From Elusimicrobiota bacterium (lineage in GTDB: Bacteria; Elusimicrobiota; Elusimicrobia; Elusimicrobiales; UBA9959), in contig JAUSCK010000280.1 of NCBI GenBank assembly GCA_030651035.1, positions 1 through 39,907 on the forward strand: DNA of 39,907 bases, given 5' to 3'. The position numbers were made by a program, and so were the translations under genes. This document shows positions 1 through 39,907 of this stretch, in pieces. The notes beneath the pieces are model-generated. The model had not been told where the DNA came from. It saw only the letters and a program-made list of their open reading frames with translations, and did not search any database. The stretch's first letter is position 1. Each line of letters begins with the position of its first letter.

Positions 1-28
1 AAAGGGCCTACGCATGCGTAGGCCCTTT
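1..28. terminator. Perfect palindrome, probable bidirectional terminator
   Basis: Positions 1-28 form an uninterrupted perfect palindrome (arms AAAGGGCCTACGC.. and its complement) with an A-run on the left and TTTTA on the right. It would fold into a 12-14 bp hairpin followed by U residues in either direction. It most likely ends a gene lying left of the window. The palindrome starts at the first base, so more A residues may lie outside the window. Confidence 0.6.
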
Positions 29-95
29 TAGTTGCCCTCTATGGGCATTTAGCCGCTCCCGCGCGGCCGTTCCGCGGGCTACACTATATATGTAA

Positions 96-1145
96 ATGAT
101 ATCCCGCAAAAATATTATCTTCGCAACGGCGCTTGCCCTCAGCGGGGCGGCGCCGCTTTTTGCGGGGCCGGTAGTCTACGGAGTGGCCGCGGCTCCCTGG
201 TCCGCGGAGCAGGCCGTAAAACTTCCGCCCGAGCTTACCCCGGTTTTCCTGAAAGCAGTTGAGAAGGATTTCGGCCCCGCCGCTGCCGCCGGGCTTACAG
301 ATAAGAAAGAAAAAGTTTCCGCGCTGGTCGGCAGGTTCAAGAGCTGCGCGCTGAACGCGGAAGACGTGGAGACGGCGGAAAAATATTTTACGCCGGACTT
401 TAACGCCGAGGTGCGCTATTTCGCGGCGCGCGGCTGCGCGGAATATAAAGAGCCGGCGGAGGGGCGGTCGGCCGCGGCAAGACCGGCTTCCCTGAATAAT
501 CTTGAAAGCCTTTCGGCTGCCGGCGCTTTCGCCACTTCCGAAGGTTCGGCCAGGTTCTTCGACGGCGCGAGATCCCAGGGCGCGGCGGTCCCTGTTAAAG
601 CCGGAGGCCCGGTCTATCAGGCTGCCAGGCCGGCCGCACAGGCCGCTGTTACGGCGCCGTCCTCAAAACCCCTTTCCTCGAACGTTCCCGCCCTGCGCGT
701 TGAAAGCGCGAGCGCTAAGACAGAAAGGCCCGCGGACCTCGGCAAGGACGGCCGCGTGAACCAGGCTCTGGCTCACTGGACAGCACTGCGTAAACAGAAC
801 TGGGAGGCCTCCAAAAAATTATCCGGTGCGGAAAGGGCCCGGGCCCTGATGAACGCAGCTGTAGGAGCAGGCTTCGGCGGCCTGCTTACGCTGAGCAATC
901 TGCCCAATGTGGAGATAGCTGCCGCGCGCCTGGGCTGGGACGTAGGCCAGGGCGCCGGGGCGGGCGCGATAACCTGGGACGCCACGAAACTGGGTTTCCA
1001 TTCCGGAGTTTTCCTGCTGGCGCTGGCGCCCATCCCCACGTTCAGGATTTTCAGCGCTGCAATGGCCGGAGAAGGTTGGGCCGTAGCGCTTGTAGGCGCC
1101 ATGGCCGCCGGCCCTGTAAACAGCTACATCCTGCGAATCCTCTAA
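96..1145 (+). CDS. Secreted protein of unknown function
   Basis: I do not recognise the family of this 349-residue protein. A Sec signal peptide is visible: basic MISRK, a hydrophobic stretch to about residue 20, and an A-P-L-F-A-G cleavage zone. Residues 30-115 are mixed alpha-helical in character with two cysteines (in K-S-C-A and R-G-C-A). Residues 120-230 are a low-complexity, Ala/Pro/Ser-rich linker. Residues 250-349 are glycine/alanine-rich and hydrophobic, with two possible membrane-associated stretches near the C-terminus. There is no Shine-Dalgarno sequence; an AT-rich TATATAT at about 85-91 sits so close to the ATG that the message could be leaderless. Export to the periplasm or outer membrane is an inference from the signal peptide. 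Confidence 0.7.
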   Translation: MISRKNIIFATALALSGAAPLFAGPVVYGVAAAPWSAEQAVKLPPELTPVFLKAVEKDFGPAAAAGLTDKKEKVSALVGRFKSCALNAEDVETAEKYFTPDFNAEVRYFAARGCAEYKEPAEGRSAAARPASLNNLESLSAAGAFATSEGSARFFDGARSQGAAVPVKAGGPVYQAARPAAQAAVTAPSSKPLSSNVPALRVESASAKTERPADLGKDGRVNQALAHWTALRKQNWEASKKLSGAERARALMNAAVGAGFGGLLTLSNLPNVEIAAARLGWDVGQGAGAGAITWDATKLGFHSGVFLLALAPIPTFRIFSAAMAGEGWAVALVGAMAAGPVNSYILRIL

Positions 1146-1175
1146 TCACCAAAAAATCGCCGATCAACAAAAGAC

Positions 1176-1198
1176 TAATAGGGGACAGACACCTATTA
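1176..1198. repeat. Left REP-like hairpin repeat
   Basis: Arms TAATAGG (1176-1182) and CCTATTA (1192-1198) enclose a 9-nt loop containing GGACAGACA. It is the inverted counterpart of 1928-1950, 37 bp before the transposase start codon. Confidence 0.8.
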
Positions 1199-1235
1199 TA
1201 TTGACAACTTCAAATCTATTGTCTATCTTATTATT

Positions 1236-1910
1236 ATGCCAAGACTAGCGCGGGTTGTGGGGGTGGGCTTGCCGCATCATGTCACACAGCGCGGCAACTA
1301 CCGGCAAAAGATATTCAATACCGACTCCGACAGGGAGCGCTATCTGCTTTGGGTGGCGGAGTACTCCAAGAAAAATAATCTTTCAATATTGGCGTATTGC
1401 CTGATGGAGAATCATGTGCACTTCCTGGTTGTTCCCGGCGCAGTGCAGTCTCTGGCAAACGCTTTTAAGTACGCGCATATGCGGTATTCCGGGTATTTTA
1501 ACAAGAAGCACAGCGAGTTCGGTCACTTGTGGCAGGGGCGGTTTTATTCATGCGTTCTCGACGGGCGACATCTGCTGGCGGCGGCCCGATATATAGAGCT
1601 CAATCCTGTGCGCGCCGGACTGGTAAAACAACCACAAGAATGGAAATGGTCCAGCGCCTCGGCGCACTGCAATGGGGGAGGCGGAGATTTTGACTTTGAT
1701 CTTAAAGAGTTATGGGAATATACAGGAACAGGGCAGCTGGAGTGGAAGGGGTTTCTGGCCGGAGTGGAAAGTACGGAAGAGGTTTCTGATATCAGGACAT
1801 ACACGCACACAGGCAGGCCGCTGGGGAGCGGAAAAATGGTGGCAGCATTGGAGCGTGAGTATGGTCGCAGGCTGCGCGCGTTAAGTGTCGGGCGGCCCAA
1901 GAGGACTTAA
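1236..1910 (+). CDS. REP-associated tyrosine transposase (Y1_Tnp, IS200-like)
   Basis: The 224-residue protein has the HUH single-strand transposase fold of the Y1/IS200 superfamily. The opening GLPHHVTQRGN, the metal-binding H60-V-H62 within MENHVHFL, and the YFNKKH...GHLWQGRFYS block (about residues 84-105) are hallmarks. Tyrosines 84 and 87 are candidates for the DNA-attacking residue. The C-terminal tail (GRPLGS at about 193-198, basic end GRPKRT) is the helix-turn-helix-like extension of the longer RAYT proteins. Known members nick and join single-stranded REP hairpins, and matching hairpins flank this gene. The frame is intact, so it may be active. The start is the first ATG, with no clear Shine-Dalgarno. 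Confidence 0.9.
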   Translation: MPRLARVVGVGLPHHVTQRGNYRQKIFNTDSDRERYLLWVAEYSKKNNLSILAYCLMENHVHFLVVPGAVQSLANAFKYAHMRYSGYFNKKHSEFGHLWQGRFYSCVLDGRHLLAAARYIELNPVRAGLVKQPQEWKWSSASAHCNGGGGDFDFDLKELWEYTGTGQLEWKGFLAGVESTEEVSDIRTYTHTGRPLGSGKMVAALEREYGRRLRALSVGRPKRT

Positions 1911-1927
1911 TAGGCGTCACCTGTTTT

Positions 1928-1950
1928 AAATAGGTGTCTGTCCCCTATTA
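1928..1950. repeat. Right REP-like hairpin repeat
   Basis: The reverse complement of the left copy at 1176-1198 with one mismatch at the outer base. Arms AATAGG and CCTATT can pair. It begins 17 bp after the transposase stop codon. A partial related motif (TAATAGGCGTCACCTG, from about 1909) directly precedes it. Confidence 0.8.
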
Positions 1951-1972
1951 ATTTCTTTATTCGGAGCTAAAT

Positions 1973-2004
1973 AAAAACGCCCCGCTGAAACGGGGCGGTT
2001 TTAT
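1973..2004 (-). terminator. Rho-independent terminator of the HEAT/papain-fold gene
   Basis: On the minus strand, CGCCCCG (1997-1991) and CGGGGCG (1984-1978) form a 7-bp GC stem around TTTCAG, followed by TTTTTAT. It lies 14 bp past the stop of the minus-strand gene at 2018. The opposite flank is also T-rich, so it could stop plus-strand readthrough too. Confidence 0.85.
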
Positions 2005-2017
2005 TGCTGTTTACTTT

Positions 2018-3391
2018 TTAGTTCACTGCTTCGGGCTGTATATTGGTGTCCACTTCGGGGGCCTGCGCGGCCTCCATTCCGAAGGCGCCGGTGAGGGCGC
2101 GGAAGCCCTGGGTTATTATGGCCTGGTGGGGCACTATGATATTGCCGTTGTTGGGCAATATGATCACGCCCGGCGCCGGGGTATTTGGCCGGGTGGCTTC
2201 GAACTGCTCCCAGGGGGTAAGCGGCCAACCCAGGCCGGTCTCATAGCTGTTGTCCGTGGGGTTCAGGCCTATCCGCTCGTAGATATATTCTATATAGCCC
2301 ACGCAGTCGAATTCGGTGGGGCCCTTCTGAGAGAAGTGCGTGTTGCTGTATTTGAGGCCTTTGGCGCCCAATTCCAGGCCCAGTTTGACCAGGCGCACGC
2401 GCTGCTCCGCGGTGGGCTTTACCGGGGTGGTGCGGTTGCCGTAGTAAGGATACATGTACTGATGGGTGAAATTCTTCCAGGAGTAGATGTTGCGCACGCC
2501 TCCGGGCTTGAAGTTGTTAGGCACGCAGTCTGTTATGATCACGTTGATCTTGCCGTTCTTGATCGCGGTGCCGGCGAACAGGCCGGCATGGCCTATGGGA
2601 AGATCCGGGTTCCCCCAGCTTCCGATAGTGCCGATTATGCCGCCGGTATAAATAATGTCGCCCTTTTCTATCCCGGTGCTCTTGGAAGGCTGGAGGTTGA
2701 TTACAGTGGAGGGGTAGCCGATCTGCTCCAGCATCTCGAAAGCCACCGCGCGCACCACTTCGGTTTCCTGGGCGGAGGCGGCTATATCGAAAAGGTAGGG
2801 GCCGGACTTCCCGTTCTTCTTCAGTTTGCCCATGCTGATTATCAGGTTCATCTTTACTATGTCGTCGGCTTCGGCGTAAAATTGGGACAGCTTGGCCATC
2901 AGCCTGGGGTCGCCTATCTCGCCCAGGGACCAGATGGAGTCTATGGCCTTAAGGCGGGTCCTGATATTGTCCTCGTAGGGGCCCCTGCGGCCTCTGGAGG
3001 CTTTCTGGTAGCTTTCTACCGTTGCCAGCAAGGACTCTACCGCGAATTCATTTTTTAATTCGCCGGCGGAGCGTATGGCGCAGGCCCGCACGGCCTGGTC
3101 GGGATCGTTGAGCAGGCCCGCCAGTTCTTTGGCCACTAACCCGTCTTTGCTGGCTCCAAGGGCCTCTATGGCCGAGCAGCGGTAATCCGGATCCTTGTCT
3201 GTCCGCAGGGCTTCGGCAAGGAGTGTTTGCGCCGACTGGCTGTCGGAGGCGGCAAGGGCTTTCAGCTCGGCCGCCTTGGCCGGGTCATTTCTTTCTGAAA
3301 AAAGTTTTGTTACGCCAGTAGCGGCGTTGGCTGAAACCGAAAAAGATAAGAGCGCTGCGGTAAGGGTAAGGTTCTTGAAAGTGCTGTTCAT
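2018..3391 (-). CDS. Secreted HEAT-repeat protein with permuted papain-like hydrolase domain
   Basis: 457 residues. A signal peptide is visible (hydrophobic to about residue 22, cleavage near ANAA). Residues 35-225 are helical repeats of HEAT type (AIEALGASKDGLVAKEL, RSAGELKNEFAVESL and others). Residues 238-405 look like a circularly permuted NlpC/P60 (YiiX/LRAT-like) fold: a GDIIYTGG strand, then IGHAGLF with candidate catalytic H268, then FDCVGYIEYIYE with candidate C363. His before Cys is the permuted order. Family members cleave or transfer acyl or peptide bonds in the envelope; the substrate here is unknown. A strong Shine-Dalgarno (AAGGAGGG) precedes the ATG at 3391. The protein ends with a Pro/Ala-rich tail. 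It is transcribed alone and ends at a terminator. Confidence 0.75.
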   Translation of the reverse strand: MNSTFKNLTLTAALLSFSVSANAATGVTKLFSERNDPAKAAELKALAASDSQSAQTLLAEALRTDKDPDYRCSAIEALGASKDGLVAKELAGLLNDPDQAVRACAIRSAGELKNEFAVESLLATVESYQKASRGRRGPYEDNIRTRLKAIDSIWSLGEIGDPRLMAKLSQFYAEADDIVKMNLIISMGKLKKNGKSGPYLFDIAASAQETEVVRAVAFEMLEQIGYPSTVINLQPSKSTGIEKGDIIYTGGIIGTIGSWGNPDLPIGHAGLFAGTAIKNGKINVIITDCVPNNFKPGGVRNIYSWKNFTHQYMYPYYGNRTTPVKPTAEQRVRLVKLGLELGAKGLKYSNTHFSQKGPTEFDCVGYIEYIYERIGLNPTDNSYETGLGWPLTPWEQFEATRPNTPAPGVIILPNNGNIIVPHQAIITQGFRALTGAFGMEAAQAPEVDTNIQPEAVN

Positions 3392-3534
3392 TAACTCCCT
3401 CCTTGGGCTGTCTACACCTATAGTTTATCACAGCGTGGAAAAACAGCAAGGTTCAGTGTGCCCAGAGGTGAGGAGTTAAATAGACCAGGGCAGGGTAGGC
3501 CCTTTGGACCGGGAGGGGGAGGAGGGGGAGCGGT

Positions 3535-4650
3535 TCACTTCGCGGCCGTCAATGTGATTACCGGTATTTCCGCGGCGGCGAACCAGCGCAGCGGGGGGCC
3601 CCAGGTGCCGGAGCCGGAGGTGACATAAAAGGCGCTGTTATTTATCCGGTATAAACCGTAGAAATACTTATAGAACAGCCTTGTGAAAATAGTGAAGGGA
3701 AAAATCTGGCCTTTATGCGTGTGGCCGGAAAAAACCAGGTAATCGCCCGTTGCGGCTATGGCCGGGTAATACAAGGGCTGGTGCGTCATCAGCACGGTGA
3801 ATTTTCCGTCCTTGTGCTTTTCCAGCAGGCCGGTGACGTCCGCCTGGGTAAGGTGCTCGGTGTGTATGTCGCCCAGGCCTATCAGGCGCAGGTCCTTCAG
3901 TTCGTAGGTTTCGTTTTTCAGCAGCTTTATTCCGAAGGCTTTATAACATGCCATGGACTTGTCCAGGCCGTAATAGTAATCGTGGTTGCCCAGGACGCCG
4001 AAAAAGCCCAGCCGGCTATTTATTTTGCCGGTTAGCTCACCCAGTTTTTCAGGGCTGGGTATGCCGGGGTCTATCAGATCCCCGGTAACCAGCACCAGGT
4101 CGGGGTTGACCGAGTTTATCCTGTCCACTATGCCGGAGTACCGGCGCAGCTTCAGGCCGGAATTAACGTGCATATCCGAGATCTGGGCTATTTTGAAGCC
4201 TTCGAGCGCCGGCGGGAGGTTTTTGACCGGGACGGCTATCTCCTTTATGTCCGGGACCTTCTGGCCGCCGTATACGCCCCAGGCAGTTATGACCGCGATA
4301 AGTGCCAGCGCCGCGTGGGCGAGCAGCCGCGGCTGGAGCCAGGCGGCCCGGCGCAGGCCGAGCGCCGCCAGGTCGGAGCAGGCGAAGACGAGCGCGGCTA
4401 TCAGGATAATGCCCATCCAGGCAAAGCCCGCCGTGTATAAGGTCTCCAGCAGCGGGCCGTGGTGATAGCGCTTGAGGAACATGGTGAAGGGGGAGAGGAA
4501 AGCGGCGGCCAGCAGGGCCAGCCGCAGCCAGTAATGTGCGGTGTGGCCCAGGGCGAAATTCTTTACGAGCCAGCGCGCGGCGTAAAAGTGCAGGCCCACG
4601 TAGGAAGCTACCAGGACCAGGAAAACCGGGAAGAAGTGGTATGTTTTCAT
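3535..4650 (-). CDS. Membrane-anchored metallophosphoesterase (YkuE-like)
   Basis: 371 residues. About four transmembrane segments occupy residues 5-130. A calcineurin-like phosphoesterase domain follows with all metal-ligand blocks: D159-x-H161 (ISDMHV), G190-D191 (VTGDLID), G-N222-H223-D (VLGNHDYYYG), H290 (MTHQPL) and G-H310-T-H312 (FSGHTHKGQ). This set defines a dinuclear metal phosphohydrolase. Similar membrane proteins (YkuE/YaeI type) act on lipid-linked or pyrophosphate substrates, but the substrate here cannot be read from sequence. It is divergent from the EamA gene, with 33 bp between start codons. Confidence 0.87.
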   Translation of the reverse strand: MKTYHFFPVFLVLVASYVGLHFYAARWLVKNFALGHTAHYWLRLALLAAAFLSPFTMFLKRYHHGPLLETLYTAGFAWMGIILIAALVFACSDLAALGLRRAAWLQPRLLAHAALALIAVITAWGVYGGQKVPDIKEIAVPVKNLPPALEGFKIAQISDMHVNSGLKLRRYSGIVDRINSVNPDLVLVTGDLIDPGIPSPEKLGELTGKINSRLGFFGVLGNHDYYYGLDKSMACYKAFGIKLLKNETYELKDLRLIGLGDIHTEHLTQADVTGLLEKHKDGKFTVLMTHQPLYYPAIAATGDYLVFSGHTHKGQIFPFTIFTRLFYKYFYGLYRINNSAFYVTSGSGTWGPPLRWFAAAEIPVITLTAAK

Positions 4651-4670
4651 GTTGTGTGCCGGCTTAATTA

Positions 4671-4676
4671 TATAAT
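4671..4676 (+). promoter_or_regulatory. Consensus -10 box close to the EamA start codon
   Basis: TATAAT sits 7 nt before the ATG at 4684, so transcription from it would begin at or next to the start codon and give a leaderless or near-leaderless message. I see no good -35 hexamer at the right distance. The 33-bp gap must also hold the promoter of the divergent phosphoesterase gene. Confidence 0.4.
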
Positions 4677-4683
4677 TTAGGCG

Positions 4684-5586
4684 ATGAACATTACCCCGCT
4701 GGGAGCTATCTGGCTGAATGTATGTATAAATTCCTTCATCCCGATCTTTGGCTTTTTCGCCGCCGGCAGGATCTCGCCGCCGCTCTTCGCGCTGGCGGGC
4801 TCGGCGCTGGGGTTCGCCTGCTTCGTGCCCTGGTCGATTAAAAACAAGGTTTTCCCGCTTTATTTCAGGCGCGATCTGTGGCCGAGGCTTTTAGCGGTGG
4901 GTTTTTTCGGGAGCGCGCTGCCCATCGCGGCGCTGGTGGCGGCGCTTAAATATACGACGCCGGCGAACGCCGCCATACTGGGGCAGTCGGAGGCGGTTTA
5001 TACCATAATACTTTCGCGGCTTTTCCTCAGGGAGAAAATTTCGCTCAGCCAGCTTTTCGGCACCGGCCTGGTGCTTGCGGGCACGCTGCTTATAGCCTAC
5101 AAGGAAAGGTTCACCCTGCGCTGGACCGGGGACCTTATCGTGCTGGCGGTGCCGCTTTCATACCAGGTTTCACACCTGTTCAGCAAGAAGCTGCCCAAAG
5201 AGCTGTCGCATGTTTTTGTGGCGTCGGCGCGCACGCTGTTCGCCACGCTGGGGATACTGCCGGTTTTTCTTTTGGGGTTTGTAATGCCGGTGGCCTCATT
5301 CACGCCCAGCCTGGAGCTCCTGGGCATAGTGCTGGCCTGGGGGCTGGTGCTGACCGCCCTGAACAACATACTCTGGTACAAGGCCATACTCAACATGGAC
5401 CTCTCCAAGGCCACGGCTATAGTGCTTTCCTACCCGGTGCTGACGGCGCTGCTGTCGGCCGCTTTCGGCATAGAAAAAATACAGGCCTACCAGGTGATAG
5501 GCCTCGGGCTGGCGCTTGCCGGCGCCTACTGGGTGACGCTGCTGGTCAGGAAACAGGCGCCTGCCGCCTCTTCCCCTTTTCTATAA
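4684..5586 (+). CDS. EamA/DMT-family transporter
   Basis: This 300-residue, very hydrophobic protein has about ten predicted transmembrane helices arranged as two EamA repeats (about 1-140 and 150-290). The family-typical segment ALKYTTPANAAILGQSEAVYT precedes the LFLREKIS loop in the first half. The second half mirrors it with ALNNILWYKAI and SYPVLTALLSAAFGIEKIQ. Family members export or exchange amino acids, drugs or metabolites across the inner membrane; the substrate here is unknown. The stop codon overlaps the stop of the convergent gene by 6 bp. The first ATG is used, with a -10 box only 7 nt upstream. Confidence 0.85.
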   Translation: MNITPLGAIWLNVCINSFIPIFGFFAAGRISPPLFALAGSALGFACFVPWSIKNKVFPLYFRRDLWPRLLAVGFFGSALPIAALVAALKYTTPANAAILGQSEAVYTIILSRLFLREKISLSQLFGTGLVLAGTLLIAYKERFTLRWTGDLIVLAVPLSYQVSHLFSKKLPKELSHVFVASARTLFATLGILPVFLLGFVMPVASFTPSLELLGIVLAWGLVLTALNNILWYKAILNMDLSKATAIVLSYPVLTALLSAAFGIEKIQAYQVIGLGLALAGAYWVTLLVRKQAPAASSPFL

Positions 5587-6648
5587 TTTTTCATCCATCT
5601 GGAGGTATTCCAGCACTTTCATGACCATCGCGGCGCTCGTCTTTACGCTCTTAGAGCGCAGCGGCTCCAGCACTATCGGCTTACCGGGGCCGCGCAGGGT
5701 TATCTTGTAGGGCTGCCCCAGGTCGCGCGTGATAATGCTCAGCGTGACCAGCTCCGCGAAGTCCTCCGCCCAGCTCATCGAGCCGTAAAGGGAGGGGAAC
5801 GGGCTCCCGTTGAGCCCGGCGTAGAGCCGCGGCGCTTCGGAGAAGGGGATCTTTGGCCCGTTGTTGAGCCCGTAAAAGGTGATCTTATCCCGCAGCAAGT
5901 AATCCGCCGCCGGCTGCGGTATGGAGAAATGCTTCCAGATGATCATGAAAAAGTCATGCGCCAGGGTCTCGGAAGGCCTCAGGGATAAGGGCATGGTGTC
6001 GTCCGCCCAGGGGGTTACGCCTTTCACGTAATCCACGGCGTGCGTGGCCTCGTGGAACAGGCCGTAAAGGAGACCCTTGTATTTTTTCCCGGTGTCCACG
6101 GTCACGGAGCTCTTCCCGTCAGGGATAAAGCAGCTGGCTTCGCGGGCGCTGAGCGTCGCGGAGAGGTCCGCGGTCAGCGAGGCGGGATTCAGCGTGATGT
6201 GGAAATAGATATTCTGAGCGGCGTCCACGGCCCAGGTGGTGATGCCGTTCCCCTTTAAATTTTTCATAAAGAAGATGCCGAGGCAGCGCGCTTCAAAGAC
6301 GTTCCTGTAAATGGGCGGAAGCAGCTTGAAATACCCCAGCAGCAGCGCCTTGTCCGCGGCCGACGGGGAATAAGACTCGTATTCCGGCGCCTTGTCCCAG
6401 GAGCGGTAGTGTTCCAGCAGGGCCGGCGGCATTATGGTTATCCGGTCTTCCAGCCTTGACCCGGGCGCGAAGCCGTACGCCTCTATCCGCGAGAGCGTTT
6501 TCTCCGGGGGCGGGGGCTTCACGAAAACAGACTTTGCCTTATAGAACAGCAGGGCGGGCAGTTCCGGCAAAACCTTGACCACTATTGCGCCGGCGAGGAC
6601 GGCCAGCACCGCCAGGGTAATGGAAATAATTTTCAGGAGTTTTTTCAT
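5581..6648 (-). CDS. Membrane-anchored putative zinc metallopeptidase (HExxH)
   Basis: 355 residues, family not recognised. An N-terminal signal anchor (about residues 5-27) precedes a Pro-rich spacer (FVKPPPPEK) and an extracytoplasmic domain. LFHEATHAVDY carries H199-E200-x-x-H203, the zinc-binding motif of metallopeptidases. SWAEDFAELVT further on offers E295 or E299 as a third ligand, as in gluzincins. Two cysteines (C122, C173) could form a disulfide. The start has AAGG upstream. Its 3' end overlaps the EamA gene by 6 bp. Peptidase activity is inferred from the motif only. Confidence 0.65.
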   Translation of the reverse strand: MKKLLKIISITLAVLAVLAGAIVVKVLPELPALLFYKAKSVFVKPPPPEKTLSRIEAYGFAPGSRLEDRITIMPPALLEHYRSWDKAPEYESYSPSAADKALLLGYFKLLPPIYRNVFEARCLGIFFMKNLKGNGITTWAVDAAQNIYFHITLNPASLTADLSATLSAREASCFIPDGKSSVTVDTGKKYKGLLYGLFHEATHAVDYVKGVTPWADDTMPLSLRPSETLAHDFFMIIWKHFSIPQPAADYLLRDKITFYGLNNGPKIPFSEAPRLYAGLNGSPFPSLYGSMSWAEDFAELVTLSIITRDLGQPYKITLRGPGKPIVLEPLRSKSVKTSAAMVMKVLEYLQMDEKL

Positions 6649-6722
6649 AGCAAGCCTTGCCGATGGATTTTAAGCCGCAAACAATAAAGGTCTGACAGAC
6701 CTTAGGGCTCTTGTCCTCTAAA

Positions 6723-7141
6723 CTATCCTTTAATGACTATAAGCGGCTTGAACCTGGCCACCTTGCGGGCTATGCCCGCCCCGGCAATAACGTTTACCAC
6801 CGCCCCGGCGTCCTTGTAGGCTTCGGGCATTTCCTCGGCTAAAGTCCCGCGCCCGAGCGCACCCATATCCCTTTAGCGGCCAGCTCTTCGGTTATGTTCC
6901 GGCCGCGCACGCGCCTTACGGCCTCATGGCGGGACATAAGCCGGCCCGCGCCGTGGCAGGCCGAACCGAAAGTCTCGGCCATAGCTTTGTTCGAGCCCGC
7001 AAGCAGGTAGGAGGCGCGGCCCATGTCGCCGGGGATTATGACCGGCTGCCCGGTCCGCGCGTAAGCCGGCGGCAGCTCAGGGTGGCCGGGGCCGAAGGCG
7101 CGCGGGTCCAGGCGTCTGATATGTGGTGATGATACGGTCAT
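6723..7141 (-). pseudogene. rtcB: Remnant of RtcB RNA-splicing ligase (C-terminal part, frameshifted)
   Basis: Reading from 7141, RAFGPGHPELPPAYARTGQP, then VIIPGDMGRASYLLAG and ETFGSACHGAGRLMSR are unmistakable RtcB segments; the CHGAGR block carries the guanylylated histidine of the family. The frame closes at 6839 just after GIWVRSG. The expected continuation ([15 protein letters not shown]...FKPLIVIKG) resumes in another frame and ends at 6723 with the family's canonical C-terminus. The N-terminal two thirds of the usual 380-480 residue protein are missing, and the ankyrin gene lies where they should be. Intact RtcB seals 2',3'-cyclic phosphate RNA ends; this copy cannot. Confidence 0.85.
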
Positions 7142-7190
7142 TTAAAACTGGCGCGGCTTTACTGCCCGTCGACACCTTCGCTGTTTCCCG

Positions 7191-7880
7191 TTACTTTACC
7201 GCGCCTTTGCCGGCAGAAGTCGTTGCGAAGCCTGCTTCTATAAGCGCGGCCAGCTCCGGGTATTTGCCTTGCCTCGCGACGTCAGCCGCGGTCTGCCCGG
7301 CCTTGTTGGTCTTGGCCGGGTTGACCCCCAGCTCCAGCAGGGCTTTTATAGTCGCTTCCCTGCCGCGGTTGGCGGCCATCATAAGCGCCGTATTGCCGTT
7401 GGTATCTTTGAATTCCAGGTTCGCCTTGCTTTCAGCCAGGGCTATCACCACGTCGGTCCTGCCCTGCATGGCGGCCCACATCAGCGGCGGCCAGCCCAGG
7501 CGGTCGAGGGTCTCGGGCCGCGCCCCGATGGAGATAAGGTAGCGCACCGTATCAAGGCGGCTCCAGCGCGCGGCTATGTGAAGGGCTGTTTCGCCTTTTT
7601 TGTTGCGGTGATTTATATTGGCCCCGCGGGAAACCAGCAGGCGCAGGGAGTCCAGGTTGTCCTTGGCGGCGGCCCACATCAGGGGCGTCCACCCTCCCGG
7701 GTCGGTTATGTCCGGGCTCATTCCTGAGTCCAGCAGCTTGCGCATATTTCGCTCATAGTCGTTTTTTGCGGCTTTGAACATGCGCTCTTCCGGCGGGCCC
7801 AGCGGTATGTCGCAGCCGGCGGTAAAAACCGCGGCCGCGGCAAAAAAGGTAAAAGCAAAGAAGTATCTCAAGCGTCGCAT
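7191..7880 (-). CDS. Ankyrin-repeat lipoprotein
   Basis: The preferred start is the ATG at 7880, giving 229 residues; the frame can be extended two codons to a TTG. The N-terminus is a lipoprotein signal (MRRLRYFFAFTFFAAAAVF then T-A-G-C). Four to five ankyrin repeats follow at about residues 35-215: GGWTPLMWAAAKDNLDSLRLL, KGETALHIAARWSRLDTVRYL, LGWPPLMWAAMQGRTDVVIAL and NTALMMAANRGREATIKALL are typical. Ankyrin arrays bind partner proteins; the partner is unknown. No strong Shine-Dalgarno is seen. The gene lies between the fumarase gene and the rtcB remnant on the same strand. Confidence 0.85.
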   Translation of the reverse strand: MRRLRYFFAFTFFAAAAVFTAGCDIPLGPPEERMFKAAKNDYERNMRKLLDSGMSPDITDPGGWTPLMWAAAKDNLDSLRLLVSRGANINHRNKKGETALHIAARWSRLDTVRYLISIGARPETLDRLGWPPLMWAAMQGRTDVVIALAESKANLEFKDTNGNTALMMAANRGREATIKALLELGVNPAKTNKAGQTAADVARQGKYPELAALIEAGFATTSAGKGAVK

Positions 7881-7915
7881 AGGCAATCACAGAACATACA
7901 ATTAAACAGACAGTA

Positions 7916-9541
7916 TTATAAGGAGGGGAGAGCCTTGAAAAAATCGCCGCCCTTGTCATCCACCAGTATGAAGGCGGGGAAGTCTTCGACCTCTATGGCC
8001 CACACGGCCTCCATGCCCAGCTCCGGGTAGCCCAACGTTTCAACTTTCTTGATATTGCGCTCGGCCAGCAGCGCGGCGGGGCCGCCGGGGGAGCCGAGGT
8101 AGAAGCCGCCGTATTTTTTGCAGGCGTCGGTGACCGCCTGCGAGCGGTTGCCCTTGGCTATCATCACCATGGAAGCGCCCCGCGACTGGAGCAGGTCCAC
8201 GTAGGAATCCATGCGGCCGGCGGTGGTGGGGCCGAAGGAGCCGGAGGGCTTTCCCTTGGGCTGCTTGGCGGGGCCGGCATAATAAACCGGGTGCTTTTTA
8301 AGGTATTCCGGCAGCTCTTTGCCGGCGTCCAGCAGTTCCTTGAATTTTGCGTGGGCCAGGTCGCGGGCTACCACGATGCGGCCGTTCAGGGAGAGGCGGG
8401 CGCCTATCGGGTGCTTTGAAAGTTCCGCCAGTATGGTTTTCATCGGCTGGTTCAAATTTATGCTGACGCAGTTTGCGCGGGAGGAGAATTTTTCCCGCAT
8501 TTCTTTCGGGATAAGGCGGCCAGGGTCGCGGTCCATCTCCTCCAGCCAGAGGCCGTCCCGGTCTATGCGGGCCAGTATGTTGCGGTCGGCGGAGCAGGAA
8601 ACTCCCATGCCTATGGGCGCGGAGGCGCCGTGGCGGGGCAGGCGCACCACGCGCACGTCGTGGGCGAAATATTTGCCGCCGAACTGCGCGCCGTAGCCCA
8701 GCGCGCGCGAGGCCTGCAGCAGTTCGGCCTCCAGCTTTTTGTCGCGGAAGGCCCGGCCGGTTTCGCCGGGATCATCGGGCAGTCCGTCCAGGTACCCGGC
8801 GGAGGCCAGCTTTACCGTCTTCAGGCACATCTCCGCCGAGGTCCCGCCGATGACGAAAGCTACGTGGTAGGGGGGGCAGGCCGCCGTGCCGAGCGACTTC
8901 ATCTTCTCCGCCAGGAACGGCTTCAGCTTCTCCGGGGTCAGCGTGGCCTTCGTCTCCTGGTAAAGCGCGGTCTTGTTGGCCGAGCCGCCGCCCTTGGTGA
9001 CGAAAAGAAAATCGTAGGACATGCCGGGCTTTGAATAAACGTCTATCTGCGCCGGAAGGTTGTTCCCGGAATTCTTTTCATTATACATGTCCACCGCGAG
9101 CGTCTGCGAGTAGCGCAGGTTCTCACCGGTATAGGTCTCCCAGATGCCTTTTGAAAGCAGCTCTTCGTCGTTGGACCGGGTCCAGACCTGCTCGCCTTTC
9201 TTCGCGGCCACGGTGGCTGTGCCGGTGTCCTGGCAGAAGGGCAGCTCGAAGCGGGCCGAGATGGCGGCGTTGTCCAGCATGCAGAAAGCCACGAACTTGT
9301 CGTTTTCGGAGGCTTCGGGATCAGATAAAATAGCGGCCACCTGCGCGTTGTGCGCGGGGCGCAGCAGGAAGGAAACTTCTTTCACGGCCTCCCGTGCCAG
9401 CCTGACAAGGGCTTCCGGGGCAACTTCCAGTATTTCCCTGTCCCCTACCGTTATTATTTTTACCCCGTCTTTGGTAAGAAGGCGGAATTTGGTCGCGGGC
9501 TTAGCCAGTTCGAACATTTCGTTATATTTGAATTCAGGCAT
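7916..9541 (-). CDS. fumA: Fumarate hydratase, class I (iron-sulfur)
   Basis: The 541 residues match the length of E. coli FumA/FumB and contain both domains in one chain. It interconverts fumarate and malate using an oxygen-sensitive 4Fe-4S cluster. The three cluster cysteines are C103 (PFCQDTGTA), C222 (AACPPYH) and C316 (GVSCSADRN). The C-terminal beta domain holds [15 protein letters not shown] and [20 protein letters not shown]. It sits downstream of sdhCAB on the same strand, so the operon covers two consecutive steps of the TCA cycle or its reductive branch. Shine-Dalgarno AGGA lies 8 nt before the ATG. Confidence 0.95.
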
Positions 9542-9580
9542 AATTTTTCCTAATGCTTAGACATGGGATAATTGTGAGCC

Positions 9581-9716
9581 GGCGGACGACGCAGGGGCCG
9601 GGTTAGCAAAACCGGTCGGAAGCCTGAGCTTGCGTAAGCGCGAAGGCTGAGACGCGGAAGCGCGCGCACGGTGTGCGCGACGCTGGTTTTGCGTTCCGGC
9701 CCCTGTGGCGTCCGCC
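9581..9716. repeat. 136-bp multi-branched inverted-repeat element between sdhB and fum
   Basis: The outer arms pair in three perfect blocks: 9581-9588 with 9709-9716 (8 bp), 9592-9601 with 9696-9705 (10 bp) and 9606-9613 with 9685-9692 (8 bp), separated by internal loops of 3-4 nt. Inside are further stems: AGCCT 9621-9625 with 9644-9648 capped by GCTT/AAGC, and CGCGCAC 9663-9669 with 9673-9679. As RNA or single-stranded DNA it would fold into a branched structure. It ends 2 bp from the sdhB stop. It could attenuate or process the transcript, or be a dispersed structured repeat. Confidence 0.7.
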
Positions 9717-9718
9717 CC

Positions 9719-10486
9719 CTAGCGCTTCGAAAATAAATTAGCCAGCAGGAACTCGCGGTTCATGCGGGCTATGTTCGCCGCCTTAATGTCTTTCGGGCAG
9801 ACGGCCTCGCACTCGTATTCGTTGGTGCAGTTGCCGAAGCCCTCCTTGTCCATCGCGGCCACCATGTTCAGAGCGCGCGTGTTCCGCTCCGGGCCGCCCT
9901 GCGGGAGCAGGGCCAGCTGGGAAATTTTGGCGCCGACGAAGAGCATGGCCGCGCCGTTGGGACAGGAGACCACGCAGGCCCCGCAGCCTATGCAGGCGGC
10001 GGCATCCATCGCCTCCTCCGCCTTGTCTTTTTCCACCGGTATGGCGTTCGCGTCCTGGGCCGCGCCGGTGTTGATGGAAATAAAGCCGCCCGCCGCTATC
10101 ATGCGGTCCAGGGCGGAGCGGTCCACCACCAGGTCTTTGATAATGGGGAAGGATTTTACGCGCCAGGGCTCGACGGTTATCACGTCGCCGTCCCTGAACC
10201 TGCGCATATGCAGCTGGCACACGGTGGAGTGTTCGTCGGGGCCGTGCACGTCGCCGTTCACCACCAGGCCGCAGCAGCCGCAGATCCCCTCGCGGCAGTC
10301 GCTTTCAAAAGCTATGGGGCTATGGCCTTTTTTCAGCAGGTCGTCGTTGAGAATGTCCAGCATCTCAAGGAATGACATATCCGGGGAGACGCCCTTCACG
10401 CTGTAGGAGACCATTTCCCCCGGCTCCTGCAGCCCGGCCTGCCGCCACACGCGCACGGTAACGTTAAAATGTTTCGATTTGGGCAT
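9719..10486 (-). CDS. sdhB: Succinate dehydrogenase/fumarate reductase iron-sulfur subunit
   Basis: 255 residues carrying the three electron-transfer clusters. The 2Fe-2S site is C64-x4-C69-x-C71/C72 (CREGICGCCG) plus C90. The 4Fe-4S and 3Fe-4S sites use C165, C168, C171 and C175 (CIGCGACVVSCP) together with C220, C226 and C230 (CTNEYECEAVCP). The subunit passes electrons between the flavoprotein and the membrane quinone subunit. Its neighbours are sdhA 16 bp upstream and fum downstream beyond the inverted-repeat element. GGAG lies about 11 nt before the ATG. Confidence 0.95.
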   Translation of the reverse strand: MPKSKHFNVTVRVWRQAGLQEPGEMVSYSVKGVSPDMSFLEMLDILNDDLLKKGHSPIAFESDCREGICGCCGLVVNGDVHGPDEHSTVCQLHMRRFRDGDVITVEPWRVKSFPIIKDLVVDRSALDRMIAAGGFISINTGAAQDANAIPVEKDKAEEAMDAAACIGCGACVVSCPNGAAMLFVGAKISQLALLPQGGPERNTRALNMVAAMDKEGFGNCTNEYECEAVCPKDIKAANIARMNREFLLANLFSKR

Positions 10487-10502
10487 AATTAAAGTTCTCC
10501 AA

Positions 10503-12416
10503 TCATTTATAGCTTCTTTCCGCCATCTTTATATGCTCGAAAGTCAGCGCTTCCTTATGCAGCTTGGCTTCGTTGCCTTCTCCCTGGTATTCCCAGACGG
10601 CGGCGTGCGAGGCGTTCGCGTCGTCGCGCTTGGCTTCCCCTTCCGGGGTAACGGATTCTTCCCGGAAATGTGCGCCGCAGGATTCCTTGCGCTCCAGGGC
10701 GTCCCTCACCAGCAGTTCCGAGAACTCCATGAAGTCGGCTATCTTCATGGCTTTTTCCAGGGTCTGGTTGAAGTCTTTGTCCGCGCCGGAAACAGCCACG
10801 TCTTTCCAGAACTCTTCTCGTATTTCAGGTATCTTCTTCAGGGCCTTTTTAAGGGTCGCCTCGGTGCGCCCCATACCCACGTCGTTCCACATGACGTTGC
10901 CAAGCTGCCTGTGCAGCTCCGACGGGGTTTTCTTTCCCTTGACCGCAAGCAGGCGGTTGATGCGCTCCTGCACCTGTTTTGTCGAATCGGTGAATTCCTT
11001 GTCGCCGGTGGAGACGGGTTCGAACTTGTTGGCGCCGAGGTAGCCGCTGACGGTGGTGGGCGCGATAAAGAACCCGTCCGCCAGCCCCTGCATAAGGGCG
11101 CTGGCCCCCAGGCGGTTGGCGCCGTGGTCCGAGAAATTGGCCTCGCCCATGGCGAACAGGCCCGGGATGGTGGTCATAAGGTTATAGTCAACCCAGAGGC
11201 CGCCCATGGCGTAGTGGGGGGCCGGGTAGATGCGCATCGGGGCCTTATAGCCGTTCTCGTCGGTTATCTGGTAATACATATCGAACAGGTTGCCGTAGGC
11301 GTCCTTTATCTTGTCGGCGCCTTTGCGTTTAATGGCGTCGCGGAAATCCAGATAGACCGACTGGCCGGTAGGCCCGGCTCCGAAGCCGGCGTCGACCACG
11401 GTCTTGGCGGCCCGGGAGGCTATGTCGCGCGGCACCAGGTTGCCGAAGGCCGGGTAGCGCCTTTCCAGGAAGTAATCTCGCTCGGCCTCTGGGATATCGT
11501 TGGGGGGGCGCTTGTCGCCCTTGGCTTTAGGCACCCATATCCTGCCGTCGTTGCGCAGGCTTTCGCTCATCAGCGTTAGCTTTGACTGGTGCTCACCCGA
11601 GCGCGGTATGCAGGTGGGATGGATCTGCGTGAAGCAGGGGTTGGCGAAGCCGGCCCCGCGCTTATAGGCCGCCCAGGCGGCCGAGACATTGCACGTGGCG
11701 GCGTTGGTGGAAAGATAAAAAACATTGGCGTAGCCGCCGGTGCAGAGAAGAACGGCGTGGCCGGAGTGGGACTCGAGTTCACCGGTCAGCAGGTTGCGGG
11801 CGGTTATGCCGCGGGCGTGCCCGTTCTTTACCACGATATCCACCAGCTCGCGGCGGGGCAGCAGGGTAACGGTGCCGGCCGCCACCTGGCGCATCATGGC
11901 CGAGTAGGCGCCCAGCAGCAGCTGCTGCCCGGTCTGGCCCCTTGTATAGAAAGTGCGGGAAACCTGCGCCCCGCCGAAGGAGCGCGTGGATAGAAGGCCG
12001 CCGTATTCCCGTCCGAAGGGCACTCCTATAGCCGCGCAATGGTCTATTATCTGGTTCGAGATCTGCGCGAGGCGGTAGACGTTGGCTTCGCGGGCGCGGT
12101 AGTCGCCGCCCTTTACCGTATCGTGGAACAGGCGCCAGACGGAATCCCCGTCGTTGGTGTAGTTCTTGGCGGCGTTTATCCCGCCCTGCGCCGCTATGGA
12201 ATGGGCGCGGCGGGGGGAGTCGTGCAGGGTGAGGACTTTCACGTTGTAGCCCAGCTCGCCCAGCGAGGCCGCAGCCGAGGCGCCGGCCAGGCCGGAGCCC
12301 ACCACAAGCACGTCGTACTTGCGGCGGTTGCTGGGGTTCACCAGCTTAAGATTGAATTTATGCGAGTCCCATTTCTTTTCTATCGGTCCCGCGGGAATTT
12401 GAGCGTCGAGTTTCAT
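10503..12416 (-). CDS. sdhA: Succinate dehydrogenase/fumarate reductase flavoprotein subunit
   Basis: The 637 residues match the Bacteroidetes/epsilon-type SdhA/FrdA. It oxidises succinate or reduces fumarate at a covalently bound FAD. A dinucleotide-binding [10 protein letters not shown] lies at about residue 40. H72 in [15 protein letters not shown] is the expected FAD-linking histidine. Active-site blocks follow: the [13 protein letters not shown] and [12 protein letters not shown] segments, a [15 protein letters not shown] loop, and [21 protein letters not shown] strong GGAGG precedes the start. It lies 68 bp after sdhC and 16 bp before sdhB. The direction of catalysis in the cell cannot be read from sequence. 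Confidence 0.95.
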
Positions 12417-12484
12417 TGTTCCTCCAAAATTTATTTTTAACTTCTGCCGGTCCTGTCATCGCGGCTTCTTCTCCCGATTCCCGA

Positions 12485-13168
12485 TTACCTTATTATCACA
12501 ACCTGGTAGCCGGCCTCGGCCGCTTTCAGGTCTATGCCCAGCAGGTAATACGCCGAGATGAGCGCGAAGCCTGTCATTAAAACGGCCACCAGGATGCCGC
12601 CTATTTTTATCAGTGGCGTGTACTTCGGGTGGTTGATCCCCAGCGTCTGGAAAGCGCTCTGCATGCCGTGGCTGAGGTGCAGGGCCAGCGCGGCTGAGCC
12701 TGTTACATATATGGCCGTGAACATGCGGCTGCGGAAGGCGCCTGTCACCATCTGGTAAAAGCCCATGGAATGGTCCGTGAAGCGGAAGGTCAGCATATGG
12801 TAGGCCAGGTAGGCCAGTATGGCTGCCGCGGTATAAAGCATGGTGGCCGACCCGATGGTGCGGCCGCCCTGCCAGTTGCGGGCCTCGTAGCCGCTGGGGG
12901 CGTTAAGAAAGTCCTCCAGCCTCACCCAGGCGCCGGTTATTATATGGGCGAGGAAGATAAAAAGCAGCCCTATTTCAAGGAGCGGGGTGACGGGGTTCGA
13001 GAGCAGCAGGTCCACCCAGCCGTTATAGGCCGCCTCGCCCTTGAACAGGAGCAGGTTTTCAGCCAGGTGCACCAGCATGAAACCTCCCAGCAGCAGGCCG
13101 GAGACGGCCATCACGGCTTTCCTGCCTATAGAGGTAGTGATTAAACGCTTAATAAAAGTTATATCCAT
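12485..13168 (-). CDS. sdhC: Succinate dehydrogenase/fumarate reductase cytochrome b subunit
   Basis: I place the start at the ATG at 13168 (227 residues), because GGAG lies 11 nt upstream and the protein then begins MDITFIKRLITTSIGRK like other type B subunits. An in-frame extension to 13234 adds 22 unlikely residues. There are five transmembrane helices. Candidate haem ligands are the histidines in MLVHLAENLL, IFLAHIITGAW, LAYHMLTF and LALHLSHGMQS, which suggests a di-haem b subunit fused as a single chain (no SdhD). It anchors SdhAB to the inner membrane and exchanges electrons with quinone, probably menaquinone (inference from the type). Confidence 0.9.
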   Translation of the reverse strand: MDITFIKRLITTSIGRKAVMAVSGLLLGGFMLVHLAENLLLFKGEAAYNGWVDLLLSNPVTPLLEIGLLFIFLAHIITGAWVRLEDFLNAPSGYEARNWQGGRTIGSATMLYTAAAILAYLAYHMLTFRFTDHSMGFYQMVTGAFRSRMFTAIYVTGSAALALHLSHGMQSAFQTLGINHPKYTPLIKIGGILVAVLMTGFALISAYYLLGIDLKAAEAGYQVVIIR

Positions 13169-13214
13169 AAATATATGAACTCCGTGGTTTTGCGGGATAT
13201 ATATATAATAAAAT

Positions 13215-13220
13215 ATTATA
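13215..13220 (-). promoter_or_regulatory. sdhC: Candidate -10 box for the sdhCAB-fum operon
   Basis: On the minus strand TATAAT occurs 46 nt before the sdhC ATG, within a very AT-rich stretch, leaving room for a leader with the GGAG site. No convincing -35 hexamer is visible, so the call rests on the -10 alone. Confidence 0.4.
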
Positions 13221-13304
13221 ACAGAGTTGGGCAAGCGTGTTTTTTATTGGCCTGCCGCCAAGTAAAATAATATTTAAGAAGGGCGCAAACCATCGCAAAA
13301 ATAA

Positions 13305-13310
13305 TATAAT
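13305..13310 (+). promoter_or_regulatory. Candidate -10 box for the NHL-repeat gene
   Basis: TATAAT lies 42 nt before the ATG at 13353, divergent from the sdh promoter candidate about 85 bp away. No clear -35 hexamer is seen. Confidence 0.4.
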
Positions 13311-13352
13311 AGCTGAATATAGCCGCAGTATCCTGTATTGGGAGGCAGTAAA

Positions 13353-16300
13353 ATGAACCGGATTATTTTTTCGTTTATTTTTTTCGCTCTGGCGTCAGTC
13401 TCGGCCGCCTATGAAAAAGTGGAGTTTAAAGGCCAGATACTGAGCCCCGCCTTCCTGAAGCCGGCCGCCGTGGCGCTGTCCGGCGGCAAGGTCTTCGTGG
13501 CCGACTCAAAGGCCAACGCCGTATTCGTCTTCGACGCCGCGGGGAAACAGCTGAAGAAAATAGAGGGCGGCCTGAAAGCCCCCGAGGCCCTGTCCTTCGG
13601 GGCAGGCATGCTTTACGTGGCCGACACCGGCAATTCCCGCATTGCCGTCTTCGACGCGGACGGAAAAATGCTCTGGGCTTTTTCAAGCGAGGGCGACGCG
13701 CCGGGCCAGCTCGATTCCCCCGCGGGCATAGCCTACGGACCGGACGACAGGGTATATGTCTCCAACACCGGGAATTCCAGGATAGAAGTCTTTAACGCCG
13801 ACGGTATTTACCTCTACGGCTTCCCTGTGGCCAAGTCTGACGGCGTCACTAAACTCGAACCTGCCAAGATATCGCTCAGCCGCTCCGGGGATATCCTCGT
13901 CTCCGATCCGGATAAGGATATGTTGCAGAAGTACGACAGGACAGGCAGACTGCTTAAGGAATACGCAATGGCCAATGGCGGCGCGGTCGCGGACAGGTAC
14001 GGACGGATATTCGCCATAAACGCAAAAGAAGGCAAGGTTCGTGAGGTTTCAGCCGATGGAAAGGAAATAGGCACTTTCGGCACCAAGGGGAAGGGCAAGA
14101 GCGAATTTAAGAACCTGCGCGACATAGCCATCGACAAGTCCGGCGTTCTCTACCTCTGCGACGAGGAGAACAAGAAGGTGGTCTTGATCGGTATGGTGAC
14201 CGCCCATGCCGGGCCGAGCCTGCCCGCTGCCGCCATACTCGCCCGGTTTACAATAAAAGGTCCTTCCACCAAGTTCGCCTTTAAGGCCGAGGTATTTACC
14301 GTGACGCCCGACGGAAAGATAATAGCCTGGCTGCCGGAAGCCAAAGAGATTGTCCTTATAGACGGCGCCTCCAGGAAGACGCTCATCCGCGAGGGCAAGC
14401 TGCAGGGACAGGTCCGCGGGCCCCGCGGTCTTTTCTTGGACAAGAAGGGCAGGATATACGTGGCGGACACCGGCAATGACAGGGTCCAGATCTTCAAACC
14501 GGACGGGACCTATGACAATATGTTCGGCGAGAGCGGCTCAGGAGAGGGCCAGTTCAGACAGCCGTCTTCAGTGGCCGTCAACTCCATGGGTAATATATAC
14601 GTGGCCGACACCAAGAACAAGAAGATAAAGGCCTTCAGCGCCGACGGGATGTTCCTTTTCGCGGCGGGCCCGGAGCTGGGCAATGTAACGCTGGTCAGCC
14701 CGGTGGCGGTAGCCTGCGACGAGAACAAGAACGTCTATGTGCTTGACTCTGTGTTAAAGAAGGTTATAGTCACGGACGCGATGGGCAAGTTCCTGCGCAT
14801 TTGGGACGATTCGGGGAACCTGCAGGACCCCGCCTCGCTGGCCTATGACGGCAAGGGCTTCTTTTACATCCTGGATAAGGGCTCCTTCAACGTTAAGATC
14901 TTCGACGAAGCCGGTAATTTCATTGCCAGCTTCTTCGCCAAGGGCCGAGGCGAGCGGGAGCTTTGGGAGCCCCAGTATATGGCCTTCAGCGGCGACAAAA
15001 TATACCTCTCCGATACCGGGAACGATAAAGTGTTGTCCTTCGATATCAGTTATTTGCCGCCGGCGCCCGTAGACTTGAAGGCGGAGGCCGGCGAGAAAAA
15101 CGTTAAGCTTTCTTGGAACGCCAAGACCAATCCCTGGACAGACGGGTTCAAGGTCTACCGCAGCACTGGGACCGAAGACCCTGAAGAGATCGGAAACGCG
15201 CAGAAGCCGTTTTTTGAGGATCCAGGCCTTTCAGCCGAGGCCACTTATTACTATTTCGTGGCCGGCTTGTCGGCCACCGGTGTGATAGGCGGGCTTTCTG
15301 AGCCCGCGGGCGCTTACTTCAAACTGCCGGAGGCACCAGTGGCCGCTGCGGCGGAAACGGGAACCGCGCCGGCGGATGCGGTGAACAAGAACGTGGCCCC
15401 GATGGAGATCCTGGCGCCGGAGCTCAGCTATATCTTCTCCGCCAACTACAAGTATTACCAGAAGAACCCGGTCGGCAAGATCGCGGTGAAGAACAACACC
15501 GACAGCGACTTCACGAACGTGAAGCTTTCCTTCTTCTTCAAGGACTTCATGGATTTCCCGAGCGACACCATCGTCGAGGCGGTGAAGGCGCATTCGCAGA
15601 CCGACGTGCCGCTGTCCGCCACGCTTAACAACAGGATCCTTAATATCAACGAGGACACCCCCATACAGTGCCAGCTCACCCTGACCTATTACCAGGACGG
15701 GGTCGAAAAGACCGCTACCCTGAACAAGCCGGTAAAGGTGCTTTCCAAGAACGCCATTGTGTGGGACAATTCGGCCAGGCTGGCCAACTTCATCACCGTG
15801 AAGGACACCCCGGTTTCCACCTTCAGGTCTTTCGCCCTGCTGGAGAAGAAGAACTTCGAGGCGGAGGCTACCCTGTTGGACGAAAGCGTCCTGACCGCGC
15901 TGATGGTCTGGGAGGGCCTGGGCGAATTCGGCCTTACCTACCTGGCCGACCCGGTAAACCCCTACTCGGTGCTGAAGTCGACGCAGAACCTGGTGCTGGA
16001 CACCGTGCAGTTCCCCCGCAACACGCTGAAGCTCAAGAGCGGCGACTGCGACGACCTGACCGCCCTGTTCGCCAGCATCTTCGAGGCTTCAGGCCTGCAC
16101 GTGGCGCTGCTGGACTTCCCCGGCCATATAGCGCTGATGTATGACACCGGCAAGACCGACGCTAACCTGGTGGGCCTGCCTGAGGACTACCTGATAAAAT
16201 ACAACAACACCTGGTGGGTGGGGGTTGAGACCACCATGGTCGGCAAGAGTTTCCAGGACTCCGTCCTGCACATAGCGGACCTTTACCGGAAGTCGGAAAA

Positions 16301-16832
16301 AGAGGTCAAGGTCATAGACGTCAGGGCCTCCTGGAACGAGTTCGAGCCGGTCACGCTGCCGGAGACCGAGGCCGAAACGTACGCTTCCGCCGCGCTGTCG
16401 GCCCGCATAAAGGAGGCCCTCTCTACGCTTATGGCCGCCCGCTATGAGCACCTGAAAAAATTCTACGGCCGGATACTGCAGGAAGTCCCGGGGGATATAG
16501 AGACCAACCTCAGCCTGGGTATAGTGCACGCCGAATACAAGGCCTACGACGAGGCCGCCGGCTGCTTTGGAAAGGTGCTAGAGAAGGAGCCTTTTAACGC
16601 CGGGGCGCTCAATAACATGGGCAACCTGAGCTTTACGGGCGGCAAGTACGCGGAGGCCAAGGACTATTACTTCAAAGCCACAAAGGCGGACCCGTTCGAC
16701 GGCAACATCTGGCTGAACCTCGCCAGGGTTTCCGACAAGCTGGGCAAAAAAGAAGACGTGAAGATCTTTGCCGAGAAAGCGGCCAAGATAGAGCCGGAGC
16801 TCAAGAGCATAGGGGATAAGCTTTCCAAGTGA
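13353..16832 (+). CDS. Large secreted NHL-repeat / FnIII / transglutaminase-like / TPR protein
   Basis: The start at ATG 13353 (1159 residues) follows GGGAGG with a 7-nt spacer; a TTG five codons earlier lies inside that site. A signal peptide covers residues 1-18. Residues 25-565 are about ten NHL/beta-propeller repeats (GKVFVADSKANAVFVFD, GRIYVADTGNDRVQIFKPDG and similar). Residues 568-655 are a fibronectin type III domain (VKLSWNAKTNPW, FKVYRSTG). A beta-rich linker leads to a transglutaminase-like domain with C899 in SGDCDDLTALFASI and H925 in FPGHIALMYD. TPR motifs fill about 1085-1155. The layout suggests an extracytoplasmic scaffold with a thiol-dependent enzyme or peptidoglycan/protein-binding site. 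The next gene is 26 bp away. Confidence 0.85.
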   Translation: MNRIIFSFIFFALASVSAAYEKVEFKGQILSPAFLKPAAVALSGGKVFVADSKANAVFVFDAAGKQLKKIEGGLKAPEALSFGAGMLYVADTGNSRIAVFDADGKMLWAFSSEGDAPGQLDSPAGIAYGPDDRVYVSNTGNSRIEVFNADGIYLYGFPVAKSDGVTKLEPAKISLSRSGDILVSDPDKDMLQKYDRTGRLLKEYAMANGGAVADRYGRIFAINAKEGKVREVSADGKEIGTFGTKGKGKSEFKNLRDIAIDKSGVLYLCDEENKKVVLIGMVTAHAGPSLPAAAILARFTIKGPSTKFAFKAEVFTVTPDGKIIAWLPEAKEIVLIDGASRKTLIREGKLQGQVRGPRGLFLDKKGRIYVADTGNDRVQIFKPDGTYDNMFGESGSGEGQFRQPSSVAVNSMGNIYVADTKNKKIKAFSADGMFLFAAGPELGNVTLVSPVAVACDENKNVYVLDSVLKKVIVTDAMGKFLRIWDDSGNLQDPASLAYDGKGFFYILDKGSFNVKIFDEAGNFIASFFAKGRGERELWEPQYMAFSGDKIYLSDTGNDKVLSFDISYLPPAPVDLKAEAGEKNVKLSWNAKTNPWTDGFKVYRSTGTEDPEEIGNAQKPFFEDPGLSAEATYYYFVAGLSATGVIGGLSEPAGAYFKLPEAPVAAAAETGTAPADAVNKNVAPMEILAPELSYIFSANYKYYQKNPVGKIAVKNNTDSDFTNVKLSFFFKDFMDFPSDTIVEAVKAHSQTDVPLSATLNNRILNINEDTPIQCQLTLTYYQDGVEKTATLNKPVKVLSKNAIVWDNSARLANFITVKDTPVSTFRSFALLEKKNFEAEATLLDESVLTALMVWEGLGEFGLTYLADPVNPYSVLKSTQNLVLDTVQFPRNTLKLKSGDCDDLTALFASIFEASGLHVALLDFPGHIALMYDTGKTDANLVGLPEDYLIKYNNTWWVGVETTMVGKSFQDSVLHIADLYRKSEKEVKVIDVRASWNEFEPVTLPETEAETYASAALSARIKEALSTLMAARYEHLKKFYGRILQEVPGDIETNLSLGIVHAEYKAYDEAAGCFGKVLEKEPFNAGALNNMGNLSFTGGKYAEAKDYYFKATKADPFDGNIWLNLARVSDKLGKKEDVKIFAEKAAKIEPELKSIGDKLSK

Positions 16833-16858
16833 GGAAAAGGTAACGGGAGGGTATATTT

Positions 16859-17380
16859 ATGAAAAAAGCATTAATAGCGCTGGCGCTGATCTTCGCGGTG
16901 GGCGTGGTTCACGCCGAGGAAAACAAGGATTGGAAGGGCTGGTACGGCACCATGCTCAAGGGCCTTAAGACCAAGGTGCAGAGTAAACTCCAATCCAAGC
17001 ACCGCGCTTCCGCTGTCGCGGCTGTGCGCGGCACGCTGCAGGGCGAGGATGCCAACGCGCTTTACTGGAAGGGCGGCGTTTCTGAAAAGGCCCAGAAGAA
17101 GCTGGCCGACGAGAAAAAGCAGCTGACGGACGCCGTGGAGCTGGTAGTGGGCGGAGATGTAGAGGGCGGACGCGCCGCATTGAACAAGTTCCTTAAGGAT
17201 AACCCGGAAAGCTTCTTCGCCCAGGACGCGAAAGAGGCGCTGGCCAACCTGCCCGCCCCGGAAGTCAAACCGGAAGCCGCACCGGAAGTTAAACCGGAAG
17301 CCAAGCCGGAAGCCAAACTGAAAGAGGAGAAAAAGGAAGCTCCGCCGGCCGAAGAGCCGGACGGCGGCGAGCTGGAATAA
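16859..17380 (+). CDS. Small secreted protein with Pro-Glu-Lys repeat tail
   Basis: 173 residues, family not recognised. A clear signal peptide is cut near V-V-H-A-E. The mature part is helical (to about residue 130) and includes ALYWKGGVSEKAQ and a TPR-like LNKFLKDNPESFFAQDAKEALANL, which resembles outer-membrane lipoprotein assembly helices. Residues 132-173 are a low-complexity PEVKPEA/PEAKPEA repeat with an acidic end, typical of an extended spacer in the periplasm. GGGAGGG lies 8-10 nt before the ATG. It starts 26 bp after the NHL protein and probably shares its message, so the two may act together. Confidence 0.8.
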   Translation: MKKALIALALIFAVGVVHAEENKDWKGWYGTMLKGLKTKVQSKLQSKHRASAVAAVRGTLQGEDANALYWKGGVSEKAQKKLADEKKQLTDAVELVVGGDVEGGRAALNKFLKDNPESFFAQDAKEALANLPAPEVKPEAAPEVKPEAKPEAKLKEEKKEAPPAEEPDGGELE

Positions 17381-17431
17381 AAGCCCGCGGCGAAAACCGG
17401 TAAGTAAACCCGGTTCGATCCGCTTTACATT

Positions 17432-17460
17432 AAAAAACCCCGCTTCCCGGCGGGGTTTTT
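17432..17460. terminator. Bidirectional Rho-independent terminator
   Basis: AAAACCCCGC (ending 17442) and GCGGGGTTTT (from 17450) form a strong GC stem with A-run and T-run flanks on either side. It stands between the convergent genes ending at 17380 and 17559 and can serve both. Confidence 0.9.
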
Positions 17461-17468
17461 AATTATTC

Positions 17469-17534
17469 ACATGGATGAGCAGGATAGACAGGATAAAAAC
17501 GGGAAAAAATCCTGTATATCCTGTTTATCAATGT
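17469..17534. repeat. ACAGGAT-type inverted repeat, copy A
   Basis: The left arm ACATGGATGAGCAGGATAG.. (17469-17494) pairs imperfectly with the complement at 17509-17534. Each arm carries two copies of the (A)CAGGAT unit at 9-nt spacing and ends in ACATGGAT or a close variant. The same element is present at 23906-23975. This copy lies in a convergent intergenic gap just beyond the terminator. Confidence 0.8.
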
Positions 17535-17558
17535 TCAATCCTTCTTGCGGTGAGCTGG

Positions 17559-18509
17559 TTAGTCGTCCGGGGTTTCTTCCGGCGCGGGGGTCTCCTTAGC
17601 GGGCGCGGGCTGATCGGCGGGGGCCGCCGGCGCCGGCGGCGCGGGGGCCGCTTTCACCGGTTGTTCAGCCGGCACCTGGGGCCGGGCGGACGGTACCGCC
17701 CAGGTCTGATCCGGCTTTTCCGGGGTTATCTCCGGTTTGTCCGGCGCGGGCGCGCCTTCAACCGCCTCCCCGGGCAGCCAGGTCCTGTCTGGCGGCATCG
17801 GAGGGCCGGAAAGAGGCTGCGTTTCTGTTTCCGGCTGCGCCGCTTTCTGCGGCAGTTCATACGGCGCGTACCCGGCCGCTTTCAGCCGGGAATAGACGTC
17901 TGTGGCCGAGCGCCACAGCATCTGCCTCAGCAGACCGTTCTCGCGGGTGCCCGGGGAAAGGAACGGGTAAAGCGGCGCCATCAGCAGGTGGAAAGTGGTC
18001 TTATGCACCGCCTCTGTTTCAACGCGCACGGTGCCGGTGGAAACGGCGAAGTCGGCGGTGAGGTAATAGTTGACCCGCAGCGAGGAGGGGAGTATGAAGA
18101 TAAGCACCGTGTCCACCAGGTAGGAGCGGAAAAGGTCGTTGTAAGTCCAGCGCCCGAAGCTTGTCAGTTCAAGGCGCAGCGTGCCGCGGCCGCGCGCCTT
18201 GTCATAAAGGCCGGCATCGGAGAAGATCTCCCTGGCCTTGCGGTTTAAATTGGCTGCGTCCACCGGGTCCACAGGGCGCGGCTTTATTTTTTTGGGCCTG
18301 GTGGAGCCCTCGCCTATGGAGTCGGTCGGGGCCCGGTAGGGAAAATTCTGCCAGGAAACCTGTATATCAGAAAACGGTATAATGCCCTTGTCTTCAAGCA
18401 TGGCCTGCGCCGTGTCGCGCTCCACGCGGATATCCCCGGAGTTGAAGGAGGCGCAGCCCCAGAAAGCCGGCAGGACAGCCAGAAGCAGTATGAGTTTAGT
18501 TGTTTTCAT
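17559..18509 (-). CDS. Lipoprotein with proline-rich C-terminal region
   Basis: I choose ATG 18509 (316 residues), which gives a compact lipoprotein signal MKTTKLILLLAVLPAFWGC; the frame extends 11 codons further to 18542 and neither start has a good Shine-Dalgarno. The family is not firmly recognised. Residues 20-215 form a mixed domain with a TLRLELTSFGRWTY strand, a hydrophobic DTVLIFILPSSLRVNYYL segment, and LWRSATDVYSRLKAAGY, somewhat like the DUF4136/GNA1162 group of envelope lipoproteins. Residues 225-316 are Pro/Ala-rich with repeated PAP, PEKP and EETP units, likely an extended periplasmic linker. Export and lipidation are inferred from the lipobox. Confidence 0.7.
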   Translation of the reverse strand: MKTTKLILLLAVLPAFWGCASFNSGDIRVERDTAQAMLEDKGIIPFSDIQVSWQNFPYRAPTDSIGEGSTRPKKIKPRPVDPVDAANLNRKAREIFSDAGLYDKARGRGTLRLELTSFGRWTYNDLFRSYLVDTVLIFILPSSLRVNYYLTADFAVSTGTVRVETEAVHKTTFHLLMAPLYPFLSPGTRENGLLRQMLWRSATDVYSRLKAAGYAPYELPQKAAQPETETQPLSGPPMPPDRTWLPGEAVEGAPAPDKPEITPEKPDQTWAVPSARPQVPAEQPVKAAPAPPAPAAPADQPAPAKETPAPEETPDD

Positions 18510-18610
18510 GTTTGGCACAGAGCCTTTGCTGACATTCATCATTCTGAAATGCTGTTCAATTTTATATATTATATTATACTGTTCTATTCATCAAGAGGCT
18601 TCGGGGGCAT

Positions 18611-19816
18611 ATGGCGCTTAAAAAAATAGAGAAAATCATTAAAACCGAGGGCAAGCCCGACATAATAATACGGCAGGCCAAGGTGCAGGACATGCGCCGC
18701 ATACAGATGCTCTACGCCGAGATCTACGGCGGCAGCTACTCCGTGCCTATCGTGACGGATAAAGAGAAGATGCGCAGCGCCATAGAGAACGACGATTATT
18801 ACTGGATAGTGGCCGAATGCCAGGACCGCGTGGTGGGCAGCCTCGTTTACGCGCTGAACCTCACCTACAGGAACTCGAAGGCCTTCGGCGCGGTGGTGAG
18901 CCAGGAGTTCAGGAAGCACAACCTGGCCTACACGATGATGAAGCTGGTCCTCGACGACATCACCACCAACAAGGACCTGGTGGACCTGGTCTACGCCACC
19001 ACCCGCACCGCCAACCACGCCCCGCAGAAACTGACCGAGAGCCTGGGCTTCATAAAGCTGGGCATCTTCCCGAACACCCACAAAGTGCAGGACAACGAGA
19101 CGCACTGCCTTACGGCTTACCTTACCGAGAAAGCCCTGCAGCGCCGCAGGCGCAAGCCCCGCATCATCCCTGAGGTGGCGCCGTTCTATGATATCGTCCG
19201 CCGGCAGATCGCGCTGGACAGGCCGCAGATAAAGGACGTGAAAGGGGAATATAGCGACCATAAACAGAAGATCCCGCTGCTCCACTTCGAGGCCATCACC
19301 GCCCCGGAGTTCATCAAGCACAGGTACCGAAAAATAAAGCAGACCAGTTTCTTCGAGCACACCGTGATGCCGTTCCACGACCCTAACCTCCTGCTGATAA
19401 CCCCGGACCAGGGCACCGAGGTCTACATGACCTATAACGCGAAGGACAAGTACAGTGTCGTGGTCGCCGGCATGACCAACGAAAAAAGCTTCGCGGTGGT
19501 GCTGGAGAGCATCGCCCGCAAGGTCAGCGAACTGGGCATGGCCTACGTGGAGGTCATAATAGACGCCTACTCCCCGGCCACACAAAGGGACGCCATGGAC
19601 GCGCGCTACATCCCCAGCGCCTATTTCCCGTGCGCCAAGCGGATGGGAGGCAAGCGTTACGATTGCGTAATTTTCTCCCGCACTTTCGAAGTGCTGGACT
19701 TCCGCAACGTCAAGATCATCTCGCTCTACAAGAACTTCCTGCGCGAATACCTCAAGCTCTGGCGGGAGAACTACATAGAGCTGGTATTCAAGACGGAGCC
19801 GAAGTTAAAGAAGTAA
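18611..19816 (+). CDS. GNAT-family N-acetyltransferase-like protein with C-terminal extension
   Basis: 401 residues. Residues 17-180 fit a GNAT fold: IIIRQAKVQDMRRIQMLYAEI at the start, WIVAECQDRVVGSLVYAL as the beta2-beta4 region, AVVSQEFRKHNLAYTMMKLV as the acetyl-CoA binding motif A, and a late ESLGFIKLG. A basic stretch RRRRKPR (about 178-184) leads into a C-terminal domain (about 200-390) of no recognised family. The acceptor substrate is unknown. The gene appears to stand alone, between the divergent lipoprotein gene and the HigBA pair. Confidence 0.75.
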   Translation: MALKKIEKIIKTEGKPDIIIRQAKVQDMRRIQMLYAEIYGGSYSVPIVTDKEKMRSAIENDDYYWIVAECQDRVVGSLVYALNLTYRNSKAFGAVVSQEFRKHNLAYTMMKLVLDDITTNKDLVDLVYATTRTANHAPQKLTESLGFIKLGIFPNTHKVQDNETHCLTAYLTEKALQRRRRKPRIIPEVAPFYDIVRRQIALDRPQIKDVKGEYSDHKQKIPLLHFEAITAPEFIKHRYRKIKQTSFFEHTVMPFHDPNLLLITPDQGTEVYMTYNAKDKYSVVVAGMTNEKSFAVVLESIARKVSELGMAYVEVIIDAYSPATQRDAMDARYIPSAYFPCAKRMGGKRYDCVIFSRTFEVLDFRNVKIISLYKNFLREYLKLWRENYIELVFKTEPKLKK

Positions 19817-19901
19817 TACCGGCAGACAGTAAGAGCGGGTAGAGCAGGATTGTAACGCATAGAGAAGGCGAACGGGGCGCGGCCGGTTTGGCCGCCGGCA
19901 A

Positions 19902-20243
19902 TCAATGGTTATACGCTGTTCCGGGATGTTTATGCGCGAGGCGCTGGAATATTTCCGGCTCAATATAAGCCACTTCAAGAAGCCGCCTTGCCGGGCCGGA
20001 AGGTGAGTTCCATCCTTGTTCCCACGCCCGCACAGTTGACGCTGTTACGTTTAACAGCGAGGCGAAAACCGGCTGGCTTACGCCGAAACCGCGCCTAAGG
20101 CTGGCAATCTGCTCTTTACGCCACAGCCTGGCCGGCGCTGGAATCTCCAGCGTTGTCTTACGAAGTTTTTTTGCGCCATGCGCATGCGCGACAGCTTCTT
20201 TGAGTCCAAAGATAAGTTCTTGTCCTAGTTTTGTCTTGTGCAT
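19902..20243 (-). CDS. higA: HigA-type antitoxin (helix-turn-helix)
   Basis: 113 residues. The C-terminal half carries a Xre/HigA helix-turn-helix: FGVSQPVFASLLNVTASTVR then AWEQGWNSPSGPARRLLEV, the standard WEQG...P.G.A..LL signature. In such systems the antitoxin binds and neutralises the toxin and represses the operon promoter. The start codon is 1 nt after the toxin stop, and AGGAGG (20258-20253) inside the toxin gene supplies a strong ribosome site. Toxin first is the higBA order. Confidence 0.9.
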   Translation of the reverse strand: MHKTKLGQELIFGLKEAVAHAHGAKKLRKTTLEIPAPARLWRKEQIASLRRGFGVSQPVFASLLNVTASTVRAWEQGWNSPSGPARRLLEVAYIEPEIFQRLAHKHPGTAYNH

Positions 20244-20244
20244 A

Positions 20245-20580
20245 TTATTGCGCCTCCTCTTTCAGCTTCCGCACCAGGGTTTTTAAAATCCGCTTTTCAT
20301 CCGGGGAGATATCATCTTTTTCATCCTTGTCGTAAAGGGCAAGAAGATAAATTTGTTCTACGGCGGCTATATCCAGATAGATTGCCCTGTAGCCACCGCG
20401 CTTTCCCTTACCGCGGCCCGGATCTGCGATCCTGAGCTTTCTGAGCCCTCCCGTTCCCTGAACAACCCGCCCGGCGTCGGGGTTTTTAAGCAGTTCTGTC
20501 TGGATATTCTCCAGGCAGGCCACCCCTGCCCTATCAATCCGTTTCTGAAAAGCTGACGTTTCTATAAAAGTGCGTCGCAT
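20245..20580 (-). CDS. higB: HigB/RelE-family toxin
   Basis: I start at ATG 20580 (111 residues); the frame runs on to 20619, but that would put the promoter/operator inside the gene. MRRTFIETSAFQKRID opens a RelE/HigB fold, and LRKLRIADPGRGKGKRGGYR followed by IYLLALYDKDEKDDISPDE is the conserved core and C-terminus. Family members cleave mRNA on the ribosome. The basic GKRGGYR patch fits RNA contact. Its ATG lies 11 nt after the -10 hexamer, so the message has almost no leader and no Shine-Dalgarno. Confidence 0.88.
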   Translation of the reverse strand: MRRTFIETSAFQKRIDRAGVACLENIQTELLKNPDAGRVVQGTGGLRKLRIADPGRGKGKRGGYRAIYLDIAAVEQIYLLALYDKDEKDDISPDEKRILKTLVRKLKEEAQ

Positions 20581-20619
20581 ACTATCAAATAGTATATACC
20601 ATTTAATGGTATATGTCAA
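20581..20619 (-). promoter_or_regulatory. higBA promoter embedded in two operator palindromes
   Basis: On the minus strand TTGACA (20619-20614), a 17-nt spacer and TATACT (20596-20591) form a near-perfect sigma-70 promoter. A 21-bp perfect palindrome (arms ATATACCATT and AATGGTATAT, 20594-20614) fills the spacer and touches both hexamers. A second, ACTAT-CAA-ATAGT (20581-20593), covers the -10 downstream edge and expected start site. Repressor (HigA) binding would block polymerase directly. Confidence 0.88.
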
Positions 20620-20780
20620 GGGAAGGCATTGTAGTCCGTATAAGGCCTGTTTCCGTAGCTCTTTCCTTAATTTCGCTCTTTCCGCTGATTAAAAACTTTT
20701 CGGAAAAAGCTCCCTTTCCTGTTATTTCTTAATAATACAAAAAAATCGGCGAATTTCTTTAAATTAAAAAAAAGCCCTCT

Positions 20781-20802
20781 GCGCCCGGTTGTCGCCGGGC
20801 GC
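20781..20802 (-). terminator. GC hairpin with T-tract downstream of the transposase remnant
   Basis: GCGCCCGG (20781-20788) and CCGGGCGC (20795-20802) form a perfect 8-bp stem with a 6-nt loop. On the minus strand it is followed after a short spacer by nine T residues. It lies about 25 bp past the IS91-like reading frame, so it may be a terminator or the hairpin at that end of the element. Confidence 0.55.
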
Positions 20803-20828
20803 GCTGGAGTGTGGGGGGTGTGTCTGGC

Positions 20829-22368
20829 CTAATCGTCGGCCGGGGCGGGCTCTATGGCTTCGTTATCAACCCGCGGGTCCAGCTGGCACTGTTCGTCCGG
20901 AGGGCCGCAGGCGTGTTCATACAGTGAAGCTTGAGGTGCCGGTCGAAATCTTGGGAATTCCGACGAAAGGCCCAGGTGGCTTAAAAGCCGCACCAATTCT
21001 TTATCATTAAGAATTACGGCAACCGGCTTAAGTTCAAGGCCGCACTTGGGGCAGGTGAGTGGAAATACTTCAAAAACCCGCGCCAGGCAGGCCCCGCACT
21101 TTGGCTCGTTTACAGAAAAAGTGCGGGGCAGGCGGCCCAGGAGCCGGCTTTCTTTTTTACCTTGTCGATTTTGTCCCGCAGGGCGGCCCGGTCCGCCTCT
21201 TTTTCCGCCTTGGCTACCAGCAGCGGCCGCAGCGGCGACCTGGGCGCCAGGGCGCCGTAATAATGGACCAGGTTCTTCTTGGCCGTTAGATGAGCATAGC
21301 TCTTGATACGGCACTGGCATAGCCTTGGGCGGCGGCATCAGCAGTGTCCAGCGCCGCAGGAACTCGATGGGCGTCATTGCCAGCATTTCCGATTTGCCCG
21401 CCTTCGGCTCGGTGCGGTAGAGCACCGTGTTGGCTTTTTCCGCGTAGACCAGCCGTTTTTGCGAAAGGGCTGGCCTCGAGCAGTACCCGTAAGCGCTTAA
21501 GCCCTTCCCTGTCAGAGTCCTTGATCAATACCTCTTCGTGTATTGAAAATCCTAAATTCTTCCAGGAAAGCAAATTCCCGGCGGCTTCCCGGGGTAGGCC
21601 GCAGGCCCTGCGGACGCGCCTGATGAATTTTTTACGGACAGCTGTTACAATAGCGGCCAGTTGCTGGTCCGTCGGGCAGGGGACCGGGGTGAATACCACT
21701 TCTTTTCGGCCGATAGCATTTGTTTTCAAATTGAAGACACCGTCCGAAACCACAGCATGTACATGGATGTGTAAATTTAACGCCCCGCCAAACCGTTGAA
21801 TGAAATGAAGTTGGGCCGGCGTCCCGGTGGTGTTTTGGCAAAGGAAGCGGTTTATTTCACCGGAGAATATTCCTGAAAGCTCGCCCGCCAGCGCCGGATT
21901 GTGGTTCAGGAAAAACCTCAGGCGTTTACGGCCACCAATACCCATTGACGATATGGCACAAAGGCCAGCAGCCGCTCAAGCGCCTGGCCGGTAAGAATGG
22001 CAGAGCGTTTGGCGTCGCAACAAGGGCAGCCCCGGATTTTGCAGGAGAGGGCCACGAAAACATCGTGCCCGCATTTTGGGCAGCGGAAGCGCACAGCGCC
22101 ATAGCGCATTACGCCGCATTCAATGAATTTTTCAAGGGTGGATATTACACCGGGCTGGGGGCGGGGGGGCCGCGAATCGGTCGGGGTTTTTCAGCCATTG
22201 CTCGAATTCCTGCAGGTTACCCAGGACTATCCGGGACAGGGGACTGCCGGGAGCGCGGGCGCGGTAGCCGGGTGTTTCACGGTGGGAGACAGCATGGTTG
22301 ACGCGCCCGGACCCGCCGGGTTTAAGAGCCGGGACTACAGTAGCAGACTGCCTTTCGTCAGCGCACAT
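20829..22368 (-). pseudogene. IS91-family (Y2, HUH) transposase broken by several frameshifts
   Basis: Consecutive pieces of one IS91-type transposase lie in different frames. N-terminal: YRARAPGSPLSRIVLGNLQEF (from 22368). Zinc-binding: FRCPKCGHD..CKIRGCPCCDAKR (about 22090-22010). Catalytic: NLHIHVHAVVSDGVF with its HxH (about 21780). C-terminal: MLAMTPIEFLRRW, KNLVHYYGALAPRSPLRPLL, then LTCPKCGLELKPVAVI and LLSHLGL (to about 20950). Breaks fall in a G7 run at 22163-22169, near 21930, near 21480 and near 21270-21320. Intact relatives move single strands by rolling-circle transposition. Four or more breaks mean this copy is dead. Confidence 0.85.
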
Positions 22369-22728
22369 GCCGCCCCCCTTGGTTATTGCGCTTTCTGTAA
22401 GTCTGTTTATAGCGTAGCAGACGACCCCGACAGCCTACTGTCGGGTTTAAAGAGCGCGGCGGGCGCGTTCAGCGCGGGGGCGGGGATAAAATTGATAAAC
22501 ACTTGATTTGGACTACGCGATGTCGCCTGAAGTCAGCCTGGGCAGCACACAACGCATAACGCTGAAAAAGAAGTTTTGAGTTAAGATACACAATAAAAAT
22601 ACGCTCACCTCGCTGTATTGTGAACTACCTCAGAAGTTAAATAATGGACTGCCTCAATTTGCTCACAAGGAGTTTGTATAATTTGAGGTAAGCGGTGTAA
22701 TAATAAGAATCGTTATTTAGGATGAATT
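22369..22728. other. Gene-free, AT-richer gap between IS91 remnant and LuxE operon
   Basis: No convincing gene in 360 bp. It holds a perfect hairpin, CCCGACAG (22426-22433) with CTGTCGGG (22438-22445), which may belong to the outer end of the IS91-like element. It also holds a TATAAT at 22677-22682 and short recurrences of ACTACCTCA/ACTGCCTCA around 22625-22656. Base composition is lower in G+C than the neighbouring genes, consistent with inserted DNA. Confidence 0.5.
22677..22682 (+). promoter_or_regulatory. Candidate -10 box of the LuxE/LuxC operon
   Basis: TATAAT lies 46 nt before the LuxE-like start codon, leaving a short leader with AGGA at 22719-22722 as ribosome site. The expected -35 position has no good match. 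Confidence 0.45.
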
Positions 22729-23898
22729 ATGGCAGACCTTTCAGTTGAAGACCGCCTTCCGCCTTTTTACAGGCCGCTTAAGAGCCGGGCCGCCGTGGAC
22801 GCGCTTTTTGAAACCCCGGCTTTCGAGTATTCCCCGAAAACCTCAAAAGCTTTCTGCGCCGCCATGCGCGCCGCGCTGGATTTCCAGGGTAAGCGCGCCC
22901 CCGTGCTGAAAGCCCTTTATAAGGCCGAGGGGTTTGCCCCCGCGTCGGTTAAAACGGAGCGGGATATTGAAAAGATACCCTTCATATTCGTCTCCGCCCT
23001 GAAAGAGCGTGACCTGACAACGCTGCCTTATTCGAAGATAGTCCTTGAGCTGAAATCCAGCGGCACCTCGGGCCAGCGCAGCCGCATGCAGCTCGATAAG
23101 GGGTCGCTGATGCGCGTGCGGCGGATGGCCTGGAAGGTTTTTGAGGGGCTGGGCCTGACCGATCTTGAGCGGGCGCACGACTATATCTGCTTTACCTATG
23201 ACCCAGAGGTGGCCAAGGACCTGGGCACCGCCTGGACCGACAAACTGCTGAGCGGCTTCACGAAGAAGGGGGAGATCTTTTACACCTTCCGCTGGAGCAA
23301 GGCCAAGAACGATTTCTATTTCGACCTGGACGGCGCGGTGCTGGCCATGAAGAAGTTCGAGGACGCCGGCGGCCTGGTGCGGCTGGTGGGCTTCCCCGCC
23401 TTCGCGCTGAAGCTTACGGAGGAATTCAAGAGCCGCTTCGGCCGCTATCCGAAGCTTAATCCCGGCTCCAGCGTGGTCACCGGCGGGGGCTGGAAGACGC
23501 TGGCCGACGAGGCCATGGACAAGAAGGTTTACCGCAAGATCCTGGCGGACAACCTGGGCATACCGGTGGAGAACGTGCGGGACCTGTTCGGCATGGTGGA
23601 GCACGGCGTGCCGTACGTGGACTGCCGGCTGGGCAATTTCCACGTGCCCAACTACGGCCGCGTAATAGTCCGCCACCCGGGCACGCTGGAGCCGCTGGGC
23701 TATAAAGAGCGGGGGCTGCTGCAGTTCATCACGCCGTACCTTACCAGCTATCCTTCGCTTTCCGTGCTGTCCTCCGATTTCGGCCTGCTGCTGCCCCGCT
23801 GCGCCTGCGGCCTGAGCGGCCCGGTGCTTGAGATAAAGGGCCGCGCCGGCGTGACGAAGCTGAAGGGCTGCGCTATTTCCGCGGCTACAATGTTGTAA
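22729..23898 (+). CDS. LuxE-like acyl-protein synthetase
   Basis: 389 residues, close to the usual 370-380 of LuxE. In bioluminescent bacteria LuxE activates a fatty acid with ATP, holds it as a cysteine thioester and passes it to the reductase LuxC. Visible landmarks are IPFIFVSALKERDL, the adenylate-binding LELKSSGTSGQRSRMQLD (about 105-122), GSSVVTGGGWKTL, LFGMVEHGVPYVDC, and a PRCACGLSGPVLEIKGRAG block near the end. C381, eight residues from the C-terminus, is positioned like the acyl-carrying cysteine of LuxE. AGGA lies 6 nt before the ATG. The LuxC fusion gene follows after 86 bp. The acyl substrate is unknown; no luxAB is present. Confidence 0.88.
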   Translation: MADLSVEDRLPPFYRPLKSRAAVDALFETPAFEYSPKTSKAFCAAMRAALDFQGKRAPVLKALYKAEGFAPASVKTERDIEKIPFIFVSALKERDLTTLPYSKIVLELKSSGTSGQRSRMQLDKGSLMRVRRMAWKVFEGLGLTDLERAHDYICFTYDPEVAKDLGTAWTDKLLSGFTKKGEIFYTFRWSKAKNDFYFDLDGAVLAMKKFEDAGGLVRLVGFPAFALKLTEEFKSRFGRYPKLNPGSSVVTGGGWKTLADEAMDKKVYRKILADNLGIPVENVRDLFGMVEHGVPYVDCRLGNFHVPNYGRVIVRHPGTLEPLGYKERGLLQFITPYLTSYPSLSVLSSDFGLLLPRCACGLSGPVLEIKGRAGVTKLKGCAISAATML

Positions 23899-23905
23899 GT
23901 TTTAA

Positions 23906-23975
23906 ACATGGATAGACAGGATATACAGGATTTTATTGCTCACTCTTTTATCCTGTCCATCCTGTTCATCCATGT
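23906..23975. repeat. ACAGGAT-type inverted repeat, copy B
   Basis: The left arm (23906-23931, beginning ACATGGATAGACAGGAT) pairs with the right arm (23950-23975, ending ATCCATGT) around an 18-nt loop. The arms match copy A at 17469-17534 in sequence and size. It fills the gap between the LuxE and LuxC genes and stops 9 bp before the next start codon, where a ribosome site would be expected. Confidence 0.85.
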
Positions 23976-23984
23976 GAATGATTT

Positions 23985-26633
23985 ATGAAAATATATAATA
24001 CTTATCTTTTTGGAAAAGTTCTGAACAAGACCGCCTGGACCCCGGCCGAGTTGGAGGAGATCGGCCTGCGGGCGCAGGCCGCCCGCGAACTGATGCGCGG
24101 CGCCTCGCGCGAGTATATAACCGAAACCCTGGCCAGGGCCGGGAAGCTGTTCGAGAAAGGGGGCAGGTACCGCAGGGCGGCGCTGGCCCACCTTAAAGAA
24201 CACATCACTTTCTCCGCGTCGGTAATAGACAAAACCCTGGACGTGATACCGGAGCTTTTAAACAAGCAGGCCATGCATAAGCGCATGACCATGGAGCTGT
24301 TCCTTCCCTACGCGCTGGAGGCCCCGGTGGAGCGCCGCGGCTACGACGGGCTGCTCCGGGCCATGCCTAAGGGCGTGGTGCTGCACGTGGGCGCGGGCAA
24401 CGTGTTCCTGGGGATACTGGACTCGCTGGTGATAGGCTATCTGACGAAGAACGTGAACATCGTAAAGCTTTCTTCCTCAGGCTCGAACTTTATAAATATT
24501 TTCATGGACGCGCTGAAAGAGGTCGACGAGAAAGGGCTGCTTTCGAAATCCGCCGCCATAACCACCTGGAAAGGCGGCAGCCAGGGGCTTGAAGAGGCCG
24601 CGCTGAAGAACGTGAACGCCGTTTTTGTCTGGGGCGGGTACGAGGCGGTGCAGGCCTACCGCAAAATAGCCCCCATAGACGTGCGGGTCGAGGGTTTCGG
24701 CCCGAAGACCAGCGTGGGCGTGGTCTTCGAAAGCTGCGTGGAGTACGAGGGCATGGACGCCGTGGCCCTGCGCGCGGCCACCGACGCCTCGCTGTGGGAC
24801 CAGGCCGCCTGCTCCTCGCTTCATACGCTTTATTTTATAGCCCCGGCCAAAAAGCACAAGGCGCTGGCCGCGGATTTCCTTAAGGCGGCTAAAAAGCATT
24901 TCGCTCAGCTCGCCGCTGACCTGCCCCCGGGAAAGCTGTCTCCCGACGAGATGGTGGAGATAACCAAGGCCCGCCAGTTGGCCCGCGTGGACGCGGCGCT
25001 GGGCGCGGCCTCTTACGAGAGCTCCGCGCCTGCGACCGACTGGACCGTGATCTACGAGAAGGACCCGGTCTACCGCGTTTCGCCGCTCAACCGCGTGCTG
25101 TACGTCAAGACCGTGGAGAGCCTGGAAGAGGTGAGGGACAGGCTGCTGCCGCTGCGCGGCTATATACAGACCGTGGGCGTGGGCGGCTCCATAGAGCGCA
25201 AGAAGGTGCTGGAGACGCTGGCGCCCGCCGGCATCGCGCGCGTGGTCAAGCTCGGCAAGATGCTCGAGGAGGCCAACGGCTCGCCTCACGACGGGCTCTT
25301 CCCCATGATGTCGCTGGTGAACTGGCTGCCTATAGAGGAGAAGCCCTCGCAGCTGGACCGGTTGAGCGAGCTGGTGGATCATGCCAGGAGCCGCAGCCCG
25401 TTCTACGGCCGCCATTTTAAGGGCGTGCCCAGGATAGTCAGCATGGAGGATTTCGCCAAGGTGCCTTTCCTGGAGAAGCACCACGTGCTTGAGAATACCC
25501 CGCCCGACAGCGCCGACCTGCTGACCTCAAAGGTGCAGCGCGGCATCTATTTCGCCAGCGGCGGCTCCACGGGCCAGCCCAAATATATCTTTTACGACCA
25601 GCACGAATACGACCACACCTGCCGGATGCTGGCCTTCACGCTGGAGGCGGCGGGCCTGAACGAGAAGGATACGATAGCGAATCTTTTTATCGCCGGCAAC
25701 CTCTGGTCCAGCTGGCTTTCGGTGGAGAAGGCCATCGCCTATACCAAGGCCATCTCGGTGCCGGTGGGCAGCAACCTGCCGATCGAGAATATCGTCGGCT
25801 ACCTGGAGGACTTCAGGGTGACGGCGGTGATAGGCCTGCCGTCCTTCCTGGTGAAGCTGGCGGAATACGTGAAGGCCAACCCCGCCAAGCACAAGCTCCG
25901 CGTGGCCAAGATCTTTTACGGCGGGGAATATGTGGGCGTGGAGATGGTGAAGTTCTTCAAGGGCGTGTTCCCCGGCGTGGACGTGCGCTCGGCCGGCTAC
26001 GCCACGGCGGATGCCGGCGTGGTGGGTTTCCAGTGCCCGGTGTGCGTGAAGGGGCAGCATCATCTCTTCTCGTCCAGCCAGTTCATCGAATTCGTGGACC
26101 AGGACACCATGCTGCCGGTGAAGAAGGGCGACGTGGGCGAACTGGTGGTCACTTGTCTTTCGAAGAAGCACATGCCCGTTATCCGCTACCGGGTCGGCGA
26201 CCTGGGGCGCTGGCTTCTGAAGCCGTGCGCCTGCGGCAGGAAGGAGCTGATGTTCGAGATCCTCGGGCGCTGCGACGACCGGATCCACGTGGGCGGGGCC
26301 CACCTGTTCGTGAACGATATCCAGAACGCGCTGGGCAAGGTTCCGGACCTGAGTTTTAATTTCCAGGCGGTTATAGACAAGAAGGGCCATAAAGATACGC
26401 TGAGGGTGCGGGTCGAGGTAACGGACGCTGCGGCCCTGGCGCGCTCGGGCGAGCTTGCTGACCTGCTGTGGCGGGAGATAGAGGAGCATTGCGAGGACCT
26501 GCACGAGAGCGTGCGCCTGAAGTGGCTGGACAAGCCCCTGATCGAGGTGCTGAAGCCCAACACGATAGAGCGCATCCAGCGCACCGGCAAGATCCGCAAG
26601 GTCGTTGACAAAAGAGTAACAGTGACAAGCTGA
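23985..26633 (+). CDS. LuxC acyl reductase fused to a PaaK-like adenylate-forming ligase
   Basis: 882 residues with two domains. Residues 1-450 are a LuxC-type acyl-CoA/acyl-protein reductase: PKGVVLHVGAGNVFLGILDS (about 128-147), NIVKLSSSGSNF, and DQAACSSLHTLYF with catalytic-type C276; it should reduce a bound acyl group to an aldehyde with NADPH. Residues 455-882 resemble phenylacetate-CoA ligase (PaaK): SPFYGRHFKG, the ATP loop SGGSTGQPK (525-533), GYATADAGVVGFQC, RYRVGDLGRW, PCACGRKE, and ILGRCDDRIHVGGAHLF. A usual LuxC is about 480 residues, so this is a true in-frame fusion. No Shine-Dalgarno is seen because repeat copy B lies just upstream. Partner of the LuxE-like protein; the product is unknown. 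Confidence 0.9.
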   Translation: MKIYNTYLFGKVLNKTAWTPAELEEIGLRAQAARELMRGASREYITETLARAGKLFEKGGRYRRAALAHLKEHITFSASVIDKTLDVIPELLNKQAMHKRMTMELFLPYALEAPVERRGYDGLLRAMPKGVVLHVGAGNVFLGILDSLVIGYLTKNVNIVKLSSSGSNFINIFMDALKEVDEKGLLSKSAAITTWKGGSQGLEEAALKNVNAVFVWGGYEAVQAYRKIAPIDVRVEGFGPKTSVGVVFESCVEYEGMDAVALRAATDASLWDQAACSSLHTLYFIAPAKKHKALAADFLKAAKKHFAQLAADLPPGKLSPDEMVEITKARQLARVDAALGAASYESSAPATDWTVIYEKDPVYRVSPLNRVLYVKTVESLEEVRDRLLPLRGYIQTVGVGGSIERKKVLETLAPAGIARVVKLGKMLEEANGSPHDGLFPMMSLVNWLPIEEKPSQLDRLSELVDHARSRSPFYGRHFKGVPRIVSMEDFAKVPFLEKHHVLENTPPDSADLLTSKVQRGIYFASGGSTGQPKYIFYDQHEYDHTCRMLAFTLEAAGLNEKDTIANLFIAGNLWSSWLSVEKAIAYTKAISVPVGSNLPIENIVGYLEDFRVTAVIGLPSFLVKLAEYVKANPAKHKLRVAKIFYGGEYVGVEMVKFFKGVFPGVDVRSAGYATADAGVVGFQCPVCVKGQHHLFSSSQFIEFVDQDTMLPVKKGDVGELVVTCLSKKHMPVIRYRVGDLGRWLLKPCACGRKELMFEILGRCDDRIHVGGAHLFVNDIQNALGKVPDLSFNFQAVIDKKGHKDTLRVRVEVTDAAALARSGELADLLWREIEEHCEDLHESVRLKWLDKPLIEVLKPNTIERIQRTGKIRKVVDKRVTVTS

Positions 26634-26640
26634 TAGCTAT

Positions 26641-28290
26641 ATGTTCTTTACAGATCCCGCGGGCGGCTCGTCCAAAACCGGGTTTTTCCCGAAAATCCCC
26701 GTTTTAGCAGGTAAAATCCCGCTGCCGGCGCTGCTGTGCTTTCTTGTACTTGCCGCGCTGTCCCCGGTTCTGCATAACGGTTTCGTGAATTATGACGACG
26801 TCCAATATGTGCTGTCAAATCCGGCGCTTCGCGGCTCATGGCTTGATGCGCTCTCCTATTCCCCGGGTTATTACCATCCCGTAGTTACCCTGCTCTATAA
26901 AGCCGAGTTCTCCCTTTTTGGCCTTGCTCCGCTGCCTTACCATATCACAAGCCTCGCGCTTCACCTTGCCAGCTGCGTGTCGGTTTTTTATCTGTTCTCC
27001 CTGCTCGGCTGGCGCAGGGAGCCGGCTTTCCTGGGGGCGCTGCTGTTCGGCGTTCACCCGGTGCATGTGGAACCGGTGGCCTGGATCTCCGGGCGCAAAG
27101 AACTGCTGTGGGGGCTTTTTTCCTTCTGGACCTTAGGCTGCTATTTTAAGTACATAGACACCGGGAAGAACAGGTTTTTTATCCTCTCGCTTTTTTGTTT
27201 TGTCCTGGCAGTTCTTTCAAAACCCTTCGCCCTGATGCTCGTCTTCGCCGTCCCCCTGGCGGATTATTACCGTAAACGCGCCTTTAGCGCGGTTTTGCTG
27301 CTTGAAAAAGTCCCGTATTTTATAGCGGCGGCTTCTCTTTTTCTGCTTTCCTGGCTCCCCTCCGGTTTTCTTCTGGACGCCGGCTCCGGGGGATTCAATC
27401 CTTCAAATCCGGCCGCAGCGGGGGCTGAAAGCCTTCTGTTTTACGTGTGGAAATTCATGCTGCCGGTAAATCTTTCCGCCATGTATCCGCCGTCGGCTTT
27501 GCGGGTGGCGCCGGCAGTCCGGGTCTTTCTTCTTTTTGCGGCGGCTCCTGCCCTTTACGGCGCCTGGCGTATTTTGCGAAGGGCCGAAAACGCCGAGGCG
27601 GCAAAAGCCGCCGTCTTTTGCCTGGGATTTTTTATTATAACCATTTTCCCCGCCCTTCTGGCCCGCGCGCCGGCCGACCGGTACGGGTATGTTCCGGCGG
27701 CCGGGCTTTTTTTTCTTTACAGTTTCTTCGTATGGCGGCTATACGAAGTTTTCCGCCGGAAAAGGTTTTTCTCTCCCGCGCGGACGCTTGCGGCCCTGGC
27801 GGCCGCGCATTGCGTCGTTCTGGGCGCCGCTTCGTTCGAGCGGGCGGCGGTCTGGAGGGACACTTTTTCGCTGAGCGCCGATGTGCTGAAAAATGATCCC
27901 CGCCAGGCCGTGGCGTATTTCATCCGGGCCGACGCGCACAGGGAGGCGGGGCGGTATCGGGATTCGATAGCGGATTATAGCCGCTGCCTTGAACTGGCGC
28001 CGGGCAACTGGAAGGCGCTGAGCAACCGGGCCAGGGCTTTTGCCGATCTGGGTGAGTTTGACAAGGCCATAGCTGACTGCGGCGCGGCTATCCTGATAAA
28101 TCCGCGCTCGGCCCAGCTGTTCCTTAACAGGGGGAACGCCTTTTCCCTGAAGGGGGAGTATGTCGCCGCCCTCAGGGATTACGACCGCGCGCTCGCGATA
28201 TCCCCGGCCTTTACCCCGGCCGCTGAAAATAGACGCACCGTTCTGGGCAAGCTGAAATCAAGCCCCAAAAAGGCGCAGGCCCGTAATTAG
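26641..28290 (+). CDS. TMTC-like multipass membrane protein with TPR tail
   Basis: 549 residues. About nine to ten transmembrane segments span residues 25-400. The luminal-type loop NGFVNYDDVQYVLSNP, SYSPGYYHPVVTLLYKAEF, and GVHPVHVEPVAWISGRKELL are the signature of the TMTC/O-mannosyltransferase-like family; Y-D-D is the acidic motif seen in GT-C glycosyltransferases. Residues 415-535 are three TPR units (AVAYFIRADAHREAGRYRDSI, ALSNRARAFADLGEFDKAI, AQLFLNRGNAFSLKGEYVAAL). The ATG lies 7 bp after the LuxC fusion stop, without a clear ribosome site, so it is probably co-transcribed. Glycosyl transfer from a lipid-linked donor is inferred from family resemblance only. Confidence 0.8.
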   Translation: MFFTDPAGGSSKTGFFPKIPVLAGKIPLPALLCFLVLAALSPVLHNGFVNYDDVQYVLSNPALRGSWLDALSYSPGYYHPVVTLLYKAEFSLFGLAPLPYHITSLALHLASCVSVFYLFSLLGWRREPAFLGALLFGVHPVHVEPVAWISGRKELLWGLFSFWTLGCYFKYIDTGKNRFFILSLFCFVLAVLSKPFALMLVFAVPLADYYRKRAFSAVLLLEKVPYFIAAASLFLLSWLPSGFLLDAGSGGFNPSNPAAAGAESLLFYVWKFMLPVNLSAMYPPSALRVAPAVRVFLLFAAAPALYGAWRILRRAENAEAAKAAVFCLGFFIITIFPALLARAPADRYGYVPAAGLFFLYSFFVWRLYEVFRRKRFFSPARTLAALAAAHCVVLGAASFERAAVWRDTFSLSADVLKNDPRQAVAYFIRADAHREAGRYRDSIADYSRCLELAPGNWKALSNRARAFADLGEFDKAIADCGAAILINPRSAQLFLNRGNAFSLKGEYVAALRDYDRALAISPAFTPAAENRRTVLGKLKSSPKKAQARN

Positions 28291-28393
28291 GGCAACAGAC
28301 TTTTATTCTCATTTGAAAAGAAATATTCCCAAACGAAAATATCTTGTCCCGCTTTCCTGCCGTTTTCCTGTATAAATGATGGTCTAACTAATT

Positions 28394-28417
28394 AAAAAGG
28401 CTCTTTTGACCCTTTTT
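28394..28417. terminator. Weak A/T-flanked hairpin
   Basis: AAAAAGG (28394-28400) and CCTTTTT (28411-28417) form a 7-bp stem with a 10-nt loop. It could end the LuxE-LuxC-TMTC transcript 100 bp after its last gene, or lie in the leader of the MBL gene. The stem is AT-rich and weak. Confidence 0.35.
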
Positions 28418-28452
28418 CAACACTGGCACAAAAAATGCTCTGTATTGGATAT

Positions 28453-29454
28453 ATGATCAAACGCCTGTTATTTTTAACAGTCCTTCTCTTCAGCGCCTCA
28501 ACCCTCCGGGCCCAGCTCACCGGCTATATCATCAATGTGGGCCAGGGCGACGCCATTTACCTTGAGCTGCCCTCCGGCGGCAATGTCCTTATAGACGGCG
28601 GCCCCTCCGGTGAGCCGGTCTATGAGTTCTTAAAAGCGAAAGGCGTCACCAAAATAGACCATGTAGTGCTGACGCACCCGCACAGCGACCACTACCGGGG
28701 CCTTAAGAGGGTGTTCGCCGACACGGACGTCAAGAACTTTTATGATACCAGGGCCGAGAATATAGACGCCATCGGCGACAATAACCTGCGCGAACTGGCC
28801 GACGCCGAACCGGGCTGCAATACCTGGTTTCCCGAGGTGGGAGAAGAGCTCAGGTGGGACCCCCAGGTCACCGTAAAGGTTCTCAATACCTGCTCGGAGG
28901 TGACACAGAGCCGGGACAACGACGTGATCAACAACTGCTCCATGGTGATCAGGCTGTATTATAACGGCAACGGCATGCTCTTCATGGGCGACGCCGAGGC
29001 CGCCGTAGAGAACGCCATGACGCGCGTCTTCAGGAACGGGCTGAATTCCTCCATTCTGAAGGTTTCCCATCACGGTTCCCGCTATTCCTCCACCGAAAAG
29101 TTCCTGGCGCGCGTTCGGCCCGAGTACGCCTATGTCTCGTTCGGTGTGGGCAATGTCTACCGTCACCCGCACATTGAAGCTATGCAACGTGTTGAGGCAA
29201 CCGGTGCGAAGTTAATTTACACCATCGGCGGCACGCAGTCGTTCACTATCCCCGCCCAGGATAAAGGTCAGTCCTTCCCGGTCAGACCGGTATTCAATGT
29301 CGCCAGTATGACGGCGGAACAGAAGTTCGAAGAGATGGGGCTTACCTGGGATCCGGGCGCTTACGCGGGGGCCGGCCCGGACTCGCCCGCCATGATGCAG
29401 CTGTCGGATTACGTCGCACCGGAAGGCGCGGCGGCCGACTGGCCGGCCAGGTAG
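28453..29454 (+). CDS. Secreted ComEC-like metallo-beta-lactamase-fold hydrolase
   Basis: The start at ATG 28453 (333 residues) gives a clean signal peptide MIKRLLFLTVLLFSAST..RAQ; an in-frame ATG six codons earlier also exists. The mature protein is an MBL fold like the C-terminal nuclease domain of ComEC/Rec2: IINVGQGDAIYLELPSGGNV, LIDGG, the metal motif T-H-P-H-S-D-H (H75, H77, D79, H80), MLFMGDAEAAVENAM, and LKVSHHGSRYSST. Stand-alone versions are extracellular or periplasmic phosphodiesterases or nucleases; the substrate is unknown. Its last 46 bp overlap the convergent flavoprotein gene. Confidence 0.87.
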   Translation: MIKRLLFLTVLLFSASTLRAQLTGYIINVGQGDAIYLELPSGGNVLIDGGPSGEPVYEFLKAKGVTKIDHVVLTHPHSDHYRGLKRVFADTDVKNFYDTRAENIDAIGDNNLRELADAEPGCNTWFPEVGEELRWDPQVTVKVLNTCSEVTQSRDNDVINNCSMVIRLYYNGNGMLFMGDAEAAVENAMTRVFRNGLNSSILKVSHHGSRYSSTEKFLARVRPEYAYVSFGVGNVYRHPHIEAMQRVEATGAKLIYTIGGTQSFTIPAQDKGQSFPVRPVFNVASMTAEQKFEEMGLTWDPGAYAGAGPDSPAMMQLSDYVAPEGAAADWPAR

Positions 29455-30683
29455 CCGGTGGAAAAAGCTTCCTGCAGATTGTAGCCGCCGGTGATCCCGT
29501 CAAGGTCCAGCACCTCGCCGCAAAAATAAAGCCCGCGCACGGTGCGCGACTCCATTGTCCGGGGGTTTATTTCGGCAAGATTTACCCCGCCGCGCGTGAC
29601 GGTAGCCTCCCGCAGGGGGCGCGGCCGGGTTATGTGCACCCTGAAATCGCTGAACAGCCCGACGATCTTTTTTCTTTCAGCGCCGGTGATGGAAGCGCAC
29701 TGCCTGGCGCGGTCGATGCCGCAGCGGCCCTCGAACACGGGCGCGAGGGAGCCCGGCAGGGCTTCTTTGAGATAGCTCGAAAGCATCCGGGCGCCGTGAC
29801 CCGCAAAATACTTCTGTATCTCCGCGGCCAAGCCGTCAGGCGCCAGCTCCGGCTTGAGGTTCAGGGAAAGCTCCACCTTGCCGCCGGGCTCCTGAAGCGC
29901 GTCCACCGCGGTCCCGCTCAGTACCAGCAGCCTCGGGCCGGAGACGCCGAAATGCGTGAACAGCAGGTCGCCTCTTTCCGCCGCCGCCTTCCTGCCGTTG
30001 ACCAGGACCGCGATCGTTATATTCTGAAGCGTCAGGCCCTGCAGGTCTTTTATGAACGGCTCGTCCGACTCGAGGGCCGTAAGCCCCGGCCTGAGCGGGA
30101 TAATGGTGTGCCCGCATTGTTTTGCCCAGGCGTAGCCTTCGCCGGTGGAACCTGTTTCCGGGTAAGACATTCCGCCGGTGGCGATAATAATTTTTCCGCC
30201 GCGGATAACAGTCCCGTCCGGAAGTTTGACGCCTTCCACCGAGCCGTTCTGAATTAAAATACCCGAAGCCCCAAGGCCGCAGACGACCCTGACTTTGCCG
30301 TGCCTCAGGTAGCCGCTCAGCGCGGACAGAACGCTTTGCGCCTTGTCATCCGAAGGGAAGATCTTCCCGTCCGGGTCCGTGCGGGTCGGCACGCCGTGAG
30401 AATTCAGGAAGCCCGTTAAATTCTGGTTAGAGAATACGCTCAGCGCGCCGTACAGGAATTTTCCGTTTTTGCCGAAAGCTTCTATAAAACCCTTCATGCC
30501 GGCGCTGTTGGTTACATTGCACCTGCCGCCGCCGGTGATCAGCAGCTTTACCCCCAGGCGCGGGTTTTTTTCAATAAGCGTGACTTTCGCGCCCAGCTCG
30601 CCGGCACGGCCCGCCGCCATAATGCCGGCCGGCCCTCCGCCGATTACGATTATCCCGGCGCTGTCAGGGGCTGAGTCGGACAT
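29409..30683 (-). CDS. HI0933-family (YhiN/BaiN-like) FAD-dependent oxidoreductase
   Basis: Start chosen at ATG 30683 (424 residues): it directly precedes the Rossmann motif IIVIGGGPAGIMAAGRAGE and avoids overlap with the upstream gene, although the frame is open to 30839. Further marks are LLITGGGRCNVTNS, KIIIATGGMSYPETGSTGEGYAWA, LLFTHFGVSGPRLLVLSG, and the C-terminal FCGEVLDLDGITGGYNLQ, all characteristic of the HI0933/YhiN family. Relatives are flavin-dependent reductases, some acting on bile-acid intermediates; the physiological substrate in most bacteria is unsettled. It starts 17 bp after the DUF4105 stop, so the two are likely co-transcribed. Confidence 0.9.
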   Translation of the reverse strand: MSDSAPDSAGIIVIGGGPAGIMAAGRAGELGAKVTLIEKNPRLGVKLLITGGGRCNVTNSAGMKGFIEAFGKNGKFLYGALSVFSNQNLTGFLNSHGVPTRTDPDGKIFPSDDKAQSVLSALSGYLRHGKVRVVCGLGASGILIQNGSVEGVKLPDGTVIRGGKIIIATGGMSYPETGSTGEGYAWAKQCGHTIIPLRPGLTALESDEPFIKDLQGLTLQNITIAVLVNGRKAAAERGDLLFTHFGVSGPRLLVLSGTAVDALQEPGGKVELSLNLKPELAPDGLAAEIQKYFAGHGARMLSSYLKEALPGSLAPVFEGRCGIDRARQCASITGAERKKIVGLFSDFRVHITRPRPLREATVTRGGVNLAEINPRTMESRTVRGLYFCGEVLDLDGITGGYNLQEAFSTGYLAGQSAAAPSGAT

Positions 30684-30700
30684 TTTTGTTCTGCGCGGGT

Positions 30701-31819
30701 TCACGGCAGGCGCGTGCTTAAAGTGGCGGCGTCGATGTTTATGAATTCCCCGCCCAGCAGGCCTTTCTTCTGCAGGTTCTTTATGACAGTCAGCGGCATG
30801 GTGGCGCGCACGTTGTAGACCATGTAGGGGATGGCCCACATCTTTATGCGGCGGTTCTCGGGCAGCACGCGGTTCATGATTATCAGCATGTTGTTGGTGC
30901 AGTTGTTGGTTATGGTGTGATAAAATTCTCCCTCGCGGTCAACAGCCGCCAGCGCCATCGATTCGCGCAGCAGCTGCACCTTCTGCACGTGGGAGAGCTG
31001 AACGGGATAGGGCACCAGGTGCCCTTTCTCAAGGAGCACCGTGCGGCCCGCGTAATCCTCCCAGGTAGACAGATTCCAGATTATGCCGAACTTGTTCCTG
31101 AGCCCCGTGAGGGGGGAGAAATTCTGGCCCACGCGCGTGCGGCCCTCAATGCTCAGCGTCAGGCCGGCCGGCTCGCTGCCGCCGCCGTCGCGCAGGCCCC
31201 CCGGCTCGAACGTGAACAGGAAGAAAGAGTGCGCCGCCACAAATTCCGGGGCGAAAGGCTTCTTGACGAAATAGACGTTCTTTATCAGCTCCGGCCTGAG
31301 AGAGGCTGTGGTCCAGTCGAAGCTGCCGTCGGAGGGCCTTCCCCCGCGCAGCGTGCGCACATTATCCATCACCAGCTCGCCGGCCTTGTCCGAAAGCAGC
31401 CTGGCCTGGCGGCGGCGGGGCTGGTAAGGGGGCGGCACCACTTCCCCGGCCTTCGGGGTGTATTCCGTTATGGATTCGACCCTGAGAATGGAAAGGTCGT
31501 CGGCCTGGCGGGCCAGGGCCTCTACGCTGACGGCCCTGCCGTTGAATTTTTCCGCTTTTCCGGGGGCCAGGTCCAGCTGGAAGAGGCGCCCGTCAGCGGT
31601 GTTCAGCAATACCCGCCCTTCGTCCACGGCGAGCACGCCCTTTAGGGTGTAGGAAACGCCCCATTTTTTGTCGGCCGGGAGTTCCAGCCCCGGGAGGGTG
31701 AGCTGTTTTATCCGTGAGGCGCTGAAGTTTTCAAGTTCCGCGAAGCCTGCCGGGGTTTGCGCCGCCGCGGACAATGGAAGCGAAAGCAAAATGGAAAAGG
31801 ACAGGTTCTTTAATCTCAT
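30701..31819 (-). CDS. Secreted DUF4105-domain protein
   Basis: Start at ATG 31819 (372 residues), giving a signal peptide MRLKNLSFSILLSLPLSAAAQ; the frame extends 56 codons upstream without good translation signals. The C-terminal half resembles DUF4105: FVAAHSFFLFTFEP, IWNLSTWEDYAG, and FYHTITNNCTNNMLIIMNRVLP with the conserved N-C-T (C307). That domain is thought to be a papain-like thiol enzyme, and I recall it being linked to lipoprotein N-acylation in Bacteroides; that link is from memory and not proven here. Residues 25-130 are a separate beta-rich region. A TATTAT about 6 nt before the ATG hints at a leaderless start. Confidence 0.75.
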   Translation of the reverse strand: MRLKNLSFSILLSLPLSAAAQTPAGFAELENFSASRIKQLTLPGLELPADKKWGVSYTLKGVLAVDEGRVLLNTADGRLFQLDLAPGKAEKFNGRAVSVEALARQADDLSILRVESITEYTPKAGEVVPPPYQPRRRQARLLSDKAGELVMDNVRTLRGGRPSDGSFDWTTASLRPELIKNVYFVKKPFAPEFVAAHSFFLFTFEPGGLRDGGGSEPAGLTLSIEGRTRVGQNFSPLTGLRNKFGIIWNLSTWEDYAGRTVLLEKGHLVPYPVQLSHVQKVQLLRESMALAAVDREGEFYHTITNNCTNNMLIIMNRVLPENRRIKMWAIPYMVYNVRATMPLTVIKNLQKKGLLGGEFINIDAATLSTRLP

Positions 31820-31971
31820 GTATAAATAATACCTGTTGCGGCGCGGTTCTATCAGGTTCCAAGGTCCCTTTTTTTTAAGGCAATGTTCCCATGCCGGAGT
31901 AGGCCCTTCGTCCGGGTGCGGCGTCCAGGATGGATGCTGAGTTCGCATGAGGCAACCGCGCGGCCGTGTTA

Positions 31972-31977
31972 TATAAT
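31972..31977 (+). promoter_or_regulatory. Candidate -10 box for the cheY-cheC pair
   Basis: TATAAT in a short AT-rich patch, 75 nt before the CheY-like start. A ribosome site AAGGA is present at 32041-32045. The -35 region is not convincing. Confidence 0.35.
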
Positions 31978-32052
31978 ATAATTGCATGATAATGGTTTAC
32001 GGAGCCCGCTAAGGGCCTCCGGAGAAGCCGGCTGGGTAAAAAGGATGATTTT

Positions 32053-32406
32053 ATGAAGGTTCTAATAGTGGATGACAACGCCATGACAAGGACCATGATA
32101 AAAGACATTTTAGAGGAAATGCACCACGAGGTGCTGGGCGAGGCCGAGAACGGCGACGAGGCTATAAAGGCATATAAGGAACTGAGCCCCGAGCTGGTGC
32201 TGCTGGACATGATAATGCCGGGGAAAACAGGGCTTGAGGTCCTGGAGATACTCAGGGCGATAGACCCGAAGGCGAAAGTGGTTATGGTGACGGCCGTCCA
32301 GCAGGACGAGATCAGCAAGAAGCTTTTTGAGAAGGGCGCGACCGCGATACTTTTTAAGCCGTTCTCCTACGGGGAATTTGAAGAGGTCATAAAGCAGCTT
32401 GCCTGA
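32053..32406 (+). CDS. Single-domain response regulator (CheY-like)
   Basis: 117 residues, a receiver domain alone. The acidic pocket D7-D8 (VDDNAMTR), phosphoacceptor D52 (LLDMIMPGKTG), T80 (MVTAV) and K102 (LFKPF) are all in place, so phosphorylation is expected. With no output domain it must act by binding a partner, as CheY does at the flagellar switch. No histidine kinase, receptor or flagellar gene is in the window. AAGGA lies 7 nt before the ATG. The CheC-like gene follows after 6 bp. Confidence 0.92.
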   Translation: MKVLIVDDNAMTRTMIKDILEEMHHEVLGEAENGDEAIKAYKELSPELVLLDMIMPGKTGLEVLEILRAIDPKAKVVMVTAVQQDEISKKLFEKGATAILFKPFSYGEFEEVIKQLA

Positions 32407-32412
32407 AGGCTT

Positions 32413-32997
32413 ATGACTGACAATTCCAGCGGCATATTAACGGCGATGATGGAGGCGAGCCTCCGGAAGTGCCTGGACAGGCTTTCAAAGGTTTCCGCCG
32501 GGACCTGGGAAATACTCGGGATAAGCGCTTCCCGCGGGACGCTGGAGGACGCCGTAAAGCGGCACGATTTTAAAAACCCGGCCGCCTCCGCCGTTTATCT
32601 GAATATCGCGGAACTCCCGCTCACCGCGATGATCATGTTCGACCCGGACGATATGGAGAACATCTCCAATTGCTTTATGGGCTACTCCTTCGCCAGGGGC
32701 CCGGTCACTACGCAGGCCGAGGAGATGATGCTGCTGGAGCTGGGGAACATAATACTCAACTCGCTGATCAATTCGGCGCTGAACGCCTTGAAGAAAAGCG
32801 CCATGCCTTCGGTGCCGGCCTACCTTGAGGGAGACTCCGGCCGCCTGCTGGCGGGGCTGGCCGCGGTCGCGGCCCAGGAAAAGAATTTCCATATAATAGC
32901 GGCAACGCTCGTCATCAGGTCCAAAAAAGGCGTCTCCAGGAGCGAGGTGCTGGCCCTGATCCCCGAAGAGCTGACCCGGGAACTGCCGGCCTCCTGA
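32413..32997 (+). CDS. CheC-family protein, putative CheY-P phosphatase
   Basis: 194 residues. The block MMLLELGNIILNSLINSALNALKKSAMPSVP fits the CheC/CheX/FliY consensus, with E109 and N112 as the E-x-x-N residues that attack phospho-CheY. The corresponding first helix (MMEASLRKCLDRLSKVSAG, about 12-30) lacks the asparagine, so only one of the two active sites found in CheC seems intact. Pairing with a CheY-like receiver 6 bp upstream supports dephosphorylation of that receiver. GAAGG just before the ATG is the ribosome site. Confidence 0.8.
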   Translation: MTDNSSGILTAMMEASLRKCLDRLSKVSAGTWEILGISASRGTLEDAVKRHDFKNPAASAVYLNIAELPLTAMIMFDPDDMENISNCFMGYSFARGPVTTQAEEMMLLELGNIILNSLINSALNALKKSAMPSVPAYLEGDSGRLLAGLAAVAAQEKNFHIIAATLVIRSKKGVSRSEVLALIPEELTRELPAS

Positions 32998-33006
32998 AAA
33001 TAAAAA

Positions 33007-33027
33007 CCGCCCGCTTACGGCGGACGG
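33007..33027. terminator. Terminator between convergent genes
   Basis: CCGCCCGC (33007-33014) pairs with GCGGACGG (33020-33027) with one mismatch and a 5-nt loop. On the minus strand it is followed by TTTTTATTTT, a good terminator for the gene ending at 33053; the plus-strand T-run is short. Confidence 0.65.
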
Positions 33028-33052
33028 CCTTTAACAACTTTCCGCCTCGCTG

Positions 33053-33478
33053 TTAGCCGGGCTTCTGCGGCTCCGTAAACTGCGCCTGCAGCCCTTTCAG
33101 GGCGGTCAGGTAGCCGCGCTCTTTGGAAATTATGTCTTTCAAGATCTCCTGGGTCTCGGGCTTATCGAGCAGCTTTAGCAGGTCGCGGTAGAGCTGCACG
33201 CTTCTTTTCGTGCGGGCCATGTGCGTCCGGAGGCACGCTTCTATCGAGCAGGAGCCCTCCGTTTTGCGCTGGCGGAAGCCGACGCCTTCCTTTGAAATTT
33301 TACTGAGCGCCTTAAGCCGGGTCCTCTTTTCATGGGCAAGCCGGGTGAAAAGCTCGTACAGGCTGTCCCCTATCTTCGGGTTGGAGCAGTAAAGGTCGGC
33401 GTCCACGCTATAGACGGAAACGTCAGTCATCTCTTCGGTAATGATCACGCGTATAAGTTCTTTAAGTCTCATGTTCAT
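33053..33478 (-). CDS. Small all-helical protein of unknown function (ferritin-like?)
   Basis: 141 residues, entirely helical in character, no signal peptide. LYELFTRLAHEKRTRLKAL and ISKERGYLTALKGL look like paired helices with E-x-x-R/H spacing that faintly recalls rubrerythrin-like or ferritin-like bundles, and the segment SCSIEACLRTHMARTKRSVQ could be a third helix. Three cysteines are present (C31, C76, C82 approximately). The metal-ligand pattern is not complete enough to assign. The start MNMRLKEL has two closely spaced ATG codons and no clear ribosome site. Confidence 0.6.
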   Translation of the reverse strand: MNMRLKELIRVIITEEMTDVSVYSVDADLYCSNPKIGDSLYELFTRLAHEKRTRLKALSKISKEGVGFRQRKTEGSCSIEACLRTHMARTKRSVQLYRDLLKLLDKPETQEILKDIISKERGYLTALKGLQAQFTEPQKPG

Positions 33479-33603
33479 ATTCTAGCAATCTGCGCGGGTA
33501 TATTAGAATGGCCCGGGGCAATTTGATACTATTAACCTGAATCCTGCAGTTCAAGATAGATTTCATTGCAAAAATAAGAGAACAGAATTATTCTGCAGGA
33601 TTC

Positions 33604-33713
33604 CCCGCGAAGCGGGCGGAGGGCCAAGCGCTATGCGCGACAGGCCCGACGAGGTGTATGCCTCCCGAAGGGCGCCCGCTATGCGGGCTGAAAGTTGCAG
33701 CTGCAACTTTCAG
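33604..33713. repeat. Cluster of consecutive hairpins upstream of the CYTH-like gene
   Basis: Five stems in 110 bp: CCCGC/GCGGG (33604-33616, loop GAA); GGGCC/GGCCC (33621-33647) capped by GCGC/GCGC with loop TAT; GAGG/CCTC (33651-33664); GCCCGC/GCGGGC (33674-33688, loop TAT); and a 26-bp perfect palindrome at 33688-33713 (arm CTGAAAGTTGCAG). The run ends 39 bp before the chosen start codon of the next gene. It is not protein-coding in character. Confidence 0.75.
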
Positions 33714-33752
33714 GCTAAGGTTTGCGCCTTACCCCCGCGTTCACGGCGTATT

Positions 33753-34490
33753 ATGAGAAAACTTTTCACCGCTAAGGTCCTGATTTCTCTGCTGCTGCCG
33801 GTGGCGGCTTTCGCGGCCGGCGCTCCCGCCGCGCCCGTGGAATATAAGGCGCTGGTCGACGTGGGCTCCTGGCCGGCGGTTATGAAAGCTTACGGCCCCG
33901 GCCTGCCGGTAAAGGAAATCGAAATATATTTTTACGACACGCCCGGTCTCGCCCTTTATCAGCGCGGCCTTGTGCTGCGGGCCAGGACCGGGAAAAAACG
34001 CGGTGACAGCACCGTTAAAATGCGCCCCGCCCCGCCGGCGCTCCCGCCCGGTGTTTCCGCGGCCAGGGGCTTTAAGTGCGAGTACGACAGCGGCCCCGCG
34101 GCCTCCGTCTATTCCTGTTCGCTCACCTCCCGGCAGGAGAACGGGAAAATAGCGGCCGCAGCGGCCGGCGGGGCGAAGGCGGGGAAACTATTCAGCGGCC
34201 CGCAGAAGGCCTGGGCAGGCGGCGTGGACTGGGATAAACTGCGGGCGCTGGGGCCGGTGAAGTCCTCTTCGTGGGAGGCCGCCAGCCCGGGTTTAAAGAC
34301 GCTTTCGTTCGAGCGCTGGGACCTGCCCGGCGGGCCGTCTTTCCTCGAGGTCTCTTTCCGCGCCCCCGGCCGCGCGGAGGCCGAAGAGGGGATAAAAACC
34401 CTGCATGCGGAGCTGCAGCGGCTCGGCGTAAAACTTGCGGAAGGGCAATCTTCAAAAACCCGCGCCGCCATGGACTTCTTCTCAAAATGA
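33753..34490 (+). CDS. Secreted CYTH-like domain protein
   Basis: Start at ATG 33753 (245 residues), where a signal peptide begins (MRKLFTAKVLISLLLPVAAFA); the frame is open from 33633, but that region is the hairpin cluster. The mature N-terminus VEYKALVD, then EIEIYFYDTPGLALYQRGLV, LRARTGKK and STVKMRP follow the strand order of CYTH/triphosphate-tunnel proteins (an E-x-K-like start, Y-x-D-T, L-R-x-R, K-x-R). The C-terminal LKTLSFERWDLP and SFLEVSFRA supply later strands. Known CYTH enzymes hydrolyse triphosphates or bind polyphosphate in the cytoplasm; an exported copy is unusual. Activity is not established. Confidence 0.65.
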   Translation: MRKLFTAKVLISLLLPVAAFAAGAPAAPVEYKALVDVGSWPAVMKAYGPGLPVKEIEIYFYDTPGLALYQRGLVLRARTGKKRGDSTVKMRPAPPALPPGVSAARGFKCEYDSGPAASVYSCSLTSRQENGKIAAAAAGGAKAGKLFSGPQKAWAGGVDWDKLRALGPVKSSSWEAASPGLKTLSFERWDLPGGPSFLEVSFRAPGRAEAEEGIKTLHAELQRLGVKLAEGQSSKTRAAMDFFSK

Positions 34491-34578
34491 CCCGCTATTT
34501 CCGGGCTTAAGCCTTTTGCCGGAAGAGGCAATTACATATAATTAGAAAGTCGGTTAGCGGCCAGAACGGAGGACTATC

Positions 34579-35781
34579 ATGAGCGTGTTCTCGAAAACCC
34601 AGCTTGAAAAATATGCGGATGTTCTTATCTGGGGCCTGACAACGGCCCGCCCCGGCTTCAAAAAATACGACACCGTCCTGGTGCGCTGCGACCTGGAGGG
34701 CCGCGAGCTGGGAGAGATAATACACCGCAAACTGGTGCAGCGGAAGTGCAACGTGGTTTTCCGCTTCATGATGAGTCCGAAGCTGGAGCGCGATTTTTAC
34801 GAATTCTCGGACGAAAAGCAGCGGGCTTTTATAGCCCCCGGCGACCGGGAGTTCTTCTCCGCCGCGAACGGCAACATCTACATCCACGCCCCCGCCTCGC
34901 TGACCAACCTGAAGGGGATAGACACCAAGCGCCAGTCCCAGGTGGCCATAGCCCGCAAATTCCTGCGCGATATAATGAACAAGAACGAGGAGCAGGGGAA
35001 GTTCGGCTGGACCCTCTGCACCTATCCCACCGGGGAGCTGGCCAGGCAGGCGAAGCTCTCCGTGAAGGAATACTCGGCCCAGATAGCCAAGGCCTGCTTC
35101 CTCAACGAGCCCGACCCGGCTAAAAAATGGGCGCAGATATACAAAGACACGATGGCGATAAAGAAATGGATCAGCGGGCTCAATATCGACGTTATCCGCA
35201 CCGAGTCGAAGTCGATGGACTTCGAGGTAAAGCTGGGCGAGATGCGGAAGTTCCTGGGCGTGAGCGGGCATAATATCCCGTCCTTCGAGATCTTCACCTC
35301 CCCGGACTGGCGCGGCACCCGCGGCCGCTACTTCGCCAACCTGCCCGCCTTCCGCGGCGGCAACTACGTGGAGGAGATCCGCCTGGAGTTCAAGGACGGC
35401 CGCGCAATAAAGATCTCCGCGAAAAAGGGCGGGGAATACGTAAAGAAGATAATGGCCACCGACAGGGGCGCCTCGCAGATCGGCGAGTATTCCCTGACCG
35501 ACCGCCGCTTCTCGAAAATAGACCGGTTCATGGCCGACACGCTGTTTGACGAGAACCACGGCGGGAAGCACGGCAACTGCCACGTGGCTATCGGCTCCTC
35601 CTACACGGACACCTACACCGGCGACGTCTCCAGGCTTAACGAGGGCCTCAAGAAGAAGCTGGGCTACAACGACTCTGCGGTGCACTGGGACCTGATAAAC
35701 ACCGAGGATAAAAAGGTCACGGCCACCCTGAAGAACGGCAAGAAAGTCACTATCTACGAGAACGGCCAGTTCAAATATTAA
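34579..35781 (+). CDS. M29-family aminopeptidase (AmpS/PepS-like)
   Basis: 400 residues, the usual size. M29 enzymes are dinuclear metallo-aminopeptidases that trim peptides in the cytoplasm. Conserved sites are NIPSFEIFTSPD (E237; the family usually has P-x-G-E), GEYSL (E303), DENHGGKHGNCHVAIGSSY (H335 in the H-x-A-x-G strand) and HWDL (H369, D371). N-terminal YADVLIWGLTTARPG is also typical. No signal peptide. GGAGG lies 6 nt before the ATG. The replacement of G by F before E237 is a small departure from consensus. Confidence 0.9.
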   Translation: MSVFSKTQLEKYADVLIWGLTTARPGFKKYDTVLVRCDLEGRELGEIIHRKLVQRKCNVVFRFMMSPKLERDFYEFSDEKQRAFIAPGDREFFSAANGNIYIHAPASLTNLKGIDTKRQSQVAIARKFLRDIMNKNEEQGKFGWTLCTYPTGELARQAKLSVKEYSAQIAKACFLNEPDPAKKWAQIYKDTMAIKKWISGLNIDVIRTESKSMDFEVKLGEMRKFLGVSGHNIPSFEIFTSPDWRGTRGRYFANLPAFRGGNYVEEIRLEFKDGRAIKISAKKGGEYVKKIMATDRGASQIGEYSLTDRRFSKIDRFMADTLFDENHGGKHGNCHVAIGSSYTDTYTGDVSRLNEGLKKKLGYNDSAVHWDLINTEDKKVTATLKNGKKVTIYENGQFKY

Positions 35782-35784
35782 GCC

Positions 35785-35846
35785 AGGATTAAGGATTAAG
35801 GATTAAGGATTAAGCTTAATTCTTATCACTTAATCCTTATCACTTC
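35785..35846. repeat. AGGATTA heptamer array and inverted partner
   Basis: Four tandem copies of AGGATTA (35785-35812), an AAGCTT centre, then two TTAATYCTTATCAC units (about 35817-35846) containing the reverse complement TAATCCT. The whole can fold on itself. It fills the gap between the aminopeptidase and the transporter start at 35852. Confidence 0.8.
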
Positions 35847-35851
35847 TCTAC

Positions 35852-37108
35852 ATGTCCACACTTCTCGCTGCGCTTAGAACTGAAAGGGGGCGGCACGTGG
35901 CCGGGGCGGTATTCCTGGCCGGGCTCTCGGCGATGTTCCTCTTCTGCGGTTACGAGTTCATCCGCTCGCCCGCCGAATCCATCTTTATCGACCAGTTCGG
36001 CGCCGGCGCCAAGCCGTACGCTATCGCCTGCGTGCCGTTCATGATGGCCGCGATGATCTACAGCTACGGCCGCCTGCTTTCCTCCGTCGGCGCCAAAAAA
36101 GCCATGGCGGTTTCGATGCTGGGCAGCGCGTTCTTCCTGCTGCTGGCCTGGCTGCTGCTCGGCCGCGCCGGGAAGTGGCTGGCCTTCCTGCTGCTGGTGT
36201 TCAAGGAATCCTACGTGGTGATAATCTCCGAGCAGTACTGGTCCTTCATAAACAGCGTGCTGAAGGACGAGGAGGGGAAGGTCTTCAACGGCCCGGTGGC
36301 CGGCCTCGGGGCGCTGGGTTCGCTCATCGGCGGCTGGCTGCTGGGGCGCTTCGCGGTGGGCCTGGGCACGGATATTTTCGTGGCTATTGCAGCCGTCATG
36401 ATACTGCCGGCCGCCGCGCTTTTCTGGATAGGCTACAATAACGCCGGTGAGCCGAAGCCGTCTCCGGACGAGGCGGGGGGCAAAAAAGGCCACCTGCACC
36501 TGAGCATCCTTAAGGAAAACCGCACGGTGCTGTTCATCGCTTTAATAATCTTCGCCGCGCAGGTGGTGGCCACGGCGCTCGATTTCCGCTTTACACAGCT
36601 GGTGCAGGACTTCATGCCGCTGAAGGACGCGCGCACGGCCTACCTCGGGCATTTTTGGATGAACGTGAACATCTTCTCGTTCTCGATGCAGTTCCTGCTG
36701 ACGCCGCTGCTGCTGCGCTATCTCCCGCGGCGCGGCATACTTACCGCCATCCCGGCCGTGCACATCGTCACCTGCCTGCTCCTTTTCCTGTATCCCACGC
36801 TGGGGCTGGCCTCTACCGCTTTTCTGCTGTTCAAGGGAATGGACTATTCCATCTTCAGGGCGTCCAAGGAGACGCTCTACATCCCTTTCTCCTACGACAC
36901 CCGCTACCGCGCCAAGCAGATAGCCGACGCCTTCACCTACCGCTTCGCCAAGGGGCTTACCGCCACCTTGGTATCCGGGCTTAAGGCCGCGGGCTCGATA
37001 GCGCCCGGCTTCTACCCGGCGCTGGGCGTGTTTTTCTCAGCGGTCTGGCTGCTGCTGTCCTTCCCGCTCACGGCAAAGCGCGGGCCAGCCGGCGCGCTTG
37101 AACACTAA
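35852..37108 (+). CDS. MFS transporter resembling NTT ADP/ATP translocases
   Basis: 418 residues with about twelve transmembrane segments. Two regions recall the nucleotide transporter (TlcA/Npt) group rather than ordinary MFS: SEQYWSFINSVLKDEEGKVF in the middle and the late FRASKETLYIPFSYDTRYRAKQ followed by IADAFTYRFAKG. NTT proteins exchange ATP, ADP or other nucleotides across membranes; shorter homologues in free-living bacteria have unknown substrates. No Shine-Dalgarno is visible because the heptamer array occupies the upstream gap. It sits between the aminopeptidase and the spermidine-synthase-like fusion, all on one strand. Confidence 0.7.
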   Translation: MSTLLAALRTERGRHVAGAVFLAGLSAMFLFCGYEFIRSPAESIFIDQFGAGAKPYAIACVPFMMAAMIYSYGRLLSSVGAKKAMAVSMLGSAFFLLLAWLLLGRAGKWLAFLLLVFKESYVVIISEQYWSFINSVLKDEEGKVFNGPVAGLGALGSLIGGWLLGRFAVGLGTDIFVAIAAVMILPAAALFWIGYNNAGEPKPSPDEAGGKKGHLHLSILKENRTVLFIALIIFAAQVVATALDFRFTQLVQDFMPLKDARTAYLGHFWMNVNIFSFSMQFLLTPLLLRYLPRRGILTAIPAVHIVTCLLLFLYPTLGLASTAFLLFKGMDYSIFRASKETLYIPFSYDTRYRAKQIADAFTYRFAKGLTATLVSGLKAAGSIAPGFYPALGVFFSAVWLLLSFPLTAKRGPAGALEH

Positions 37109-37234
37109 CCTCCGGAAAAATTGCAAAAAGTCTTTCCCTACCGCTATAATATTAACAGACAGGGGACAGCGCGGCAGGTTATAAAATTCCCCGCCCCCTG
37201 GTTTCCCGGAAGCGCCGGGAGAAAAAGGCACAGG

Positions 37235-39862
37235 ATGGATCTTCTCGCGCGGCGCCTGGCGCCGGCCATATTCGCACTGGCGCTGTTTTCCAGCGCGGCG
37301 CTGATATTTGTACTGCAGCCCCTGTTCACGCGCATGACCATGCCGCTGCTGGGCGGTTCGCCGGCGGTCTGGAACGCTTCGATGGCGTTCTTCCAGGCCG
37401 CCCTGCTCCTGGGTTATCTTTACGCGCACCTGCTCGCGCGGCTGAAGGATCTGCGGCTCCAGGCCGGGCTTCACGCCGGCGTGCTGGCGCTTGCCGCGCT
37501 GGCGCTCCCGCTGCGCGTCAGCGGCGTGTTCGGCCCCCCGAACTACGAACACCCCGCGCTCTGGCTGATCGGCGTCCTGGCCGTCTCGGTCGGCGCGCCG
37601 TTCGCGGCCGCCTCGGCCACGGCCCCGCTCCTGCAGGCCTGGTACGCGCGCTCGGGCCGCGCCGACGCCCGGGACCCGTATTATCTTTACGCCGCAAGCA
37701 ACCTGGGCAGTTTCGCCGGCCTTCTTGCTTATCCCGCGCTGATAGAGCCCTTGCTCGGCACCAGGGCCCAGAGCGCGGCCTGGCAGTCGGGGTATGCGCT
37801 CATCACTGTCCTTATCCTGGCCGCGGCCGTCACCGCGCTGCTGGCCAAGGGTCCGCCGGGAGATTTGGCCGGGGAGAAGGCGGCCTCGCCGCCGCCGGGC
37901 TGGGCAAGGCGCCTCTATTGGCTGGGCGCGGCGGCGGTGCCGTCGGCGCTGGTGCCCGGGGTGACGCTCCAGATCTCCACCAATATCGGCTCCGCGCCGC
38001 TTTTCTGGGTAGTGCCGCTGGCGCTTTATCTTGTCACTTATATCATCGCCTTCTCGCGGGGCGCCGAAAGGATCGCCCCGCTCGCCCGCCTGATCTATCC
38101 GTTCTCGCTTTTTTTTCTGATCGGTTCCTATTTGCTGCCGGGCCAATGGGTCCCCGTACTCTCCGGCAACCTTTTCGGCTTCTTCATGAGCGCGCTTTTA
38201 TGCCACCTGGCGCTCGCCCGCGCGCGCCCCGGAGCGGACCGGCTGACGGAATTCTATTTATTCGTTTCGCTCGGTGGCGTGCTGGGCGGCGCGGCCGCCG
38301 CCTTACTGGCGCCGGTGATCTTCAACAATGATTACGAATACCCGCTCGCGCTGGCGGCCGCGGCGCTGTTCCTGCCGCGCGGCACGGCGGGGCTGCCGCG
38401 CCTGGCCGCCTGCGCGGCCGCCGCCGCCGCGATGATGGGGCTGGTGCTGATCCTGCTCAGGTGGCTCCAGCCCGGCTACGCCGTTATGCTCGCCTGCGCG
38501 GCTGCCGCCGCCGCCGCGCTAGCCGCGGAGGACTGGTTCAGGGAGGACCGCCCGCCGCTCCCGCGCTTCGCGCGCCTTCTCTCCGCTGCGGCGCTCGCGG
38601 CTTTTCTGATCTACGCGGCGCTCCCCGAGAACTACGGCTTTTTAAGCCATGTGAAAGCGCTGCTCATCCCGGCGGGCGTCCGCGTGCCGCGGGAGCTGCT
38701 GCTATCCGCGGCGAGCCTCCTGGCGCTGCTGTACGTCATCCGCACCGCCGCTCAGCCCGGGCGCCGGAGCTCCATTTTTACTAAAGCCGCGCTTACGCTG
38801 GTCCTGACGGGCGCGCTGCTGCTCTTTGCGCTCCGGGTATTGAACGAGCGTCTCGCGCAGGATACGCTGGTGCTTACCGGCCTCGGTATTTGCCTGGCCG
38901 CGATCTTCCTCAACCGCGCCAGGCCCAGGGTTCTGACGGCCCTGGTGCTGGTATCTTTCCTGATCTTTTTCCTTAAAGAAGACCGGGTCGGACGGATTAT
39001 TACGCAGGAGCGCGGTTTCTTCGGCATACTGCGCACGCGCGAGATCCCGGATCCCGGCGACCCGCGGAGGCCGCTGCTCCGCATTCTGATGCACTGCGGG
39101 GTCGTGCATGGCGCGCAGCTCCGGACCCCCGGGCTCACCCGGCAGCCGCTGACCTATTACAATCCGCGGACGGCGCTGGGGGAGGCCGTACTTGCCGGCC
39201 TCAGCACCGGGGAGCCGAGCCGCGTGGCGCTCATCGGGCTGGGCGCCGGCTCGACCGCGTGCCTGATACGCCGGACCGACCGGCTCACGATTTTCGAGAT
39301 AGATCCCGCCGTGGTCCGCCTGGCCGCGCGGCCCGGGGGGGATTTCACCTATGTGCAGGAATGCCAGCCCGACGCGCGCGTAGTGCTGGGCGACGCGCGG
39401 CTCAAGATCGCCGGCGAACCGGACGGGGCCTTCGATGTGATCGTGGTGGACGCGTTTTCAGCCGACGCCATACCGGCGCATCTGCTGACCCGCGAGGCGA
39501 TGGAACTTTATCTGCGCAAGACCAGCGACCACGGAATAGTCGTGCTGCACCTTTCCAACAGCAGCCTGGCGCTCATTTCGGAAGCGGCGCGCGTCGCCCG
39601 CGATATCGGCGCGCCGGCGCTCTTCCGCGTCAGCAAGCTTTTTCGTCACCCGTACGCCTCCTACTTCGGCGGGCTGGGCGCGGGCGCGATGATCGTCGTC
39701 AAGTCAACGCAGGTCCTGGACCGGCTGCCCCTCTCAGCCATGCCCGAATGGTCCTTTATAGAATCGCCCGGGGGGCGCGCCTGGTCCGACGATTACATCA
39801 ACATCCCGCGCGCCCTGCTGAAAAGTTTAACCGGGGAGGACTATCGCCTTAAAAAGCTGTAG
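37235..39862 (+). CDS. Membrane protein fused to spermidine-synthase-like methyltransferase-fold domain
   Basis: Start at ATG 37235 (875 residues), with AAGG about 7 nt upstream; the frame is open 38 codons further. Residues 5-600 contain many transmembrane helices, beginning with the typical FSSAALIFVLQPLFTRMTMP and SPAVWNASMAFFQAALLLGY of MFS-like/spermidine synthase fusion proteins. Residues 660-850 are a Rossmann domain of spermidine synthase type: ALIGLGAGSTACLIR, LTIFEIDPAVVRLA, VLGDARLKI, and VIVVDAFSADAIPAHLLT. This domain binds decarboxylated S-adenosylmethionine or S-adenosylmethionine in known enzymes. Whether polyamine is made is unknown. The remaining 45 bp to the window end hold nothing recognisable. 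Confidence 0.87.
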   Translation: MDLLARRLAPAIFALALFSSAALIFVLQPLFTRMTMPLLGGSPAVWNASMAFFQAALLLGYLYAHLLARLKDLRLQAGLHAGVLALAALALPLRVSGVFGPPNYEHPALWLIGVLAVSVGAPFAAASATAPLLQAWYARSGRADARDPYYLYAASNLGSFAGLLAYPALIEPLLGTRAQSAAWQSGYALITVLILAAAVTALLAKGPPGDLAGEKAASPPPGWARRLYWLGAAAVPSALVPGVTLQISTNIGSAPLFWVVPLALYLVTYIIAFSRGAERIAPLARLIYPFSLFFLIGSYLLPGQWVPVLSGNLFGFFMSALLCHLALARARPGADRLTEFYLFVSLGGVLGGAAAALLAPVIFNNDYEYPLALAAAALFLPRGTAGLPRLAACAAAAAAMMGLVLILLRWLQPGYAVMLACAAAAAAALAAEDWFREDRPPLPRFARLLSAAALAAFLIYAALPENYGFLSHVKALLIPAGVRVPRELLLSAASLLALLYVIRTAAQPGRRSSIFTKAALTLVLTGALLLFALRVLNERLAQDTLVLTGLGICLAAIFLNRARPRVLTALVLVSFLIFFLKEDRVGRIITQERGFFGILRTREIPDPGDPRRPLLRILMHCGVVHGAQLRTPGLTRQPLTYYNPRTALGEAVLAGLSTGEPSRVALIGLGAGSTACLIRRTDRLTIFEIDPAVVRLAARPGGDFTYVQECQPDARVVLGDARLKIAGEPDGAFDVIVVDAFSADAIPAHLLTREAMELYLRKTSDHGIVVLHLSNSSLALISEAARVARDIGAPALFRVSKLFRHPYASYFGGLGAGAMIVVKSTQVLDRLPLSAMPEWSFIESPGGRAWSDDYINIPRALLKSLTGEDYRLKKL

Positions 39863-39907
39863 CCCGGACCATATAGCCTGCCCCGGCTGACGATTGAACC
39901 AAACAAC

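Follow-up and report, generated by a model that had tools for sequence, protein, structure and literature searches.

Organization of the locus

The window analyzed here, 39,907 nt of contig JAUSCK010000280.1 (GCA_030651035.1), derives from the metagenome-assembled genome (96% complete) of an uncultured Elusimicrobia bacterium (Elusimicrobiota; Elusimicrobia; Elusimicrobiales; UBA9959). It contains a conserved biosynthetic cassette in its core form, in which the gene of a GNAT-type acyltransferase precedes those of a LuxE-type acyl-protein synthetase and of a single polypeptide that joins a LuxC reductase to a PaaK-type adenylating ligase (Table 1). The initial annotation, confined to positions 22729-28290, had recognized LuxE and the in-frame LuxC-PaaK fusion behind it, and this was confirmed by matches to PF04443, PF05893, and AMP-binding and by the uninterrupted reading frame of the fusion. 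It had, however, taken these two genes to be the whole unit, whereas linkage and co-occurrence (see below) revealed the GNAT gene as a third conserved member. The GNAT gene falls outside that interval. The distal end of the interval, a TPR and PMT_2-like gene at 26641-28290, was excluded from the cassette, as no homologue was found in the 20 compared loci.

Table 1. Features of the cassette and its surroundings in the window
Feature	Position	Strand	Remarks
Lipoprotein-like protein, divergent from GNAT	17559-18542	-	cluster c3 in 17/21 loci
GNAT-type acyltransferase, two GNAT-like domains, conserved first cassette gene	18611-19816	+	401 aa; PF00583 E 3e-06
Insertion parting GNAT from LuxE (RelE-like ORF and Y2_Tnp, IS91-type, transposase remnant)	19817-22700	.	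limits approximate
LuxE-type acyl-protein synthetase	22729-23898	+	389 aa; PF04443, 110 bits, E 1.2e-31
Dispersed palindromic repeat, 86 bp, at the LuxE/fusion junction	23899-23984	.	inverted repeat pairs I1 and I2
LuxC-PaaK fusion	23985-26633	+	882 aa, without internal stop
LuxC acyl reductase domain, aa 45-447	24117-25325	+	PF05893, 223 bits, E 1e-65; Cys276 codon 24810-24812
PaaK-type adenylating ligase domain, aa 455-880	25347-26624	+	TIGR02155; P-loop 525-533, Cys748/Cys750 pair, adenylation Lys869
M29 metallopeptidase, possible accessory gene	34579-35781	+	PF02073 E 7e-101
MFS-type transporter after the M29 gene, possible exporter	35852-37108	+	MFS_1 2.3e-06, TLC 1.8e-04, both below curated cut-off

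The GNAT and LuxE genes are separated by 2913 bp in the window, compared with about 0-130 bp in most relatives. The inserted segment contains a RelE match (E 3.3e-08, within 20245-20619, minus strand) and a Y2_Tnp match (E 1.7e-07, within 21286-21945, minus strand). The junction between LuxE and the fusion, a 4-bp stop/start overlap in most relatives of the genus, is widened by the 86-bp repeat, an inverted copy of which lies at 17461-17543. In loci of other Elusimicrobiota genera (L102, L103, L095, and L098), the M29 gene is located 13-331 bp downstream of the fusion, and the MFS-type gene comes after it in L095, L098, L103, and others. This M29-MFS pair, the type I exporter, was seen only in Elusimicrobiota and lies about 8 kb from the cassette in the window. 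The lipoprotein-like neighbor, which had no Pfam match, is also conserved only in Elusimicrobiota.

The LuxE and LuxC-PaaK proteins

The LuxE domain, the nucleotide loop, and the C-terminal acylated cysteine are all present in the LuxE of the window. Its closest solved structure is 7xc6_E (E 7e-18), the LuxE of the Photobacterium phosphoreum LuxC-LuxE complex, with which the KGC motif aligns. The predicted acylated residue, Cys381 (codon 23869-23871, motif KGCA), is kept in all 71 LuxE relatives, and the SSGT nucleotide loop is likewise invariant among them.

The fusion was modeled by AlphaFold with a mean pLDDT of 87.7 as two complete folds, which adjoin without a linker and are both intact. 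The LuxC part (about aa 1-450) shows the LuxC/ALDH fold with its catalytic cysteine; the modeled half (aa 2-482) matches 7xc6_A with a Z of 41.3 at a structural identity of about 23%, and many aldehyde dehydrogenases match the fold with a Z of about 31. In the PaaK part (aa 453-880), profile searches identified AMP-binding (aa 525-722) and AMP-binding_C_2 (aa 771-877), and the N- and C-terminal ANL domains, the P-loop, an acidic A5 residue, the A7 aspartate, and the A10 lysine were all found, the A5 glutamate being aspartate in most cases. The nearest structures are phenylacetate-CoA ligases (aa 452-878 against PaaK1, 2y27_A, Z 39.5). The score for TIGR02155, the phenylacetate-CoA ligase equivalog (148 bits over aa 455-877), does not reach its curated cut-off of 646 bits.

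Cys276 and the ATP loop at 525-533 occupy the positions assigned to them in the initial annotation and are conserved across an alignment of 74 fusions, the cysteine in 73 and the loop residues in 72-74, except for the variable position 531. A dead enzyme is ruled out by this conservation of the catalytic residues. An assembly artefact at the joint is likewise ruled out by the 74 fused proteins from separate genomes and by the continuous model. Moreover, the fusion is present in 31 of the 32 genomes of the genus, and several further phyla contain full-length relatives of it.

The GNAT partner and the distribution of the cassette

The GNAT protein (model pLDDT 89.7) most closely resembles N-acetyltransferases, several of which act on free amino acids or their analogues (phosphinothricin, arsinothricin, and histidine). 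Residues 11-180, approximately, match RimI, Naa60, and phosphinothricin acetyltransferases (Z 12-13), and the double-GNAT histidine acetyltransferase 9emd covers aa 13-335. The acetyl-CoA loop is degenerate (RKHNLA versus Q/R-x-x-G-x-G/A).

In 44 of the 45 Elusimicrobiota loci, the GNAT gene stays together with LuxE and LuxC/PaaK and lies upstream of LuxE, and the same linkage was found in Armatimonadota, Chloroflexota, UBP16, and Halobacteriovoraceae. Among 341 genomes, 75 contained both GNAT and fusion and 259 neither, leaving seven discordant (fusion only in two, GNAT only in five). The genome search for fusions and their neighbors that had been suggested in the initial annotation found the fusion to be widespread: it occurs in Armatimonadota, Chloroflexota, Wallbacteria, Planctomycetota, Riflebacteria, Bdellovibrionota, and other bins, as well as on Streptomyces and Salmonella plasmids. 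The genes that recur beside it encode GNAT acyltransferases, additional PaaK ligases, and MFS exporters, joined in Elusimicrobiota by the M29 peptidase.

Several operon variants were observed. Longer operons gain an MFS_3-type transporter and a second, separate PaaK; such an extra PaaK is present in the type II, Streptomyces, and Salmonella operons, whereas the type found in the window has a single ligase domain. The Streptomyces form has five genes. The Salmonella operon comprises four genes in 5.8 kb (LuxE, LuxC/PaaK, PaaK, and GNAT), and a 1314-aa protein from an Armatimonadetes bin, a triple fusion of LuxE, LuxC, and PaaK, places the three activities on one chain. A single origin of the fusion is not evident from a small LuxC tree. 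Since the Streptomyces and Salmonella fusions, the latter on a long branch, cluster with unfused LuxC in this tree, there may have been two fusion events or, alternatively, a later split.

Relation to known systems

Annotation usually assigns light-free LuxE/LuxC pairs, out of habit, to the reduction of fatty acids for luminescence. The absence of luxA and luxB, proposed initially, was upheld: no protein of the Bac_luciferase family (PF00296, LuxA/LuxB) was matched in the 96%-complete genome, compared with matches in 10 of the 14 control genomes, and an ordinary lux pathway is thereby excluded. LuxD (PF02273) was not matched in this genome or in the control genomes, which makes this negative a weak one. 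The cassette shares both enzyme families, the acylated KGC cysteine, and the reductase cysteine with the P. phosphoreum complex (PDB 7XC6), but differs from that lux system in lacking a Bac_luciferase match, in the fusion of LuxC to PaaK, and in its GNAT partner.

Luciferase-free use of LuxE and LuxC, initially considered new, is already known. Such pairs occur in flagellin-glycosylation islands of Aeromonas and Enterobacteriaceae (PMC7874193, PMC4875605), and another case is RfbN, of tetronate synthesis in V. cholerae O1 (cited in PMC4772473). In these systems, as here, the LuxE/LuxC pair, or just a LuxE domain, works outside bioluminescence and near another acid-activating enzyme; the islands, however, hold ACP, FabG, and glycosyltransferases, none of which was recognized in the conserved core of the neighborhoods compared across phyla, where GNAT, PaaK, and MFS are found instead. 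In a literature search, no LuxC-PaaK fusion and no LuxE/GNAT/PaaK cluster was found; the fused protein and the conserved GNAT that accompanies it appear to be undescribed.

Acid activation and reduction are also combined on one polypeptide in carboxylic acid reductases (CAR) and in ElbD-type fusions. The reductase of CAR enzymes is of the SDR type and works with a phosphopantetheine carrier, which lies between the A and R domains. No phosphopantetheine carrier domain was detected in the LuxC-PaaK fusion, in which the reductase is of the ALDH-type LuxC family and the PaaK-type ligase stands C-terminal to it. Structure comparison further placed the specialized AMP-ligases NatL2, AjiA1, and ClxA within the PaaK fold, and the fused domain shares this fold with them and with BagE/FevW (Z 33-36). 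The PaaK fold thus serves specialized-metabolite synthesis beyond phenylacetate. Those ligases are stand-alone enzymes for aryl acids, whereas the domain in the window is fused and carries IAGNLWSSW in place of the aromatic-pocket stretch YGLFTGG of PaaK.

Proposed pathway and product

The cassette probably makes an exported small molecule with a terminal aldehyde, and not light. LuxE very probably uses ATP to adenylate a carboxylic acid, which it holds as a thioester on Cys381, from which LuxC would take the acyl group onto Cys276 and reduce it with NADPH to an aldehyde. The initial view, in which two activating enzymes and a single reductase turn acid into aldehyde without luciferase, is supported, and all active-site residues are kept; a modified lipid, pigment, or glycan as the likeliest product is not supported. 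We tentatively propose that the operon is an NRPS-free route to an exported N-acylamino or peptidyl aldehyde, with an amino acid or a short peptide, in N-acylated form, as the substrate, a reading that we hold to be plausible rather than probable. The GNAT would acylate the amine of an amino acid, the PaaK domain would activate a carboxylate for an amide bond (or for thioester supply), LuxE and LuxC would reduce the terminal acid with ATP and NADPH, and a transporter would export the product; the second PaaK of the longer versions might add one further amide bond. An exported acyl-amino or peptidyl aldehyde fits better because the neighbors are GNAT, PaaK, MFS, and M29, and the core is devoid of a recognized ACP or glycosyltransferase. 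Several observations weigh against it, including the degenerate acetyl-CoA loop, the insertion that parts GNAT from LuxE, and the restricted and distant M29-MFS exporter. Precedent also points elsewhere: characterized LuxE and LuxC act on fatty acids and characterized PaaK on aryl acids, and fatty or aryl aldehydes are possible products.

The proposed logic may be likened to that of leupeptin, which is reported to be made by separate AMP-dependent ligases and a reductase without an NRPS (PMC11212599, citing Li et al. 2020), and possibly the product is a leupeptin-like peptide. The leupABCD cluster of Klebsiella, Xenorhabdus, and Photorhabdus, compared here by its description, comprises four genes in 5.8 kb (PMC8283571), the size of the Salmonella operon. 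The gene number and size raised the suspicion that the Salmonella locus L137 is leupABCD, and this was not confirmed: published leup primers had no match in loci L137-L140, nor had the leupA primer in viral contigs, and the leupA primer translates to an MKIAIHN start that differs from the LuxE start in related operons. Leupeptin is therefore retained as an analogy.

Among the alternatives, a CAR-like reductase of two acids, the idea of the initial annotation, in which PaaK makes an aryl-CoA or aryl-AMP for its own LuxC and LuxE feeds a second, fatty acid, giving two aldehydes or one with two donors, is consistent with the linker-free joining of two intact domains and with the phenylacetate-CoA ligases nearest to PaaK. 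It is an unlikely explanation, which leaves the near-perfect GNAT partnership and the extra PaaK of the type II, Streptomyces, and Salmonella operons unaccounted for. Similarly improbable is a lipid pathway, in which a fatty acid is reduced to its aldehyde, and on to the alcohol, to serve ether lipids, wax, or N-acyl lipids, while the GNAT acylates a lipid headgroup. Long-chain fatty acids are the canonical LuxE/LuxC substrates, and carriage by nearly all genomes of the genus suggests a core role. ElbD of Myxococcus, an acid-activating/reductase-like fusion, acts in ether-lipid synthesis (PMC9131029). However, no conserved alcohol dehydrogenase, alkyl-DHAP synthase, ACP, or lipid acyltransferase was recognized in the compared neighborhoods, and an accessory small molecule is in better keeping with the plasmid-borne operons of Streptomyces and Salmonella and with the MFS exporters linked to them. 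Decoration of a surface glycan, for which a small acid would be reduced and attached to a sugar, as in V. cholerae tetronate or the Aeromonas flagellin islands, has the precedent of the luciferase-free pairs described above (PMC7874193, PMC4875605, PMC4772473), but is quite unlikely given that the glycosyltransferases, ACP, and FabG of such islands were not recognized in the core. Aldehyde recycling or detoxification without a dedicated product, with LuxC running in reverse and PaaK and LuxE serving unrelated acyl activation, would suit the aldehyde dehydrogenase fold, but is very improbable, as the conserved LuxE acylation cysteine and the triple fusion point to the ATP-driven, reductive direction.

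With respect to the peptide-aldehyde proposal, it is conceivable, though doubtful, that LuxE, LuxC-PaaK, and double-GNAT proteins define an undescribed class of NRPS-free clusters, phylum-spanning and partly plasmid-borne, that supplies uncultured groundwater bacteria, Elusimicrobiota among them, with exported N-acyl-amino or peptidyl aldehydes. If so, the products would be protease inhibitors or pyrazinone-forming signals, from a source that NRPS-based genome mining would miss. The cassette is near-universal in one Elusimicrobia genus, which suggests importance to that lineage, and its recurrence from Elusimicrobiota to Bdellovibrionota and on Streptomyces and Salmonella plasmids provides a searchable signature and a testable role.

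Conservation of the LuxC-PaaK fusion

The fusion cassette is real and conserved. Of 32 genomes sampled from the genus, 31 encode the fusion, with identities mostly of 80-91%; it also occurs in the majority of the family's genera and in further classes of the phylum Elusimicrobiota. The nearest relative of the window protein (91% identity) belongs to an uncultured Elusimicrobia bacterium. When 84,980 species genomes were scanned, full-length relatives (28-39% identity) turned up in bins labelled Armatimonadetes, Chloroflexi, Wallbacteria, Planctomycetota, UBP16, Riflebacteria, Deltaproteobacteria, Bdellovibrionales, and Proteobacteria, names that are kept as labelled; the placing of single contigs in bins may err. 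Plasmids of Streptomyces, Streptantibioticus, and Salmonella also carry the fusion. An assembly artefact at the fusion joint, a doubt raised by the initial annotation, is ruled out by this recurrence in the genus and in other phyla.

The AlphaFold model of the fusion (mean pLDDT 87.7, 33 sequences) consists of two complete folds with almost no linker between them, the N-terminal fold resembling LuxC of the P. phosphoreum LuxC-LuxE complex (Z 41.3), and the C-terminal fold B. cenocepacia PaaK1 (Z 39.5). Cys276 and loop 525-533 had been correctly located, and the suspicion that catalytic residues might be mutated was not borne out: the LuxC cysteine is present in 73 of 74 aligned fusions, the PaaK P-loop, A7 Asp, and A10 Lys (Lys869) are retained in 72-74 of 74, and the C-terminal KGC cysteine of LuxE, whose motif aligns with that of the solved LuxE structure, is invariant (71/71). 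Retention of these residues makes both activating enzymes and the reductase look competent, judging from sequence. A profile search of the Elusimicrobia genome bin to which the window (contig C252) belongs (4.47 Mb, 96% complete) gave no match to Bac_luciferase, in agreement with the proposed absence of luciferase.

Features of the window
Feature	Position	Strand	Remarks
Y1_Tnp (IS200-like) transposase ORF	1236-1910		29-bp inverted repeats, 1169-1197 and 1929-1957
Dispersed palindromic repeat, ~85-86 bp	17461-17543; 23897-23984		GGATAGACAGGATATACAGGAT...; inverted pair
GNAT, 401 aa	18611-19816
Insertion, ~2.9 kb	19817-22700		cuts GNAT off from LuxE
RelE-like ORF	20245-20619	-	in insertion
Y2_Tnp (IS91-type) transposase remnant	21286-21945	-	in insertion
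LuxE	22729-23898	+	Pfam LuxE, 110 bits
LuxC-PaaK fusion, 882 aa	23985-26633	+
LuxC domain	aa 45-447		Pfam LuxC, 223 bits
Ligase domain	aa 525-722; aa 771-877		Pfam AMP-binding; AMP-binding_C_2
TPR/PMT_2 gene	26641-28290
913-aa protein	37121-39862		aa 583-813: NF037959, 60.8 bits

The GNAT partner and operon types

Gene-order comparison placed a GNAT, overlooked in the initial annotation, directly 5′ of LuxE in relatives. Of the 45 Elusimicrobiota loci whose flanks are long enough, 44 have both GNAT and LuxE ahead of the fusion and in its orientation; Armatimonadota, Chloroflexota, UBP16, and Halobacteriovoraceae share this gene order. Among 341 phylum genomes, 75 carry fusion and GNAT, 2 the fusion only, 5 GNAT only, and 259 neither (raw counts, shared ancestry included). 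The predicted GNAT model (pLDDT 89.7) contains two GNAT-like domains, the first resembling RimI, Naa60, and phosphinothricin acetyltransferases (Z 12-13); residues 13-335 can be aligned with a two-domain histidine acetyltransferase, but with an rmsd of 8. The acetyl-CoA loop is degenerate, so that acetyl-CoA is only one possible acyl donor.

This arrangement, GNAT - LuxE - LuxC/PaaK, is type I; type II (PaaK - 492-aa GNAT-containing protein - LuxE - LuxC/PaaK - MFS - GNAT) occurs in Elusimicrobiota, Riflebacteria, Bdellovibrionota, and others. The two types fall into separate clades, both supported. The Streptomyces form is PaaK - MFS - GNAT - LuxE - LuxC/PaaK, and the Salmonella plasmid form LuxE - LuxC/PaaK - PaaK - GNAT; the latter four-gene operon occupies 5560-11318 of the conjugative IncF plasmid CP054717.1 of Salmonella enterica (locus L137). 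One Armatimonadetes bin encodes LuxE, LuxC, and PaaK as a single 1314-aa chain. Other Elusimicrobiota genera have an M29 metallopeptidase 13-331 bp 3′ of the fusion, followed in several by an MFS-type transporter; in the window, the M29 and MFS-type genes lie 8 kb from the fusion. Downstream of them is the 913-aa protein, whose C-terminal part matches a fused MFS/spermidine synthase model.

Upstream of the type II operon in four bins lies a gene for a similar secreted protein (L118:969-2015, L121:91-1224, L122:1159-2235, L123:720-1784), which the product may target or work together with; the two copies scanned, those of L118 and L123, match Gln_deamidase_2 weakly, below the cut-off (E 2e-4 and 4e-4).

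Unfused pairs were also observed. On Streptomyces europaeiscabiei plasmid NZ_CP109155.1 (L141, 1-7116), YcaO, MBL, a 51-aa ORF, DUF692 (MNIO), LuxE, and unfused LuxC form one run resembling a RiPP cluster; there, LuxE/LuxC might reductively convert the C-terminus of a peptide into an aldehyde. Chloroflexota plasmid CP069395.1 (L142, 4631-7032) carries unfused LuxE and LuxC with a 4-bp overlap, and a heliorhodopsin gene nearby.

Disruption of the cassette in the window

The reading frames of GNAT, LuxE, and the fusion are all intact. One copy of the palindromic repeat falls precisely between LuxE and the fusion and takes the place of the 4-bp overlap usual in relatives. The inverted repeats flanking the Y1_Tnp transposase are as in REP-associated transposases, and in another locus (L040) a homologue of this transposase immediately follows the fusion. 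The initial annotation had extended the operon to 28290; this boundary does not hold, since relatives show no equivalent of the TPR/PMT_2 gene next to their fusions. A second LuxE - LuxC/PaaK copy (contig C319, 3-3238; L002), 82% identical and broken off by the contig end, may be a paralogue or binning contamination; as the bin is larger than those of relatives (1.4-3.6 Mb), strain contamination is possible.

Possible product

Members of the LuxE family activate acids with ATP, and LuxC enzymes reduce acyl thioesters with NADPH. The steps needed for leupeptin, acyl-Leu-Leu-argininal, are a single acylation, two amide bonds, and a single reduction, a count like that of a cassette predicted to form two amide bonds, the likeness being one of logic only. 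Published leup primers gave no match to the Salmonella operon. According to a secondary account, leupeptin is made by separate AMP-dependent ligases and a reductase (PMC11212599, citing Li et al. 2020); small peptide aldehydes are also known from NRPS reductase domains, or from a tRNA-using enzyme with an N-acyltransferase (PMC10548850). No description of the fusion or the GNAT - LuxE - LuxC/PaaK cassette was found in the searchable literature, a weak absence, as subscription papers mostly fell outside that scope.

A CAR-like reductase of two acids appears unlikely. Luciferase-free LuxE/LuxC have been described in flagellin islands (PMC7874193, PMC4875605), and a LuxE domain outside luminescence in RfbN (PMC4772473); these islands carry ACP, FabG, and glycosyltransferases, whereas none of these was recognised in the conserved core here. 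A lipid pathway seems just as doubtful as the CAR-like reductase, and a glycan pathway is improbable.

The reading that we tentatively prefer, without considering it probable, is an N-acyl-amino or peptidyl aldehyde, because the partners comprise a GNAT that resembles amino-acid acetyltransferases, PaaK ligases with no carrier protein recognised, an exporter, and sometimes a peptidase. Each product would receive one N-acylation in all operon types, with one amide bond formed in type I and two in the type II, Streptomyces, and Salmonella forms, and a single terminal reduction would end the pathway.
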